The notes below the pieces were generated by a model, which was given only the letters and a program-made list of their open reading frames with translations, did no database searches and was not told where the DNA came from. A program made the translations under genes and the position numbers. DNA of 64,000 bases from Amphibalanus amphitrite. Lineage: Eukaryota; Arthropoda; Thecostraca; Balanomorpha; Balanidae. The stretch lies in assembly GCF_019059575.1 (NCBI RefSeq), contig NW_024881615.1, positions 248,001-312,000 on the forward strand, read 5' to 3'. This document shows positions 1-64,000 of the stretch, piece by piece. Position 1 is the stretch's first letter, and the number at the start of each line of letters is the position of its first letter.

Positions 1-493
1 TTTGAACTGTGCTTTTGATATTAGCAAAACAGGCCCAACGGCCAACATGTTATCGAAACATGTTTGGTACCGGCCAGCATGTTTTCGAAGCATGTTTTCG
101 ACACTTCCAATTGCTTTTCTTTCTCCTGTCATTTACTCCCTGCAGTCCCTCCACACATACGCAAGCAAACTCGAATCGCATCACCCTTCGCCTTATTGAT
201 CTTGACTATGATGTATGCGAGTGTGATTGTGATGCTTGTCTCTCTTTATCTTGACTTTGAAACCACCGTTTTATTTTTTGTGTGGGTATGTGTGCTGGTA
301 TTGTCTGTATCTATGTTTCTTGTATTATCTTGACTATGATGTATGCGAGTGTGATTGTGATGCTTGTCTCTCTTTATCTTGACTTTGAAACCACCGTTTT
401 AATTTTTGACGAGAGGATGTAATAGCCGCTTTTAGTGGATTTCCTTAATACACGTCTGAGTCTGAGTCTGATCTCTCACCGCCTTTCCACCAG
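1..493 (+). other. ADAR intron (3' part of the intron before the first exon in the window)
   Basis: Non-coding DNA upstream of the first recognisable ADAR exon. It ends in a pyrimidine-rich stretch and a CAG acceptor at 491-493. It contains a direct repeat (separate entry) and, at about 45-105, several AACATGTT / CATGTTTTCG palindromic words. No coding potential related to ADAR is visible, so the upstream exons lie outside the window. Confidence 0.6.
201..405. repeat. Direct repeat, two ~77-bp copies 128 bp apart
   Basis: A block starting CTTGACTATGATGTATGCGA occurs at 201-277 and again at 329-405 with almost no change. The 51 bp between them are GT/T-rich. This is a small tandem duplication inside the ADAR intron. 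Confidence 0.85.
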
Positions 494-677
494 GGTACGA
501 ACGGCTCGACCCCGCGGCCGCGGCTGACGCTCACACCGGCCGACAAGAACCCTGTGCAGCTGCTGAACGAGCTGCGGCCCGGCCTCAAGTACGACCTCGA
601 GGAGGAATCCGGCGAGCCGCACGCCAAGAAATTCAGCATGAGCGTCCTCGTCGACGGAGAGAAATTCGACGGCGTCG
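494..677 (+). CDS. Adar: ADAR exon (first in window): linker and N-terminal two thirds of the dsRBD
   Basis: The exon starts after a CAG acceptor in phase 0 and ends at GGCGTCG|GTGAGT in phase 1. It encodes a short Pro/Thr-rich linker and then the dsRBD alpha-1/beta region: [40 protein letters not shown]. This closely follows the second dsRBD of ADAR2-type proteins. Only one dsRBD is visible in the window, so any first one is in exons to the left. Confidence 0.95.
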
Positions 678-3600
678 GTGAGTTGAGAAGGGGACTGGGT
701 AGAGAGTGGGAATACGATGTATGGGACAGGAATTTGAATTGTGATCATACAGTTTGCGGATCGTTCGACTGTGTGCTTTAATGGGTTTGAACTTTACTCT
801 GCGACGGCAAACTTTTCGCCGTCGGTTTGTTTGGTAAATGTCCGATTCATTTCTCTTCTCCGGGCTCAATGGGTCGCACCCAGGTGACCGATTCAGTTCA
901 AAGTTCGTTGATCTTTTCCGATGGAGGCTGAAGTTTGGGCGTTGGCGTCGGAAACTCCACCGTCTGAATTATTCGGTGTGTTTGCCGGTCAGTCGCGATC
1001 TGCCCCGGTACAGTACGGGTGGAGGCGTGGAGGAGCTGGTTAAAGCGGGAGCAGGGACGATTTGGTCCGGGCCGGGTCTGTCCGGGAACGGTAGTCAAAT
1101 AGCCGCAATGTCTGATGGCTAGATGTGAGCGGCGGCAGTCAGGGCCAATGAAGCCTGTGCCCCGCGTTGCCTCCAACCCTCCGGCGACGGTTATCGACTG
1201 GGTCCGGTGGCGGACGGTCGCCGGCTCACTCCGCCCTGTGAATACAGAGCGGTCCCGCGCCGTCCGAACGGCCCGCCTGCATTAAACCAGCGACGGCGGA
1301 CGGAATTCCGATCACACGGCGACCCGTATCCCGGCTGCCTGACGTCATGGGCGTCATCAGCAGCTGACTGGCTGTTCTCAGGGACGATCAGCCCTGCGCG
1401 GCCGCTGTCTGCCCGGTCCTGTGTTAGCTGTCTGCCGGTTCTTTTCTCCGGCCTGTCCCTGTGGAACAATAGTTGTAGCCGGCCGGCGCGGCCGTGTCAT
1501 GAAGAAGCGACGGGCGGCAGCCGGCGCCGTTTTTACGACCGCCCGAACTGCTCCATTAGAGCTCTGCCGCCGCTGTGGCGCTGTGCCGTCTGGACGGGCC
1601 GAGACGAACCGGACTCAGTCACCGGAGAACTCTGGGAGAGCGGCGGGAACGGCGGGGATCCAGCGCCGGCTCCGAGAGCTTCAGTGCTGGGCCGCAGGCT
1701 GTACATATATTCTGCGAGGGGTTTACACGCCTGTCACGATGCTACGAGTCCACAAACCAAATATTGAAACGGCCTTGATCACTAAAGCCATGTATTTATG
1801 TAACATAATTCAATCATTATACCTTTCTGCCTCCAAGAAATCAGACTTTTTCCGATCGGCGTCATCGCCAGGTTTCGCCCGTCTCCGTGGCCGGCTCTGG
1901 GGCCGTGCCCGCGGCGACGAGGGCTCTCGGGGGCGGCCGCTGCGCCTCTCAAGTAAACCCTTGTATCGACCGAGCGCGCCGCTCTGCTGCCGTCGGTCGT
2001 TCTCGGTCCGCGCGCCCTTCCGGCCCGCTGGACGGGAGAGGGCAGGAGAAAAGACGAGAGGAGAGCAGTGAGGAGGAAAAGAGGCGAGAAGAGAGAATAG
2101 AGCAGAGAAGGAGGCGAAAGAAGACCAGGGAGGGGCAATGAAAAAGAAGAGGCATGAGAGGGAGCGCAGAGGAATGAGTCGAAATTGATATCGCGCAGCA
2201 TGGGCGACTAGGAAAGGTGTGACGGATGTAGGGAATAAGAGACCTTTCGTCCAACCAACCGCCTGGGTGGTCGGATACAAGCTTTATACTTACGGGTAGT
2301 GATTGGGGATGCGTCGGTATTTCTCTTTCGGCAATGTGTCACCGGCGAAACGGCATCTTTGGCTCCAACCTATCAGTCAATCCAGTCGCTAACGGTCCAT
2401 AATCGATGCTGTTATGTTTTACATGCTGGGGTGATAAAACAATTTTTGCTCGCTGCTCATTTGTTGGAGACAAACCTTACCTTTCTCATTTTATTTTTGA
2501 ATTACGGCGCGTATGGCGGTGGCGGACGGGACCTGTATTTTTACAGTGAAACTGTCCATAATTCCTCTGCCAATGGGTGGCTGAAGACCGTTTACGCGAC
2601 GGTTTGCTGGGTTTAAGTGGGCCATAATTCGTGTGTGAAATTGTCCCTGGAATGGTATCCTGATGTTGACACTAAGCTGGAACCTGGTGGAATTCGGAAA
2701 CCTCGACCTGACCGCTGAGAAATATGAAGGAAAATGAAAGCGGTAAAATTCAGGCCGCAAATATGCGATTATGAGACATGTATGGCTGTTCTTATAGCTG
2801 TGGATATGATGCACGTCTGCCGCTTACACATGCTTATTAGGATGAGATGACGATAATCTAATTTGGTTCAGGTCTGATGGAGCGCTTCGGCCTCGTCTGC
2901 GTCTTGTCTCTGCCTCGTCTGCTCTGCCTCGTCTGCTCTGCCTCGTCTTGTCTCTGGCTTGTCTCCACAGTATCGCCCCATTGCCCTGTGTTCTGTCACG
3001 TCTCGCCTGCCTGTGCTGTATTGCCCCAATGGCCGTTGCATCTCCTCCATCATTGTCCGAGCTGGATCTGGATTGGCTCACCCTACCCCGCTCCGGTCTG
3101 ACCGAAGGGGGGGGGGGTAGTCTGGCCTTGGCCTTCTGACCGATGGGCCATGGCTGACCAGCGGTCACTGGTCCCCTGGTAGCTGCGTCCCTCAGTCTGT
3201 CGTTACCGCACTGGCGAGGCGAACTGTACGACGATAGTCATAGATGCTTGGCCAGCTATGAAGTATGACTACATGGTAAAGTCATAACTGAACTATACGA
3301 TGGCTCCGGTCTGAGCGTGGTAGGTATGTGCCGTATCCACTGCTAGCTCAGTCTGTCAGCAGTGCTGTTATCGGTCCCTGAGAATTGTGGCCACTACCTT
3401 CACTCTTCACCACCACACTGCCACCGCTGTCCGGTGTCGCTAGGTGCCCCGCCCCCCGCCATGTTACCGGCAGTCCGACGGCCGGTGGTCGTGGCTCCCG
3501 GGGCGGCGGTCTGCCGTTATTGGTACGGCTCCCGGTGGACCCCGTCCGCCGCTCTCTGCTCTGCGGTGCAGTGTTCCGGCGCCGCGCCGACCCGCTCCCG

Positions 3601-6600
3601 AGAGACCGCTGTTGTGGTGCCACCCGACCCGACACTGGTGGCCGCTGGCGGCGGAATTTCAACCAGCTGTGACAGCTGGTGGCCGCCCTAATGGGTACTT
3701 ATCGTCTCGCTGGTTTCAAATTAGACGACATTACGAGGTGTGAATGTGTGGTCGGCTGGCCGGCGGTCTGATGGGGGCGTATGTCTCGGCCGAGTGGCAC
3801 TGGTGGCTGGTTTGGGCAGCCGTAACTCTGCCGACCTGCCGTGTGTATTGCCGGCGCACTGTTTGTGGGCCGTCCTCTAAACCGGAGGGTGTTTGGTGTG
3901 GCCACGTTCCCGACACGACGCTCGTGGTGAGACCGTGGGTTTCGGACCAGCTGGGGAGCAGAGAGGCAGTATTTTGGACAACTGTAAGTCCTGTCATATC
4001 CCCAGCGCTACTATGTTTTGCGAGCAATGTTTCGTGTCGGGCTAATATCTAACTAGTATTTTGATTGGGCCTGGAAATCAATCTTCACGGCAAAAGCTCA
4101 TCGCTGCCGAGTCTGAAGTCTGACTATTTTGAACTCAGTCACACAATCAGTTTTGACAGAGCCAGATTTTGGCTCAACTCTAGTTGTGATTGAATTTGCA
4201 CCATTAATTCACATTGACAGCTCTGCATCCTCAGCAGCTCTGACAAATGCAGACCCTCGTGTCGGGGTGTCAGAATCGTGATGCTGCGGTCGGCGATATT
4301 TATTTTTCCAAGCATATCGGTGATGGCTCTAGTTTACTGACGTCCGTCTTAACTCTTCCCTCACCCATATCGGCCCCAAAGGGTCTCCAGTGCGCCAAGT
4401 GGGCTAACATTGCCCCGGGATTATCTCTTACCATCCCAGTGGACTTCCCTGACCACCGCGACAGCCGGTCCTGCACCCCAGGGACCGCGTCGATCACCGC
4501 CTCCTGTGGTCACCACATCTGTTTAGATCGACCAGGAACTTCATCAATCTCACCTTGGTATTGGTTATGCTCGCTGTCTCATTCCTACCTTGTCTGTCTA
4601 AGCATTCTTCGCCCCCTCATATCGTGGTCACTTGGTGTCCCGCGCCCCCTTTCCCCGTAGACAGTGCTCCCATCCCCCTTTCTGTGTATGGTGTGTCCCC
4701 TCCCCGATGCCTGTCATTAGCCTCCCCTACCCCTCCGTGCGTGGGTCTCCGTCTATCCTCCTGTGCGTGATCGCCCCCCGTCGCTGTCTCTGTCCGGCTG
4801 TACCGACACAGGGGGCCGCCGCCGGCCGATAGGAAGCCGATCCGTTCGCGTTAGCGGCCGGTTCCCAGCTAATGGAGCCGACCGTGCATGCGTAACCAGG
4901 TTATCGGAGCGGCGCTGCGACCTGATGGATGTCCAGGTCGGCCGCCGGGGGTGGGAGGAGCGTGGCCTTGGCCGATTGTGTGTCCTTATATGTAGTTGTG
5001 TCAGACAGAAGAATTCGGTTGTGCGTCGCTTGAATTCAGTCAGACCATGCACTTGTTCGCAATTATCACTTAAATGATAATCGTTTACTTCGCTTATCGA
5101 CGGCATGCGATCCGTGACACATATTTTCATATTTCGATCTCATATTTTTTCTCGTCATTTTCCACCCATTGAATGTGTCAGCCAAGCGATGATCTGTCTC
5201 CACTGATTGACTCGTGGCTGCACCTTCCTCCACCAGGACCCAGTAAGCGGCTGGGGAAGGCGGCGGCGGCCAAGGCTGCGCTCAGCAAGCTGTACAACTA
5301 CTCGTTCGTCAACTACACGTCGTGCGGCGGCTCGGACTCGCCGTACGGCTCCACGGCCGACCTGTGCGAGCACATGAGCTTCCCACAGACGGTCGCCGAT
5401 CACATATCCAAGTGAGTGGTGGACTAGGACTAATCGCCTTCTGGCCGATTTGTTAAGGCGAGCCGATAGAATGGTGTGTGTAAAAATCCCGCGGAGTCGT
5501 AACATGAGTTCTTATTTCATTCAAGGTGGTAATTGATATTCTATTTTGTTTGTTTGATGTAGTTCGTCGATCATGTTCGTCTTTCGAGCCCAGTGTGAGC
5601 CACTGTTTTCCCCGGCAGCGGTCCCATTGTGTATCGGGATGATATGTTGACTGCGGTGCGGTGCGGCCGAACAATTGAATCATCGCGCGAATGTCACCCG
5701 GCGCAGAGTATTGATTTACTCAGTGATGCGAGCCTGGCTGGTGCTGGTTAGAATGTATGCGTTGTTTGGGAACACGTCACATGCTGAAAACAGTCATTCG
5801 GTTGGACAGGGCACGAAATTGCTGCTTGTGTATTCAGAGGCTACAGAGCTCTGAATTCCCTAACGCTTTATGGCGCATGGCTGACGTCTTCGTCCAGCTT
5901 AATTAAGTGCTGGGTTAGTTTGATAGTTTATTTATCCGTAATTGATTTCATTATTTACATCTCTAAACTTATGAAACTCTCGAGTTGAGAAAGTTCAGAT
6001 TGGCTTAGCTTGTTCTTTCCTCACCTACAGACGCGGGCTAGCCGGATTCCTGCTCACTCTTATGGTCCTGTGTCTCTTCTCGCAGGGTTGTGAACCAGCA
6101 GTTCCAGACGCTGATGGAGAACCAACAGTCTCACAGTCGGCGTAAGGTGCTGGCCGGCCTGGTGATGACCACCGGGCCGCAGATGTCCGAGGTCAAGGTC
6201 ATCTCGGTCACCACCGGCACAAAGTGCATCAACGGCGAGCACATGAGCGTGGGCGGTAACAGCCTGAACGACTGCCACGCCGAGGTGATCGCGCGCCGCT
6301 GCCTGCTCGACTTCCTCTACGGCCAGCTGGAACTGCTGCTGCAGCCAGGTCAGTGGTGACAGGGCTTGATGGATGTGATGGACAGTTAGCTGGAGCTGCT
6401 GCTGCAGCCAGGTCAGTCAGCTCTCCGGGGCGTGGATGTAGGAGATGGAAATTAGCGGAAACAGCCAATTCGGTGCTCTCAGGAGCCCGACTGGAGGTGT
6501 TTAGCTGAAGCCAATACTGTAGCACGTCTCTGTCCTCTGGGTCTCGTCGTGCTGTTGCCTGTGGCTGTTAGCTATGGCTTCCAATACAGATAGGTTGCTG

Positions 6601-9600
6601 TTCTTTGCATCTCTCTAGACGTGGTGCAGAGCCGAAGCCCTCGTCTGAACCTCGATAGGTCACTATCATCCCCGTCCCGCCCCTCGTCCCGGTCCCTCTG
6701 CGCGTCTGCGACACGGGTCATTGACGATCTCTGATCGGTCGGCCGGCGGCCACCGGAACCGATCACTTCCGCTGGGTCGGGCTCCTCGTATCCGTGGGGA
6801 GGGGTGAGGTGCGCTGACGTTCTCCACCTTCCGCTGGGGGGGGGGGGGGAGGCGGCATAAAAAGCAACGGTGGATTGATAACCGTGGGTTGGATAGCATC
6901 ACAAACAGCTGCGGGCAATCTAGCTGACTTTGTCGGTGCTTGTTTCATCTTCAAAGCTTATCAAGAGAGGCTGGTTTTGTTTTTATTCGTTAATTTGCTA
7001 GATACGTGAGTCGAGTGTGGATTCTCTCGACCTAACCTGAAGTAGCTGTTGAAATTGTTGTGGGGGCCGGCTACTCTCCCTCGAATTCTCTCGCCCACCG
7101 GGCTGCCTGAGGAAGCTGTTCCGTGCCGTGTCGTGCCGTGTCGTTCTGTGGCCCTCCCGTTCCGTGCCGTGGCGCACTGTGCCACCCGCCTCTCTCACAG
7201 TCTGATGCACCGCCCGGCCGTGGGGAGGCGGTGGCGGCGGCGGGCGCAGAGTGCGGTCCCCGGCTGTTGACTTTGGCATGTGCCGCGGTCGTCCGTCGGC
7301 ACTGCGGGATCCGACCCGACCCGACCCTGCCGACCCGGGGAGGGGGGACACCCTACTCCATGTGTCACCCGGGTGGGGCGCCGGGCGGGCTGAGCGAACG
7401 GGCGCCGGCACGGACAGGACGCGGTCCCTTGACAGGACGAAGGTTTTGTGGAGAGGCCGGATCGGCTCAACACTGATGTGTTGAGATGGATCACTCGGTG
7501 GGATGGAGCAATCAGCGGGCGTTGCGACCAATTGGCAGGTGCTTTGTTACGGCGACTAACAGGTGCAGTGTAGGCCGTAGGGTAGCTTTACGGTGCCGCA
7601 TCGAGGGCAGATGGTTGGAAGGAGGTTGAGAGTAAAGGGAAAATGGAGAGTTTAAGCATTCACCGCCCATCCTGCCTTGCTGGCGATTTGCAGTTTCGGT
7701 TCGCAGAATATAAGCGTTAGGTCTTCTACGCCGGAAAGCGTCGTAAAATCGGTTCGGTTAAACCACCAACAGCTGTCGATATGCGGATTTTGACCTGTCG
7801 TCAGTGTCTCCGGTGAGCTCGGTCGTCGTTTTGTGGACCGTCGGCGGGCGGCGGTGTGTGATTCGCCATCATCGGCCGGTCACCGGAGCAGGGACGGGAC
7901 CGTCTCATTTCCGCCGTGACCGCGCCGACCGGTCACGTTTCACGGGCCGCCGCCGGCGCCGAGAGAGAGACTGAGTTAGGACGCTGATGGCGGCTGCAGA
8001 TAGGCTGTCTTCCTGTCTGTTTCCCCGGTTCGGCTATCCCGTTTTGCCGTCGCAGCCTGCCGCGGGCGCGGCGGTATCGCACGGCGCGGTGCTGGTCGAA
8101 GGTTCCGGCTTCTGCCGCTAGATGGCACTGGTGGTGGACGCCTGGGAGCATGCTGTGCCGCACGACTCGGAACCGGACAGTGAAAGTAACCGCACGCACG
8201 TCGACAGAAGTGGAATAGCTAATAGCGGACCATGCCCTTGACACCGACAACTGATCCGTTATTCCATTTGCGTAACAGTCAAGGACAACGGGATACCTTT
8301 ACGAGGCGCGGTGCTGGTCTAAATTTAGTCCGCCTTGCCTTTGGTTGAATAAGCGACGATAGGCCAGGAATTCATCCAGGCAATTATCAGCAGCTGTCCA
8401 ATGCAGCTCTGAACTCTGCAATCTGCTGAAATTAGGCACCTGAAATGTCTATTCCAATGTCATGTTCTAATGTATCTGCGCTAAAATAGACCAATTAGGT
8501 CTGAATAGATGGCCGCTCCGCACCTCAACTGGAAGCTCACAATCGACGGGCGGGAGCGGCACCACCATGTGATCACGCGACTGCTCGTTTTATCGTCACT
8601 GCATGGCGGTCGGTGGGTCGCCGTTTTATTGGTGTTACTTGCAGTTGGGGTCGGTGGCAGTTTTATGGGGGCGCCAATAGCACTGTGACCCCATGGGAGC
8701 GGTGTAAAAAGGTCGTCTGTCGCCCAGTATCGCAGCTGTCGAGCCCCTATGCCACTAAAGGTCATTTGGGCGCTGGGCTGTGAGGCCATATACGGCTGTG
8801 TTGATAGAGCAACAAGATTCGCTACTTGCACGCTATAACACAATATCCAGATTTGGAGTACGGGCAACTACATTACAATGGCTTATGAGTTATGTTTTTT
8901 TCTCTTTTTGGATCAATGTAACCCTCCCATCTTAGTCAAATAGGTATTTAACATCCACAGACCACGTCCAGCCCAGCATCAGCTCTGTCTCTATTGTGGC
9001 GAAGTAGATGCGCCTGGTGGCTTCAATGTTTTTTTTTTTTCCTTTTCATGAAAATTTTGATTGCCGCCTGAAATGCGTGTAGCTCTCCGCCCATTCCAGG
9101 CCGGCCACTATCTCAGACCGTCGAAGCAGGATGTAACCAGTCCTGTTGACATCGGCAGTCGGTCTTACTCCTCATGTGTCCCGTCCCTCTATCTTACAGA
9201 GACCGAGGGACAGAGCATCTTCGAGCCGCGACCGGAGGGCCGCGGTTACCGGCTCAAGGAGAACGTCCAGTTCCACCTGTATATCAACACAGCGCCCTGC
9301 GGAGACGCCAGGTACTGCAGCTTTGGTCGCTGGCCGCCAGGCGGACGGCGTGGGTCGCGGTGGGCTGGGAAAAGGTGGTAGCAGCGGGGCCCGTTCGGTC
9401 CCCTCGCCACTGGCGACCCGTGTCCTGTCTGTATTGTCTCTTTACACGTAGAGATACTTTGTAGGCTCTGCTGTCGACGCACTGCGTTGTTTTAACTCAT
9501 AAGATAAATAATCATTTTAATGCGATGCATGAAGGACAATTTGCTAGTGACATTTCCCCAATGCGGGCTCCAATGTCAGGCTCAGTGCCAAGTGTCGCGC

Positions 9601-12600
9601 TGATAGCCGCCTCCGCATGAGAAATCGAGCGGCCGTGACTGACAGATCAGCCCGTTCGCTGTTCCGACCGCCGGCCGCTGGCACTGACTGCCACGCCCAA
9701 GTCGGCAGTTTTCCTCCCGGAGAGCCGCCCCACAGATTAGTCACAATTCGTGAGAACGTATTTTGGATTGTGCCCGAAAATGTGGCCCCGTCAGTTTTCT
9801 CCCCGTGGCTTGATCTTATCGATGCAATGAGTCCGCTTCTGGAAAATTTGTTTGCAAGTCAGTGCGGTTTTAGCTAAATGTAGGGCTTGCATCTACTATA
9901 TGATATCGCAAAGAGACATCACTAGTTACTTCAGCGAAGACGAAATCGACTAGGCGTCAGCATAGTCGCGCTCTTTCAACGAGCGTGCTGTTCGCCTGTT
10001 GTCTTCCTTGTTCGCCATACCCATCTGCTTAGCATTTGCATAGCTATTTCCTTTCTGACCGTGGCATACAGTACAGATCATGCTCTGACGTCCCTCGTCT
10101 CCTTCCCTGTGTTCTACAGGATATTCTCGCCCCACGAGGCGCAGACTCGGAGCGACTCCCAGGACAAGCACCCGAACCGAAAGGCCCGTGGTCAGCTGCG
10201 GACCAAGATTGAATCCGGGGAGGGCACCATTCCGGTCAAATCCAGCGACGGCATCCAGACGTGGGACGGTGTTCTGCAGGTGAGGACTTGTTGATGTACA
10301 GTCTGTCTTAAAAGTACCGCGCAAAGTGACGGTGGATCCATCAAGCTTGACCGAGGAAGGGCCTGTTATAATTTGAAAGTCACCGAACCAATCGACCCGA
10401 GGAATGGGCGAGGATATCCACTGCTTCGGTGACTCAAATTTAGCAGTCCTTCCTCGGTCAGGCTTGTATCCATCAAGCTTGACCGAGGAAGGGCCTGTTA
10501 TAATTTGAAAGTCACCGAACCCCACCCTTTCGAGCCAAAGAAGACGACGAACACTGCAAGACAACGGACGTCGGACCAACAACGAAGACGGACGACAGAA
10601 CCGGGCCCAAATACAGGACGCTGTGGTGGCCCGTAAGCCACAAATACCAGTACCAGTACCAATCGACCCGGGGAATGGGCGAGGATATCCACTGCTTCGG
10701 TGACTCATATTTAGCAGTCCTTCCTCGGTCAGGCTTGATGGATACTCCGTTACTTTGCGCAGTACTTTTAAGACAGACTGTACAATTATGTTTGTCATCT
10801 CAAGTGCTGGAGTTGTTTTGCAATTATCTCTGATTTTTCCTTTTTATTCATACACCCTTTGTCTTGGACGTAGACCACCTGTATACCGGTATGCAGAGGT
10901 CTATGTCTTCTGTTCTTCTTTTCTGTTGTTTTTAATGTCCTCATGTGTTATTCAGACGTCACCGGAGCTCTGCGGCGTGAATCAAGCGCGGCTACTTGGT
11001 GCTCTTGCCGCAATGCTGAATATCAATCCTCTATTCAGTTTTTTTACCTTCTCATATGGTTTGTAAATTGCGAAGTGGACAAATTTTGGCGTCACCAGCT
11101 GCATCATAACCCCGAATGTTTCTCCGATGCTGTTTTTTTTTCCGACGATTGCTAGCTATTGAAAGCAGCTAATTGGTGTAACTGGTTTACCATAAATCCA
11201 AACTTCCACCGATGCATGGAAGCCTCACAAATTTGGAAATATGCATTTCTGTAGTATTTTTTCTTCATTTTATTCCAATCAATATGGGAGATCAGTGCTG
11301 TTGCAAGATGTAATGACTGTGCATTTTGTAGGGCCTTTTTCTCCTCTGCTCTGCACAGTAGTGTGCCCGGTTCACGCTGCGCGCGGAGTTCTTTGTTTCT
11401 CCTCGGACCGGGCCGGCCGGCCTCTGATCAGATAGCGGCTGCCCTGCAGGGTCCCTGCACATGGTCCGACCGGCTAACTGTCCGCCGCGCCACCAATCTG
11501 TCACCGAGGTGCCCCCCCCCCCCCCCCTCCGCTCCGGGGGTGGGAGCGGGGTCGGCGGGGTCCCGGTACCTGGTACACCCCGCCCTCCGGGCCCGTGCGC
11601 CGCCGGTCACGACCCCAGCCGCCCGGCACGACTTTGGCGCAGAGTTGGACCACGGGCCGCGCCCGGTCAGGTCAGGTCGATTAAAGGTCACCGCTAGGTC
11701 ATAGTGGGATTACAGTCGATTGAATAATAGGGCAATGTTCTGTCCCCGAGCGGGCAGATCTGGAGCAAATGCGAGCGCTTGCGATGTGCTCGGCAGGTTT
11801 CGCTCTAGATCAATATTCAGGCGTCATGCTTACAGCATGAACGTCATTTTCACACCGTACTATCTGGTGTAACACTCTGGTATGATAGCACAAGTTACTC
11901 CATCGGTCGCTGCAACATGTCCTCGAAGGTCGCTGGTGCACCCGCCCTGACAATGGGTGTTGTCGGGTCGCGCCGCGCACTGCTGCAATCGTGCACGCCG
12001 CTGCCGCCCGCCTTGGAGGTCGGCCGATTTGGGGAGTGGTCGGGTCGAATTGGGGAGTGCGCCCGGTCCGGCCTGCGGGCTAACCCTGATCTCGGGGGCC
12101 GCGCCCCGCCGCGCATAATGGAGCACCGTCCGCCTGTAATTAATCTGACTAACAGCAGTGGCGAATTTCTCTGGGCCTTTTTGCATCGGTCTGTCATGTC
12201 ATTCATCGCGCTGTGGCTAACCGCCAGGGGTCGCATAAATAGTATGCAAAGCTGGTAAGGCGCTGCTGCAACTTTGCAATGTTGGAGTGGTGTGGGAACG
12301 TAGAAGACGTGTGTGCAAGTGTTGGTGAACGTTGATTCAGTCGTTTGGAAAACCCGAGCATCCACTTGGCAAATTGTATACGATTTTGAACTATAATTTT
12401 AATCGCTCGATAAGATTGTGTCTTATCAAGTGTTCCACTACCGAACTAATTTGTGTCTGAAAGGCGTACCACTACCACGCCCTCCCGGTGCTAAGGCCTT
12501 GAACTATTTAGCCTAGACGTTTCACGCTAGTGCTGATCACTATCCATTAACTATTTTGTATGGAGCTCGCAAAGCGTTCCACCAGACCGAGATAAGAAAT

Positions 12601-15600
12601 GGCGAACCGTTTGATGAGGCGTTCTGTAGTTAATGCTGTGCCCGCCGCCGCCTCTTCACTTCACTATTCAGTCTACTCTGTCCGCCCTTCCTCCGTCCGA
12701 CAATAGTCTCATCTCGGTCCCCTCTGAATATCGCGGGCAGGCGGCGCAGATTCTGCGGCCGTTTTAATCCGGCGGTGGCCCAGTTTATCGGCGATGGGCG
12801 GCCGGGTGGACTGGGCGCCGCTGTGACCTTGTTCTGCCGACGGATCGGGCGCCCCCCGTCGACTGACCTCGGTCCCCGGCCGACCGATAGACGGTCCCGC
12901 GCTCAGGTCCCCGATAGTGGCGACTAGTAGCGCTGGAATGGAATATTATCTTTCAGTCATGTTGATTTTAAAGTGCTACACCGCTCTCTTTTTAGGCCCT
13001 CCATAATTGATGTGACCCACGACTTATAGTCGGCTGCCAACTTCTTTGAATTTGCCGTTCAGTTTCCCAACTTTTCACGTATGTCTCTGTATACTTTTTC
13101 ATCCTTTTTGGTGTGGGCCTGTTTATTTTCAGCCACTCTTTTTCATGACATTATTTTAGCGTTCGCCCGATGTTTTAGTCAAAAGTATTTTGGGCACCAA
13201 TGGCCAGCACTGTCACCAAACCACGGGATATTGTTCTAGTCTGCATATCGTCGGGCATGTAAGCGGTCATCGAATCCCGTTATTGTCATTTTAAACGGCC
13301 TCGCGACAACCGTTAATGAACTATCGGACTTGGCTGATTTGCGCTCCAAAACCTCAATAGACAGCATGAGGACTGAGGAGGGAAGTGTACCTCATGCAAC
13401 TTCCTCCCTATGCATCATTTCCTCTCGTCGTTAACCTTCACGCTGCCTAGTGCCGACTAACTCTTATCCCGTATGATGCATATGCAAGAGTGTGAATGTC
13501 TCTCTGACCCTGCTGCGGCTGCAGGAAGCACCCCACCACCGCCGCTGACCGCCGCCGCTGACCGACGACCGTCCGGCTCCCTCCCATCTGCCTGGCAAGG
13601 ACGGTGGCTAATCGTCCCCTACCGTCCCATCTGACCGTCCCGTGCCGTACCGTCTAACCGTCCCATTCCGCCCCGTCTGACCGTCCCGTGCCGTACCGTC
13701 TGACCGTCCCGCCCGCTTCGTCTCTGACCGGCAGGGACAGCGGCTGCTGACCATGTCCTGCAGCGATAAGATAGCCCGGTGGAATGTGGTCGGCGTGCAG
13801 GGCGCACTGCTGGCCCATTTCATCGAGCCCATCTACCTGGCCAGTGTCGTGCTGGGCAGCCTGTTCCACCCGTCCCACCTGGTGCGCGCCATCGGCGGCC
13901 GCATCGGGCCCACCGCGCAGGGCCTGCCGCCGCCGTTCCGGCTGCACACGCCGCTGCTGGCCGCCACCAGCTCGCCAGAGGTGCGACAGCCCGGCAAGGC
14001 GCCCAACTACAGCATCAACTGGACTTGCGGTCAGTGGCTGACGGACCTCAGACGGGGTGGGAGGTGATGGGAATCGGGGTTTGTGGTCGGTGCTCCAGTC
14101 ACTTGAAAAGCTCTTCTTTACACACTGCGGCTCATTTTTGAAAGACGTTCTATTCGAGACTGGCCGTGTGGTCTTGCGCAGCTACCGTTGAAGGCCTTTA
14201 TCAACACTGCTTGGCCACAGACGTCAGTCTGTAACGGCGTATATACGGCCTCTGCATGACCATGTGACGGAATTTGTTGATTGATGGCGATTCGACTGTC
14301 GTTCCCAGCTTCACTAATATCCGGGGCGTGCAGTGACTGAGTTATGCAACGTCAGCGCTGTATAGATAACGGCAATTTCGCCCGTCACTAGCAAGAGGAG
14401 GCAGTTCATTTGCAGGGGACCGGATGTCTTTTCGGGACCGGTTACTATACCTACTACCAGAATGACTGGTAGGTATAAGTTAGACTCCAACTGTTAGAGT
14501 GGTACTGTGCCGCACTCTGCAATAATCATCTTTTGTTCTTATTCCTTTGGATATAAATCGCATTACATATTACATAAGCTCAGCTACCAGACGTTTCGTT
14601 TCCTTCCGCCCGGGCCGTTTTCACCCAGTCCCTCTGATGGCGATCAGCGGAGACCTTCCCCGCGTGGCCGGAAGATATTGTCTGTGGGAGAACGTTCGAT
14701 CTGCGGCGGGGCGGGGCCAGTTTCACTGGTGACCGCCCGGCCCGACCCTGCTCCATTTTATCCACACACAATCGCCTCCGCTCGGGCGTTGTGTAATAGC
14801 CCAGCCCGTTTCTGCGGTGACCGTTAAAGCAGCAGTCCGGCTGGTCGCTGCAATTGTTTCTGCGTATTCCCGTGTGTGAAGCGCTCAACACTGGTCTACT
14901 GAACCAGTAGTGATTGTCTGATTTACACGATGGGTCGTAGGATCGGTATCTCGCACTACATTTGACGTCATTAGTGACCTCTCACGAGATTTCGGGTGCT
15001 CTCTTTGCCTCCTTTACCTCATGTTGCAAATCGTGTGTTTTATATTTAGAACAATGTGTGGTGCTATACGCGTGGCGAAGGCTCACTGATCATGCTGATT
15101 GCTGATGCCTACTATCTTAGAAGGTATGATCAAAGATTTGTGATCCTTTATAGTTAATTAGTCCATATGTGCGGAGCGGCAGTTTGAATAGATGTTTTTA
15201 GTATTTTGTACTTTCCATCATTATTTCAGGTTTCCTTATCTTCTGAGAACTGGTAAAAGGAACGATAGGTCAAGGTTTTTTGCAGCTGTCTTGTGTGTAC
15301 TGTTAAAACAAAAGCGTTGTGTCAATCGTGGTCATTCAACGTCTGTTTGATCGATCATTTATCAAAGTCACCGTCTGCAGCGGGTGTATAATCCGGATAA
15401 AACTGACCTCCACCCGGCAGCCTAAACCGATCCGTTGCTGGTCCTCGAGACCCCACCCTCTGGTAACGCTGGGTGTGTCAGCGAACCCCCGTGCTCCGGC
15501 CGGCTGTCTCACGGGACGCTATTGCTGCCGTTCATTTCACCAGGTAGTAGGGCTGGGTGGCAGTGTCTAGTGGTGAGCCCCGTGCTCAGGCGGGCGGTCT

Positions 15601-18600
15601 CACAGGTTCTTGTTGCTGCCCCTCATCCCACCTCCTGACTTCTAACACGACTGGGTGTGTCGGTTGGTGGACCCCCTTGCTCCGGCGGTCTGTCTCACGG
15701 GGTGCGGCCGTCAGCACCCGGGCACCACCGCTGATCCTGATCCTGTTACTGCTCCTGCTGACAGCAGTGACTGGCCGATCAGCAGGTGGCGGTTCGCGGG
15801 CCAGGTGTGACCGCTCGAGGTCGATCTGAACCCTTTGATCCGGGTACGGACAGATGTGGTGCTGACCCGCCCAGAACATTGCAATCTCGGTACCTTCGCG
15901 CCGTTCATGTTACAGCAGATTGCTATTTCTGTACCTTCTAACTACTTGTTTCCCGTTGCTACCCACCTTGTCAGCTCCGGCGAAAATTGTGATTTTATTC
16001 ACCCTTCTGACATCAGTGCTCATACCGTTTGTATATGAGTGGCGGTCCCTCTTGATTGGTATTTTGTCTGGTACAGACTTTTCGTACCTTGGCATACAGA
16101 GGTCAGTGTCAGCAATTTAGCACCGGTTCATTCTCCCCGTTATGACTAAATTAGTCCAATCATGCGTCGTTCCGCCTCCGACCGTTTTGCAAGGTGGGAG
16201 GTTTGCTTCAGCACTGTCTCCCCGGCAGAATTAGGTGCGTGAAGTGGGATGATCGTTGTCGACACATTGAATCGCTAACTACATGCTTACGCTGCCTGCG
16301 GAAAGCTGTGCAATCTCCCTTTATTGCCTGGTTTATCTACTTTGATCATCTTAACGACGGCTGCATGATCCTGAGGATACCTACTCTGAGGCAGTTTTCA
16401 GAGGTATGTGTCTGACCTCGACCGTTTCCGTCGGCCCTGACCCACCACCGTAACCTCCTGACTCGATAGTCCTCCACTGTCGGCGGGGGGCCGGACCCGA
16501 TCGTCCTGGGCGTGGTCCTTTTTCGGGGGAACCAGCCGGGTCGAACACTGATCCCAGACTCGGGGAATGGGTCATGGGTATCTGTCCGCTGGTCGACGAG
16601 CGGTACTTGCGATAAGCGGTACCTCCTGGCAGTGGGCCAAGTGCGTTCCCGGTTGCCACGGGGATGGGCGTGACGGTGTAGCCAGCAAAGAGACTGCTCC
16701 AGCGACCCTGACTGGGGGACGAGAGAGTTGTCTGGTGCCTGTCGTCAGGCAGCTGATTGGCTGTTACGTTCGGACAGCTGGGGAGAACCTGTTTGGTCCG
16801 ATTTGTATGGTTGTCCTGTGATGGCGGTGGTCTTGTAAAGGTGGCGTGAGGCCCGGGCCTCACGCCACCGCGTCTCAACGGCTCAGTTTTATAGGCTGGG
16901 GTTTATCGCTCCCTCGTCCCGTCGGTGCAGCTCCATGGACCGGGGTCCTCGGCCCCCGCCCGCCCGGCTCCGGCTCCCAGCGCGCCGGAATGTGCGGCGT
17001 GCCCGGCGCGTCACGATACCGCCGGCGGCACTTCCGTGACGGCGCGCGGTGTCCGGCGACCACGCCCGGCCGCCGGCTCCGCCGAACCAAGGCCACGGCC
17101 CCGTGTCGCGCTGGGAACGGCGCCGCGCGCGCGCACAGGCCCGCCGGCGACTGGTGACCCCGGCCGGCGGGGGTGTGCCGGCCTGACGTCACCGCCGCCC
17201 CCGCCCCGGAGGACGCGTGACGTCACCACCCGGCTAATCAGCGGCCCATCGGGAGCAGGCGTAAACGGAGCAGTCCCGGGGAACCACGGGGTCCCGCTCG
17301 GTCCCACCAGCGAGCCGGCTAACGAGGTGCCGACTAGAGGTCAAGGCGTGCCGAGAAAAACGACCCCGGAGTGAATAACCATCAGAATGTCTGAATTATG
17401 GTTAGTGATAGCCTTCGGAATGGTCTGATTTAACGCCTCAGTAGCAGTCGTACATAATGCATCGAGACCCGCCCGCGCCCTGGGTGTGGCCTCTTGTGCA
17501 GGGTTTGCCTGAAGCGCTTCCGCTGTACGAGTTTCTACCGGTGAAGGCGAGCTGTCCCAATTTCAGAATTGTTGCGTTGACAGACCGTTATACATAGAAG
17601 GCGTAAGTAATGGAGTCTTTGAATGACTTCCAATACGTGACTGATTACCACTGCCCCTGCTAGATTGTAATTGACAGATTGCTCGGCGCCTCAGCATTGA
17701 CAGTAATTGTCATGCTGATTGTTGTGAGAGCGCTGACATTGACTTTTTCTCCTTCCTGGTAATTTGGCAATACCACCACACAAGTGGCCGGGTGTTTCTG
17801 ACCAGTTAGCCTCTTTGAGACTTGTGGTGTTGTTATGTTCACTTAACCATGGCGAAATGGGACCAAGTCGGGAGGTACTCAACCACACTAACATTTCAGA
17901 CGTACCCTGCTATGGCCGTTTATCTGCCCCTTCCGAGACGGATGAGGCTACGAAAGTCACTTGTGCTTGCTGTCTCGGTCCTCCCACAAAACCATCTCCT
18001 CTTCTCCTAGATCTTCTCTCCCTTTCTCTCACACTTTTCTTTCCCTTTCAAAAGTCAGGTTGAACGCTCCCTTGCCATGGACCAGTATCTGGTCCCTTCC
18101 TCCTGCTTATACAGTCAACCTCGCCCGTTCATTCTTCTCTCAGACCAGTGTGTGCCTCTCTCCCTCTCCCACTTCCCTCAGACCGAATTGTGACCCCTCT
18201 CCCCCTCTTCTCTCCCCACAGACCAGCCGGCGGCCGAGGTTATTAACGCCATGACCGGTAAGAACGAGGCCGGCCAGGCGTCGCGGCTGTGCAAGCGCTA
18301 CCTGTTCGTTCGGTTCCGGCGGCTGGTGGGCCGCCTGAGGCCCATCACGGAGACCCTCGGCCCCGCGGAGGCCGATCGCGACTACGGCGACGTCAAGAGG
18401 CTGAACCAACCTTACACGGTACGTTACGGGATGGGGGAGGGGGAGGAGAGGCGGGATGGAACCTGTTCGACTGAGGTGACTTCATGTTGACTGAGAGCGG
18501 TTGGTACTGGAAGGTGATTCTGTTCGATATCATATAGATTCTAACTCCACTCTTAATGAAATATGGGCGAGTTAGCTCGTGATATTCACTGACATTTCAT

Positions 18601-19291
18601 GGAAAACGACGCGTCACTGCTCATTTTGTGTGTCATTGGTAGGCTGTTATCGCTGAATGGCTCTTTTCTCTCTTCATTTTTTGTTTCTGATTATTTCGTG
18701 TTGTCTCATATCAATGAGGAACACATTGTCACATGTCATGTAGCAAGTTTCATTCGTTTTTGCTCCGTAAGTTGGCTTACGTCACCTATTTCGCAAGTAC
18801 GTCATGAACGTGCCACTGTAATTTGCAGGTCATTCTGTCCAATTTACAACTTCCAAACGGCAATGGAAAGTGGCGCGAAAAAACGAGCACACGTTTTCAC
18901 TTTGTGGTGCTTAGGGACCATGACATTTTTTCACTGGATTCCGGGTAGCCGGTCATTTGCTCGCATGCCGGTTTACGAGAGCGAGTGTGTGTGTATGCTT
19001 CATGGAGAGCCTGGGCTTCTGGCCGATATTGTAGACGGTCGATGTGTGATGTGAAATATTATGACTGTCCTTGTAAACGGTCTGCCCTGCTGGCTGTCCC
19101 CGCCCTGTGTGACGGCCGACCGGTGCCCCCTGTGCCCTCAGGCGGCGCTCGGCTGTCTGGTGGAGGCCTTCCAGCGGGCGGAGCTCGGTGACTGGGTCAA
19201 GAAGCCCATCGAGCAGGACATGTTCCGGGTGGACCCCTCCGAGCCGCTGCCGCCGCCGCCGCCGCAGCCGACCGCCCCGGCTCCGGCGTGA
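494..19291 (+). CDS. Adar: ADAR-family adenosine deaminase acting on RNA, C-terminal 511 residues (8 exons, 5'-partial)
   Basis: The gene encodes an adenosine-to-inosine RNA-editing enzyme that acts on double-stranded RNA, normally in the nucleus. The eight exons join with consistent phases (1, 2, 1, 2, 0, 1, 0) to give 1536 nt including the stop. Residues are numbered from the first codon in the window. About 19-82 are a complete dsRBD ([25 protein letters not shown], then [18 protein letters not shown]). About 115-492 are the deaminase domain. Zinc ligands and catalysis are H184 and E186 ([10 protein letters not shown]), C241 (PCGDAR) and C307 (SCSDK). The C-terminal EQDMF motif is present, followed by an unusual Pro-rich tail. 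Known ADAR2-type enzymes carry two dsRBDs, so another probably lies upstream of the window. Introns range from about 0.67 to 4.6 kb. The product is predicted catalytically competent. Confidence in the family is very high; exact exon ends are read from GT/AG sites only. Confidence 0.97.
678..5236 (+). other. ADAR intron (4.6 kb)
   Basis: The intron runs from GTGAGT to CACCAG. It is GC-rich, with several long accidental open frames (for example 1207-1767, 1421-2071) that resemble no known protein. It contains a CTCGTCTG(CT)CTGC-type simple repeat at about 2885-2955 and a purine-rich GAGGAGAAAAG stretch at about 2035-2175. No transposon ends were recognised. Confidence 0.7.
5237..5411 (+). CDS. 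Adar: ADAR exon: end of dsRBD and start of deaminase domain
   Basis: The acceptor CACCAG precedes GACCCAGT; the split Gly codon completes [20 protein letters not shown], the basic C-terminal helix of the dsRBD. The second half ([18 protein letters not shown]) is the linker into the deaminase domain. The donor AA|GTGAGT ends in phase 2. Confidence 0.95.
5412..6085 (+). other. ADAR intron (0.67 kb)
   Basis: The shortest of the seven ADAR introns in the window, from GTGAGT to CTCGCAG. Nothing else recognisable in it. Confidence 0.8.
6086..6348 (+). CDS. Adar: ADAR exon: deaminase core with the HAE catalytic motif
   Basis: The exon encodes [20 protein letters not shown], then [14 protein letters not shown] and [11 protein letters not shown]. 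The His (codon at 6276-6278) is a zinc ligand and the Glu two residues later is the proton shuttle in the ADAR family. The acceptor CGCAG completes the split Lys codon. The donor CCAG|GTCAGT ends in phase 1. A partial copy of the exon end (GGAGCTGCTGCTGCAGCCAG) recurs in the intron at about 6392-6411, followed by another GTCAGT. Confidence 0.97.
6349..9199 (+). other. ADAR intron (2.85 kb)
   Basis: The intron runs from GTCAGT to CTTACAG. It holds a G-tract at about 6837-6850, a CCGTGCCGTGTCGTG-type simple repeat at about 7110-7165 and a T-tract at about 9030-9040. The duplicated donor region near 6392-6417 could act as a decoy 5' splice site. No other gene is recognised. Confidence 0.7.
9200..9311 (+). 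CDS. Adar: ADAR exon: second zinc ligand (PCGDAR)
   Basis: A 112-nt exon encoding [30 protein letters not shown] and the first two bases of the Arg codon. The Cys codon at 9298-9300 is the second zinc-binding residue. The acceptor is TTACAG and the donor GCCAG|GTACTG. Confidence 0.95.
9312..10119 (+). other. ADAR intron (0.8 kb)
   Basis: The intron runs from GTACTG to TTCTACAG. Ordinary intron sequence with nothing recognised in it. Confidence 0.75.
10120..10279 (+). CDS. Adar: ADAR exon: deaminase domain, variable loop
   Basis: The exon encodes [40 protein letters not shown] and [13 protein letters not shown]. The last two blocks are strongly conserved in ADARs. It ends in phase 0 at CTGCAG|GTGAGG. 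A hairpin-forming MITE starts only 19 nt beyond this donor. Confidence 0.95.
10299..10780. mobile_element. TA-flanked MITE (Tc1/mariner-like) inside the ADAR intron
   Basis: Terminal inverted repeats of about 60 bp begin CAGTCTGTCTTAAAAGTAC at both ends, flanked by TA at 10297-10298 and 10781-10782. The interior is composite. A block starting CTTGACCGAGGAAGGGCC occurs at about 10347 and 10476. A block starting AATCGACCCG(A/G)GGAATGG occurs at about 10391 and 10660. One copy therefore seems to have been duplicated or inserted within another. There is no transposase. An 849-bp antisense open frame across it is incidental. Confidence 0.85.
13610..13712. repeat. CCGTC-rich tandem repeat next to an ADAR splice acceptor
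   Basis: Imperfect units of the form CCGTCTGACCGTCCCGTGCCGTA repeat several times. The array ends only about 20 nt before the CAG acceptor at 13732-13734, so it occupies the polypyrimidine/branch-point zone. Confidence 0.75.
13735..14029 (+). CDS. Adar: ADAR exon: third zinc ligand and core deaminase
   Basis: The largest ADAR exon in the window (295 nt). It encodes [59 protein letters not shown] and ends at [10 protein letters not shown]. The Cys at 13759-13761 (SCSDK) is the third zinc ligand. The acceptor is GGCAG and the donor TTGCG|GTCAGT (phase 1). Confidence 0.97.
14030..18221 (+). other. ADAR intron (4.2 kb)
   Basis: The intron runs from GTCAGT to CCCCACAG. It contains a short imperfect hairpin around ATACCTACTACCAG at 14448-14478, a perfect 30-bp palindrome at 16840-16869, a very CpG-rich stretch at about 16900-17350, and pyrimidine-rich DNA at about 18000-18220 leading into the acceptor. 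No transposon ends were recognised. Confidence 0.7.
16840..16869. repeat. Perfect 30-bp palindrome centred on CCCGGG
   Basis: Each 15-nt arm reads GGTGGCGTGAGGCCC on one strand, and the two arms meet with no loop. It lies just before a CpG-rich part of the ADAR intron. Confidence 0.95.
18222..18418 (+). CDS. Adar: ADAR exon: C-terminal deaminase region
   Basis: The exon encodes [35 protein letters not shown] and a diverged helix, ending KRLNQPYT. The EVINAxTGK and ASRLCK blocks are typical of ADAR deaminase domains. The acceptor is CCACAG and the donor ACACG|GTACGT (phase 0). Confidence 0.95.
18419..19141 (+). other. ADAR last intron (0.7 kb)
   Basis: The intron runs from GTACGT to CCCTCAG. 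It is less GC-rich than the flanking exons. Nothing recognised in it. Confidence 0.8.
19142..19291 (+). CDS. Adar: ADAR terminal exon with Pro-rich tail
   Basis: The exon encodes [30 protein letters not shown] and then about 19 extra residues made almost only of Pro, Ala, Ser, Glu and Gln, ending at TGA 19289-19291. ADAR2-type proteins I know end within a few residues of the EQDxF motif, so the tail is an extension. It comes from a GCCGCCGCC-rich run just before the stop. Confidence 0.93.
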   Translation, partial: AALGCLVEAFQRAELGDWVKKPIEQDMFRVDPSEPLPPPPPQPTAPAPA

Positions 19292-20140
19292 CGGCCGCCG
19301 GCCGCCCCCGCCCCCGCCGGGCGGTAGGCGCACTGCCGCCCCCGCCCCGCCGGGCTCTGAGATCTCGGCTGCGGCGCCGCTGGTTCGCACGACTGCCGCG
19401 TAGCGGCGCCACTGCCGCCTCATTCCAGGCGCGTGGGGCCGTCTCCGACCGACGGCTTTCTAGAGGCTGGGGGTGGCCGACGGGTGTCACCCCCGGCCAA
19501 CCGTGCTGGCACAACGTAGGACACACGAGAGTATAATCAGTTGCTACTGAAGCGTTTTTCGGTCCGGTTTCTTCTTGTTTCACTCTGCCCGGTGTCTGTC
19601 CGTGCGGACCGGCTGTGGGAGCGCTCCGCAGCGCGCGGAGCCGGCGCAGTTTCCGCCGCCGCGTGTCGTCGGTCCGGGGTTGGCTATTTTGTTTTAGTGC
19701 GGCGCAGGAAACGTGCCGATCGGGCCTGTTTTAGCTTGTACATTCTCTCGTGTATTGTGTGCCTCGCCGCGGCGTCGGCGGTCGGGCCGGGATCTGTACC
19801 GTCGTCTGCGTTTCGTTGTCTAGTCGTCCGGCCTGGCCGCCGGCCGCCACCGACCCTCTGAGCAGCACGACCGCAGAATGTCGGGCTGAAACAGCGCGCG
19901 CGGCCCACGCGGCACTGGGCGTGCCAAACAGCAGGATGGCCGAGTGCGCGCGCGCGCGTGATTTTATGGCCTGATCGGCCGCCAGTGAAGGGGGCGAACT
20001 GCCCTATGTGTGACAGCGGAGAGGGGAGACCTGCCCTGTTGTGTGACAAATTTATCGTCTGTTATGTGCTGGGAGGTTAGATATATGAAACTTCTTACCG
20101 ATAATCGATTAATAATAAAACGCGTTGATTGCTTACTTTG
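19292..20140 (+). other. Probable ADAR 3' UTR
   Basis: GC-rich DNA follows the ADAR stop, becoming AT-rich near 20080-20130 where the first clear AATAAA occurs. The extent is inferred only from that signal. Confidence 0.5.
20114..20119 (+). terminator. Candidate polyadenylation signal AATAAA
   Basis: AATAAA in an AT-rich setting about 820 bp after the ADAR stop codon, followed by GT-rich DNA (TTTGTTTGGAGTGTTCGGTGT) at about 20138-20160. It is the first good match downstream of the gene. Confidence 0.5.
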
Positions 20141-21262
20141 TTTGGAGTGTTCGGTGTAATCGGGTATATGCAAGACTGGCCTGATATACCTACAAGACTG
20201 GACTGGCCAGACTGGCCTGAGTGCTTTAACAAAACTTTGACCCAAATTACAGACTTTGTTTCCCCATTATTTTCTACGAGTTAAATGACTCCTAAAGCGT
20301 GTTCTTATTTATGTTGAGTTATGCCCTTTCGGTCTAACGAGAACATCGCAGAGCCGGGAGGATGATAAGAAGTGGGGGGGGGGGGGGGAGACGTTGGTCT
20401 GGTCAGGCACGCTGGTGCTCCGCCGGGGCTGAGCCCATAACGTGGACACTGGACAAGCCACCCACGACCCAGCCCCGCTAACGGTCACCGCACCCGGCCA
20501 TGGGCCTGCTCCTGGGGACGGGTGGAGCTTTCCATGTGGGCCATAAGGGTGACTGTCCAGCCCGGAACAGGGGGTTGAGGCGTGGAGGAGAAGGATTTGA
20601 CTATCCTGAGGATGAAACGGAGGCTAGAACGTATTGTCGCACCGACGCTATTTAATGCATGCATTATGGTAGTCTTTGGTGACCTGACATGACCCTGTCA
20701 CTTGTATGACAGTTAATGCACTATGCCTCGTCTTGGTGACCTTCAGACATGTTTTAAGTGGTCGCAGTCAACCTGTCCGTCAACTCTTCGCCAGCAGGAC
20801 TCCGAAATCAACAATGTGGGCTTGTGACTTAACTTTGACCTTGACCTTTACTCAACCTGACACCTACAGGCCAAAAAAGTTAGGAATGGTCTTGATAACG
20901 AGTTAGACTGCCACTTGTTTCGCCCTTACACCTACGAGTACGACCATATTATGTTCGAAAGATGGAAACGGGGGCGGCATCGCTATCCTCGTTTCCTCCA
21001 GCGGAACGCTTTCGGCTGAATGCCCCAGTGGGGCGAGATCAGTGACCTCTATCCTTTACTCACAATTAGGGTCGTTTCGTATGTACGTACATGACGTCAT
21101 ATGAATCTAAGTAATGTTTTGCGTCCGATAAATGCCTAAACCATATGACATTTGCGAAATTTTCCGTGTGCCGACTTCACTAAATATGCTGTTTCCATAT
21201 ACCTACATCAACGGCTGTTTTAATTTACTGTTGAGCAATTATTCCTCATAATCATGAAGCGG
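20141..21262. other. Intergenic DNA, nothing recognised
   Basis: It contains short AAGACTGG(A/C)CTGG repeats at about 20170-20220 and a G-tract at about 20373-20388. A run of TTGACCTTGACC half-site-like words lies at about 20833-20850. No gene or element ends were seen. Confidence 0.6.
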
Positions 21263-21270
21263 TAAATAAT

Positions 21271-22308
21271 CAGGGTTACCAAAGCTTGGGATTTGTCCCA
21301 AGATCTTGGGATATTGAACCCGACCTTGGGACCTTGGGATTCAACAGCAAACCTTGGGATTTGTCCCGAGCTTACGACTCCCGCTAATTTTAGCACATTT
21401 TTTTTAAATAATTGGAACAAGGAAAAGTATGAATAAAGACCAAACAAAAGAATCAGGAACACATCTAACACAACTTAATTGTTTTTTTTTTTTGTAAACC
21501 GTCCTTTTTGGCCGAACACAACCGAGCGTTCTTTCGTTTGGTTTCACTGCAAGCAACCAACGAAGCACGAATAAGTTATCCTTATTTGACGCGTCTTCAC
21601 TTGGTTTCTCCCGTCTCAGCTCTCAAGTGAGGCAGTTAGCGAAATACCCAGTGGCTTCCGCGTCGATTAACACCCGACCTGGCCGCCTGTTTGCGAATTG
21701 CGACGCCCGACGGATCGGAGGCGGATCCAGCTCAGAGTTTTTTTTTTGGGGGGGGGGGGCAAACCATAAAATTTATCGATTCTTTCCATTCATCGTCCAT
21801 AGGCGTAATGTTAAAATTATGCCGTTTGGGGGGGGGGGGCAAATGCCCATTTTGCCCCCCCCCCCCTTGGATCCGCCACTGCGACGGATCATGCTTCAAC
21901 TCGTATCGTATCGTATTGCGGCCGGCGGGCGGCGGCGACGCCCTCGACCCGTCTCGAGTTCGGCTCGTCTTTCTGGAGAGTGGAGGGTGCAGGCTCAGAA
22001 GGTCAGAAGTCAGAACTCAGTGTCGTCTGTGAGGGAACGTGCAAGGGAGCGAGTGCGGCTGTGTCTCTGTACCTATGCCTGCGTGTGTAACTGTGCCGAA
22101 TGCAAGATATGTTAACGATATTGATTTATTTAGTCAACCAAAGATTTGAAAATACGTCAAATACACTTTGTTTGCTCTATATTTGGTTTCTATAGACCTT
22201 GGGATGCACATTGGGCTTTGATCCTGTCGACCTTGGGATATGGAGCTCGATTTTGGGAAATTCGCGCGGCGATCTTGGGATTTAGAAAAATTCTCGTTGG
22301 TAACTATG
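21271..22308. mobile_element. Non-autonomous hAT element, copy A
   Basis: The ends are CAGGGTTACCAA and TTGGTAACTATG (imperfect 12-bp inverted repeats), flanked by a perfect 8-bp target duplication TAAATAAT (21263-21270 and 22309-22316). The 8-bp duplication and CAGGG-type end are hAT hallmarks. Near both ends are repeated TTGGGAT / ATCCCAA words (for example CTTGGGATTTGTCCCAAG). There is no transposase frame. A smaller hAT-type MITE is nested inside. An inverted copy lies at 33724-34757. Confidence 0.9.
21716..21881. mobile_element. Nested 166-bp hAT-type MITE (GGCGGATCC ends)
   Basis: Ends CGGAGGCGGATCC and GGATCCGCCACTG are imperfect inverted repeats around GGCGGATCC, flanked by the 8-bp duplication CGACGGAT (21708-21715 and 21882-21889). 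The interior has two long G tracts and one C tract. The same insertion at the same site is present in the second hAT copy (34151-34311), so it predates the duplication. Confidence 0.88.
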
Positions 22309-22316
22309 TAAATAAT

Positions 22317-25300
22317 ATTTTTTTTAGTTTACCTATGTGTTTTCAAAAGAGGTAAGTAGTATTAATATCTGTTTTCGGCCTTATGAAAGGGATCTAAATT
22401 TAAAATTCGAAACTAAAATGCTGCGTTGGATTTATCGTCAAACCAGCGGCCTTGGGAGTCGCGCGCCACAGTATAACAGAGAACTGTCGCACGCGTTCGG
22501 TCGTGATTGGAGCGGGTGGAGTGCAGCGCTGAGCAGCATGTTGTGAAAAGGAGCGCTATGCGTGGCCTGCAACCAAATGCTGTCAACTTTCAAAATTCAA
22601 CACGTTCTCAACAAATGGTGAGTGCCTAATGTAAACCTGACTGAAAATTGCACGCATGCGGGGTAATACATACAGTAAAACGCCGTGCGTGGCGAACAGA
22701 ACCAGCGACGTTTTAGCCTGTAGGTGGTGTTTGCCTGCAACCACGCTCGCCTGCCCCGCCCGTAGTCCCTGGTGTAAACTCACAGTCCGTCGGCGTATAA
22801 TTGGGCGCGGGGCCGGGGGCGCCGCCCGGCGGTACTCAGCTCAGGCCGCCGTCAGCCCCAGCCACAGATCACAGCCGACCTTGGGGTCAGGCCGCTGGCA
22901 GGCGGGGCCGTCCCCTGGGGCAGCGGCGTCGGCTGGCGCGTGCCGACCCCTGCTCACGGCGGGTCGCGACCGGTCGCAGCCGCGGCCGGCCGCTGAGTTA
23001 TGGGTGAGTGTGACCTGGCGGGCGTTGGCGCCCCATTGACCCCGGGTCACGGCAGGTCACGGTCAGGTCGCAGGCGTGCCGGCCGGCGGGGAGCGTGCCG
23101 TTGGTTCGGTGAGGTGCTGTCAGGGCTGGGATGACTGTGGGACCCTGCGGGTCGAGCGTTCATCTGACCGCACCGATCGGTGAGCTAGTGATGCTTTTTG
23201 GTTAGAACCATGGCTCTTTAGAAGAACTTTGGAGAAGAGGAGTTTTGGGAGGGGTTAACACGCTGGGCTCAAAGGACTACAGTTGGTAGCCGCATTGTCA
23301 ATGAATTGTTGCAATGGTAGCTTTCGAACCTCTTGAACGGCATTGTATGGTTTTAGGTACTTGTGCCAGTGTCCCGCATGAGGGCTTTTGCCCCCCAGCA
23401 TGATGCTTATGCAACTTCATCTGGCTATTCCGTTGTTGCCAAACAGTTAACAATCTTAAACTTTTGTGGACGGTACCTACTTTGAGCGGTTCTCCTCGCT
23501 TGCAACTTGGTCGCTTTCCATGAATCGTCCTCTGTTTAGGCTTGAGCTTCAGCAGGCTACCAAGGCAGGCCACCCAAGCGGCTTACTTTCTGACTTGGAT
23601 TACGATCGCTCCAGCTGTGCGACCATGACACCAGGCCAAGATGAGCCGACGTTTACGGCCCGTGCCCATCCGAGTCGTGGCGGGAGGCGACGTCTTCATT
23701 ATCGTAGGGTGTTGCTGATGGATCACGAGCGCGCGCTGAGCCCGCAGGCCGCACATCCTGCTCCTCCGTTTAAGCCCGAGCTATCGGTTCACCAATCACC
23801 AAACCGATTCTTGGCTTCTTGGCTTTTTGGGACTGAGGATGTAAAGCACTCGCGCATGGGCGACTAGACTCATGGTCATGCTTTTTATTCGTCTTCGTGA
23901 ATTGTGCCATGGCGACTAATAATGAAAGCGACTTTGGCATATTACCTGCAGGAGACGAGAACCCGTTTCAATGCATAAGCGGATAGAGTTAATGCAACGT
24001 GGAACTGGAAATGCAATTCATCCGTCCGGTCCTCAAGACCCTTGGATGTTTGTTTGAGGTGTTTCCACTTTCGTACACCCTGTCCACCCGGTTTGTGAGA
24101 TGGGATTACGGCAGATGAGCCGTGGCCTGGCGCCCGAACATGGTCCACTGCGTGTCGGTTAATGCCGTGGGGCGCACGAAGCGGCGCCCTCCCCCCTCCC
24201 CCTACGGGACCCGGGACACGGCTTGTGCAAGGTCTGGCCGTGTATAATGACCCGCCGGAGTGGCGCGGTGGGCCCCGGCCCCCAGTTCCCAGCAAACGCT
24301 CCGACGGACCCCGCGGCGAACGAAAGTCCCCGACACCTATTGGCGTGATAACGTGCCCGGTTAGACCGGCCCAGAATGGAGCCGTGGAGCGACTCGCCGA
24401 CTCCGGGGTAAGAGGCGGCCCAGAGGCGCGCGCAGCCGGCTCTTCCGAAACCCGCCGCCGTCCCGCTCTTTCTCCCCATTCGCCAGATTCGCCCAGTCCG
24501 CTACCACTTTCACTGACAAAGCTGCTCCGAAAAAGGTCAAAGGAATCTGATGGTCCACTGGGGCCTTTTGATAAATTGTGGGATTCGTCACCACAGTATT
24601 GGGGGAGGTGTCAACGTTTCACTTTCCGTGACTATATCATAATGCTGGGGTAATTAAAAATGAATGAATGGCCATTGACCGACTACTTTGTTGGCGCCGT
24701 TCGGTCAAAAGGAGTTTCCTATAGCAAGTGCGGATTTTACTGGATGCATGATAATTTTTCTGCTACATTTTAGTGCTGTCAAATATCACTTACCGTGCTT
24801 ACCTAAATTTCATTTAGTTAAACACATCCGGACCTTATCAAAATAGAAAGGTTTTCACGCAACCTATACCTTCCCAATTTCTACGGTAATTGATAAAGGT
24901 TGATGCGTTCGGGCACATTGTCCTTGTGTGCAACACTGATTAAGTGATTTTCAACCTCAACTCAAAACTCACCTGAAGGTGGGATAGTCCCACCCCGACA
25001 TATGTAAGCATATCCTTTGCTGTCATTTGATCATTTTTGATGGATGACGCACGATACCTACATCCCGTTATAACCTAGTGGGTTCTCGAAAATCGGAGCA
25101 CAGTCACAAACACTCAGCAATATGCAAAAGCCATGGGAATATCTGTCCTCCGATTGTGAACTTCAAAGTGAGTTCCGGTTAAAGCCGACCTTTGATCGCT
25201 ATCTGCCGTGGAGTTTTCTGAGAACATGATCCGGTGGTCATGCCCATCCGGTCGTGTGTTCTGCAGGCAGTGTCAGTCGTGTGTGCTGCTCTTATGCATG

Positions 25301-25370
25301 TGCTGGGTGCGGCGGGCTAGTCAACCGAGGGCCTCGCCCTCGGTTGACGTTTCTTATAGGTATCTTGGCC
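22317..25370. other. Intergenic DNA, no gene recognised
   Basis: Mixed composition, with CpG-rich blocks at about 22800-23100 and 24160-24480. Open frames here (for example 22656-23039, 23466-23867, 24162-24653) have no recognisable domain and biased low-complexity composition. A perfect inverted repeat with 12-bp arms and a 3-nt loop (TCAACCGAGGGC) lies at 25321-25347, just before the LINE insertion site. Confidence 0.6.
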
Positions 25371-25984
25371 TCGCCTGTCCGATAGTTTTTTTTTATTTTT
25401 TTTTTTTTCACAATCAATTTATTGCATATTCAAAACACAGTATCCAGACATAAGACCAATCATCACATCATTACATCAACCTCACCACACCCCCACGCAC
25501 CCCACAACTATCACACCACACGGGCACACCCCGCAGCCTCAACACCCCACTAAGGGCACCGTGCCGGTTCTGCTCGCCTGGCTAAGCCGGGGCGGCACAT
25601 GCCTGTTATCGCCCCGGCCCCGGGGAGGCCGTAAGCCTCCCCGGTGCTCCAAACGGGCCGCTGGCCCCCGCCCGCGCCGCCTCGCGCCCTATGCTGCCAT
25701 CTCGCGAGGCGACGCCCCTGCCCGCCGACCCGCCACGCGACCCGCCCACCAGTCGAGCCGGTTTGGCGGGGCGCGCGGCGGGCCGGCGGCCCAGCCTCCC
25801 GTCATATGATGGGAGGCTAGGCACGGGTTGGCCCGGATGGGTTAGGGGCGGGGGCTTTCGCCGCACATGGCGACACATGTCTTGTTTCCGAGGGTGTGCG
25901 TATATGTGTCTGTAATGTTATATATGTATTCTTGCATGACCGTTTATGTGTGGGCGTGCTGTGTGTGTGCATGTGTGTAAATGT

Positions 25985-27610
25985 TTATGATTGCGTAAGA
26001 GCGTATGTGGTCCGAGCCGCCCCGCCCCCCATCCCATGCAAACCGTCCCACTTTAAGTGCCATTTCTCATGCGAACCATTCATAATGCCGACGTATTTTT
26101 CAATCATGTAATGACTTTTTAGGGTGTTTTCGAAGCGCCTCGCCTCTGGCTCAGTATTGTCCATTCTGGCGAACCAGATGCACTGCATTGCTAGCATTGC
26201 AATGAGGCCTATAATTTTTCTTTCATCCGGGTCTAGAAACACATTGCTAATTTGTTGCGTTGAGACCGAAAAAGAATAGTTTTGTCTCAGAAGGGCTTGC
26301 ACGGCTAAATGAAACGACTGCACCTTCTCGCAACTCCTGAACAAATGATCCAACGTTTCCTCAGCAGAGTCACAGAATGTGCACTTACTCGACACTACCA
26401 AACCAGCTCTCAACAAGAAAGTATTAGTTGGCAAAATACGATTGACAATCCTATAGTAAAAGGACTGTAGCCAAGAGGACTGACTAACCTGCTTGATTGC
26501 GATCAATGTCCCTCTCCGATACAGCTGGTTTTCACGCAGCCATTTCTCTTTTATTTTATCCCGGATGTCATCATTTTTTCTATTTAACTTTTCCAATAAT
26601 CGTTGGCTTACCACTTGACTAAGCTTTTCTGAATGTAAAACTAAGTACGTCCTTGGCGGTATCGCTGGCAGGGGATTTTCATCTTTAGCATTTTCGATCA
26701 TGTCAAGTACCGTCCTCATTTTTACCCTGATTGAGTTATACTCTATGAAATTTACGCGGACCTCAAACTTTCTCTCAATCTCCGATTTTGACAGCAGGCT
26801 ATTGCCTTTAAGCAAATCACTCACAAAAAATAGTCCTCTTGACTTCCAGTTCCTATTAGTTGAGCACTTAAACCTTAATATATCATTACACCAGATCATT
26901 TCACTTGCTACACTCTCCGGTTTGTGTTCATAGTTTTCTACAAATCTCGCCCATGCTTGTAAAACATCAACCCAAAATTTATTTTCGATTTTGTTTGCCA
27001 GACTTTTAAGCATTGATGCACCATACCAAGATAAGTTATCACTATGCTGCTTCAAACTAATTCTGCTTCCTATTGCCCACCTTCTGTCAACAGCACTATT
27101 GTCCTGCAGACGCTTTATCCAGGAACACTTCAGTGAGGCTACAAATATGTCAATGTCTATCATCTTTATTCCATCATTCTGATATGATTGACAAATTTTT
27201 GTCCTTCGTATCTTATCATTTTTTCCGTTCCACAAAAACTTGAACAACATGCTCTTTATTTTGTTCATGGTATCCACACGTGGGGTTGGAAGTGAACAAA
27301 ATAAATGAACTAATTTTGATATGGCAAGAGTCTTGATTACTGTCACTCTACCTAAGAGAGAAAGATTCCGAATTCGCCAATAGTCTAATAATGCCTGCAT
27401 GCTCTTAATTTTCTCCGGGAAGTTTAACTCTTCTACCTCATCTGGATCCGCACTAAAAATAATGCCCAAAACTTTTAGTTCCTTCACCCATGTGATGGGG
27501 AGACTCTCGCATACAGGTTTTTTTGGTGGCCCCAGCCACATGCATTTACATTTGTTGATATTAGGTTTCAAACCAGAGAACTTACTGTACTCTCCAAGTT
27601 GTTGCATCAC
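25985..27610 (-). pseudogene. LINE reverse transcriptase, C-terminal part with CCHC motif
   Basis: A 541-codon frame that continues the RT after the MITE: SGLKPNINKCKCMWLG (RT thumb region), a long connection domain, then CTFCDSAEETLDHLFRSC, a Cys/His zinc-knuckle-like motif common near the end of LINE ORF2 proteins. Removing the MITE and one TA takes out 951 bp, a multiple of three, so both parts share one frame. The start shown is an internal Met, not a real initiation site. Confidence 0.9.
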
Positions 27611-27612
27611 TA

Positions 27613-28561
27613 GGGGAGAGTGGGGTGGGTTGTATCAGTTTTTACTCCGAGACCCATAAACTCGTAACTATCCGTGATAAACTCATTATTTCCATACTGT
27701 CCCCTTCCTTGATTCTTCTGCTTTTTTGTGCAAAGTAACTTTTCCGCTACCTCTACCAGTTTTTCTTCTACGGTCTGCCGAATAGAACAATGTTTTTGAT
27801 ACAACTTGCCCCATGGCTTGGGTGAGTTGTATCACATGGTGGGGTAATTTGTATCACTATTTCACGTTTCAGGGAGTGTGCTTGCTAGTTGCTACTGGTT
27901 TTGAACATAACAGCAACATTAAATGGGGTTAATACAATGTATAGGTATGCTCAAAGGCTTCACTTTATTAGACCAAACTTAGGTCAATGCAATCCGAACG
28001 AAACATCAACAGACTAGACGCAAAAGTGGCCCGTTAAGAGCAAAGAAGCCAACACATTGTGCCGAAATGGAACGAGCATTGACTAGCTACCTACAAACGC
28101 GAGCCAGGGCTTAGCTTTCGCGATCAAAAGCAACATACCCATACATACATACATGTTACAACATACCCCACCCGGCTCTGATACAACATGTACCTAGCCG
28201 CCATCTTGGAAAAACATCCTCGTGCTAAAAAAACAGCGGACAGCTGGAGAAATCCGTTTTCACTCACGCAGCCTTAGAACCTACCCTCACCACCGCTACG
28301 GAGATCTTTCAAATTCGTGCAAATCTAAATGCCCAAAACACACATTTTCTTGCAACTTATTTTTTTAGAATGACATTAAAAAAAACATAAAATCGGCTCT
28401 CACCTCGAGACGCGTCCACTCAGCCACAAGACAGAACAGGGAAAGATGGCGCCCGGAAAACCTCGTCGGCTGGTCGTGTCGCGAGCGCCATCCATTGGAT
28501 AAGTTTGGCACAATTCGCCCTGATACAACTTGGACATGATACAACTCTCCCCGCTCTCCCC
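27613..28561. mobile_element. TA-flanked MITE inserted in the LINE
   Basis: Ends GGGGAGAGTGGGGTGGGTTG and the inverted CAACTCTCCCCGCTCTCCCC are about 26-bp imperfect inverted repeats with TA on both sides (27611-27612, 28562-28563). Motifs like GTTGTATCA and TGATACAAC recur inside. There is no transposase frame. A TA duplication fits Tc1/mariner-type mobilisation. It lies a few codons after the RT YADD motif. Confidence 0.88.
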
Positions 28562-28563
28562 TA

Positions 28564-29714
28564 TACGTATATCGGGGTTCCTACCTTCCAAAAATATAAT
28601 GGTGTCATCTGCGTACTGTGAAATTTTAGCTTCACATCCGCTTGGTAGCTTAATGCCTCTAAATGGCGTCTTTCTGAGGAAATTCGCTAGGATTTCTACC
28701 GCTAAAATAAATATCAAACCAGATGCAGGGTCACCTTGACGAAAGCCGCGACTATGCGTGATTTTTTCTCCTAGATATCCATTGAGGATAATCCTTGAAT
28801 AGTTGTTTTTATTAGTGTACAACATCTCAAATAGGTCCATAAAATTATTTCCAAATCCCATTAATTCTAACACACATCTGGTATATTGCCAATTCAGAGA
28901 ATTAAATGCGTCTTCGAAATCAATCGCCAGAACAGCTCCATCGAGTCCTTGGACACTAAAGTGATGAATAATGTCGTACAGTAACCTGGTATTTTCCCCA
29001 ATAAACCTGCCTTTCAAATAAGCAGTCTGGTCGGGACTTACAAGTAACGTCGCAACAGACTTAAGACGTTCAGCGACCACACTTGAAATAATTTTATATT
29101 GAACGTTGAGCAAACTTATTGGGCGCCAGCCCTTAACCTTATCTCTCTGTCCGTTTGCTTTGGGGATAAGCGTGACTATTGCTTCACGCTGAGTCACAGA
29201 CAGTGTCTTTGTATACAGGGCGTGCTGAAACGATCGCCACAAAAAACATTTTAGATCTGGGTAAAAGAACTTGAAAAAACCTGCAGTAAAGCCTGTTGAA
29301 CCTGGAGAACGATCGTTCGACATTTTATATAATGCTCTCGAGAATTCCTCCTTCGTTATTGGTTTCTCCAGTGCGTCACTTTCTTTTGATGAAAGTTTAC
29401 GTTCAATGTTACGAGCGACGAACTCCTTGATTTTCTTTTCCGACTGCACCCTATCCTCGTTCATTACGCCTCTAAAGTGTCGCGTAAGAAAGTCGAGAAC
29501 ATTGTTCTCACCAGATATTATCAGGTCATTTTCTCTCAAAACCGGTATAGATTTCAAAACCCAATTTCGTTTTTCTAAATTAAAGAAATATTTTGATGAT
29601 TTTTCTCCCTTTTCGTGCCAATTACTACGAGATCTAATGATCATGCCATCAATTTTCGTATTCCTAATTCTCTCTAGTTCTTCTTTTGTCGCCTTCAGCT
29701 TCAGCTTCTCACTT
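28564..29714 (-). pseudogene. LINE reverse transcriptase, N-terminal part (5'-truncated)
   Basis: The open frame runs from the truncation point to the MITE. Visible RT blocks are NWHEKGEKSSKYFFNLEKRN, then GWRPISLLNVQYKIISSVVA, DQTAYLKGRFIGEN, LAIDFEDAFNSLNW, FRQGDPASGLIFILAVEI and the catalytic YADD at 28604-28615. The first ATG in frame is at 29644, but translation of the intact element would have started further upstream. The frame shows no stop or frameshift before the MITE, suggesting a fairly young insertion. Confidence 0.9.
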
Positions 29715-29729
29715 TCGCCTGTCCGATAG

Positions 29730-30279
29730 TTGACTCAGAGCGCGCAGAAGCGGCGGACGGATGGCTGGACGGGGAGCTTTGACCGCCGAAACGGCGGATA
29801 ATTAGACCGGGCAGTCTACCCGCTCTGCTGTCAGAAACGGATATGTATTTGGCTGATCCTCTCTAGCAGATAAGACGGTCACCACTTCGAAACAATCGCA
29901 CGCGATATGCCAAGATGACTTAGGGGTCTGTTTAGGTGAATACATATGGTCCGAGGATTTTCCCTTGACACACATTTGCTTCAATTGTGTGGACAATTAT
30001 ATTTCCTTTCTCAGTCTGCTCTTTTCTGTTCGAGTTATTTTTATTGCGAAAAGTAAGTGCATAACCCAACAGCCAACTGATCCATACGTCCAAATTTTAG
30101 TTGAAAAAATATTGCGTGTTCTGATAGGTAGTTGTGCACTATATCATCCCGTGACCCATGCTGTTGTGATGAAAGAGCGATGCCAATGCATACGAAAAGC
30201 ATAACTTAGATTCTTGAGTGATAACTTTCCTTTGACTGAAAGAGAGACGATCGTTGATTCCAGTCACGTTCTGTTCAAA

Positions 30280-30281
<2 letters not shown>
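29730..30281. other. Intergenic DNA, nothing recognised
   Basis: Continues the target DNA of the LINE after its right duplication. No gene or repeat ends were seen. Confidence 0.6.

Positions 30282-30349
<68 letters not shown>
30282..30349. repeat. (AT)n microsatellite
   Basis: An uninterrupted AT dinucleotide run of 68 bp. It ends right next to the left end of the large TA-flanked inverted-repeat block (30353-38739). A second short (AT)n lies next to that block's right end at 38740-38750. Confidence 0.98.
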
Positions 30350-30352
<3 letters not shown>

Positions 30353-31005
30353 GGGGAAGTTGGGGGAACGTCGAATACTTTTTTTCTGACGCCCGTAGCA
30401 CGCAAGGTAGACAACATAAGTTATTCTTGTTGGCGTCATTCGAGAGGCCAGTCTTTTGCCTTTCAAACATACCAGGCGCATTTGATGAATTCGCATACCG
30501 TTAAGCGCACAAGCTAAAAATATCAAAGAAGTGACTTTTTCGGCGTTGCCCCGGACTGCGTGGAAAGCCGAAAATGGGAGAAATGATCTACGGGGAATGC
30601 CGACATTGATGTTTTGGCACTTTATCTCAAACTTTATCCAGAATTTATCAAAGCTGACACGCGTTTAAGAGCTTGAGGACGCTTGGTGCACACTGGAAGT
30701 TATAATTGTGTGATATAGTAAGAAAATGTCAGGTAAATAATTCCTTATAGGTTACAGGCCGTTGTGTCAGTTGAAACTGTAATTTGTGTGACTAAAAATT
30801 CGCGTTGCTATTCTACAGCAGTAAAGTCCACGTAGCGTGCTTTAACGTGCGTAATTGCACATTTTCGGCATTACCCCAGCCAGCCATACTTTCATTTGCA
30901 GGCCCATAACTTTTCAACGTGCCGTATAAATTTCAAATAGGCAGCACACTTATGCAAAGACATGCTGAAGATTACTTGACCGAATTGGCCAGACAAACGG
31001 TAGCA

Positions 31006-32114
31006 CTAGATGCCGGCAGCGCTCGTGCGTTGCCTTGGGCCAGAATTGGAGGAATGGAACTGAGCAAGGCCGAACTGAGTATGGACCAGGGTATATTGAA
31101 TTAGGGTATGGACTGCAAAACCAACTGAAACATCCATGAAATGCTTGAAGTTGAAAGCACGTGATATTCATGTGGAGATCTACCTACAGTAAGATATGAA
31201 TTAACTGCACGTGCATAGTTCATGTCCCAGGCACCACAGTGCAGGCATTTTCATAACATCCTGTAGCGTGTGTCTAGTTCTTTCAGTGTACCGACTTTTG
31301 TGTCGCTAGCTCGACGTTTCCCGGGATCAGAGGATCCATCGTCAAAGCCGTTATCCGCCCCCCGCACGCGCAGCTTGCACCCCTCGGATATTATCTCGCC
31401 GGAATGTCGTGATCAAATGTATTCTTCTTATGACCTGCAAGTTTTGAACCAGTTAGAGCTGCCGTTTACCCTGCAGGCGTGGCAACGTACGAAGGGGTGC
31501 AATCGGCTTGCACGTGCATAGCTCATGCACCAGAGTTTAGCTCAACCAAATGTGCATTATTTTGGAGGCCTTGCCTGGGACTACCATTGAACCGATTTTG
31601 AGGTTGATAGCTTAAAATTTCTTTGAGCCAGAGGACCTCACGTCAAAACGGTTTTCCGACCCCAGCACGTGCAGCCTGCACCCCTCGCAGACGGTGACCC
31701 CCCTGGAAACTGGTTCAAGGTGTTACCGATGTGTCCCGCCAGTATGGCTTTGCCCGTGACCTCGGGTTGACCTGTAGCCTTGACAAAAAATTTCGTGTCA
31801 CCGAAACTTTGAAGCGGAATAGCATGTGCCACGAAGCACCGAGCGAACCGAGGCCAGCACCAAAAGTTTACCTCGCAGGAGACGAATCAAACGGTCCCAC
31901 TTTCGTCCCGATCGGTCCACCCATTTTGACTCCAGGTCCAAAAAAGCTTGGACAAACTCACATACATACATACTGACAAACAGGCTCGGCCGAACTTTTT
32001 TTCAGCGACCCACCAATGGGAATTTCCGGATGCAAAAGCATGCTATCGCATGCTTTTGATCCTCCAATTCTGGATAATTACGGTGCGAGCGAAGCGAGCG
32101 AAGTCTTACGTAGA
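31006..32114 (-). mobile_element. Helentron-like (Helitron superfamily) non-autonomous element H1
   Basis: On the - strand it starts TCTACGTAAGAC (32114) and ends in an imperfect hairpin (GGCAACGC...GCGCTGCC) followed by GGCATCTAG (31006), with T beyond. A CCAGAATTGGAGGAT block near the 5' end and its inverse near the 3' end form asymmetric subterminal inverted repeats. A TC start, CTAG end, T-T context and such subterminal repeats are described for Helentron/Helitron2 elements. A strong palindrome (GCAAAAGCATGC TATC GCATGCTTTTG) lies at 32033-32058. There is no Rep/helicase frame. Confidence 0.65.
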
Positions 32115-32640
32115 ACTAGATGCCGGCAGCGCTCGTGCGTTGCCTTGGGCCAGAATTGGAGGATCCATAGCCCAATGAAATGTGCATTATTTTTGAGGCC
32201 ATGCCTGGGACTACCATTGAACTGATTTTGAGGTTGATAGCTTAAAATTTCTTTGAGCCAGAGGACCTCACGTCAAAACGGTTTTCCCGACCCCAGCACG
32301 TGCAGCCTGCACCCCTCGCAGACGGTGACCCCCCTGGAAACTGGTTCAAGGTGTTACCGATGTGTCCCGCCAGTATGGCTTTGCCCGTGACCTCGGGTTG
32401 ACCTGTAGCCTTGACAAAAAATTTCGTGTCACCGAAACTTTGAAGCGGAATAGCATGTGCCACGAAGCACCGAGCGAACCGAGGCCAGCACCAAAAGTTT
32501 ACCTCGCCGGAGACGAATCAAACGGTCCCACTTTCGTCCCGATCGGTCCACCCATTTTGACTCCAGGTCCAAAAAAGCTTGGACAAACTCACTCACATAC
32601 TCACATACTCACTCACTGACAAACAGGTTCAGCCTAACTT
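31260..32640. repeat. Three related direct repeat units
   Basis: A block containing ACGTCAAAACGG, CAGCCTGCACCCCTCG and TGTCCCGCCAGTATGGCT occurs at about 31551-31985 and 32181-32640 with few changes. A more diverged first unit (GTCAAAGCCGTTATCC, CAGCTTGCACCCCTCG) lies at about 31260-31545. Each holds a short shadow frame on both strands with no known domain. Confidence 0.8.
32116..32640 (-). mobile_element. Helentron-like element H2 (partial), head-to-tail with H1
   Basis: Its 3' end (hairpin plus CTAG at 32116-32119) is separated from the 5' TC of H1 by a single T. The body at 32181-32630 is nearly identical to H1 31551-31985. It lacks about 480 bp of H1 near the 3' end. No matching TC start was found upstream, so the 5' limit is uncertain and the element looks truncated. 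Confidence 0.55.
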
Positions 32641-33064
32641 TTTTTCAGCGACCCACCAATGGGAATTTCCCATTGACCTATAATAAGTATAGACAGACTA
32701 CACTGGCTTAATCAGCGCCTGAAGGCCGTTCCCGCTGAGCGACACTAGCGCCACCGTACGTGTAAGGGCACGAACTAATGACACAATGCTTTGTCTATGG
32801 GAAAAACGCAAAAGTTTATCAACTTCTTTCGCGTAAATAACATGACGGAACGGAACGAGACTGCATCTACAATGTAGAAGCGTGCAAGCTTAAACTCTTG
32901 AACATAGCACAAAGTCATAGGGTGAGGGACACGGCACGCGCCACGTGCCAACTAAGTGGTGACAAATTTGTTCGATCAACAATAACTTTATAACGACTGG
33001 GTTTTTTGAGCTGAAACTTGACATGTCCTTGGACATGCAAATGATGATGCATTTCCACGTGTCA

Positions 33065-33505
33065 CGGTTTGGGTGCTGCTGCACGTGCGCACGTGCAGGG
33101 TACGCTTCCAGATCTCGAGAACGGCTACGCCGATTGCGCTCAAATTTGGTACGCCGTTAGGGACCGTTTGACAGGGTGCCGTGCACAAGTCAGTTTGGGT
33201 CCAGCTTGCACGTGCGCACGTGCAGGGGTCGCTTCCACATCTCGAGAGTGGCTGGGCAGATTGTGCTCAAATTTGGTACACCGTTAGGGACCGTTTGGCA
33301 GGGTGCCGTGCACAAGTCAGTTTGGGTCCAGCTTGCACGTGCGCACGCGCGAGGGGTCGCTTCCACATCTCGAGAACGGCTGGGGAGATTGCGCTCAAAT
33401 TTGGTACACCGGTACCTAGCGACCGTTTAGGAGGGTGCCGTGCTCAAGTCCATTTATGTCCAGTTTGTACGTGCAAACGAGTGGGGCCACTTTCACATCT
33501 CGAAT
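33065..33505. repeat. Satellite array, four ~127-bp units with CACGTGCGCACGTG core
   Basis: The palindrome GCACGTGCGCACGTGC starts at 33081 and 33208, with variants at 33335 and 33467 (period 127-132 bp). Each unit then has TTCCA(G/C)ATCTCGAGAACGGCT, GATTGCGCTCAAATTTGG and GGGTGCCGTGCACAAGTCA. The open frames through it are by-products of the repeat. The same unit recurs at 38160-38450 and 54225-54510. Confidence 0.93.
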
Positions 33506-33723
33506 GAGCGGCTTTGCCATTGCGCTCAGAATCATCATTTCTAGATCCGGAGCTTCACTATCACGTAGTTTTGCAGGTCTCATGCGCGTTTCTCTTCATG
33601 ATTGCGAATTCGATTAATACAGGTTGTTAGTTGATTTAACATTTTGTATTGTGTAGGTATTTAAGATGAATCTCAGCAGTAACATTCATGACATCATCAA
33701 AGCATCGTCAAAGCATATGAAGA

Positions 33724-34757
33724 CATAGTTACCAACGAGAATTTTTCTAAATCCCAAGATCGCCGCGCGAATTTCCCAAAATCGAGCTCCATATCCCAAG
33801 GTCGACAGGATCAAAGCCCAATGTGCATCCCAAGGTCTATAGAAACCAAATATAGAGCAAACAAAGTGTATTTGACGTATTTTCAAATCTTTGGTTGACT
33901 AAATAAATCAATATCGTTAACATATCTTGCATTCGGCACAGTTACACACGCAGGCATAGGTACAGAGACACAGCCGCACTCGCTCCCTTGCACGTTCCCT
34001 CACAGACGACACTGAGTTCTGACTTCTGACCTTCTGAGCCTGCACCCTCCACTCTCCAGAAAGACGAGCCGAACTCGAGACGGGTCGAGGGCGTCGCCGC
34101 CGCCCGCCGGCCGCAATACGATACGATACGAGTTGAAGCATGATCCGTCGCAGTGGCGGATCCAAGGGGGGGGGGGGCAAAATGGGCATTTGCCCCCCCC
34201 CCCAAACGGCATAATTTTAACATTACGCCTATGGACGATGAATGGAAAGAATCGATAAATTTTATGGTTTGCCCCCCCCCAAAAAAAAACTCTGAGCTGG
34301 ATCCGCCTCCGATCCGTCGGGCGTCGCAATTCGCAAACAGGCGGCCAGGTCGGGTGTTAATCGACGCGGAAGCCACTGGGTATTTCGCTAACTGCCTCAC
34401 TTGAGAGCTGAGACGGGAGAAACCAAGTGAAGACGCGTCAAATAAGGATAACTTATTCGTGCTTCGTTGGTTGCTTGCAGTGAAACCAAACGAAAGAACG
34501 CTCGGTTGTGTTCGGCCAAAAAGGACGGTTTACAAAAAAAAAAAAACAATTAAGTTGTGTTAGATGTGTTCCTGATTCTTTTGTTTGGTCTTTATTCATA
34601 CTTTTCCTTGTTCCAATTATTTAAAAAAAATGTGCTAAAATTAGCGGGAGTCGTAAGCTCGGGACAAATCCCAAGGTTTGCTGTTGAATCCCAAGGTCCC
34701 AAGGTCGGGTTCAATATCCCAAGATCTTGGGACAAATCCCAAGCTTTGGTAACCCTG
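33724..34757. mobile_element. Non-autonomous hAT element, copy B (inverted relative to copy A)
   Basis: Nearly identical to the reverse complement of 21271-22308, including ends CATAGTTACCAA and TTGGTAACCCTG and the nested GGCGGATCC MITE at 34151-34311. Unlike copy A, the flanking 8-mers (TATGAAGA and ATAAAGAT) do not match. The target duplication has therefore been lost, or this copy arose by rearrangement. Confidence 0.88.
34151..34311. mobile_element. Nested hAT-type MITE in copy B
   Basis: Begins CAGTGGCGGATCC and ends with the inverted GGCGGATCC, flanked by ATCCGTCG on both sides (34143-34150, 34312-34319). This is the reverse complement of the duplication seen in copy A. G/C homopolymer lengths differ slightly from copy A. 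Confidence 0.87.
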
Positions 34758-36011
34758 ATAAAGATAATGCTAATGGTAGTAGAGACTGTAGGATGAGTGG
34801 CGATATACTCATACCAATCTGAGTGCACATAATGATGCATCATTTTATTCACCCATGAGCCTCTTTAACCCGCGCCCGGGTGGGCCTTTCAGCCAACTTC
34901 GCCATAGTGATGGGAGGAGGGGTTCTGTATTTGTCCACGCCATATTATCTCGCAAAGGAAGAAAGATAGAAAGATGCGGAAAGGGCAGTAGGTAGCTCGC
35001 TATAAGAACTTTGAGAATCATCTAGACAATTTTTCAATCAGGTCATCGCTAAAGGTCACCGTTGATCACCAAAAGTTCATGAATTCTGGTTTTCGATTTT
35101 AACAACGTTCCACAAAGCAGCGCACACACAAGCAAATGAGGGGCCTTCTGCTCTTGAGCACTTATGTTGAGCCACGCAAGAAATAATTAAGCCAGTCATT
35201 AGCAGGTCACACTTGGTAGGCATTTCGACTGTTGCAGTCTTGCTGAGCTTCCATTCAGTTTTCTTGACGGCTCCAGCCTCCATCGTGTTTAATTGCAGTA
35301 GCAACTTACAACTTAACTTCGTCAATCTTTTTTACTTTAAATGTTGGCCATAAGTCGGGCTATGTCTGGTTGGTTCAGTTGGCAGATGAATTTCAGCGCA
35401 CACCAGAAGCCTTCCAGCAACAAGAACATAGGCCTGTGCCGGTAGACCTTGGGTAGACCTCTTCCAAACCGTTTCTTATGACATTTGTTAAGATTGCAAG
35501 TGTCTCTCAGTTTTTTCTTCTCTTGACTCTAGCCATTATGATAAAATTATCAGTGTCTGACTGCTCTAGCAGATAAACAGGATAAATTTAAAGAAAATGA
35601 AATAAAATGCTTTAATTACATAAATACCAAATATCTCAGATGACACTGCTTGAAATGCTTGCTGTAATAACATTAGTCAATTTTATCGCCTTGAAATGAT
35701 TCACTTATCACGTGCAATATGTGCTTGATATTTGTTTGCGCTCTTTATTGGTGACAAACTATCTTTTTTGGTTTAATATGCACAGGACTGTCAACACACC
35801 TTATGCAATTTGCAATGCGGCAACAATAAATGATGCCGAGGACCACCGAGGACTTTGTTTATTCCGTTACCATGGAGACGATTTCGTGAGGCTTGACTTC
35901 AAACCTTAAACGTTTAAAGAAATGTTTTGTAGTAAATGCAAGCGTTCTGATACACATTTAAAAATAAATTAACGTTAAATATTTAACAAACTTTTATTTC
36001 TACGTCCGTGC
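34758..36011. other. AT-rich intergenic DNA, nothing recognised
   Basis: Low-GC sequence with no gene and no clear element ends. Short frames such as 35077-35325 and 35712-35909 show no domain. Confidence 0.6.
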
Positions 36012-36015
36012 TTAA

Positions 36016-37683
36016 AGGGACCCTCCCACCTTCAAAAAAGTTTATGCATTGGCATGAAAGTGATGTCGCTCGGTTCAGAAAGAGCGAAAGCGAATATCTA
36101 CCAAATTTCACCGAAAAATATTCACCGGTTTTCAAGATATTAGACTTTTACTTTTGTTTACTTTTTTGGGATCTCCGCTGTTTCTAGCGACTTTATTTTA
36201 GAAGTGCGGCGTTTGCGGCAGATGTTGCGCGCAAATAGCATATACCACCTCGTGCTACAAAACGTTTTAGTCAAACATTTAAAAATTGTTAGATATTTGC
36301 GCTGACGTCACACATTCAGAGGGGTATTCCTCAGCATTAGCCCCTCTGAATCAAAATGCTGCAATTTTGAAATTCAATATTTCCGATTTAAGGCATTTCT
36401 CGATGTTGTGAGTGCTGAAACCGGTAATTGTGAGCCAGGGACCCCATTTTGGCTATCTCAACTCAAATCTAATGTTAACCCGCGCCCCGCTGGGGGGGGG
36501 GGCAGAATCTGCCCCCCCTCCCGTTTTTCGCCAATAACGTCTAAACGCGTTACGCCAGTGACGTCAAACTTTCAGTACCTTATCATACATCAATTTGACA
36601 CGTTCCCTGAAAATTTGAGCGAAATCCGTCGGAAATGTTTTGAGAAATTGACGTTTTAGTGACGTCATGTTCGCCATTTTCGCCTCAAAAACGGCAAAAT
36701 TTCAAACGCCGCTAACATCTTCATTATTAAAGGAATCAAGACGTAACAAAAAAGGTTATACGTGGTTCTACTTTGTCTATCAAATGGCTATCTCGTTTTT
36801 TTTGAAAATTTTGGATTTTGGCCAAAATTTTTCCAAAAAACTGACTTTTTTGGGAAAATATTTATAAAATCCAAAATTTTGAGTTTATCGAAAAAACCGG
36901 AATATATGTCAAAGAAGTGGTCTATGTGCACCTACCTACCAATTTTTAGAAGAATCGGTTCAAAAATGTGGGAGTTATTCAAAATTTTATGACGTCACGA
37001 CACACAAATTTTTTGAAAAATGATTTTTTTGGAAGTTCTAGACCTCGTACGGAAACAAAAATAGCACCATTCGATTTGCCGTGAAAAACTGCATCGGATA
37101 GACACCTTTTTAGGCCTGAACAACCAACTTCAAAATTTGACCTCACTTGACCTGACCTTGACCTGACCTCGACCTGAAATTCATCCAGAGGTGGTCCATA
37201 TCACTTATTGAGTGTGCCTATTGAATTCCATGAGTAAAATGACCCATAAAACATGTGTCGCACATGCCCTTTTCTATATTTTGTTTTTGGTGACCTGAGC
37301 TGACCTTACCTGACCTTGACCTTGACCTTTGAATGACATTGTGTGCAACGAATATTGTCTTGGTAGTCTAAGAACACGTTTTGGGCAATCAGTCTCAGTC
37401 CATTCTTCGGCAACTACGGTGCAAGGCCGATACTGTAGAAACTTGCATTTTGTACCCTTGACCTGACCTTGACCTGACCTCTGACCTACTTAAGCAAAAA
37501 AATTTGGGCTCTTAAGATCCGCCTTGTTGAGAGCTTTCGATTGCCGTTTTCCCCGTCTTTCTACGACCATCGGTTCGGAAGTTAGACAGGGGGGGCAGAA
37601 TCTGCCCCCCCCCCCCCCCCCCCCAGCAGGGCGCGTATGGCTGAATAGCCCAGCGGGGCGCGGGTTAAGGTGGGAGGGTCCCT
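36016..37683. mobile_element. TTAA-flanked MITE (piggyBac- or Kolobok-type), host of a nested element
   Basis: Inverted ends AGGGACCCTCCCACCTT lie at 36016-36032 and, reversed, at 37667-37683, with TTAA on both sides (36012-36015 and 37684-37687). A second TTAA element (36479-37664) has inserted just inside the right end. Without it this element is about 480 bp. There is no transposase frame. Confidence 0.85.
36479..37664. mobile_element. TTAA-flanked GC-hairpin element E1
   Basis: Begins CCCGCGCCCCGCTGGG and ends with the inverse CAGCGGGGCGCGGG, flanked by TTAA (36475-36478, 37665-37668). TTAA duplications with CCC ends fit piggyBac-type mobilisation. Just inside each end is a poly-G / GCAGAATCTGC / poly-C hairpin, then CGTTTTTCGCCAATAAC. 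The interior has long runs of TTGACCTGACC (AGGTCA half-sites) at about 37139-37176, 37292-37332 and 37457-37486. No long frame. Confidence 0.85.
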
Positions 37684-37687
37684 TTAA

Positions 37688-37858
37688 AGGTTAGGATTGC
37701 CCTTATCCTGCGCTGTCATTTCAGAAAACAATTTGCTTCTTTGGTCGACGAGGAACGCCGCAAAGACGCGAGTAGTTCGTCTATACTTATTATAGGTCAA
37801 TGGAATTTCCGGATGCAAAAGCATGCTATCGCATGCTTTTGATCCTCCAATTCTGGAT
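37688..37858. other. Short spacer with Helentron-type palindrome
   Basis: Positions 37781-37858 repeat motifs seen near 32030-32075 (the GCATGC-TATC-GCATGC palindrome and CCTCCAATTCTGGATAA). They also include the inverse of 32674-32696 (TATAATAAGTATAGAC). It is a fragment of the Helentron-like family. Confidence 0.6.
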
Positions 37859-38508
37859 AACGGAAATTTCTGAGTATGAGCGGCCGGCCGGCCGGCCGTG
37901 CGGACGCTTTTGCGAGGCTTATATCTCAGCAACCACTTGACCGATTTACATGCGGTAATTTTTGTAGGGTAGCTTCATTCCTTCTACCAAGTATTGGACT
38001 ATTCCCGATGCATGTGGGTGACCCCTTATGCACGTGCCACGTGCAAAACGAAGAGGTGTCAGTTTTGTAATTGTTGCAATATCTCGGTAACTACTTGGCC
38101 GATTGCGCTGAAAGTTGGTATGTAGGTAGGCACCCACTAGGCACTGCATATCCATGTGCCAGAGTTGGGGTGCTGCTGCACGTGCGCACGTGCAGGGGTC
38201 GTTTCCAGATCTCGAGAACGGCTGGACCGATGGCGCTCAAATTTGGTACACAGTTAGGGACCATGGTTAGTAGGGTGCCGTGTACAAGTCAGTTGGGACC
38301 CATTTTGCACGTGCGCACGTGCAGGGTGCCGCTCCCAGATCTCGAGAACGGCTGGGCCGATTGTGCTCAAATTTGGCACATCGCTAGAAACCGGTCAGTA
38401 GGGTGCCGTGCACAAGTCAGTTGGAGGTACCCCCTCGAAATTTCGCACGTGCAAGACTCACCCCCTCGCTCGCTCCGTTAGTCGCCCCAAAAGGCGCTAT
38501 ACTGGTGA
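37859..38508. repeat. Repeat module M, copy 1 (Helitron-like or satellite-bearing)
   Basis: Starts AACGGAAATTTCTGAGTATG and ends with the hairpin CGCCCCAAAAGGCG plus CTATACT. It contains at least three diverged units of the form ATCTC(A/G)G(C/T)AAC, TTG(A/G)CCGATT, and two full CACGTGCGCACGTG satellite units (palindromes at 38178 and 38307). A second copy lies at 53898-54564. A TCCGTTA near the 3' end is the inverse of the start. This recalls Helitron-type subterminal repeats, but the class is not certain. Confidence 0.75.
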
Positions 38509-38741
38509 GTAAGAAATGCAGCTTCAAAGGCGCATGTAGTACAAGGAACGCATACCTTGAAAACGCTCTTGGCGCCCTCACAGCCGAAGTATTCCGAATG
38601 ACGACTTGTAACAAACATGCGATAATTGTAGTCACTTAAGCTTCAGAGCATCACTGACAGGTGGCATCCATGTCTTACGGTTTTCGAAATATCTCGAATT
38701 TCGGCGTTGCCCCAACTCCGGCATTGCCCCAACTTCCCCTA

Positions 38742-41700
38742 TATATATATGTGCGGTGGTTTGATCCCTCCCGTATTACACAGCAACTGGCCAATTACAA
38801 GCGGTAACCCGTTCTCAAATTCTGCAGTACCTAATATCTATATCTTCTGGTGGTGGAGGTAATAAGGGGGATGAGAGGAGGCCAGAGGGCGTCGCTGACG
38901 GCCAGCCCCTCAGTAATCTGAGGAGTGCACCAGGGATGCGCACTCGTCCCCGTCTCGGTGTGCTCTGCTTCCGAAAGCGCTTTGATTTTTACAACGACAG
39001 TCCAGCGAGTGCTGAGCAGAGAGCGGCCAGGATGAAGGCTGGTCTGGGTTGCTAGCCGCCGCTTATCTCTGCGCAAAGCACGCGAACAAACGGTGCTGGG
39101 CCAAAGGTGAGGCAAAAAGCCAAGCTCAGAACTGGTTGGATGCACCACCTGCCCGTCAGAAAGCCTATCCAGCGGACGGCATTAGGTATGACGTTCCGTC
39201 AACTGGAGCCGACCTCTCTGCCACTCTCAGTCTCAATGTCTTAGACTAAATAGTAAATGCTCATTGCTCACCTTGCGTGACCCGAACTGGATTATTCCCC
39301 GGGACGTCCGCTTTGCGTGACGCATTAGTGTCTTTTAGGAGGGCTCGTCCGGTGGCGGGTCCGCGGCAGAGCGCCGTCGGCGGTAGTGAAAGGATGCGGC
39401 GGGCGGTAAAAAGGCCGGCAGACTGGTGACCGGACGGTGCCAGAGGCGGACCACATTCCCGACCTGTGTGTAATGACCCGGCCGGTCGACCCTCTGACCA
39501 TCGCCACTAACCCGCTGATCGCCGCTGGTCTACTGTCGCTGGTCCGTGAAGCCCGCCTGCCGGTCCCGTGACAATGCGCCCGTCACGGCGGGGCCCACCG
39601 AGGTCGTGGGTAGCCCGGCGCCGGATCGTTGTCGCCGACCCATGTCCAATCTCCATCAATTTGAGGCTAAACGATTTGTCATGGGAATTTTCTGGAGGAC
39701 TGGAGGTAGAAAACGACGCCGTGTGTCGGTCCCTAACTCACCGCTGATGACAATAGACCGTTTAGCGCGATATGTTTGGCAGATACCCGGGAGATTCGGA
39801 CGCTGTACCGTGTGTCCGATGTCCGATTCGCGGGTTTCTGCCAACTGTCGCGAGCGGGTGGCGACAGAGAAAGCCGAGACTCAGGCTGCATCCAGCTGTG
39901 CTCTGCGCGCCGTCACCGGACCCGCAACTGTTCCGGTCCAGTTGAGCGACTTGAAACAATGACAGGCTGTCCTGTCTGTGGCGTCACCGGGACGGGTGAA
40001 ACTAACAGATCGCAGTGGCGAGAGGACGGCGATCCGGAGAGGGACGCTTCTCTGGTGTGCGGGCCTCCAATGCGCTGATATTTAGATAGTGTCTGAAAGG
40101 CTGCCATTTCGGTTTATTAAAAAATCTGGGGAATATGTACGTTTTTATGGATTTAGCTGCTTCAGTATGGAGTTCACTGAGATTTGAACGGATGCAATTA
40201 AGAAAGTTCACGCATGGATACCATTATTTAACTTCCTTTATTTATAGCGCCAACTTTCATTGCCATTGTTCACTTCCTCTTGGGAAATACCAATTTATCT
40301 GTTTGTTGCATGCTAGTGTTGGATATATCCCATTGTAGAAGCTGTGCTCAGGGTCGTACCATATCACGAAACCACAGGGTCACATGGCTGCTATTATCAG
40401 TCTGCACAGCAAATCAGCACGCCTCGGTCGGCGACATTCAAGAGGGTCACGCCGTTTTCATGACCGGCGGGCTCGCAGCTGTTTTCCTTCGGCCGTCGGT
40501 CCGTTTTTGTTCACTGTCGTTTCTGTGACCTCTGAGGGCAGCCGTGCCATGTGCATTGTGCAACCAATCTAGGGGGAACGGTCCGCTCAGCAGCGAGCGG
40601 AGCAGTATGCCCACATATCCAACGAAAAGCGTTTGTCTGTTTCAAACAGCCTTCGGTTATAACGGAGCCGTGGCAGTCTCGCCCGCTCACGGACTCCCGT
40701 GTTCTGCAGCGGCGGGGCCGCACAGTTCCAGCACTGCGCCTTCCACACCGCGCCGACGCGATGTGACGTATACGGTGAACAAACGAGATAATCACTTCCG
40801 GGGAGGGTCGGTCAACTGCGCCATTCGGGATTGCATTGCCGGAGGAGCCGTTTAGTGCCAGTTGTTTCGGCCTGTGATAAATGACGACATAAATTGTTGT
40901 GTCGGAAGCGAATCTGTAGCTGGACTGTTGGACCTTTCACCTTCGTTTGGTTCGAGTGATAAATGATACTCAAGCTAAGTTTAGTTGCCCTGTAAATAAT
41001 TGCTGCAAGCGTCAACTAACAACTCCCATGAATTACCTACAATACCTACATGTTGTGCATTTCATATCTATTCTCGCTCGCTAAAAGCAAACTGCTATAT
41101 GAATCATGCATGCATGTCCCAATACAATACCGGACAAACTAACAGCTCACCAGACAGCGCTGCCGACTGTATGCCAGGTAGTTAGTTTCCATTCAGCTCA
41201 CACTGTGAGTGACATTTGTGACAGTCACTTATTTAGGAACAGTAACAGTGCGACTTATTTCAGCATTCATCACAAGTGTCGCGGTAATTTGCCAGCAACA
41301 TTCTGCTGTTCCTGAGATGACTAGCGGTCTAGCTCCGGTTCCCACCACAAACCATGCCCGAAAATAGGCTGCCAATCTACTTGCGATATGGTCCCTGAAC
41401 AACGACTGCTTACAGGCAGCTATAATGCAAGGCCACTGGCGCCAATCGCCCGGCGTTTGTGCATGTCACCTAATGATAGGGCCGCCGCCCGCGGGCGCGG
41501 CCGGAGACTGACGGGCGGGAGGGACAGTGGGACTCTGAGCCCCCGGAGGCGACTGACGGTGGGGATAGGAGCCCTTGGAGGGACCAAGTGGCGGTGGAAC
41601 TCGCGCTCCCTTGGAACAGACTGGCGGAGGGACCATGGGACCTTTAGGTCGACTGGAGATGGGACCTGGCCCTTTGAGCCGACTGTCGTATATTCGATCA

Positions 41701-42440
41701 CACTATTCGGCCCACCCATGCTTGTCGGAATCATTTGAGGTCACAGCTTGCATGCCATTTCCCATGACCAGAAGCCATAATACGTGTCACAGCGACTATA
41801 ACCCGATCGTCAACGTCTAACTCACACAGTGCAAGTGTCCGCTCAGCGATCGGAGTCTCGCCTAGTTATGCCTCTATTATTCGATACTTTTTACAGTGAT
41901 CTTTATTTTTGAGCGATGCACTGGCGAGGGATACAAAATACCACATACCTACCTCAGCTGGGTGACTGTCGGGCTGCTTATTTGATCTTTTGAAGATAAC
42001 TGAGCAAAGCCAGCCTAGAAATGCTTGGCTGCGATGATATTGAGCTTATGCCTCATAGATAACTTTGTTCACACCCGCGTGCCTCGGATTTGGCCGCGTC
42101 ATGCTTACTACTTGAGTGTTTGCAGGTTCCTTGCAACGGTGTGAAAATGACTGACGTAACTGGCGATGTGGTTAGGCAACAGATAAACAATTTTATCTGA
42201 CACTCATCGGCAAAACAGCGACTAGCAAAGAGATAATACCTACAGTTTTGAGTCGTGCACCACCCATTGTTTGCCGTCGTACAACGCGCGCGGGACACCG
42301 AATACGTCTCAACTGAGGGCCGTTACGTCAGTTTCACGCCGGATACCGTTAGGTGGGTGGCCGCCGGGTCAATTTTCCGCTTCGTCTGTCTCCTCTACTG
42401 ATGTGACCATGGCCAATGGCCATGCCATCTTTTTTATCTA
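38742..42440. other. Intergenic DNA, no gene recognised
   Basis: Frames such as 39546-39962 and 41388-41738 have no recognisable domain and look accidental. A GGGACC(T/A)-rich stretch lies at about 41570-41675. No transposon ends were recognised. It may include the unrecognised left end of the PIF/Harbinger element. Confidence 0.55.
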
Positions 42441-42497
42441 AGTCTGTGTCAGTGTTGATATATAACTACATTCTTTCTAGATTCGACTGATCACGTA

Positions 42498-43332
42498 TCA
42501 GGTCTGCGTATCTGCGCCTGGTGGGAGACGGCCACGGCGTCTCGTGTGCGTGTGCTGCGCCATTCACCACGTGACGGATGCGCTAATACACCGCTGCCCA
42601 GGGGCCATCACCTGGCCGAGCGACCCGGCGGCTCTCGGACGCCTCAAGGAGGACTTTCGACAGGTCGCCGGACTGCCTGACATGAGGTGCTTCGACGGCA
42701 CCCATATACGCCTCACCGACCCCAGAGAGCAGCGGGAGGCGTATATTAATAGCTTCCCGTCCCTGAATGTGATGGCCGTCGCCGCACCCGACCGCTCAAT
42801 CGTTGCATTGAGCGTACATTGTGGCGGTCGGGTGCACGACGCTCGAGTACTGGCTGCATCGAGGCTGCCCGAGTATTTTCGCAATGGGAATCCCGTACTG
42901 GGCGGCATAATGCTGGGTGGCAGTGGCTATGGCCTGTCACCCTGGCTCATGACGCCCATTGCGGACTCTACCACCGCCGAGGAGCGCGCTTATAACACCG
43001 CTCATGCGCGCACTCGTGTGGTGGTGGAGAACGCTTTCGGTGTGTTGAAAATGCGGTTCGGTGCGCTCGAGTTCGGACTGCGCCTGAAAAGTGTGGCCCA
43101 CTGCGTGGCGGTTATCCACACGTGCTTTATCCTACACAATATGTGTATCAAGGTCGGTGACTTTGGTGAATGGCTCGGAGCACTGAGGCAAGATGACGGA
43201 GTGGTGCAGGAGCCAGCTGACGGGGCGGCAGAGCTGCAGACGTGGGGAGGGAGGAGCAGACAAGCTTGGTTGCGTACTGTGGGACACTGGGGATACGTAT
43301 TCAGCTTCTTTCATTCACGTGATGACCCATGA
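42498..43332 (+). pseudogene. PIF/Harbinger transposase (HARBI1-like DDE nuclease), inactivated
   Basis: The main frame (42544-43332) has the DDE nuclease layout: CFDGTHIRL (first Asp, codon 42694-42696), HCGGRVHDARVLAAS, MLGGSGYGLSPWLMTPI, VVENAFGVLKMRFGALE (Glu) and FILHNMCI. The second Asp, normally in GDSGY, is Gly here (GGC, 42919-42921). Immediately upstream, a family-like segment (YLRLVGDGHGVS, up to 42544) is in a different frame from AIHHVTDALIHR, so a frameshift lies near 42545-42560. The N-terminal region normally found before that is not visible. It converges on the accessory gene at 43551-46991. Confidence 0.88.
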
Positions 43333-43429
43333 CGTACGTATAACATATTTTATTGCCTAGTACTGTCAAATCGATCTAAGTAAGTTAATTTATTCCTAAA
43401 AAAAAAATGAGCCGGAGTCGCCACCATCT

Positions 43430-43550
43430 TTGACAGCTCCGGCTCCGCCTCCGTCTACAGGCTGTATTGTTTCACGGCTCCGGCTCCGGGCAAAATGTGC
43501 CGGCTCCGGCGGCTCCGGCTCCAGCTCCGGCTGCGGCTCCGCACCCCTGC
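43430..43550. repeat. GGCTCC(G) tandem repeat
   Basis: Imperfect GGCTCCGGCTCC(A/G) hexamer units between the two convergent Harbinger genes. Frames through it give Ala/Gly/Ser low-complexity peptides and are not treated as genes. Confidence 0.85.
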
Positions 43551-44083
43551 TCATAGCACATAAGCCAGGGTTGCTCTGGGAGTTCCTTCCTGCAGCATGT
43601 CCTCCAGGATCTGTAAGCTGAGGTAGGTGCGGAGCAGCGTGACCTCCTCCGGCGTCCGTCTGAAGAGCGGCGTTGAGCGTATGAGCTGAAGGCGAGCTTC
43701 AATCTCATCGCGGTTTCTCTCCGATGCCTGGGCCGCACCAGTCGAGAGGGCCGCGTCAGCTGACGAGGCCTCGCCGGTCGAGAGAGCCGTGGCGCTCCCC
43801 TGGGACGGACCAGCCGAAGGGACCGTTGCGTTTGACGGGCCTGCGCTGGTCGAGGGGACCGTGCTGGTTAACGGGGCCGCATTGGTCGCCGGAGCCTGGG
43901 CGAGCGGCGTGCCCAGCCCTATCACCCGGACGTCTTCAGCAGTGAAGTAGATACTGGGCGCTGGTGACGTTTCTACCGCGGTTGTTAGTGCGGTTTCTGG
44001 GACGGCTTCTTGCTGATTCGTCGTCAGCTGGCCCCAGGTAATCCCGCCAGGAACTTCAAACGACGTCAGGTAGTTGTCTCTGC
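43551..44083 (-). CDS. Accessory gene exon 3 (low-complexity middle and C-terminal helix)
   Basis: Preceded by a pyrimidine-rich tract and CCGGCAG. The split Gly codon continues into GRDNYLTSFEVPGGITWGQL. Repeated STGEA/STGAAQ- and PSAGPS-like segments follow, then ERNRDEIEARLQLIRSTPLF and a C-terminal helix. The stop is at 43551-43553. Confidence 0.72.
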
Positions 44084-46991
44084 CTGCCGGAGTGAAAACA
44101 ACGGGAATGGGATGTAAGAGACAGTGGATCTCTCATCTCGGCGCCCTTTCGTCTCACCGTTACGATGTTTATCTCTTGCTGGTCTGAGAAGGGGTGCCAT
44201 CCCACAGTTTTTTTTTTTTTTTTTTTTTGTCGCGATAGCTCCTAACACAGGAGAAAAAGAGCTGAGGCCAGTTTTACCAACAGAAAAATGGCCGCTTGCC
44301 GGACTTTTTTTTGCCTAAAGACTGCTTCACATATACGGAGTGTAAACGCCATGGGCACGTAAGCGGATAGGGCTTTACCGACATACGGAGCGTAAAAGGT
44401 TAAGCCCTATCCGCTTACGTGCCCATCGCGTTTACACTCCGCATATGTGAAGCGGTCTTTACGCAAAAATTCCGGCAGGCGGCTATTTTTCAGTTGGTAA
44501 AACTGGCCTTTGAACTCGGACATGTCTGATCTTTTGTTTAAGCCCAAAACCCGATATTCTAAAAATAATTTATCTACCCAATCAGTTTATTTTATTACAG
44601 TTTAATGAATTGTTCTTATGCCTGATAAAGAACACACAGCATTTTTGCAACAATAATTTTGAAATATTTTGTGATAGGAAGGACGACATTCCATCTTTGG
44701 TAGAGGCTGAATAGTTATATAGTGTTTTTCGCGGAAGCTTATTATACGCGTGCACCAATGCTTGCATAAGGAAAATTATTTCGGAGCGAAAAATGGAATA
44801 TCTTTGTCTATGGTGATTGTAAACAGTAAAAGCCCCTGTTTTGCACTATAGTCCCAGCTCAGGTTACAAAACTGTTCTTTCATCTGCTCATAATCCCGTG
44901 GTAAAAATGGAATATTTTCTTTAAAATCGGGAACCACTCGATGCGTCTTGCAACGGCGCGCACGCTCGTTTTTCCCGCAGCACTACCTTAACCCGCGCCG
45001 GGCCGGGGGGGGGGGGTGTTTAAACACCCCCCCCCCCTGCGGTTTTTCGCAGTTTTTGGCACACCTGTTCGTGCATCTTTTCCGCACATGTTGTGAAAAT
45101 TTCAGACCCAGGTCGCCTTAGGTCAGGTCACCAGGTCACTCCAAGTGACCTCACCTCAGAAAGAATAAGAATGCTCGTCATAGCTACACTGCTTGATCGA
45201 TTGCCTTGAAACTTTCAGCGATTGATTAGAGCAACAATATCTATAAAATGTGTATCTCGGAATTTCGATATCGGTGACCTAAGGTCAGGTCAATTTTGCG
45301 GCCTCTCCATTATAAGTCAATGGGAGAAAATTGAAAAGCGTCTGTTTTGCACGAACGCTATTCTAGACACTCTCAAACATCGAGATATAGGTAAGATTGA
45401 CACACTGAACCGGAAAATGGCAACTGTGACCCCTCCTTATGTCCCCGAGGTCATCTCAGGTCACGAACAGAATCTAACAGTTTTTCGCTAATAACTTCTG
45501 ATAGAGAGGTGCTAGGGCGCTGAAAACGCCTTAGATGTGTTCGGCTCGACGTTGCGGATCGACTGCTATGCAACATGACCTTTTCCGGTCAGGTCATGAC
45601 CTTGACCTGAGGTTAAATTTTCAAATTGACCTTTCAAGGTCAAATTATAGTTTATTCGACGCGTCTTGACGAGAGGAACACGATGCTGGCAAAAGTTATG
45701 TCATGGCTCTTTTGAGTCAAAAGATATTGCCGAAAAAAACGCTTTTCGTAAAAACGGCTATTTTTGGAGTTTTTGCCCTCTGCAGAGGCTAAACCGTTGA
45801 CCGGAGGTCAAATCTGAGAACATTATCCAGAAAGGTCTGTAAAAGGGCTATCGAATGCGTTTTTCCGCGGCGCTTTAGCTCTATCGGTTCCCGAGATAGC
45901 CGTTGGCAGTTTCAAAAATGTTGAAATAGTCAACAGTTTACCTTTGGTGACCTCTGGTGACCTGACCTTTGACCTGACCAAAAAATGACCGAAGTGTTTT
46001 CGTCCTTATTTTGGACGTTCTTTCGATTGCCGCTTACCGCGTGTCGCTACGTGGCCCAGGAGCCGAGTTAGAAGGGGGGTGTTCAAACACCCCCCCCCCC
46101 CGGCCCGGCGCGGAATCTCAGAGCACCGGCCCGGCGCGGGCTAATTAAGTAGGGGATAAACGGCGAGGGACTGGGATGGTGCCCTCCCCCTGCCTCCGCA
46201 TCCCCCTTTGGACGGGACGTATGTAAAAACCAATAGGTCTGGCGAGGGATAGGTATCATATCTTCGTATTTTTCAAAGGTCCGGAATGCTGGAGCTCCGA
46301 TTAGTCATGGATGTGCTGTTTTTCATGTTCCTAGCTCATGTGCATGATATACCACTCTCCCCACCCTCACTCCCAACGACAATGCATTAAGATACCGTTA
46401 CATCTGAGAAGGGGTGCCATCCCAATTCCCAACACTACTACCGTTACATCTGAAGGCTGAAAGTAACATACCCAAGCAATCCATGACGGTGTCGTCGAGC
46501 TCGGTCCAGACCACTGCACCTGGACCCGACTGGTTCTTCTGCTGGAATTTTTCTGCAGCAGAGGTAAGTGTACGGCGTGAATATTTGCTCTTTGGGGGAT
46601 ATCGACCAATTTCTTACGAACTAACGCCTTAGAAAATTGAAGTCTGCATATAAGGTGCGTTATTTGGTTAAATTCTATTGTGCTAGCCACTGCAGTGTGC
46701 TGAATTGCTGTGAAGTGGTGGTATTAATGGTTACTCACTTTTTGTCCGGTCTTGGGTGTTTTTTATGACACCCTGCAACATGCTTCGCGTCGATGTTGCG
46801 TCATTTATCAGGCCAAGTTGAATGGCCCGCTCGCGTATGCGACCCCATTCTTGAAGCCTACGCGAGCGGGCGTTGGGGCCCTTAAACTCTCCATAAAGCG
46901 TCTGGAAAACGAGAACGTTGACACGCTTTATTTCCATATCTATTGGGTAGGTGATCAGGCAAAATTCACCAGCAGATAAAGCCGGCATCAT
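43551..46991 (-). CDS. PIF/Harbinger accessory protein with Myb/SANT-like domain (3 exons)
   Basis: The three exons (46991-46739, 46552-46472, 44083-43551) join in phase (1 and 1) into a 288-residue open frame. Exon 1 (about residues 1-84) fits a Myb/SANT-like DNA-binding domain: LSAGEFCLIT, TLYGEFKGPN, RLQEWGRIRERAI, VIKNTQDRTK. Exon 2 encodes KKFQQKNQSGPGAVVWTELD and DTVMDCLG, the linker typical of these proteins. Exon 3 begins RDNYLTSFEVPGGITWGQL, continues with a Ser/Thr/Ala/Pro-rich middle and ends in a charged helix (EEVTLLRTYLSLQILEDMLQ). In PIF/Harbinger elements such a protein partners the transposase in DNA binding and nuclear import. No RNA evidence is available, and the start Met is the first in frame. 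Confidence 0.75.
44205..44229. repeat. Poly-T tract after a duplicated 22-mer
   Basis: A 21-nt T run follows the 22-bp block CTGAGAAGGGGTGCCATCCC (with T before and A after) at 44183-44204. The same 22-mer recurs exactly at 46403-46424. Together these look like a target duplication and poly(A) tail of a - strand retroposed insertion spanning 44205-46402, but a plain duplication is also possible. Confidence 0.6.
44266..44508. mobile_element. Fold-back MITE (hairpin of ~110-bp arms)
   Basis: GGCCAGTTTTACCAAC begins the left arm and its inverse ends the right arm. Arms pair almost throughout (GTGTAAACGC, GGGCACGTAAGCGGATAGGG) around a short loop near 44375-44400. No clear target duplication. 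It lies in the second intron of the accessory gene. Confidence 0.88.
44509..44987. other. AT-rich intron sequence, nothing recognised
   Basis: Lies between the fold-back MITE and the TTAA element E2 inside the accessory-gene intron. No coding potential seen. Confidence 0.6.
44992..46140. mobile_element. TTAA-flanked GC-hairpin element E2
   Basis: Starts CCCGCGCCGGGCCGG after TTAA (44988-44991) and ends with the inverse CCGGCCCGGCGCGGG before CTAA (46141-46144), a one-base change from TTAA. Subterminal hairpins are poly-G / TGTTTAAACA / poly-C at the left and TGTTCAAACA at the right. The left hairpin is followed by CGGTTTTTCGCAG. The interior carries AGGTCA half-sites, for example 45103-45147, 45580-45645 and 45955-45985. 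Confidence 0.85.
46141..46402. other. Remaining intron sequence next to the duplicated 22-mer
   Basis: Non-coding. It lies between element E2 and the second copy of the 22-mer at 46403-46424. Nothing else recognised. Confidence 0.5.
46472..46552 (-). CDS. Accessory gene exon 2 (linker)
   Basis: An 81-nt exon between acceptor CTGCAG and donor GTATGT, both phase 1. It encodes KFQQKNQSGPGAVVWTELDD and TVMDCLG. The GP-rich piece followed by an acidic helix and LG resembles the segment after the Myb domain in related proteins. Confidence 0.75.
46739..46991 (-). CDS. Accessory gene exon 1 (Myb/SANT-like domain)
   Basis: Starts at an ATG-ATG pair and ends AAAA|GTGAGT in phase 1. The Trp in LQEWGRI and the conserved NTQDRTK segment fit Myb/SANT-like domains of Harbinger accessory proteins. 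A 13-bp inverted repeat (GCCCGCTCGCGTA at 46825-46837, inverse at 46859-46871) lies within the coding sequence. Confidence 0.75.
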
Positions 46992-47069
46992 AAGTACTCG
47001 GCCTCCCGAGATTCACCATTGCAAATGATTTGTTTAGTTTGTAGAAAAACAAACAAATTATAATACATA

Positions 47070-48050
47070 GGGTAAGGTGCCTAATTAGCGACCCTTTCCG
47101 ATTTGCGACCTACCTCCCTACAGAAAAACTGGCGGGAGAAAACGGGGCAAAAACAGCGTCAAAAGGTCAGCCATACTTTGGTTATCAAAGTACATTATTT
47201 TACGGTTGTCGATGTTTCTGGTGGGACGTTTCAGGTGAGTTTAAATAAAAATGACGAGTTTATTATCCAAAACGTGTGTGTTTGGGCCCTCTCTGATGAA
47301 AAGCGATGCACATTAGGATGATGCACCTTTTTTATTCTGAATCGACATTCCTTTTTCAATTGATTGCCGTTTTCCCATAGTAAATCGCTTAACTGTGCAC
47401 AGCATGGCGGTTAAAAATGTGTCGTAACTCATATTTCCTATTTGCGCCTGACATGGTCGCAAATAGCTCAAGAAGGGAAAGAAAGGGGAAAAGAGAGAAA
47501 CTAAAATGAGGTGTTGCTGAAGCTTGGAATGTGTGGCAGGGGATGTCAAATGTCGTCACCGACTGCAGGGGTGCCGAATTCAGCGCGGACCTCGAATATC
47601 ATACGAGATAGCCCGCAAAATTTGGGTTTCCGCCTTCTTTTCGCCTTCGGTGCATCACGTGACCAGTTTTTACTTACGTAAATGTGTTGGATAAACGTTC
47701 CTGTTCGAGTGATTGAGTGCTTTGCGTATAGGTTACCTTTTTTTTTAGATCATATTTCAGCTTTTCAGGCGTCGCATTTTTTTGCAACTTTTAATATGGG
47801 GAAACCCATAGACTTATTAGCGACCCTCCCCGGTCGCTAATCGGGAAGAGTTCCCTATTAGCGTTTTTTGCAGTGGTTTGCCAAAATGCTCACTACAAAT
47901 AAGTTAGTGAACATTGGGACAGAAAATGACTATATTTTAATAGAAAAATGAACGACCTCTCCGAAAATCAAGCCAGTAATAGAGTGGCACCCACAGAGCG
48001 TGAGCAATGACGGTTCAAATTAAGGGGGTCGCTAATTAGGCACCTTACCC
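47070..48050. mobile_element. TA-flanked MITE with GGGTAAGGTGCCTAATTAGC ends
   Basis: Inverted ends of 24 bp (GGGTAAGGTGCCTAATTAGC...) match perfectly apart from their extreme interior. TA flanks both sides (47068-47069, 48051-48052). GTCGCTAAT and TTAGCGACC words recur inside. There is no transposase. A TA duplication fits Tc1/mariner-type mobilisation. Confidence 0.88.
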
Positions 48051-48052
48051 TA

Positions 48053-49636
48053 CCGTAAAGTGGGGCTATTTGAAACGGATTTTACCGTTTTTGGCCTCTC
48101 CCTTTAAGACGGTTCATATTTCTTATAGCATGTAAATTGCAAAAATGTAGTTCTTTGTGAGCTCTTTCATATAGGTGTATTTTGGTTCAGCTAGTAATAA
48201 TGATTAAGGTTATTTTTTATGTTAAAGCCTGTCTCAAATAGCCCCATAGGGTGGGGCTATTTGAGACAGTTTTAGTTGCAAAGAAATTAAAGAAAATCGG
48301 TCACGCTAGAGATAATTTTTTAAACGCCATGCATTTGGAAATTGAGTTTTGTTCATTTTGGCAAAAATTGTTTTCTTCAAAGACTGTTATATGACCTTTA
48401 TATTCAATCTTTTCCTTTTTCGTAGGACACTTCAATTCGGTAGGGTATAAAATTGCATCATTATATGCTAAGGCTATCATAATATGATGCGACCCATAGC
48501 TTTCAAACTGACAGGATGATCATCAAGGACTATTTCAAAGTCATCGACAGTAAAATTTTGAAAGTAAGTTTATGTATATAGCCCCGGTGACGTGAAAACA
48601 GATATACCGAAAGTCGGTGGGGCTATTTGAGACAGTCTCGCTACCTTATGAAACACACTGTAATGAATCAAACAAGGCAAAAGGTTTCCCAAAACATTTG
48701 AGTGAATGGTCTGCATGATTGTTTGTTCCTTTGTGCATCTCCATGCGAAGAAATAACAGAAAAATGTTAAACTGTTTTGATTTTATGCCGATTTTCCTCG
48801 ATCGCTGCATGCTGTATCAATTGGCCTGTTACCCTACCACATCAAGTACTTGGATAGGCTCACCTAACAATACGTTCATGTGTTAAGTAACACTCAATGG
48901 TGTTTTTTGGTCAACCAAGGTAGACATATGTTGATTGTCGGATAAGTCAGTGACTGATGAAGCACATTTTAAGCACATATTCATCAGAATAACTAGTTTG
49001 GTCACCAGCTAAAGGGTTATTATGTTACACTACGAACATGTAAATATTGCTTGCTGCTAAAAGTACCTACCATGAACCCACTGCACGTTTATGACCACGA
49101 CCGATTCACCGGTGTTGCTTATGTCGAACGTTCGATGCACTTCAGGTAGATGGCGGTAAGTCTTCTCGGGTGCATCGCTAAACCGCTATCATCAGCTATT
49201 TGGCATATCCGTTGAGGTTTGACCAGGTGGGCATCATCGGGATTCTGAGACAATGGGTTACGCAATCGGCGGTACCGTTAACAATATATAATATTTTCAT
49301 GAAAAATGTGCTTAGCCTATAAGCAAAAAGGTAGTAACGATAGATACAGTGGCGAGCTCTGTTAAAACTTCAACTTTTTTAAGCTGCAGGTAGGGGTCCT
49401 TTTCGAGCAACTTAAATTGTGCGTTTTTCTGTATTTCGTATTTTATTGCAAATTTCTTTCAGAACTTTTCAAAATTTTCAAAAAGGTTATTCAGAGCATT
49501 CACTGTTCAATTCCACATTAGCCTAAGCAAAAATGACGAAAAAACATCAAACGGTTTTCATTTTACAGCGATTTTACTATACCATTACCTTACTGTCTCA
49601 AATAGCCCCACTGTCTCAAATAGCCCCACTTTACGG
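48053..49636. mobile_element. MITE with CCGTAAAGTGGGGCTATTTG ends
   Basis: Inverted ends CCGTAAAGTGGGGCTATTTGA at 48053 and at 49636 (inverse). GTGGGGCTATTTGAGACAG recurs inside at 48250 and 48618, and the inverse form is doubled at the right end (about 49590 and 49606). It starts immediately after the TA of the previous MITE. The exact target duplication is unclear (TA at left, CA at right). No transposase. Confidence 0.82.
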
Positions 49637-49655
49637 CACTAAAAGTTTGCCTTAA

Positions 49656-50562
49656 CTCTCGCCCGTATAGCGGGGGGGGGGGGGAGTTGAACGGACCTCC
49701 CCTCGGTTTTTCGCAAATAACTCGCGTAAAAAGCGGCCGATCGCGACGATAGTTTCAGTACCCTCGAGTTGATCACTTTTACACCTATCCTGAAAATTTC
49801 ATGACCCTGACCCAAATGACCTTTGATCTGTGACCTATACTTTTCGAGACCATGTTAGGCCGGAATCGCGATTCGGCGTACGTCGGCCCGCATTAGCCGC
49901 GCGTTTGCAGTCTTTTTGTGGCTTCAAGCGTTCAAACATGTGATATGATGCTGCCCAATGCGGTAGGATGGGTGTCAAGGTCACCTGAAGGTCAGGTCAC
50001 GTCATTGACCTTTGGTGACCTCGGGTGACCTCGGTTCACTTTTTCGAGATTTACATGTTTCTAGGCTAGTTTTTGGAGCTGAATTCGAATTTAGCAACCA
50101 TTTGAACATTTACGAAGTAGTTTTGGTGCCTTCGTAACATGTTACGAAGCTGTCAGAGGCGGTTGACACGTATTACGAATACCCGTCACAACCCCTACTG
50201 GTTGACCTGACCTGACCTGACCCGACCTGGCCTAAATGCATGCATACATCATCTGCGATCAAAACTATCATGATATTCGTGATCAGCACCCGAAAAATCT
50301 CTTAGCAGCCACACTTTACGACGTTCTAACAGGTCCCGATTTTCCCGACCTTTGGGTCATTGACCTGACCTGGAAGGTCAGCCAATGACCTAGGACCTTA
50401 GAATTTGGTATCATTGGCTTCCTCTCGTCACGGGCAACACGCTCGTTTTTTTCGCGAAGCTCTAGCTCGATCAAGGCCATCAGGGGCGAAACGGCAAGGG
50501 ATGACCTCCCCCCCCCCCTTATACGTTCACGGCTGGAAAAACACCAATACGGGCGAAAAACT
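49656..50562. mobile_element. GC-hairpin element E3 (diverged TTAA family)
   Basis: Left end CTCTCGCCCGTATAGCGGGG follows TTAA (49652-49655). The right end is less clear (a C-tract at about 50508-50518, then ATACGGGCGA near 50550). Past the left hairpin is CGGTTTTTCGCAAATAACTC. The interior holds dense TGACC(T/C) half-sites at about 49805-49835, 49978-50032, 50204-50232 and 50340-50398. It is homologous in inverse orientation to E4. Confidence 0.7.
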
Positions 50563-51048
50563 GCACAACTGGTTAAACTGCACAACGTGGTCGATGAGTT
50601 TGTAATTCAAGAATCTATTGGCATCGGAATAACTTTTCCTCCAATGTCTCCTCCAATGACAACGCAATGTTGTCGCTCCCTCGGCCTAGAGAAGTTTAAA
50701 AATGGCAAACTATAGGTAATGGTAGCATTTATCATAATAAAAATGTTACGGGCGCAGAAGCATGCGAAGAAGTGATATTCGAGGACTCTTTGAAAATGAC
50801 GAACATTTTTTTGGGGGGAATGCCTCCGAAGGTTCTGATTCCGTCTCTGATCCGCCCGCGTCCATCTCTATTCTCTGACCCCCTTCCCCCCCATCCTGCG
50901 TCTTTCAGGGTTGTCCTATATGAATTCCCGTGTGTGCTACAACGTAACTGGACTCGTGATGACGATAATCTTCTGGCTCTATATTTTGCTTCCAGGCTAC
51001 AATTTACGTATCGATGTGGGAAAATCAGCTGGCCTCAAAAGCTGTATT
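50563..51048. other. Spacer between two inverted GC-hairpin elements
   Basis: No gene or element recognised. It would be the loop if E3 and E4 paired. Confidence 0.55.
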
Positions 51049-51052
51049 TTAA

Positions 51053-51960
51053 CCCTCGCCGGCACAGGCCATTTTGAGTCCTTCGACGGCACAAGGGGAG
51101 GGGGGGGGGGGGGTGGTACGACCCCCCTCGCGTTTGGCCCCTGGTGGAGCTAGAGCTTCGTGGAAAAAAAAACGAGCGTGCTGCCCGTCACGAGAGGAAG
51201 CCAATGGTACCCAATTTTAAGGTCCTAGGTAATCGGTTGACCTTCCAGGTCAGGTCAATGACCCAAAAATCGGGAATATCGGGACCTGTTAGAAAGTCTT
51301 GAAGTGTGGCTGTTATGTGGTTTTCCGGGGTGCTGATCACGAATATCGTGTTAGTTTTGATCAGAGATGATGTCTTTAAGCATTTAGACCAGGTCGGGTC
51401 AGGTCAGGTCAGGTCAACCGGTAGGGGTTGTGACGTGTATTCGTAATACGTGTCAACCGCCTCTGACAGCTTCGTAACATATTACGAAGGCACCAAAACT
51501 ACTTCGTAAATGTTCAAATGGTTGCTAAATTCGAATTCAGCTCCAAAAACTAGCATAGAAACATGTAAAACTCGAAAAAGTAAACCGAGGTCACACGAGG
51601 TCACCAAAGGTCAATGACCTGACCTGACCTTCGGGTGACCTTGACACCCACCCTAATGTATGGAAGCAACATCAAATCACATGTTTGAACGTTTGAAACC
51701 ACGAAAAGCTTGCAAACGCGGGGCTAATGCGAGCCGACATACGCCGAATCGCGAATCCGGGCAAACATGGTCCCGGAAAAGAGGTCACAGGTCAAAGGTC
51801 ATTTGGGTCAGGGTCATGAAATTTTTAGGGTAGGTGTAACATTGATCAATGCGAGGGTACTGAAAGTTTCGTCGCGATCCGCCGCTTTTACGCGAGTTAT
51901 TAGCGAAAAACCTTAGGGGGGGGGTTGCATCAACCCCCCCCCCCCTTGTGCCGGCGAGGG
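51053..51960. mobile_element. TTAA-flanked GC-hairpin element E4
   Basis: Ends CCCTCGCCGGCACAGG and CTTGTGCCGGCGAGGG, flanked by TTAA (51049-51052) and TCAA (51961-51964, one change). The right hairpin is GGGGTTGCATCAACCCC, preceded on the + strand by GCGAAAAACC. AGGTCA half-sites cluster at about 51234-51262, 51389-51418, 51588-51645 and 51782-51818. The element is the inverted relative of E3. Confidence 0.83.
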
Positions 51961-51964
51961 TCAA

Positions 51965-53002
51965 ATGTTCAGATGGGCGCTAAATTCAAAATCAGCTCCA
52001 AAAACTATCCTATACCTAAATTAAAAGCATGTTATAAAAAAGTGAACCAAGGTCATCTTTATTTGAATCAGGGATATCGATTTATTTTTAAATAGGTGAT
52101 TAACTCGAGCGCACCGGAAGTTTCGTTGCAATCGGCTCCTTTTTGCGCGACTTCTTTGCGAAAGCCCGAGACGGTCTCATCTGACTCCCTTTCCCCCTAC
52201 ATGTGCACTGTACAGCTATGACGGTAGCCATGAGGCTGAGGCTAGTTTGTAGTTTTGTAGTTAGGTACTGATCCGACGAATCGACTGCGACCATTTTTTT
52301 AACGATCAGACGAACGCTCGGGGCAGTTTTGGCGCGTCCAATCCTTTGAGGGGTAAAAAGGTACTAGAATGGTGGCTACTTAAGAATATTGTTGTGCTGG
52401 TGTTCCCCGCCCACAGCTAATTGAACTTTAGGTAATTGGCTCATTGGCTTTAGGGAGCTCTTGAAGCGATTCTGAATGTGATGTATTTGTTGGTGTTGCT
52501 GACGCCTGCTTCACTGACATAAAAGCTAAAAAAGCATACTCAGCATCGCAAAAAGTGGGGGGGGGGGGTCGACACCCCCAGTTTTCAAGAGTGGGGGGGG
52601 GGGGTCACGACCCCCCGACCCCCCGTCGGCGACGCCCCTGGGCGAGTATGTACCTATAAATATGTCTAAGTGCATGTTCGCTCTTTTTTTAATAAAATGC
52701 CTCCCCGGAAAAATATAAGAATTGTATCATTGTCTCTGAGCTAAGAGCTTGAATACCTAGGTACACATCAATCATCACATTATTATCAAGCACGTTTAGG
52801 TCCTACATAGGGATTGTTGCAAGCTTATAGCTCCAACCGTGATGTTGCAAAGGATGCAAGTGGTGCATTATAATTTATAAAATGATGCCTACTCTCTAAA
52901 TATGCGAAGATCACTCATGCATCGAAATTATCGCAATATAAATGAGCTAGAAAGAGCCTCGTCAAAAAACCCTAGCTCCTAGCTTGGATAGCATGCACTT
53001 AC
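51965..53002. other. Intergenic DNA with one MITE-like end
   Basis: A pair of poly-G/poly-C hairpins followed by GGCGACGCCCCTGGGCG at about 52555-52645 looks like one end of another G/C-tract MITE. Its partner end was not found. Otherwise nothing recognised. Confidence 0.5.
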
Positions 53003-53079
53003 CTTGCGTTCATCACGGATGAGCTGAAACAGTTCCAGCTTTTTCTGCTCCGCAATTATGCGTTTCATCTCCAGTTGTA
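53003..53079 (-). other. Possible orphan exon with coiled-coil peptide
   Basis: Between a candidate acceptor (GATAAG) and a donor matching consensus (CGCAAG|GTAAGT), the - strand encodes QLEMKRIIAEQKKLELFQLI and RDERK, an amphipathic charged helix. It could be a remnant of a transposon accessory protein. No adjoining exons were identified, so this remains tentative. Confidence 0.35.
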
Positions 53080-53896
53080 CTTATCTTTTGCTCGTTTGAT
53101 TGAAAATGAATAGTACCTCTCCCCTAGTTAAGGCTCCTCCCCCCTAGTCCCTAGTTAAGAATTATCATATGAATAGCAAGGGACGCGAAGCACGCGAAGG
53201 ATGAATTCGGTATAGTTTTGAAACAAGCGGCGCAAGCGGCCAAATACACCACTTTGTTGTCATGGCAACCTCAACCACATAATTCAATTTTACTCATTCT
53301 TTTCATTAAATAAAGATATATATATATGCATTCGAAATAATTATTGGAAGCTATAGTGAAACTGAAAGTTGAAAATACGTTTTAATTTTTTTCCTTTTTG
53401 TTCGTTTTCTAGCACCTTTTTTCTGCCCAAGGCCGCCGAACATCCAATCCTGAAAACGCGAGTTGTAAAATTTACCTAGGTAGATAGGTAGTAGGTAGTA
53501 GTAAAGTAATCTTGGATAGGTATACTCCAAGCACGGTGACTATAAATAACTCCAAGCTTGCGGCCGAAGTGCCCTGCTGAAAGCAGTGCGTGATTTCTGT
53601 ATATATTGCTCATACAACTTACGGCGCAAATTCTTGAGCGGAGAAGCGATCCGATGCCATATGAGCGAGAGTAGGTACCTACATGAGCGATCTGCCGAAG
53701 AAAATCCGACCGCAAGCTTGGTATGGAACAGCATGGGCGTAGAAACGGCTGGAACATTGTGGTGCATGGGTGCAGGACAACCATGGCCGGTGAAGCGGTG
53801 GGGGGGGGGGGGGAGGGAGCGACACTCGAGCGGAGGCTCATTGCGAGCTTTTATTACGGAGCGAGGCCGAGCGAAGCGAGCGGAGTCTTACGTAGA
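53080..53896. other. Intergenic DNA ending in a Helentron-like 5' end
   Basis: Contains a short ATATAT run at about 53317-53327 and a G-tract near 53801. At 53896, reading on the - strand, TCTACGTAAGACTCCGCTCG matches the 5' end of H1 (32114). A third Helentron-like copy therefore starts there; its 3' end was not identified. Confidence 0.55.
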
Positions 53897-53897
53897 A

Positions 53898-54564
53898 TAA
53901 CGGAAATTTCTGAGTATGAGCGGCCGGCCGGCTGGCCGTGGTCACGATTCTACGACGCTTATATCTCAGCAACCACTTGACCGATTTACATGCGGTAATT
54001 TTTGTAGGGTAGCTTCATTTCTTCTACCAAGTATTGGACTATTCCCGATGCATATGTTTTAGGGCCTTGGATGCATGTGGGTGACCCCTTATGCACGTGC
54101 CACGTGCAAAACGAAGAGGTGTCACTTTTGTAATAGTTGCAATATATCGGTAACTACTGGGCCGATTGCGTTGAAAGTTGGCATGTAGGTAGGCACCCAC
54201 TAGGCAATGCATATCCATGTGCCAGAGTTGGGTGCTGCTGCACGTGCGCACGTGCAGGGGTCGATTCCAGATCTCGAGAACGGCTCGGCCGATTGCGCTC
54301 AAATTTGGTACACGGTTACGGAGCAGTTAGTAGGGTGCCGTGCACAAGTCAGTTGGGGCCCATTTTGCACGTGCGCACGTGCAGGGTGCCGCTTCCAGAT
54401 CTCGAGAACGGCTGAGCCGATTGTGCTCAAATTTGGCACATCGCTAGAGACCGGTTAGTAGGGTGCCGTGCACAAGTCAGCTGGAGGTACCCCTCGCAAT
54501 TTCGCACGTGCAAGGCCCACCCTCTCGCTTGCTCCGTTATTCGCCCCAAAAGGCGTTATACTCA
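53898..54564. repeat. Repeat module M, copy 2
   Basis: Closely matches 37859-38508 from AACGGAAATTTCTGAGTATG to the hairpin CGCCCCAAAAGGCG. It includes the two satellite units with palindromes at 54240 and 54367 and a partial third near 54504. It directly abuts the Helentron-like 5' end at 53896. Confidence 0.8.
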
Positions 54565-56158
54565 GGGTATATTGAATTAGGGGGTAGGACCAAGTTTAGT
54601 AGGCATGATCTCAGCAATTATCTTGTTTTATATGGCGGTTTTCATTATCACAATATTATTTTTAATATCATGAAGTTTGTATATCTCGGTTTTACGAAAA
54701 ATAGTAGGGCAACAAAGATAAATTTCGCGAAAAAATAATTTTAGTTGGAAACATCCATTCTGGTATGCAAAATTCAGTATGAAGCCCAGTATGGTGACCG
54801 TCTAGTGTGCTTCCAAGGATAAATACCTGATATCAACAGGAGTTGTTTACTATTTTGCCTTACGTTGCTAGGTTGTTGCTAGGGAGCTAAGGATCTCTTG
54901 CGCGATCATTTGCACTTATTTTTCCCCAATATATCGACATGTTTCTGTTTCTGAGACCTAACTCATGCTAGAAAAAAAAACAGTTTTCTTAATATGTGTA
55001 TTTAAGTGCCGTAGTATTAACACAGCTCTGCAATTCTGCTTAAATATCTGCAAAATCCTGACTTCCCGGAAAATTGTTGGTGGTGATGAGGATCGAGCCC
55101 GTCGATGAAAAGTAAGTCAATATTCAAAGGCTTCAAAACTTTATTTCTTGTTGTTCTGTGAAATAGCAATGCAAAGACCGATGATAGTGCCAGTGTTGAG
55201 TTTTCCAATGAAGCATTGCAATTAGTAGTAAGGTTATTATCACCTAAGATATCTTCCATCAAATATTAGAATTCTGCCATTGTCTTGCTGTAGAACAGGG
55301 TTACTTTCAGTCTCTTGGGAACACGATTTGCCGGTCTCAGATCGAAAAACACTTCAAAAAGCAGTAATAGACAATGAAATTTCCCACCTGATAGTATCTC
55401 GGGTTTTTATATGTCCTGTCTGGAATTTTCATAAATCAGTCTTAAAAATGGACAATTTCGTCAGATTCCGAATTTTTGCCATTGGGTCTAATGTAAAGCA
55501 TGGCTACTTTCAGTCTCTTGGGAACACGATTTCCGTACCTCAGATTGATAAACAGTTCAAAAGTCGCAGATAGTATACGATTTAATCTACAAGATAGCAT
55601 CTAGCTTTTTTCTGTATCTGGTCATGGATCTTCATAAAACCCTCTCAAATATAGTCAATTTAGCATTAAAGTCTATGGATTTAGAAGAATTTTCATATCC
55701 GACTAGATTTGGGCTACCATGTCTGTTGACCGGGGGCCGGTTATACTGGTATTACGTCGAAAAGTATATTAACAATTCACGCAACTGTAAATTGACTACT
55801 GCAAAAAGGGCTAACTTAGCCATTTTCGAACACATATCGCTTTGAAACTTTTGACAGTGGGTCGTCGGTATAGGTATGTTCACTTACATGTCTTCCGTTT
55901 CTTCTTTTTTTTTTAACTTGAGCACAGTAAGACCATCAATCACAGCAGTAACTGCTTCGAAAGATGGATAGTAGGCGAAATAGGTATCCTGAATTTCTCG
56001 TGCTGCATGAGAACTGAGAAGTAGTGTTTATGAGAAAATGGGTTTTTGCTCCAGATTATTGTGGGTGCAGAGTATCTACATTGTCTGCACCCACTGGAGA
56101 ATTATTGTGGGTGCAACTGCACCTACTGCACCCATGGTTCCTACTTCCTACGCGTATG
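54565..56158. other. AT-rich intergenic DNA with a local direct repeat
   Basis: A block starting TACTTTCAGTCTCTTGGGAA occurs at about 55302 and 55505, with related flanking sequence over about 150 bp. GGGTGCA / TGCACCC inverted words cluster at about 56067-56133. No gene recognised. Confidence 0.6.
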
Positions 56159-56166
56159 TGGAACAG

Positions 56167-56311
56167 CATAGGCGGCGGAACGGGGAGGGCACCAGGGCAC
56201 CGTGCCCTTTGATTTTGGCCTTTTAACATTAGCCCTATGGGCGTTGCATGGAAAGAATGGGACCAAAAGTCGGCAGTGCCCCCCTTAATTGAAGGTGTTC
56301 CGCCGCTACTG
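56167..56311. mobile_element. Small hAT MITE, copy 1
   Basis: Ends CATAGGCGGCGGAAC and GTTCCGCCGCTACTG with a perfect 8-bp duplication TGGAACAG at 56159-56166 and 56312-56319. Length 145 bp. The interior is nearly identical to copy 2. Confidence 0.92.
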
Positions 56312-56501
56312 TGGAACAGACTCTATAGAATGATGCAAGAGAAGTTACCGTCGTATGTAGTTTTTACTAGGTAGGTACCTATTTTGCCGATTCTACCTAG
56401 CTAGGTAATTTGGTGCAAGAGGCCTCAGCTTTATCATTCGTTTGACTGTGTCTCTCATATTTTGTTTGCACGGAGTCGCATATACCATTACCATCTCCCT
56501 A

Positions 56502-56656
56502 CGTAGGCGGCGGAACGGGGAGGGCACCGGGGCACCGTGCCCCCCTTTGATTTTGCTATTTTAACATTAGCCCTATGGGCGTTGCATGGAAAGAATGGGA
56601 CCAAAAGTCGGCAGTGTCCCCCCCCCCCCTTAATTGAAGATGTTCCGCCGCTACTG
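56502..56656. mobile_element. Small hAT MITE, copy 2
   Basis: Ends CGTAGGCGGCGGAAC and GTTCCGCCGCTACTG with a perfect 8-bp duplication TCTCCCTA at 56494-56501 and 56657-56664. Length 155 bp, in the same orientation as copy 1 and about 190 bp away. Confidence 0.92.
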
Positions 56657-56664
56657 TCTCCCTA

Positions 56665-59600
56665 TGCGCAGATAGTTTGTCCGATCAGGAATCAAGACAA
56701 CATCTCCCCCATTCTTACTGAGCCTCATCTCCCCAGCAGTCAGCACAGGGTCGCCATATATGTCTCCCCAGCACAGAGTGACCCCGGGCTGTCACGTCGC
56801 GCAGCTCCTCTCCGCACCAACGTCGCCAGCGCCACCCTCGCGTGGCCAGCGGCCGTAGGTCACCGGCTAATGGCTATTGACCATGTTCGGGTGGTGTAAC
56901 CAGGCGTAACGCAGGCCTGTCCCGCCGCCGGGGTCGGCTCACCGCGCGGCTCGTCTCGCGCCCGCCGCCAACTGTTATGATCCCTCGAGGCGGGGAGATG
57001 GCACGGCGCCGCCGCCGCCGCGCGGTCCTTCCCCAGCCGGCCTCCTGGGTTGCGTCACCGGCGCCGGGCGCTCCCAGGGGCCGCCTGACCCGCGGGCGGC
57101 GCTCCTCTCCCTCGGCGCTGTCAGTTCGTAGAAGATCGGCCCGGGAGCTTCGGCAGCTTCCTCCCCTCACTGGCTTTATACGGGGATGTCTGACAGCCCG
57201 AACCCAGCTGGTTCGCTGTCGGGATGGCGGGAAGGCGTGCACTGTGCAGTGCAGTCCCATGTCTCTATCTATTTCGGGCAGAACAGTGGCACACAGGGAC
57301 GTAGCTTTTGCTTTTGAGATGGGGGTGCACTTGGTGATGAAGGTGACCTTCAATGAAGATAGGGGTGCTTCCAAGGTGCTATAGATGGTGTATATCTCTC
57401 AGTTTCGGTAAAATGCTTTGTTGGTATATGGCACGGGACGTCTCCTACTCTCCCCAAAGCATTGCATGAAAAATGCAGCAGTGTTGCCTGGTTCACTCAG
57501 CCCAGCACAGCGCATGGCGCCCACGGAAAGGGAATATAACAAAAGCCGTAACGATCGGCTTCACCTGTTGACTTATTTTTCTGCTGCCCCGCTGCCTTCC
57601 AACCGGGAGCTGTCCTCTGAGATAGGTGATTGGTGTTTGAAGGCTGCGTGCATTTCCATATTCATACGACTTACTCTTACACATTAGCAAGGCATTATAC
57701 CTACACGTGCTCCCTCATCCAGATTTTTCTTTTCTTCTAGAATGAAATATGACAAACGCCGTTCATTAATATTTCTACCTAGTGGGCGTATGAATAGCAT
57801 AGCAAATAATGGTCAAAATCGCTTACGAGATGTCTGACGACTTACTCGTGATTCCCGTCAAGATTACCTTTGTCTCCATTCCTCTCCGGCTCAGGACTGC
57901 CTTTGTGTGTTTTTTACGATTTTGAATAAATGCATGCCTAATTAGCTGGGTGCTACGCTTGGCTTGCTTCACCGTGCCGTGTTATTTTTTTTTTTTGCAC
58001 CTAATGAGATGCCTTTCAATATAGCAGTTTCTCAATCAGCCCGAATTGTGTTGCCTGATCGGCACAGAATGAGAATAGGTAACGCATCATTTAAGTTGAA
58101 ACCAAAATTCATCAGATATCTTCTTTTTGATTGGTAAGGCCGGCCATGTACCAAATTAATACCTTAATGAATAATGAGTAGGTAATTTGGGGCTTGCTGC
58201 TGCTCCAAAAAGAGCCATGCATGGGCGGTTGCCTTATACTTATTCTTTTAATAGAAGCTGTGTTTGTATTCATTGAAAGAATTAAAGCAAGGTCAGGTAA
58301 ATACCTATATACCTATGCCTTAGTACCTAACTGTTCAATAAGATGATTAGGATATACAGCTCTCGCTTGAAGACGTCTTCAGTTGAAGGATTGAAGGTGT
58401 GAGCGGAACGTCACTGACCGCTTTTACCAGTACCTATTTTTCATGGAAGGACTTTACCTTTGTGTATTTCACGAAACAAAGTTTTATTAGGTACTGTCCC
58501 TTAAAACTAAATGGAAAAGCACACACCGTTGGGAAGATCGGTTCGATGCCTGGAGCCCTGTTCGAGCCGTTGTGGTTCAGGAAAGAAATAATAAGATGAT
58601 TGGACATCATAAAAAGTCTCAAACTGCCTGTAGGTTACATTCCCGGTGGTTTGATAATTGGCTGGTATCAGACGTGTTACGTTACCGTCACGCCGCGTTA
58701 TTCCTGAGCGATGAGGGGGAGACCAATCGATTAGCGTCAGTTGATCGATGAACCCTCGATTACGTCACGATTAGCCGTTATGTGTGGCGTCACGCCGCTA
58801 ACTCTGTCTAGCTGCCGACCGTTCGATTTAGGCACCGCAGGCCGACCATGTGCTGTCCTGCCGGCACATAGAGGCTGGTCCGGTCTTCGGCTGCTGGCTG
58901 AGTGCGATTCAGAGTTCAGTGTGGATTCTATATCTGCTTACAGTCGTCGCGCAGCACATGGAACATTGCGTGCAGCTGTAGCACGCTCCATTTCGACCAT
59001 ATGCAAACATGTAGGAGCATTATGAACACGTGGTTCGTCAACTTCTGGTGCAATTTCAGTTTTCTAATGCAGCCTGTTATTGCCCAAGACACCACACCGC
59101 TGGGTCAGTCCACTAAATACCGCTGCCTATTTTCAGCTCATTACACTAGTGAGCCCTCCACCGGCACTCTGTGGTAACGGACGAGGATACATCATGCGCT
59201 TACCGCGAGCTCGCCAGTAAACCGCTGCCACTTGCGGCTGAATTAGGGGTCTGTGTATCACGCAGCTCGTATCCGCCGATCTAATTAGCGACTGCACTGC
59301 TGGCCCGGTGCTGGTCTTGGCTAATGACCTGCCGCAGCGTCTCCGGCCGTGACCTGACGTGGGTAACTATAGTGGCGAGGTCGCCTGCGAGGTCAGCTCC
59401 AGTCTAGCCGGCTCGCTGGGGCAGTCCCTGGGCTGGGACCAACATGCCGGTCAGCTAATCCTCCTCCTTAGGACGTTAGACGAATCGGCCCCGACCGTGG
59501 ATCTGCACGGAACGTCAGGGGGGACCAGCGAGTCGCCAATAGGAATGATTGGCTTTAGGCATATGTAATTGCATATGTTTGGTGGAGACTTTGACTAAAT

Positions 59601-61050
59601 ATAGCAGGAGTAGGTATTGGCCAACGCTTGGACAAAGTGCTGGTTGGCCATCTGTGCTTGAAGCAGACGTGTGCTGAATGAGAATGGTAACAAAGGTAGG
59701 CAGTTTGAGCCTGACATCCAGTCCGTTTACGAAATCGTAGGGAAACGCGTATATCTCGCATGCCTATGTCGAAACATGTTTACGGCTGGAGCGACGGAGC
59801 CGATATCCGTTTGTCGTAGTGTCACAAAGTAATTTAAAACTTTTACGAAGTAGGCCAGGAATAAGCCACGGGACGCTACTCCAAATTTACCGCTGCAGCC
59901 TGATCGGAGTGTATTTGTCACGCCCAAGCTCACGGCGCTCCCTTGACGTGGAGCGGATTCTCTCAAGCATGTCTCAATCTATCCCTCCTGCCGGTTTCTT
60001 ACCCATGCAATGTGTTCTGTTCCCCAGACGATCTCTTTGGTCTACTGAGCGGCATCCCTCACTAGCCTCCAGTGCCGGGGGCGGTGAAGGTGAGTTCAAC
60101 GACCCGCCCTGCTGCTCGGTCCGCCCCCATCACGGGCCGGTCACCCCACTGGCTCCCCCCTGCTCCAGACACACCCACATCCATCACACCGCTCCCAACG
60201 GCACGCCCTCGTGTGTGCGATAGTGTCTGCAGAAGTAGCGGCTTCCACCGGAGCTAGGTAAACAGACGCGGCGGTGTCCTAAGTGTCCGACCCACCGTGA
60301 TTAACAGACAAGGCGGTGGCCTGCCTGTTCGACCTGCTGTGATTTCCGGGCTCGTAGGTCATCTCCTCTCCCAGGGTCGCCTGGTATAGTGCGCGTCAGG
60401 GCCGCCTTGAAATGCCCGCCTCTTGCTGCATATTATGTTAAGTGCATTATTTTCCCCCGATATTCATGGCCGAATAGTTTATTGGATGATGCGTAGGCAT
60501 TTCTATGAATAAAATTTCAGGACGGATCAGACCTTGCTGCTTGGCATTGAGCGTTTCGCAATAGCATTATCACGCTCGTATTCCTATATTATTGGTTACA
60601 TTTGCTCAACAAAATACTAAGAGCTTAAATTTTTCAGCCACATGGAGATTTCCATCCATAAGTGACCGATGCTATGCTTGCGCTAGTTGGTAGGGTTTAA
60701 ATATATTAAACATACCTACTTGCCGACTTACCCTATATTCTCAAGACGTTTTGCATCTCACGTTCGCGTGACTTCAATGGTTTTTACTAAATAAACAAAC
60801 AGGTTATGTTCGAGATGCCTCCATCGCATGCATTTAATTGAAACAGGTTCTAGTCAGGTCATGAACAGCACATCATGTGCTGTTCCATGAGCGTTGAACA
60901 TCATGGGGCGACCTACAGCAACCTGCCTGCATAGCAATAGTTACTTTGACTGCAATCAAGAAACAAAAGGACTTCCTGCTCGCTCGCTCGGTGGTTCACG
61001 AAGGCTCATCTGTCCGACCACTATGTGACAGTCGTCCGCAGCGATGCCAT
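56665..61050. other. Intergenic DNA, no gene recognised
   Basis: A CpG-rich block lies at about 56925-57180 with long frames on both strands (for example 56977-57384) but no domain. A T-tract lies at about 57987. A perfect 10-bp-arm hairpin (GAACAGCACA-TCA-TGTGCTGTTC) is at 60863-60885. No splice-consistent host gene could be assembled. Confidence 0.55.
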
Positions 61051-61052
61051 TC

Positions 61053-61130
61053 CTTGGGATTTGTCCCAAGATCTTGGGATTTGAACATTAACATTGGGAT
61101 CTTGTGATTTACACTGCATATCTTGGGATC
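61053..61130. repeat. hAT-like subterminal fragment
   Basis: CTTGGGATTTGTCCCAAGAT at about 61056, followed by further TTGGGAT words, matches the left subterminal region of the hAT element at 21284-21340. It has no recognisable ends of its own. Confidence 0.65.
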
Positions 61131-62389
61131 TGGCAGAAGCTGATTTCACTTTGTCTTCTCATGCTGTCGAATGCTTTTCCTTGGTCGATAATAGATTTAG
61201 GATGGATTTGCCTCACGGACGGTTAATCAAACAAGTAACGGACGAAGCTTGCGATGTTTCTAGCAGGCATTATCTTACCGAGATCGCAGGATTATTTTTG
61301 TACCATTACTTGTTATAGGTATAGTAGCAGCTTTCAGTCGCTGTTCGCAAATGGCGCTCATTTGTTTAATTTCCAACTACTGATCAACGGGGATGGGTGG
61401 TTTAGCGGCATGATGTTGGGTGGCTATGAAAAGCTTTTACACACATTATGCCTAAAAAATATTTCAGAAAGCGGCTCCCGCACAAAGCGTTTCATTTTAC
61501 GGTTTTGCTCTATGGAGGCTTATCCGTTGACCGCGATCCAAAATAAGGGCAATTTGTCTTTGACCTCGGAAAAGTGTCTGGTCACCTGACCTCTGGGCTC
61601 TGCTGGACCAAAAATAATCAAAGCGTAACCTTGCGACCTTCACAACATTGCTGACGTCTTGTAACTATATAGTCCAGGGGACGAGTTACGTCCTCGTTTA
61701 GACCCCCTCGCCATCGTCGGCTTGAAAATTCATGGGCCCCAGCGGGCACTGGCTTATGCGCAGATTCACAGCATAGGCTTTTCGATTTCGGGATTCACAT
61801 AAGCTTTTAAGAGCTTGTTTTGGAGCCCATATTTCAAAACTCAGTGGTGGAAAACACTTAAAATCAGCCTGACCTCACCTAACCCTAGCTTCTCCAAATG
61901 TGTCAAGATAAAAATTTCGAAATAAATCCAAAATGCCACAGACTTCGTTTCCAAGAAGTTCTAACAGATTCGGACTTTGTGTTTTGGGTCCTTGACCCAC
62001 CATTGACGGTCGACGAATGACCTGACTATAATATCAGATACCACCGGCTTCATGTTGTCTAGGCCAGTATCTTCATTTTTCGTGAATCTCTTATACTCGG
62101 TCAGGAACCGATCAGCTGTAGGAGTCCGATCGACCCTCTCCCCCTCCCCTCCCCCCGGCCGCTAGGTACAGGTCTCGCGAGATTAAGCGGTAGGTTTCGC
62201 CATGGGCGTAACCACCGCGCTGGAACGCTGGAAATTCCAGCCCATTTTTGGGATGCTGAAATGCCGCCCCCGGTAGAGGAAAACTGCAATTGCGGGACTC
62301 GCTTACTTCAAAACCAAGAAAAAAGAAACGGCACTGCTCGGTCCACTATACGCCTGACCTCAACGTGCCGCTCCTCACTAAAATAACTA
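61131..62389. other. Intergenic DNA, possibly a decayed GC-hairpin element
   Basis: Scattered TGACC(T/C) words at about 61558-61640 and 61868-62030 resemble the interior of elements E1-E4, but no TTAA ends were found. No gene recognised. Confidence 0.45.
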
Positions 62390-63060
62390 GGTGCCCTCTA
62401 CATCCCGCCCCTCCCAGATGTCCTTCCGCCCCTCCGCACCGACTTCCCCTCAAGTTCCTCGGAGCTCTCATGTGCCGCCCCTCACAGAACCCCGCCGCAC
62501 TCAATGTGCCGCCCCTCCGCATATAGCTCTATCGCCGTCTGTGCCGCCCTCCCCAGAGTACCTCGGCGCTCTCTATGTGCTGCCCTCGCCACAACTTCCC
62601 GCCGCCCTCAATAAGCCGCCCTATGCTCTATCGCCATATGTGCGCCCACCCCCCCGAAGTGCCTTGGCGCCCTCTATGTGGCGCCCCTCATTACAAACCC
62701 CGCCGCCCCCAATGTGCCGCCCCTCCCCACAACGCTTTACCACCGTCTGTGCCGCCCTCCATAAACGCCTTGCCGCCCTCCCCAGAGTATCTTGGCGCCC
62801 ACTATGTGCCGCCCCTCGCCACAACACCCCGCCGCCCTCAACAAGCCGCCACTCCCCACAATGCTCTATTGCAGTAGGCGCCACCCTCCCAAGGCACCTT
62901 GCCGCCGCTACGTGCCGCCCCTCCCCAGACGCCTTTCTGCCCTTACGCGCCTCCCCTTCCCAGAATGCGTCAAAAGGTTTAATGATTCGCCCCTCCCTAT
63001 AACGCTCCATCGACGTCTGTGCTGCTCTCGTCAGGCGCTGTGCCACCTCTCCCCGCAATG
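62390..63060. repeat. Degenerate minisatellite, ~36-bp CCGCCC-rich units
   Basis: Units of the form TGTGCCGCCC(C/T)TCC, then CACAAC or CAGAGTACC, then CCGCCCTCAAT repeat with many changes. Frames stay open on both strands (203 codons on +, 145 on -) because of the composition. Peptides such as MCRPSPQ are repeat by-products. Confidence 0.85.
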
Positions 63061-63130
63061 CTAGCCCTCGCTGGCCCGGGGGGGGGGCGTTTTTCGCCCC
63101 TAACCCTGCAGCGAATATTTGCGATAGCTC
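63061..63130. mobile_element. Single end of a GC-hairpin element
   Basis: CCCTCGCTGGCCCGGGG followed by a G-tract, CGTTTTTCGCCCC and GCGAATATTTGCGATAGC resembles the left ends of E1-E4, with the conserved GTTTTTCGC. No matching right end was found, so it looks truncated. Confidence 0.5.
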
Positions 63131-63540
63131 AGTCAGGGGTGCTTAAATTGCTACTGTTTACATATAATAACTACGCATTGACTTGGCGAATTGTGCTGAA
63201 ACGTCTCCGATAGGTGAACATCGTGCGGGACGGGGGATTCATAATTCCATGCCTAGGTATCACAGTTTGGTTGCTACTCTTAACGTGCGCAAATGAAGGA
63301 CGTGCGCACGTTTTGGCGGGCTCTGTATGCTGTCCAACACAAAGTGTTACATTTTGGGCTTGATAAGTCTAAGGGATTCGCCTATGCGAATTCAGCCCAT
63401 GAGAGCGTCAGGTGAGACGCTCTGATCGCAAACAACCATCGAAGTGGCCCTGTGTGATTGCTTGATGTAAACATTCCGAGCCAACGAGTAGTGCCCCGAG
63501 CGCGCAGCAAGACTCAAGAATAAAGCTGAGCACTTGAAAG
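63131..63540. other. Intergenic DNA, nothing recognised
   Basis: No gene or element ends were seen between the truncated GC-hairpin end and the terminal minisatellite. Confidence 0.55.
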
Positions 63541-64000
63541 AGTCCTCGGTCTACTGTGGGGCCCTTGAATGGGTGAGGTCTTTGGCTGGATCCCGTCCTG
63601 CAGGCTCACGCCTGGAATGGGTCCTCTTTAGGCAGGCTCGAAAGCTTAGGGGCCATCAGAGGCCGGTGTGGGGCTCTGAGAGTTAAGCGTGGCTGCTTAA
63701 AAGTTGCGTACTGCTTTCAGAAGGCCTGTGCGTTGAGCACCCAAAGACCAGCGTGGTGCCTTAAAATGCCAGTGTTACGCCCTCAGAGATGCACTGGTCA
63801 AGCCCTTTGAGGTTCTCAGAGGCGTCGGCGTGGTGCTCTCACAGGCGGGTGTGTGATACGTTGAGGTTTTGGCGTGATACCCTCAGAGGCCGGCGTCGCG
63901 TGGTGCTCTTAGAAGCTGGTGGGGGCTTCCAGAGTCTTCAGTGTAGGACCCTCAGAGTCACCGGTGAGGACTCTCAGCATCACCGGTGAGTGGCCGGGCC
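63541..64000. repeat. Degenerate minisatellite running off the window end
   Basis: Imperfect units around CCTCAGAG(G/T)CCGGCGTGGTG or CTCTCAGAG repeat roughly every 30-40 bp, most regularly from about 63780, ending in two CACCGGTGAG units at 63959-63990. The array continues beyond the window. Confidence 0.75.

Follow-up and report, generated by a model that had tools for sequence, protein, structure and literature searches.

The piggyBac element itself carries CCC-type tips. The reason for the asymmetry of piggyBac ends, and the way in which recognition of the ends evolves without loss of mobility, are open questions. In the account given of T. ni piggyBac (LE35, RE63), the left end holds a palindrome at bp 17-33, the right end differs from the left by a 17-bp insertion and a duplicated segment, and the palindrome is bound by a cysteine-rich domain in both ends; the same cryo-EM paper terms the asymmetric arrangement of the ends puzzling (PMC7351741). 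One set of four 5' motifs given for piggyBac elements includes CCCTC, with CCCGC absent from that set, and the targets listed in the same source include the non-TTAA sites CTAA and TCAA (PMC10813416). Kolobok termini, as described, read 5'-RR...YY-3' (PMC9587614). For conserved interiors with differing ends, the coral CMITEs described in 2010 are a precedent (PMC2872659).

Within the 64,000-nucleotide stretch of DNA that we analysed (the window), four elements, E1 to E4, share an asymmetric layout: the left end consists of a CCC-type tip, a short word (w), a G-run/palindrome/C-run and a GTTTTTCGC block, and the right end of a CCC-type tip, w, a spacer, a second w 26-27 bp deeper and then the palindrome. 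E1, a complete element on the forward strand (36479-37664; w = CCGCTG), lies between TTAA at 36475-36478 and TTAA at 37665-37668; its left hairpin (36492-36518) is G11-CAGAATCTG-C7, with a predicted DNA fold of -18.8 kcal/mol (z -3.3), and its right hairpin (37589-37624) is G7-CAGAATCTG-C20 (predicted fold z -2.4), the palindrome thus appearing twice on the forward strand. E2, also complete and forward (44992-46140; w = GGGCCG), is flanked by TTAA (44988-44991) and CTAA (46141-46144), and the palindromes of its left hairpin (45005-45037; z -3.8) and right hairpin (46074-46101; z -1.3), TGTTTAAACA and TGTTCAAACA, agree in 9/10 letters. E3 (49656 to about 50555, forward; w = CGTATA) is an older copy whose left side has TTAA and a CTC tip and whose right tip is eroded; the E3-related F6 in C191 is better preserved and has the palindrome GTCGAACGGAC. 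E4, complete and on the reverse strand (51053-51960; w = GGCACA), lies between TTAA (51049-51052) and TCAA (51961-51964), with TTGATGCAA as its left palindrome and an unlike right palindrome. Measured from the left tip, the palindrome centre lies at 29 bp in E1, 30.5 bp in E2 and 32 bp in E4; measured from the right tip, the respective distances are about 65, 56 and 65 bp.

Much of this agrees with a first-pass annotation of the same DNA, which had reported CCC-starting ends with TTAA or one-base variants in E1, E2 and E4, a diverged E3, a hairpin word common to both ends of E1 and of E2, and a GTTTTTCGC block following the hairpin (found directly after the left hairpin in 4/4 elements). The word w after the tip, its match between the ends and its second copy in the right end only go beyond that reading. 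The interiors are AGGTCA-rich, as had also been claimed: the elements, 4,143 bp in all, contain AGGTCA or TGACCT 67 times, and the remaining 59,857 bp of the window 60 times.

The elements combine 5'-CCC...GGG-3' tips (CTC at the left of E3), TTAA target site duplication, left and right ends that face each other, a spacer and duplicated w on the right, and palindromes in both ends; asymmetric ends with palindromic internal repeats are a piggyBac feature taken from the T. ni element and may not hold across the superfamily. No DDD-domain transposase is encoded in E1-E4, and no stop-to-stop frame of 120 aa occurs inside them; they are therefore at most non-autonomous members of piggyBac.

Degraded copies, absent from the first-pass annotation, lie elsewhere in the window. 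E7 (20615-21036, forward) is a right-half remnant of E1 type (nhmmer E 3.7e-20), and E6 (34869-35104, reverse) is a right-end remnant with the tip CCCGCGCC after TTAA (E 6.6e-7 with the E1 model, 6.6e-5 with the E2 model). E5 (51963-52198, reverse; E 2e-14 and 2.3e-11), which adjoins E4 and into which E4 may have been inserted, and E10 (61781-62154, forward; E 2.2e-18), an interior and right remnant, are both of E3/E4 type. E9 is an older E3/E4-type right end on the forward strand that hosts the E2 insertion: one piece lies at 44920-44987 (E 8.5e-8, match 44920-45038) and the other on the far side of E2 at 46147-46247, ending in the tip GGCGAGGG (E 0.0092). Joined across E2, these flanks score 87, against 59 and 42 singly and a maximum of 36 when the right flank is shuffled (n = 200). 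G-run/palindrome/C-run blocks are also present in another element of the window, at 21269-22231 (with a 99.4% copy at 33801-34759), so that such blocks may in part reflect a general tendency of this genome.

We searched the host genome (807.55 Mb) and found at least 40 full-length matches to E1, including E1 itself, the remaining 39 at 97-98% identity, and at least 40 near-full-length matches to E2, including E2, at 95-100%. Among 20 fetched E1 copies, the 4-bp flanks were identical in 18 (15 TTAA, 2 TTAT and 1 CTAG), and both the hairpin words and their agreement between the two ends were retained in 20/20, with run lengths varying between copies. The left end of E4 recurs identically at C1:448907. 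The tips of these elements include the classes CCCTCGCC, CCCGCGC and CCCGGCACC; for the CCCTCGCC class, a strict left-end pattern that required TTAA gave 5,597 forward-strand matches and a right-end pattern 5,571, with 0 for each reversed control. Among the matches listed for contig C1, 30 of 47 distinct left ends have a right end facing them no more than 3.5 kb away, and in 27 of those 30 pairs the distance is 885-1038 bp; also present on C1 are three misdirected pairs of neighbouring ends, one left-left facing pair and two right-right ones. E1-E4 are part of a very numerous group of short (0.9-1.2 kb) piggyBac-type elements with thousands of members in the genome, and the genome copies bear out the earlier description of a TTAA-type family with piggyBac-type ends whose hairpin words vary between subfamilies.

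The same genome contains 116 piggyBac-domain matches, potential sources of the enzyme, and many of them lie in open reading frames roughly 570-680 aa long. Among the ten representatives examined out of 116, no autonomous element with these ends was found: tips are visible in seven (at both ends in three), and every visible tip is CCCATTA-like or CCCAGATCTGCCCA. A lone G-run/word/C-run block in the ten transposase stretches belongs to a neighbouring element.

Within each subfamily examined w is equal in both ends, as is the palindrome in most elements, and both vary between subfamilies, even where the interior is shared. Across nine subfamilies, w agrees with its partner at the other end in 76/81 letters, against 49.5 for random pairing (0/20,000 as good), and the subterminal copy of w in 75, against 53.0 (0/20,000 as good). 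In groups with the same interior, own pairing reaches 8.4/9 and cross pairing 6.1; near-equal cross pairs are E1 with F1 and F3a (8/9) and F1 with F8 (8/9). Of 14 right ends, 11 have the duplicate w, which is confined to the right end, at a shift of 26-27 bp (in the window 5/7, namely E1-E4 and E7), and F8 has it at 28, which gives 26-28 bp in 12/14; the exceptions are E6 (best shift 34) and E9 (26, weakly, at 4/7 letters).

The palindromes follow a similar pattern with more exceptions. Of 11 complete elements, 8 have like palindromes at their two ends. The earlier report of a word shared by both ends of E1 and of E2 is upheld, also in the genome copies; in E4 and F8 the words differ (the right part of F8 is without a G/C block), and E3 is eroded and partly alike. 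A matching palindrome is therefore not an absolute requirement, unless these copies have altered later. Among the hairpin words of E1-E4, own pairing ranks 1 of 24, driven by E1 and E2. The eight window words form 28/36 possible pairs, against a shuffled mean of 10.6 (0/20,000 as good, though the pair of words from E1 is non-independent); left-end words alone form 15 pairs, against 6.1 (2/20,000 as good), and 12 subfamily palindrome words 38/48, against a mean of 14.6 and a maximum of 29 in 20,000 shuffles. Stem pairs in seven 13-mers number 34/35, against 26.6 (4/20,000 as good).

These differing ends are attached to closely similar interiors, with identities of 0.949 between E1 and F7, 0.939 between F1 and F2, and 0.908 between E3 and E4. 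F1 and F2 have the same palindrome and different w; between F7 and E1, identity drops sharply in the outer 110-160 bp or so, and the outer parts of F7 are mosaic. Interiors are better conserved between subfamilies than terminal parts, in the manner of CMITEs. What is new here is that w is matched at both ends in nine subfamilies, while interiors 85-95% identical bear different matched ends, and that the palindromes covary.

We tried several other patterns. Inner palindromes alternating with AGGTCA clusters were rejected (3-5, against null means of 0.9-1.5 and maxima of 2-4, with no constant phase), as was a global inverted symmetry of E2: its self reverse-complement profile match (E 1.3e-14) includes the terminal repeats, and with the ends removed z is only 1.8, or 2.9 with GGTCA masked. 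Gaps of 148-208 bp between AGGTCA clusters in E1, E2 and E3 were equalled in regularity by 1/20,000 random placements at linkage 35, 0/20,000 at 50 and 54/20,000 at 20, in a test made post hoc; regular spacing fails once the fourth interior group, F1, is added (4,305/20,000, with a 534-bp gap). A motif common to the elements and the arrays of about 128 bp had a sole, weak element match (E 0.061), and a neighbouring array had no match in plasmids. In viral contigs, a loose left-end pattern hit 14 loci, none of the family on inspection of the matched stretches; other patterns gave 0 matches in viral contigs and 0 in genome contigs of the viral and prokaryotic collections. Rfam at gathering scores returned 0 matches over the whole window.

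We consider it likely that E1-E4 are non-autonomous piggyBac-type elements moved in trans, with matched end modules of w and palindrome that act as recognition units and turn over jointly. A piggyBac-family transposase supplied in trans would excise them at TTAA through the hairpin pathway; w would be the counterpart of the short segment that occurs in duplicate in the right end of piggyBac, and the G-run/palindrome/C-run would correspond to the piggyBac internal repeat, to which the cysteine-rich domain dimer binds. If the module must be alike at both ends to be recognised, it would for that reason turn over as a unit, perhaps as elements change over to a different transposase lineage or recombine with one, carrying the AGGTCA-rich interior along. 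Against this explanation, variation on a nearly unchanged interior would be unexpected from one transposase reading a fixed palindrome.

An ordinary MITE history, in which each subfamily had its own autonomous piggyBac lineage and ends, interiors came to be shared through occasional recombination and the words have no link to mechanism, is possible, though we lean away from it. The many piggyBac lineages in the genome, the mosaic outer parts of F7 and the coral families described as combining a single conserved interior with differing terminal repeats (PMC2872659) are consistent with it; however, such ends are lacking in the seven transposase representatives with visible tips, and history alone leaves the covariation of the palindromes unexplained. 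We think it unlikely that the ends are instead copied from one another, with G/C blocks and palindromes promoting template switching or gene conversion, and with neutral concerted drift and palindromy by mutation requiring no binding protein. Such copying could proceed through a hairpin in either direction, as expected from palindrome centres of opposite sense at the two ends (the single centre base of E1 in 20/20 copies, and F6 in one copy), and it would suit the covarying stems, the run lengths that vary between E1 copies and the G-run palindromes of the unrelated-looking element at 21269-22231. The words are nevertheless unchanged in 20/20 E1 copies, so that turnover goes unseen copy by copy; it is the non-palindromic w that matches best of all, including the third copy inside the right end, and the w spacing kept in 12/14 right ends points to selection.

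Two further readings let the ends sense each other. In an exchangeable address code, which we rate as less likely still, function would need the same code at both ends in any letters, the ends or a bridging dimer sensing likeness and not a fixed sequence; subfamilies would then arise by simultaneous change of code at both ends with the interior kept. Direct pairing of extruded left and right hairpins, a self-recognition code joining the ends of one element, is very unlikely: the words form palindromes that agree between the two ends of most complete elements, are subfamily-specific and covary, and hairpin folding is predicted for single strands (best for E1 left and E2 left, poorly for E3), but E4 and F8 manage without matching palindromes, and we know of no precedent for DNA-DNA hairpin synapsis in cut-and-paste transposons. 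That the mover belongs to Kolobok or another TTAA superfamily is more improbable than any of these. TTAA alone is indecisive and a Kolobok-like element is present around E1; membership of Kolobok is nonetheless ruled out because its termini, given as 5'-RR...YY-3' (PMC9587614), differ from the 5'-CC...GG-3' found here.

These elements offer a natural experiment: a single genome holds thousands of copies and, so far, about a dozen sets of palindromes, several of them on nearly the same interior. In this system the contributions of tip, word, spacer, palindrome and interior are separated, and it could reveal whether a palindrome is read by its sequence or by its symmetry. End pieces that change jointly while the middle stays provide a route to studying the co-evolution of mobile DNA ends and their enzymes.

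Among the open-licence papers listed in our literature searches, we found no pointer to palindromes that vary, match between ends and lie between a G-run and a C-run. Kolobok is alike in its TTAA target duplication and unlike in its termini (PMC9587614). The Acropora CMITEs are likewise non-autonomous, with TTAA, piggyBac-type tips and an interior better conserved than the terminal repeats; they are about 100 bp long, and their description, as far as it bears on the ends, gives no G/C-run palindromes, right-end word duplication or covariation (PMC2872659). Myotis lucifugus piggyBat has a short near-tip motif and, after it, an imperfect palindrome to which a cysteine-rich domain dimer binds, as would be the case here, but in its account the left end contains motif and palindrome in three copies and the corresponding palindrome is absent from the right (PMC11707139). 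The claim in the first-pass annotation that no described family has such a layout is not upheld in view of T. ni piggyBac, described as having a TTAA target and asymmetric ends, with a palindromic repeat in both and an insertion and duplicated segment on the right (PMC7351741). Unlike that element, those described here are non-coding and have their palindromes set between a G-run and a C-run; where T. ni piggyBac is described with one fixed palindrome (PMC7351741), the elements here have many matched sets of tip, w and palindrome.

The four TTAA-type elements described in the first-pass annotation are present in the window—E1 (36479–37664), E2 (44992–46140) and E3 (49656 to about 50555) on the forward strand and E4 (51053–51960) on the reverse—and share one end plan, to which E4, oppositely oriented, conforms after reversal. 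From the tip inward, left ends carry CCC(G/T)CGCC (replaced by CTCTCGCC in E3), a short subfamily-specific word (w), a palindromic word preceded by a G run and followed by a C run, and lastly GTTTTTCGC; right ends carry the same tip and w, then a spacer, a second w, a G run, a palindrome, and a C run. The two right-end copies of w lie 26–27 bp apart in E1–E4, in the degraded remnant E7 (20615–21036, forward), and in F1, F2, F3a, F3b, F6, and F7, elements from other contigs (28 bp in F8). The second w is weak in remnant E9 (44920–44987 and 46147–46247, forward; 4/7 letters at 26), and w spacing in remnant E6 (34869–35104, reverse) is not as in the others (best shift 34). Hairpin words of E1–E4 form 28 of 36 palindromic pairs, compared to a shuffled mean of 10.6 (0/20,000 shuffles as good), and predicted single-strand folding gives z values of −3.3 and −2.4 for the left and right ends of E1, −3.8 and −1.3 for those of E2, and −2.4 and −1.0 for the left ends of E4 and E3. 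AGGTCA/TGACCT occurs 67 times in the 4,143 bp of the elements versus 60 times in the other 59,857 bp of the window, and E1–E4 hold no coding frame of 120 aa. The clusters of this motif within E1, E2, and E3 are spaced 148–208 bp, near the nucleosome repeat; a test for regular spacing passes for three of the interior groups defined below and fails once the fourth is included.

We searched the 807.55-Mb host assembly (2,644 contigs; window at C118:248001–312000) for further copies. The best 40 of 3,388 first-look candidates for E1 were all full-length (E1 itself and 39 others at 97–98%), and the best 40 of 6,452 for E2 were all near-full-length (95–100%, including E2 itself). One stretch, G000:C604:1924–2924, is identical to 1,001 bp of E2 (95–96% in other matches), which would reflect either duplication in the assembly or very recent copying. 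Among the 20 top-scoring of the 39 other E1 copies (97.9–98.4% to E1 over the compared stretch), the expected target-site duplication was borne out: 4-bp flanks were identical in 18 (TTAA in 15, TTAT in two, CTAG in one) and unlike in two (L026, L028). Likewise, CAGAATCTG stood at both ends in 20/20, with G- and C-run lengths differing among copies. One copy (L041) occupies the TTAA in an E2-type element's palindrome; another (L032) adjoins a second E1 right end with one TTAA between.

Ends of this kind are abundant: the left-end pattern TTAACCCTCGCC-w-G6-word-C6 has 5,597 forward-strand matches in the genome and its right-end version 5,571, with none for either pattern read backwards. Reverse-strand counts are higher (16,732 and 16,507), an inflation that arises where a single tip pairs with more than one possible C-run end. 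Of the 47 distinct left ends among the matches listed for contig C1, 30 have a right end facing them no more than 3.5 kb away; 27 of these spans fall in two length classes (885–1038 bp), and the other three are longer, which insertion of other elements within them would explain. Also on C1, three adjacent pairs are misoriented relative to each other; in addition, one pair of left ends and two pairs of right ends face each other.

An additional 200 kb from two other contigs yielded seven more complete elements—F1, F2, F3a, and F3b in C40, and F6, F7, and F8 (nested in F7) in C191—for a total of 11, excluding partnerless left ends F4 and F5. Their interiors form four groups: A (E1, F7; identity 0.949), B (E2 with F3a and F3b; 0.85–0.86), C (E3, F6, E4; 0.91–0.92), and D (F1, F2, F8; 0.88–0.94), with 0.76–0.83 for the other pairs under lenient gap costs. 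No group is uniform in w, and the palindrome also varies within A, C, and D. Left and right w match within elements: across nine subfamilies, each represented by one element (E3 and F3b excluded), left w agreed with its own right tip w at 76/81 letters versus 49.5 under random pairing, and with its own right subterminal w at 75 versus 53.0 (0/20,000 in both cases). Inside interior groups, own pairs agreed at 8.4/9 letters (n = 9) and cross pairs at 6.1 (n = 12), single cross pairs reaching 8/9.

Similar interiors can carry dissimilar ends. E3 and E4 have about 90% of their interior in common, with identity in 40-bp windows of 0.72–0.80 at the left end and 0.55–0.65 at the right. F7 matches E1 at 0.90–0.99 over positions 110–1010, compared to 0.67–0.69 over 7–110, 0.57–0.67 over 1010–1093, 0.80 over 1093–1157, and 0.67 at the right w; the two tips are identical (1.0). 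The left subterminal part of F7 includes a 27-base stretch common to F1 and F2. Recombination of end modules with interiors is therefore probable.

By eye, the palindromes of the two ends match in 8 of the 11 complete elements—E1, E2 (one difference), F1, F2, F3a, F3b, F7, and F6 (centre turned round, one difference)—and differ in E4 and F8, E3 being eroded. Among the genome left ends listed, recurring combinations of w and palindrome included CTGGCA with GGTCGATGCGACC, GGCACA with GGTTGATGCAACC, and CGCACAT with GGTGGTTGCCACC. Seven 13-mer palindromes form 34/35 stem pairs versus 26.6 on redealt 3' letters (4/20,000 deals as good), and 12 subfamily words form 38/48 versus 14.6 shuffled (maximum 29 in 20,000), figures that overstate independence because the words are few, hand-picked from the left ends listed, and related by descent. 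Most likely, a piggyBac-family transposase would act in trans on such elements, with w and palindrome as putative recognition modules required to be alike at both ends. Alternatively, the matching may arise by copying between the two ends, or likeness between ends, not letters, may be what is recognized; the palindrome centre turned round between ends in E1 and F6, and the covariation of palindromes, would fit these two readings. A second palindrome of varying sequence lies just inside the left hairpin of F1, F2, and F8 (L043–L062): GGCGGCGC-GCA-GCGCCGCC in F1/F2 and CGATATCTCC...GGAGATATCG in F8.

Other features share the window. E1 lies inside a TTAA element with Kolobok-like RR...YY ends, 5'-AGGGACCCTCCCACC...GGTGGGAGGGTCCCT-3' (36012–37687). 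Tandem arrays of period 127–130 (33067–33503, 38177–38453, 54239–54484) have ATCTCGAGAACGGCTGG-CCGAT-G-GCTCAAATTTGG in common beside palindromic CACGTGCGCACGTG. Two inverted copies of another element (21269–22231, 33801–34759; 99.4% over 964 bp) also bear a block of G run, partly palindromic word, and C run. In addition, we found a DDE_Tnp_4 transposase frame (42481–43332; Pfam E 5.9e-28), presumably Harbinger-like; non-LTR retrotransposon-like frames on the minus strand (25985–29734; reverse transcriptase E 6.9e-25, zf-RVT E 6.1e-9); a long hairpin (44308–44469; 72-nt arms, 93% complementary, 18 nt between); and, by eye, a putative ADAR-like exon near 6090–6340, which would point to an animal host.

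Turning to a source of transposase, the genome holds 116 piggyBac-domain matches, many in open frames of about 570–680 aa. Tips were visible in seven of 10 representatives, at both ends in three, and every one was of another type; none of the 10 had a G/C block in its own ends. Nine matches (contigs including C103, C188, C913, and C1226) have equal scores and 604-aa open frames, and a further two score within 0.5 bits of them; these may be a young family. The representative from C103 (L064) bears CCCATTAGTGCCCA at each tip; past its right tip stands a right end with tip CCCGGCACCGCCTGGG and palindrome TCGGATCCGA, so the group to which E1–E4 belong takes in more than the two tip classes we looked for.

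The TTAA duplication and CCC...GGG tips agree with piggyBac and rule out Kolobok, which has 5'-RR...YY-3' termini (PMC9587614). In the literature searched, we found no report of matched, covarying palindromes in G/C runs on piggyBac-style asymmetric ends in such numbers. The end plan itself, which the first-pass annotation could not match to a described family, is that of Trichoplusia ni piggyBac (PMC7351741): a dimer of cysteine-rich domains binds a palindromic internal repeat in both ends, and an insertion and a duplicated segment set the right end apart from the left. E1–E4 too have a palindrome at both ends and a right-end spacer with duplicated w. The piggyBat palindrome is of other sequence with an A/T-rich centre (PMC11707139). 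Finally, coral CMITEs are described as TTAA elements with piggyBac-type tips and interiors more conserved between families than their terminal repeats (PMC2872659); that a single interior can occur with different ends is therefore already known in principle.
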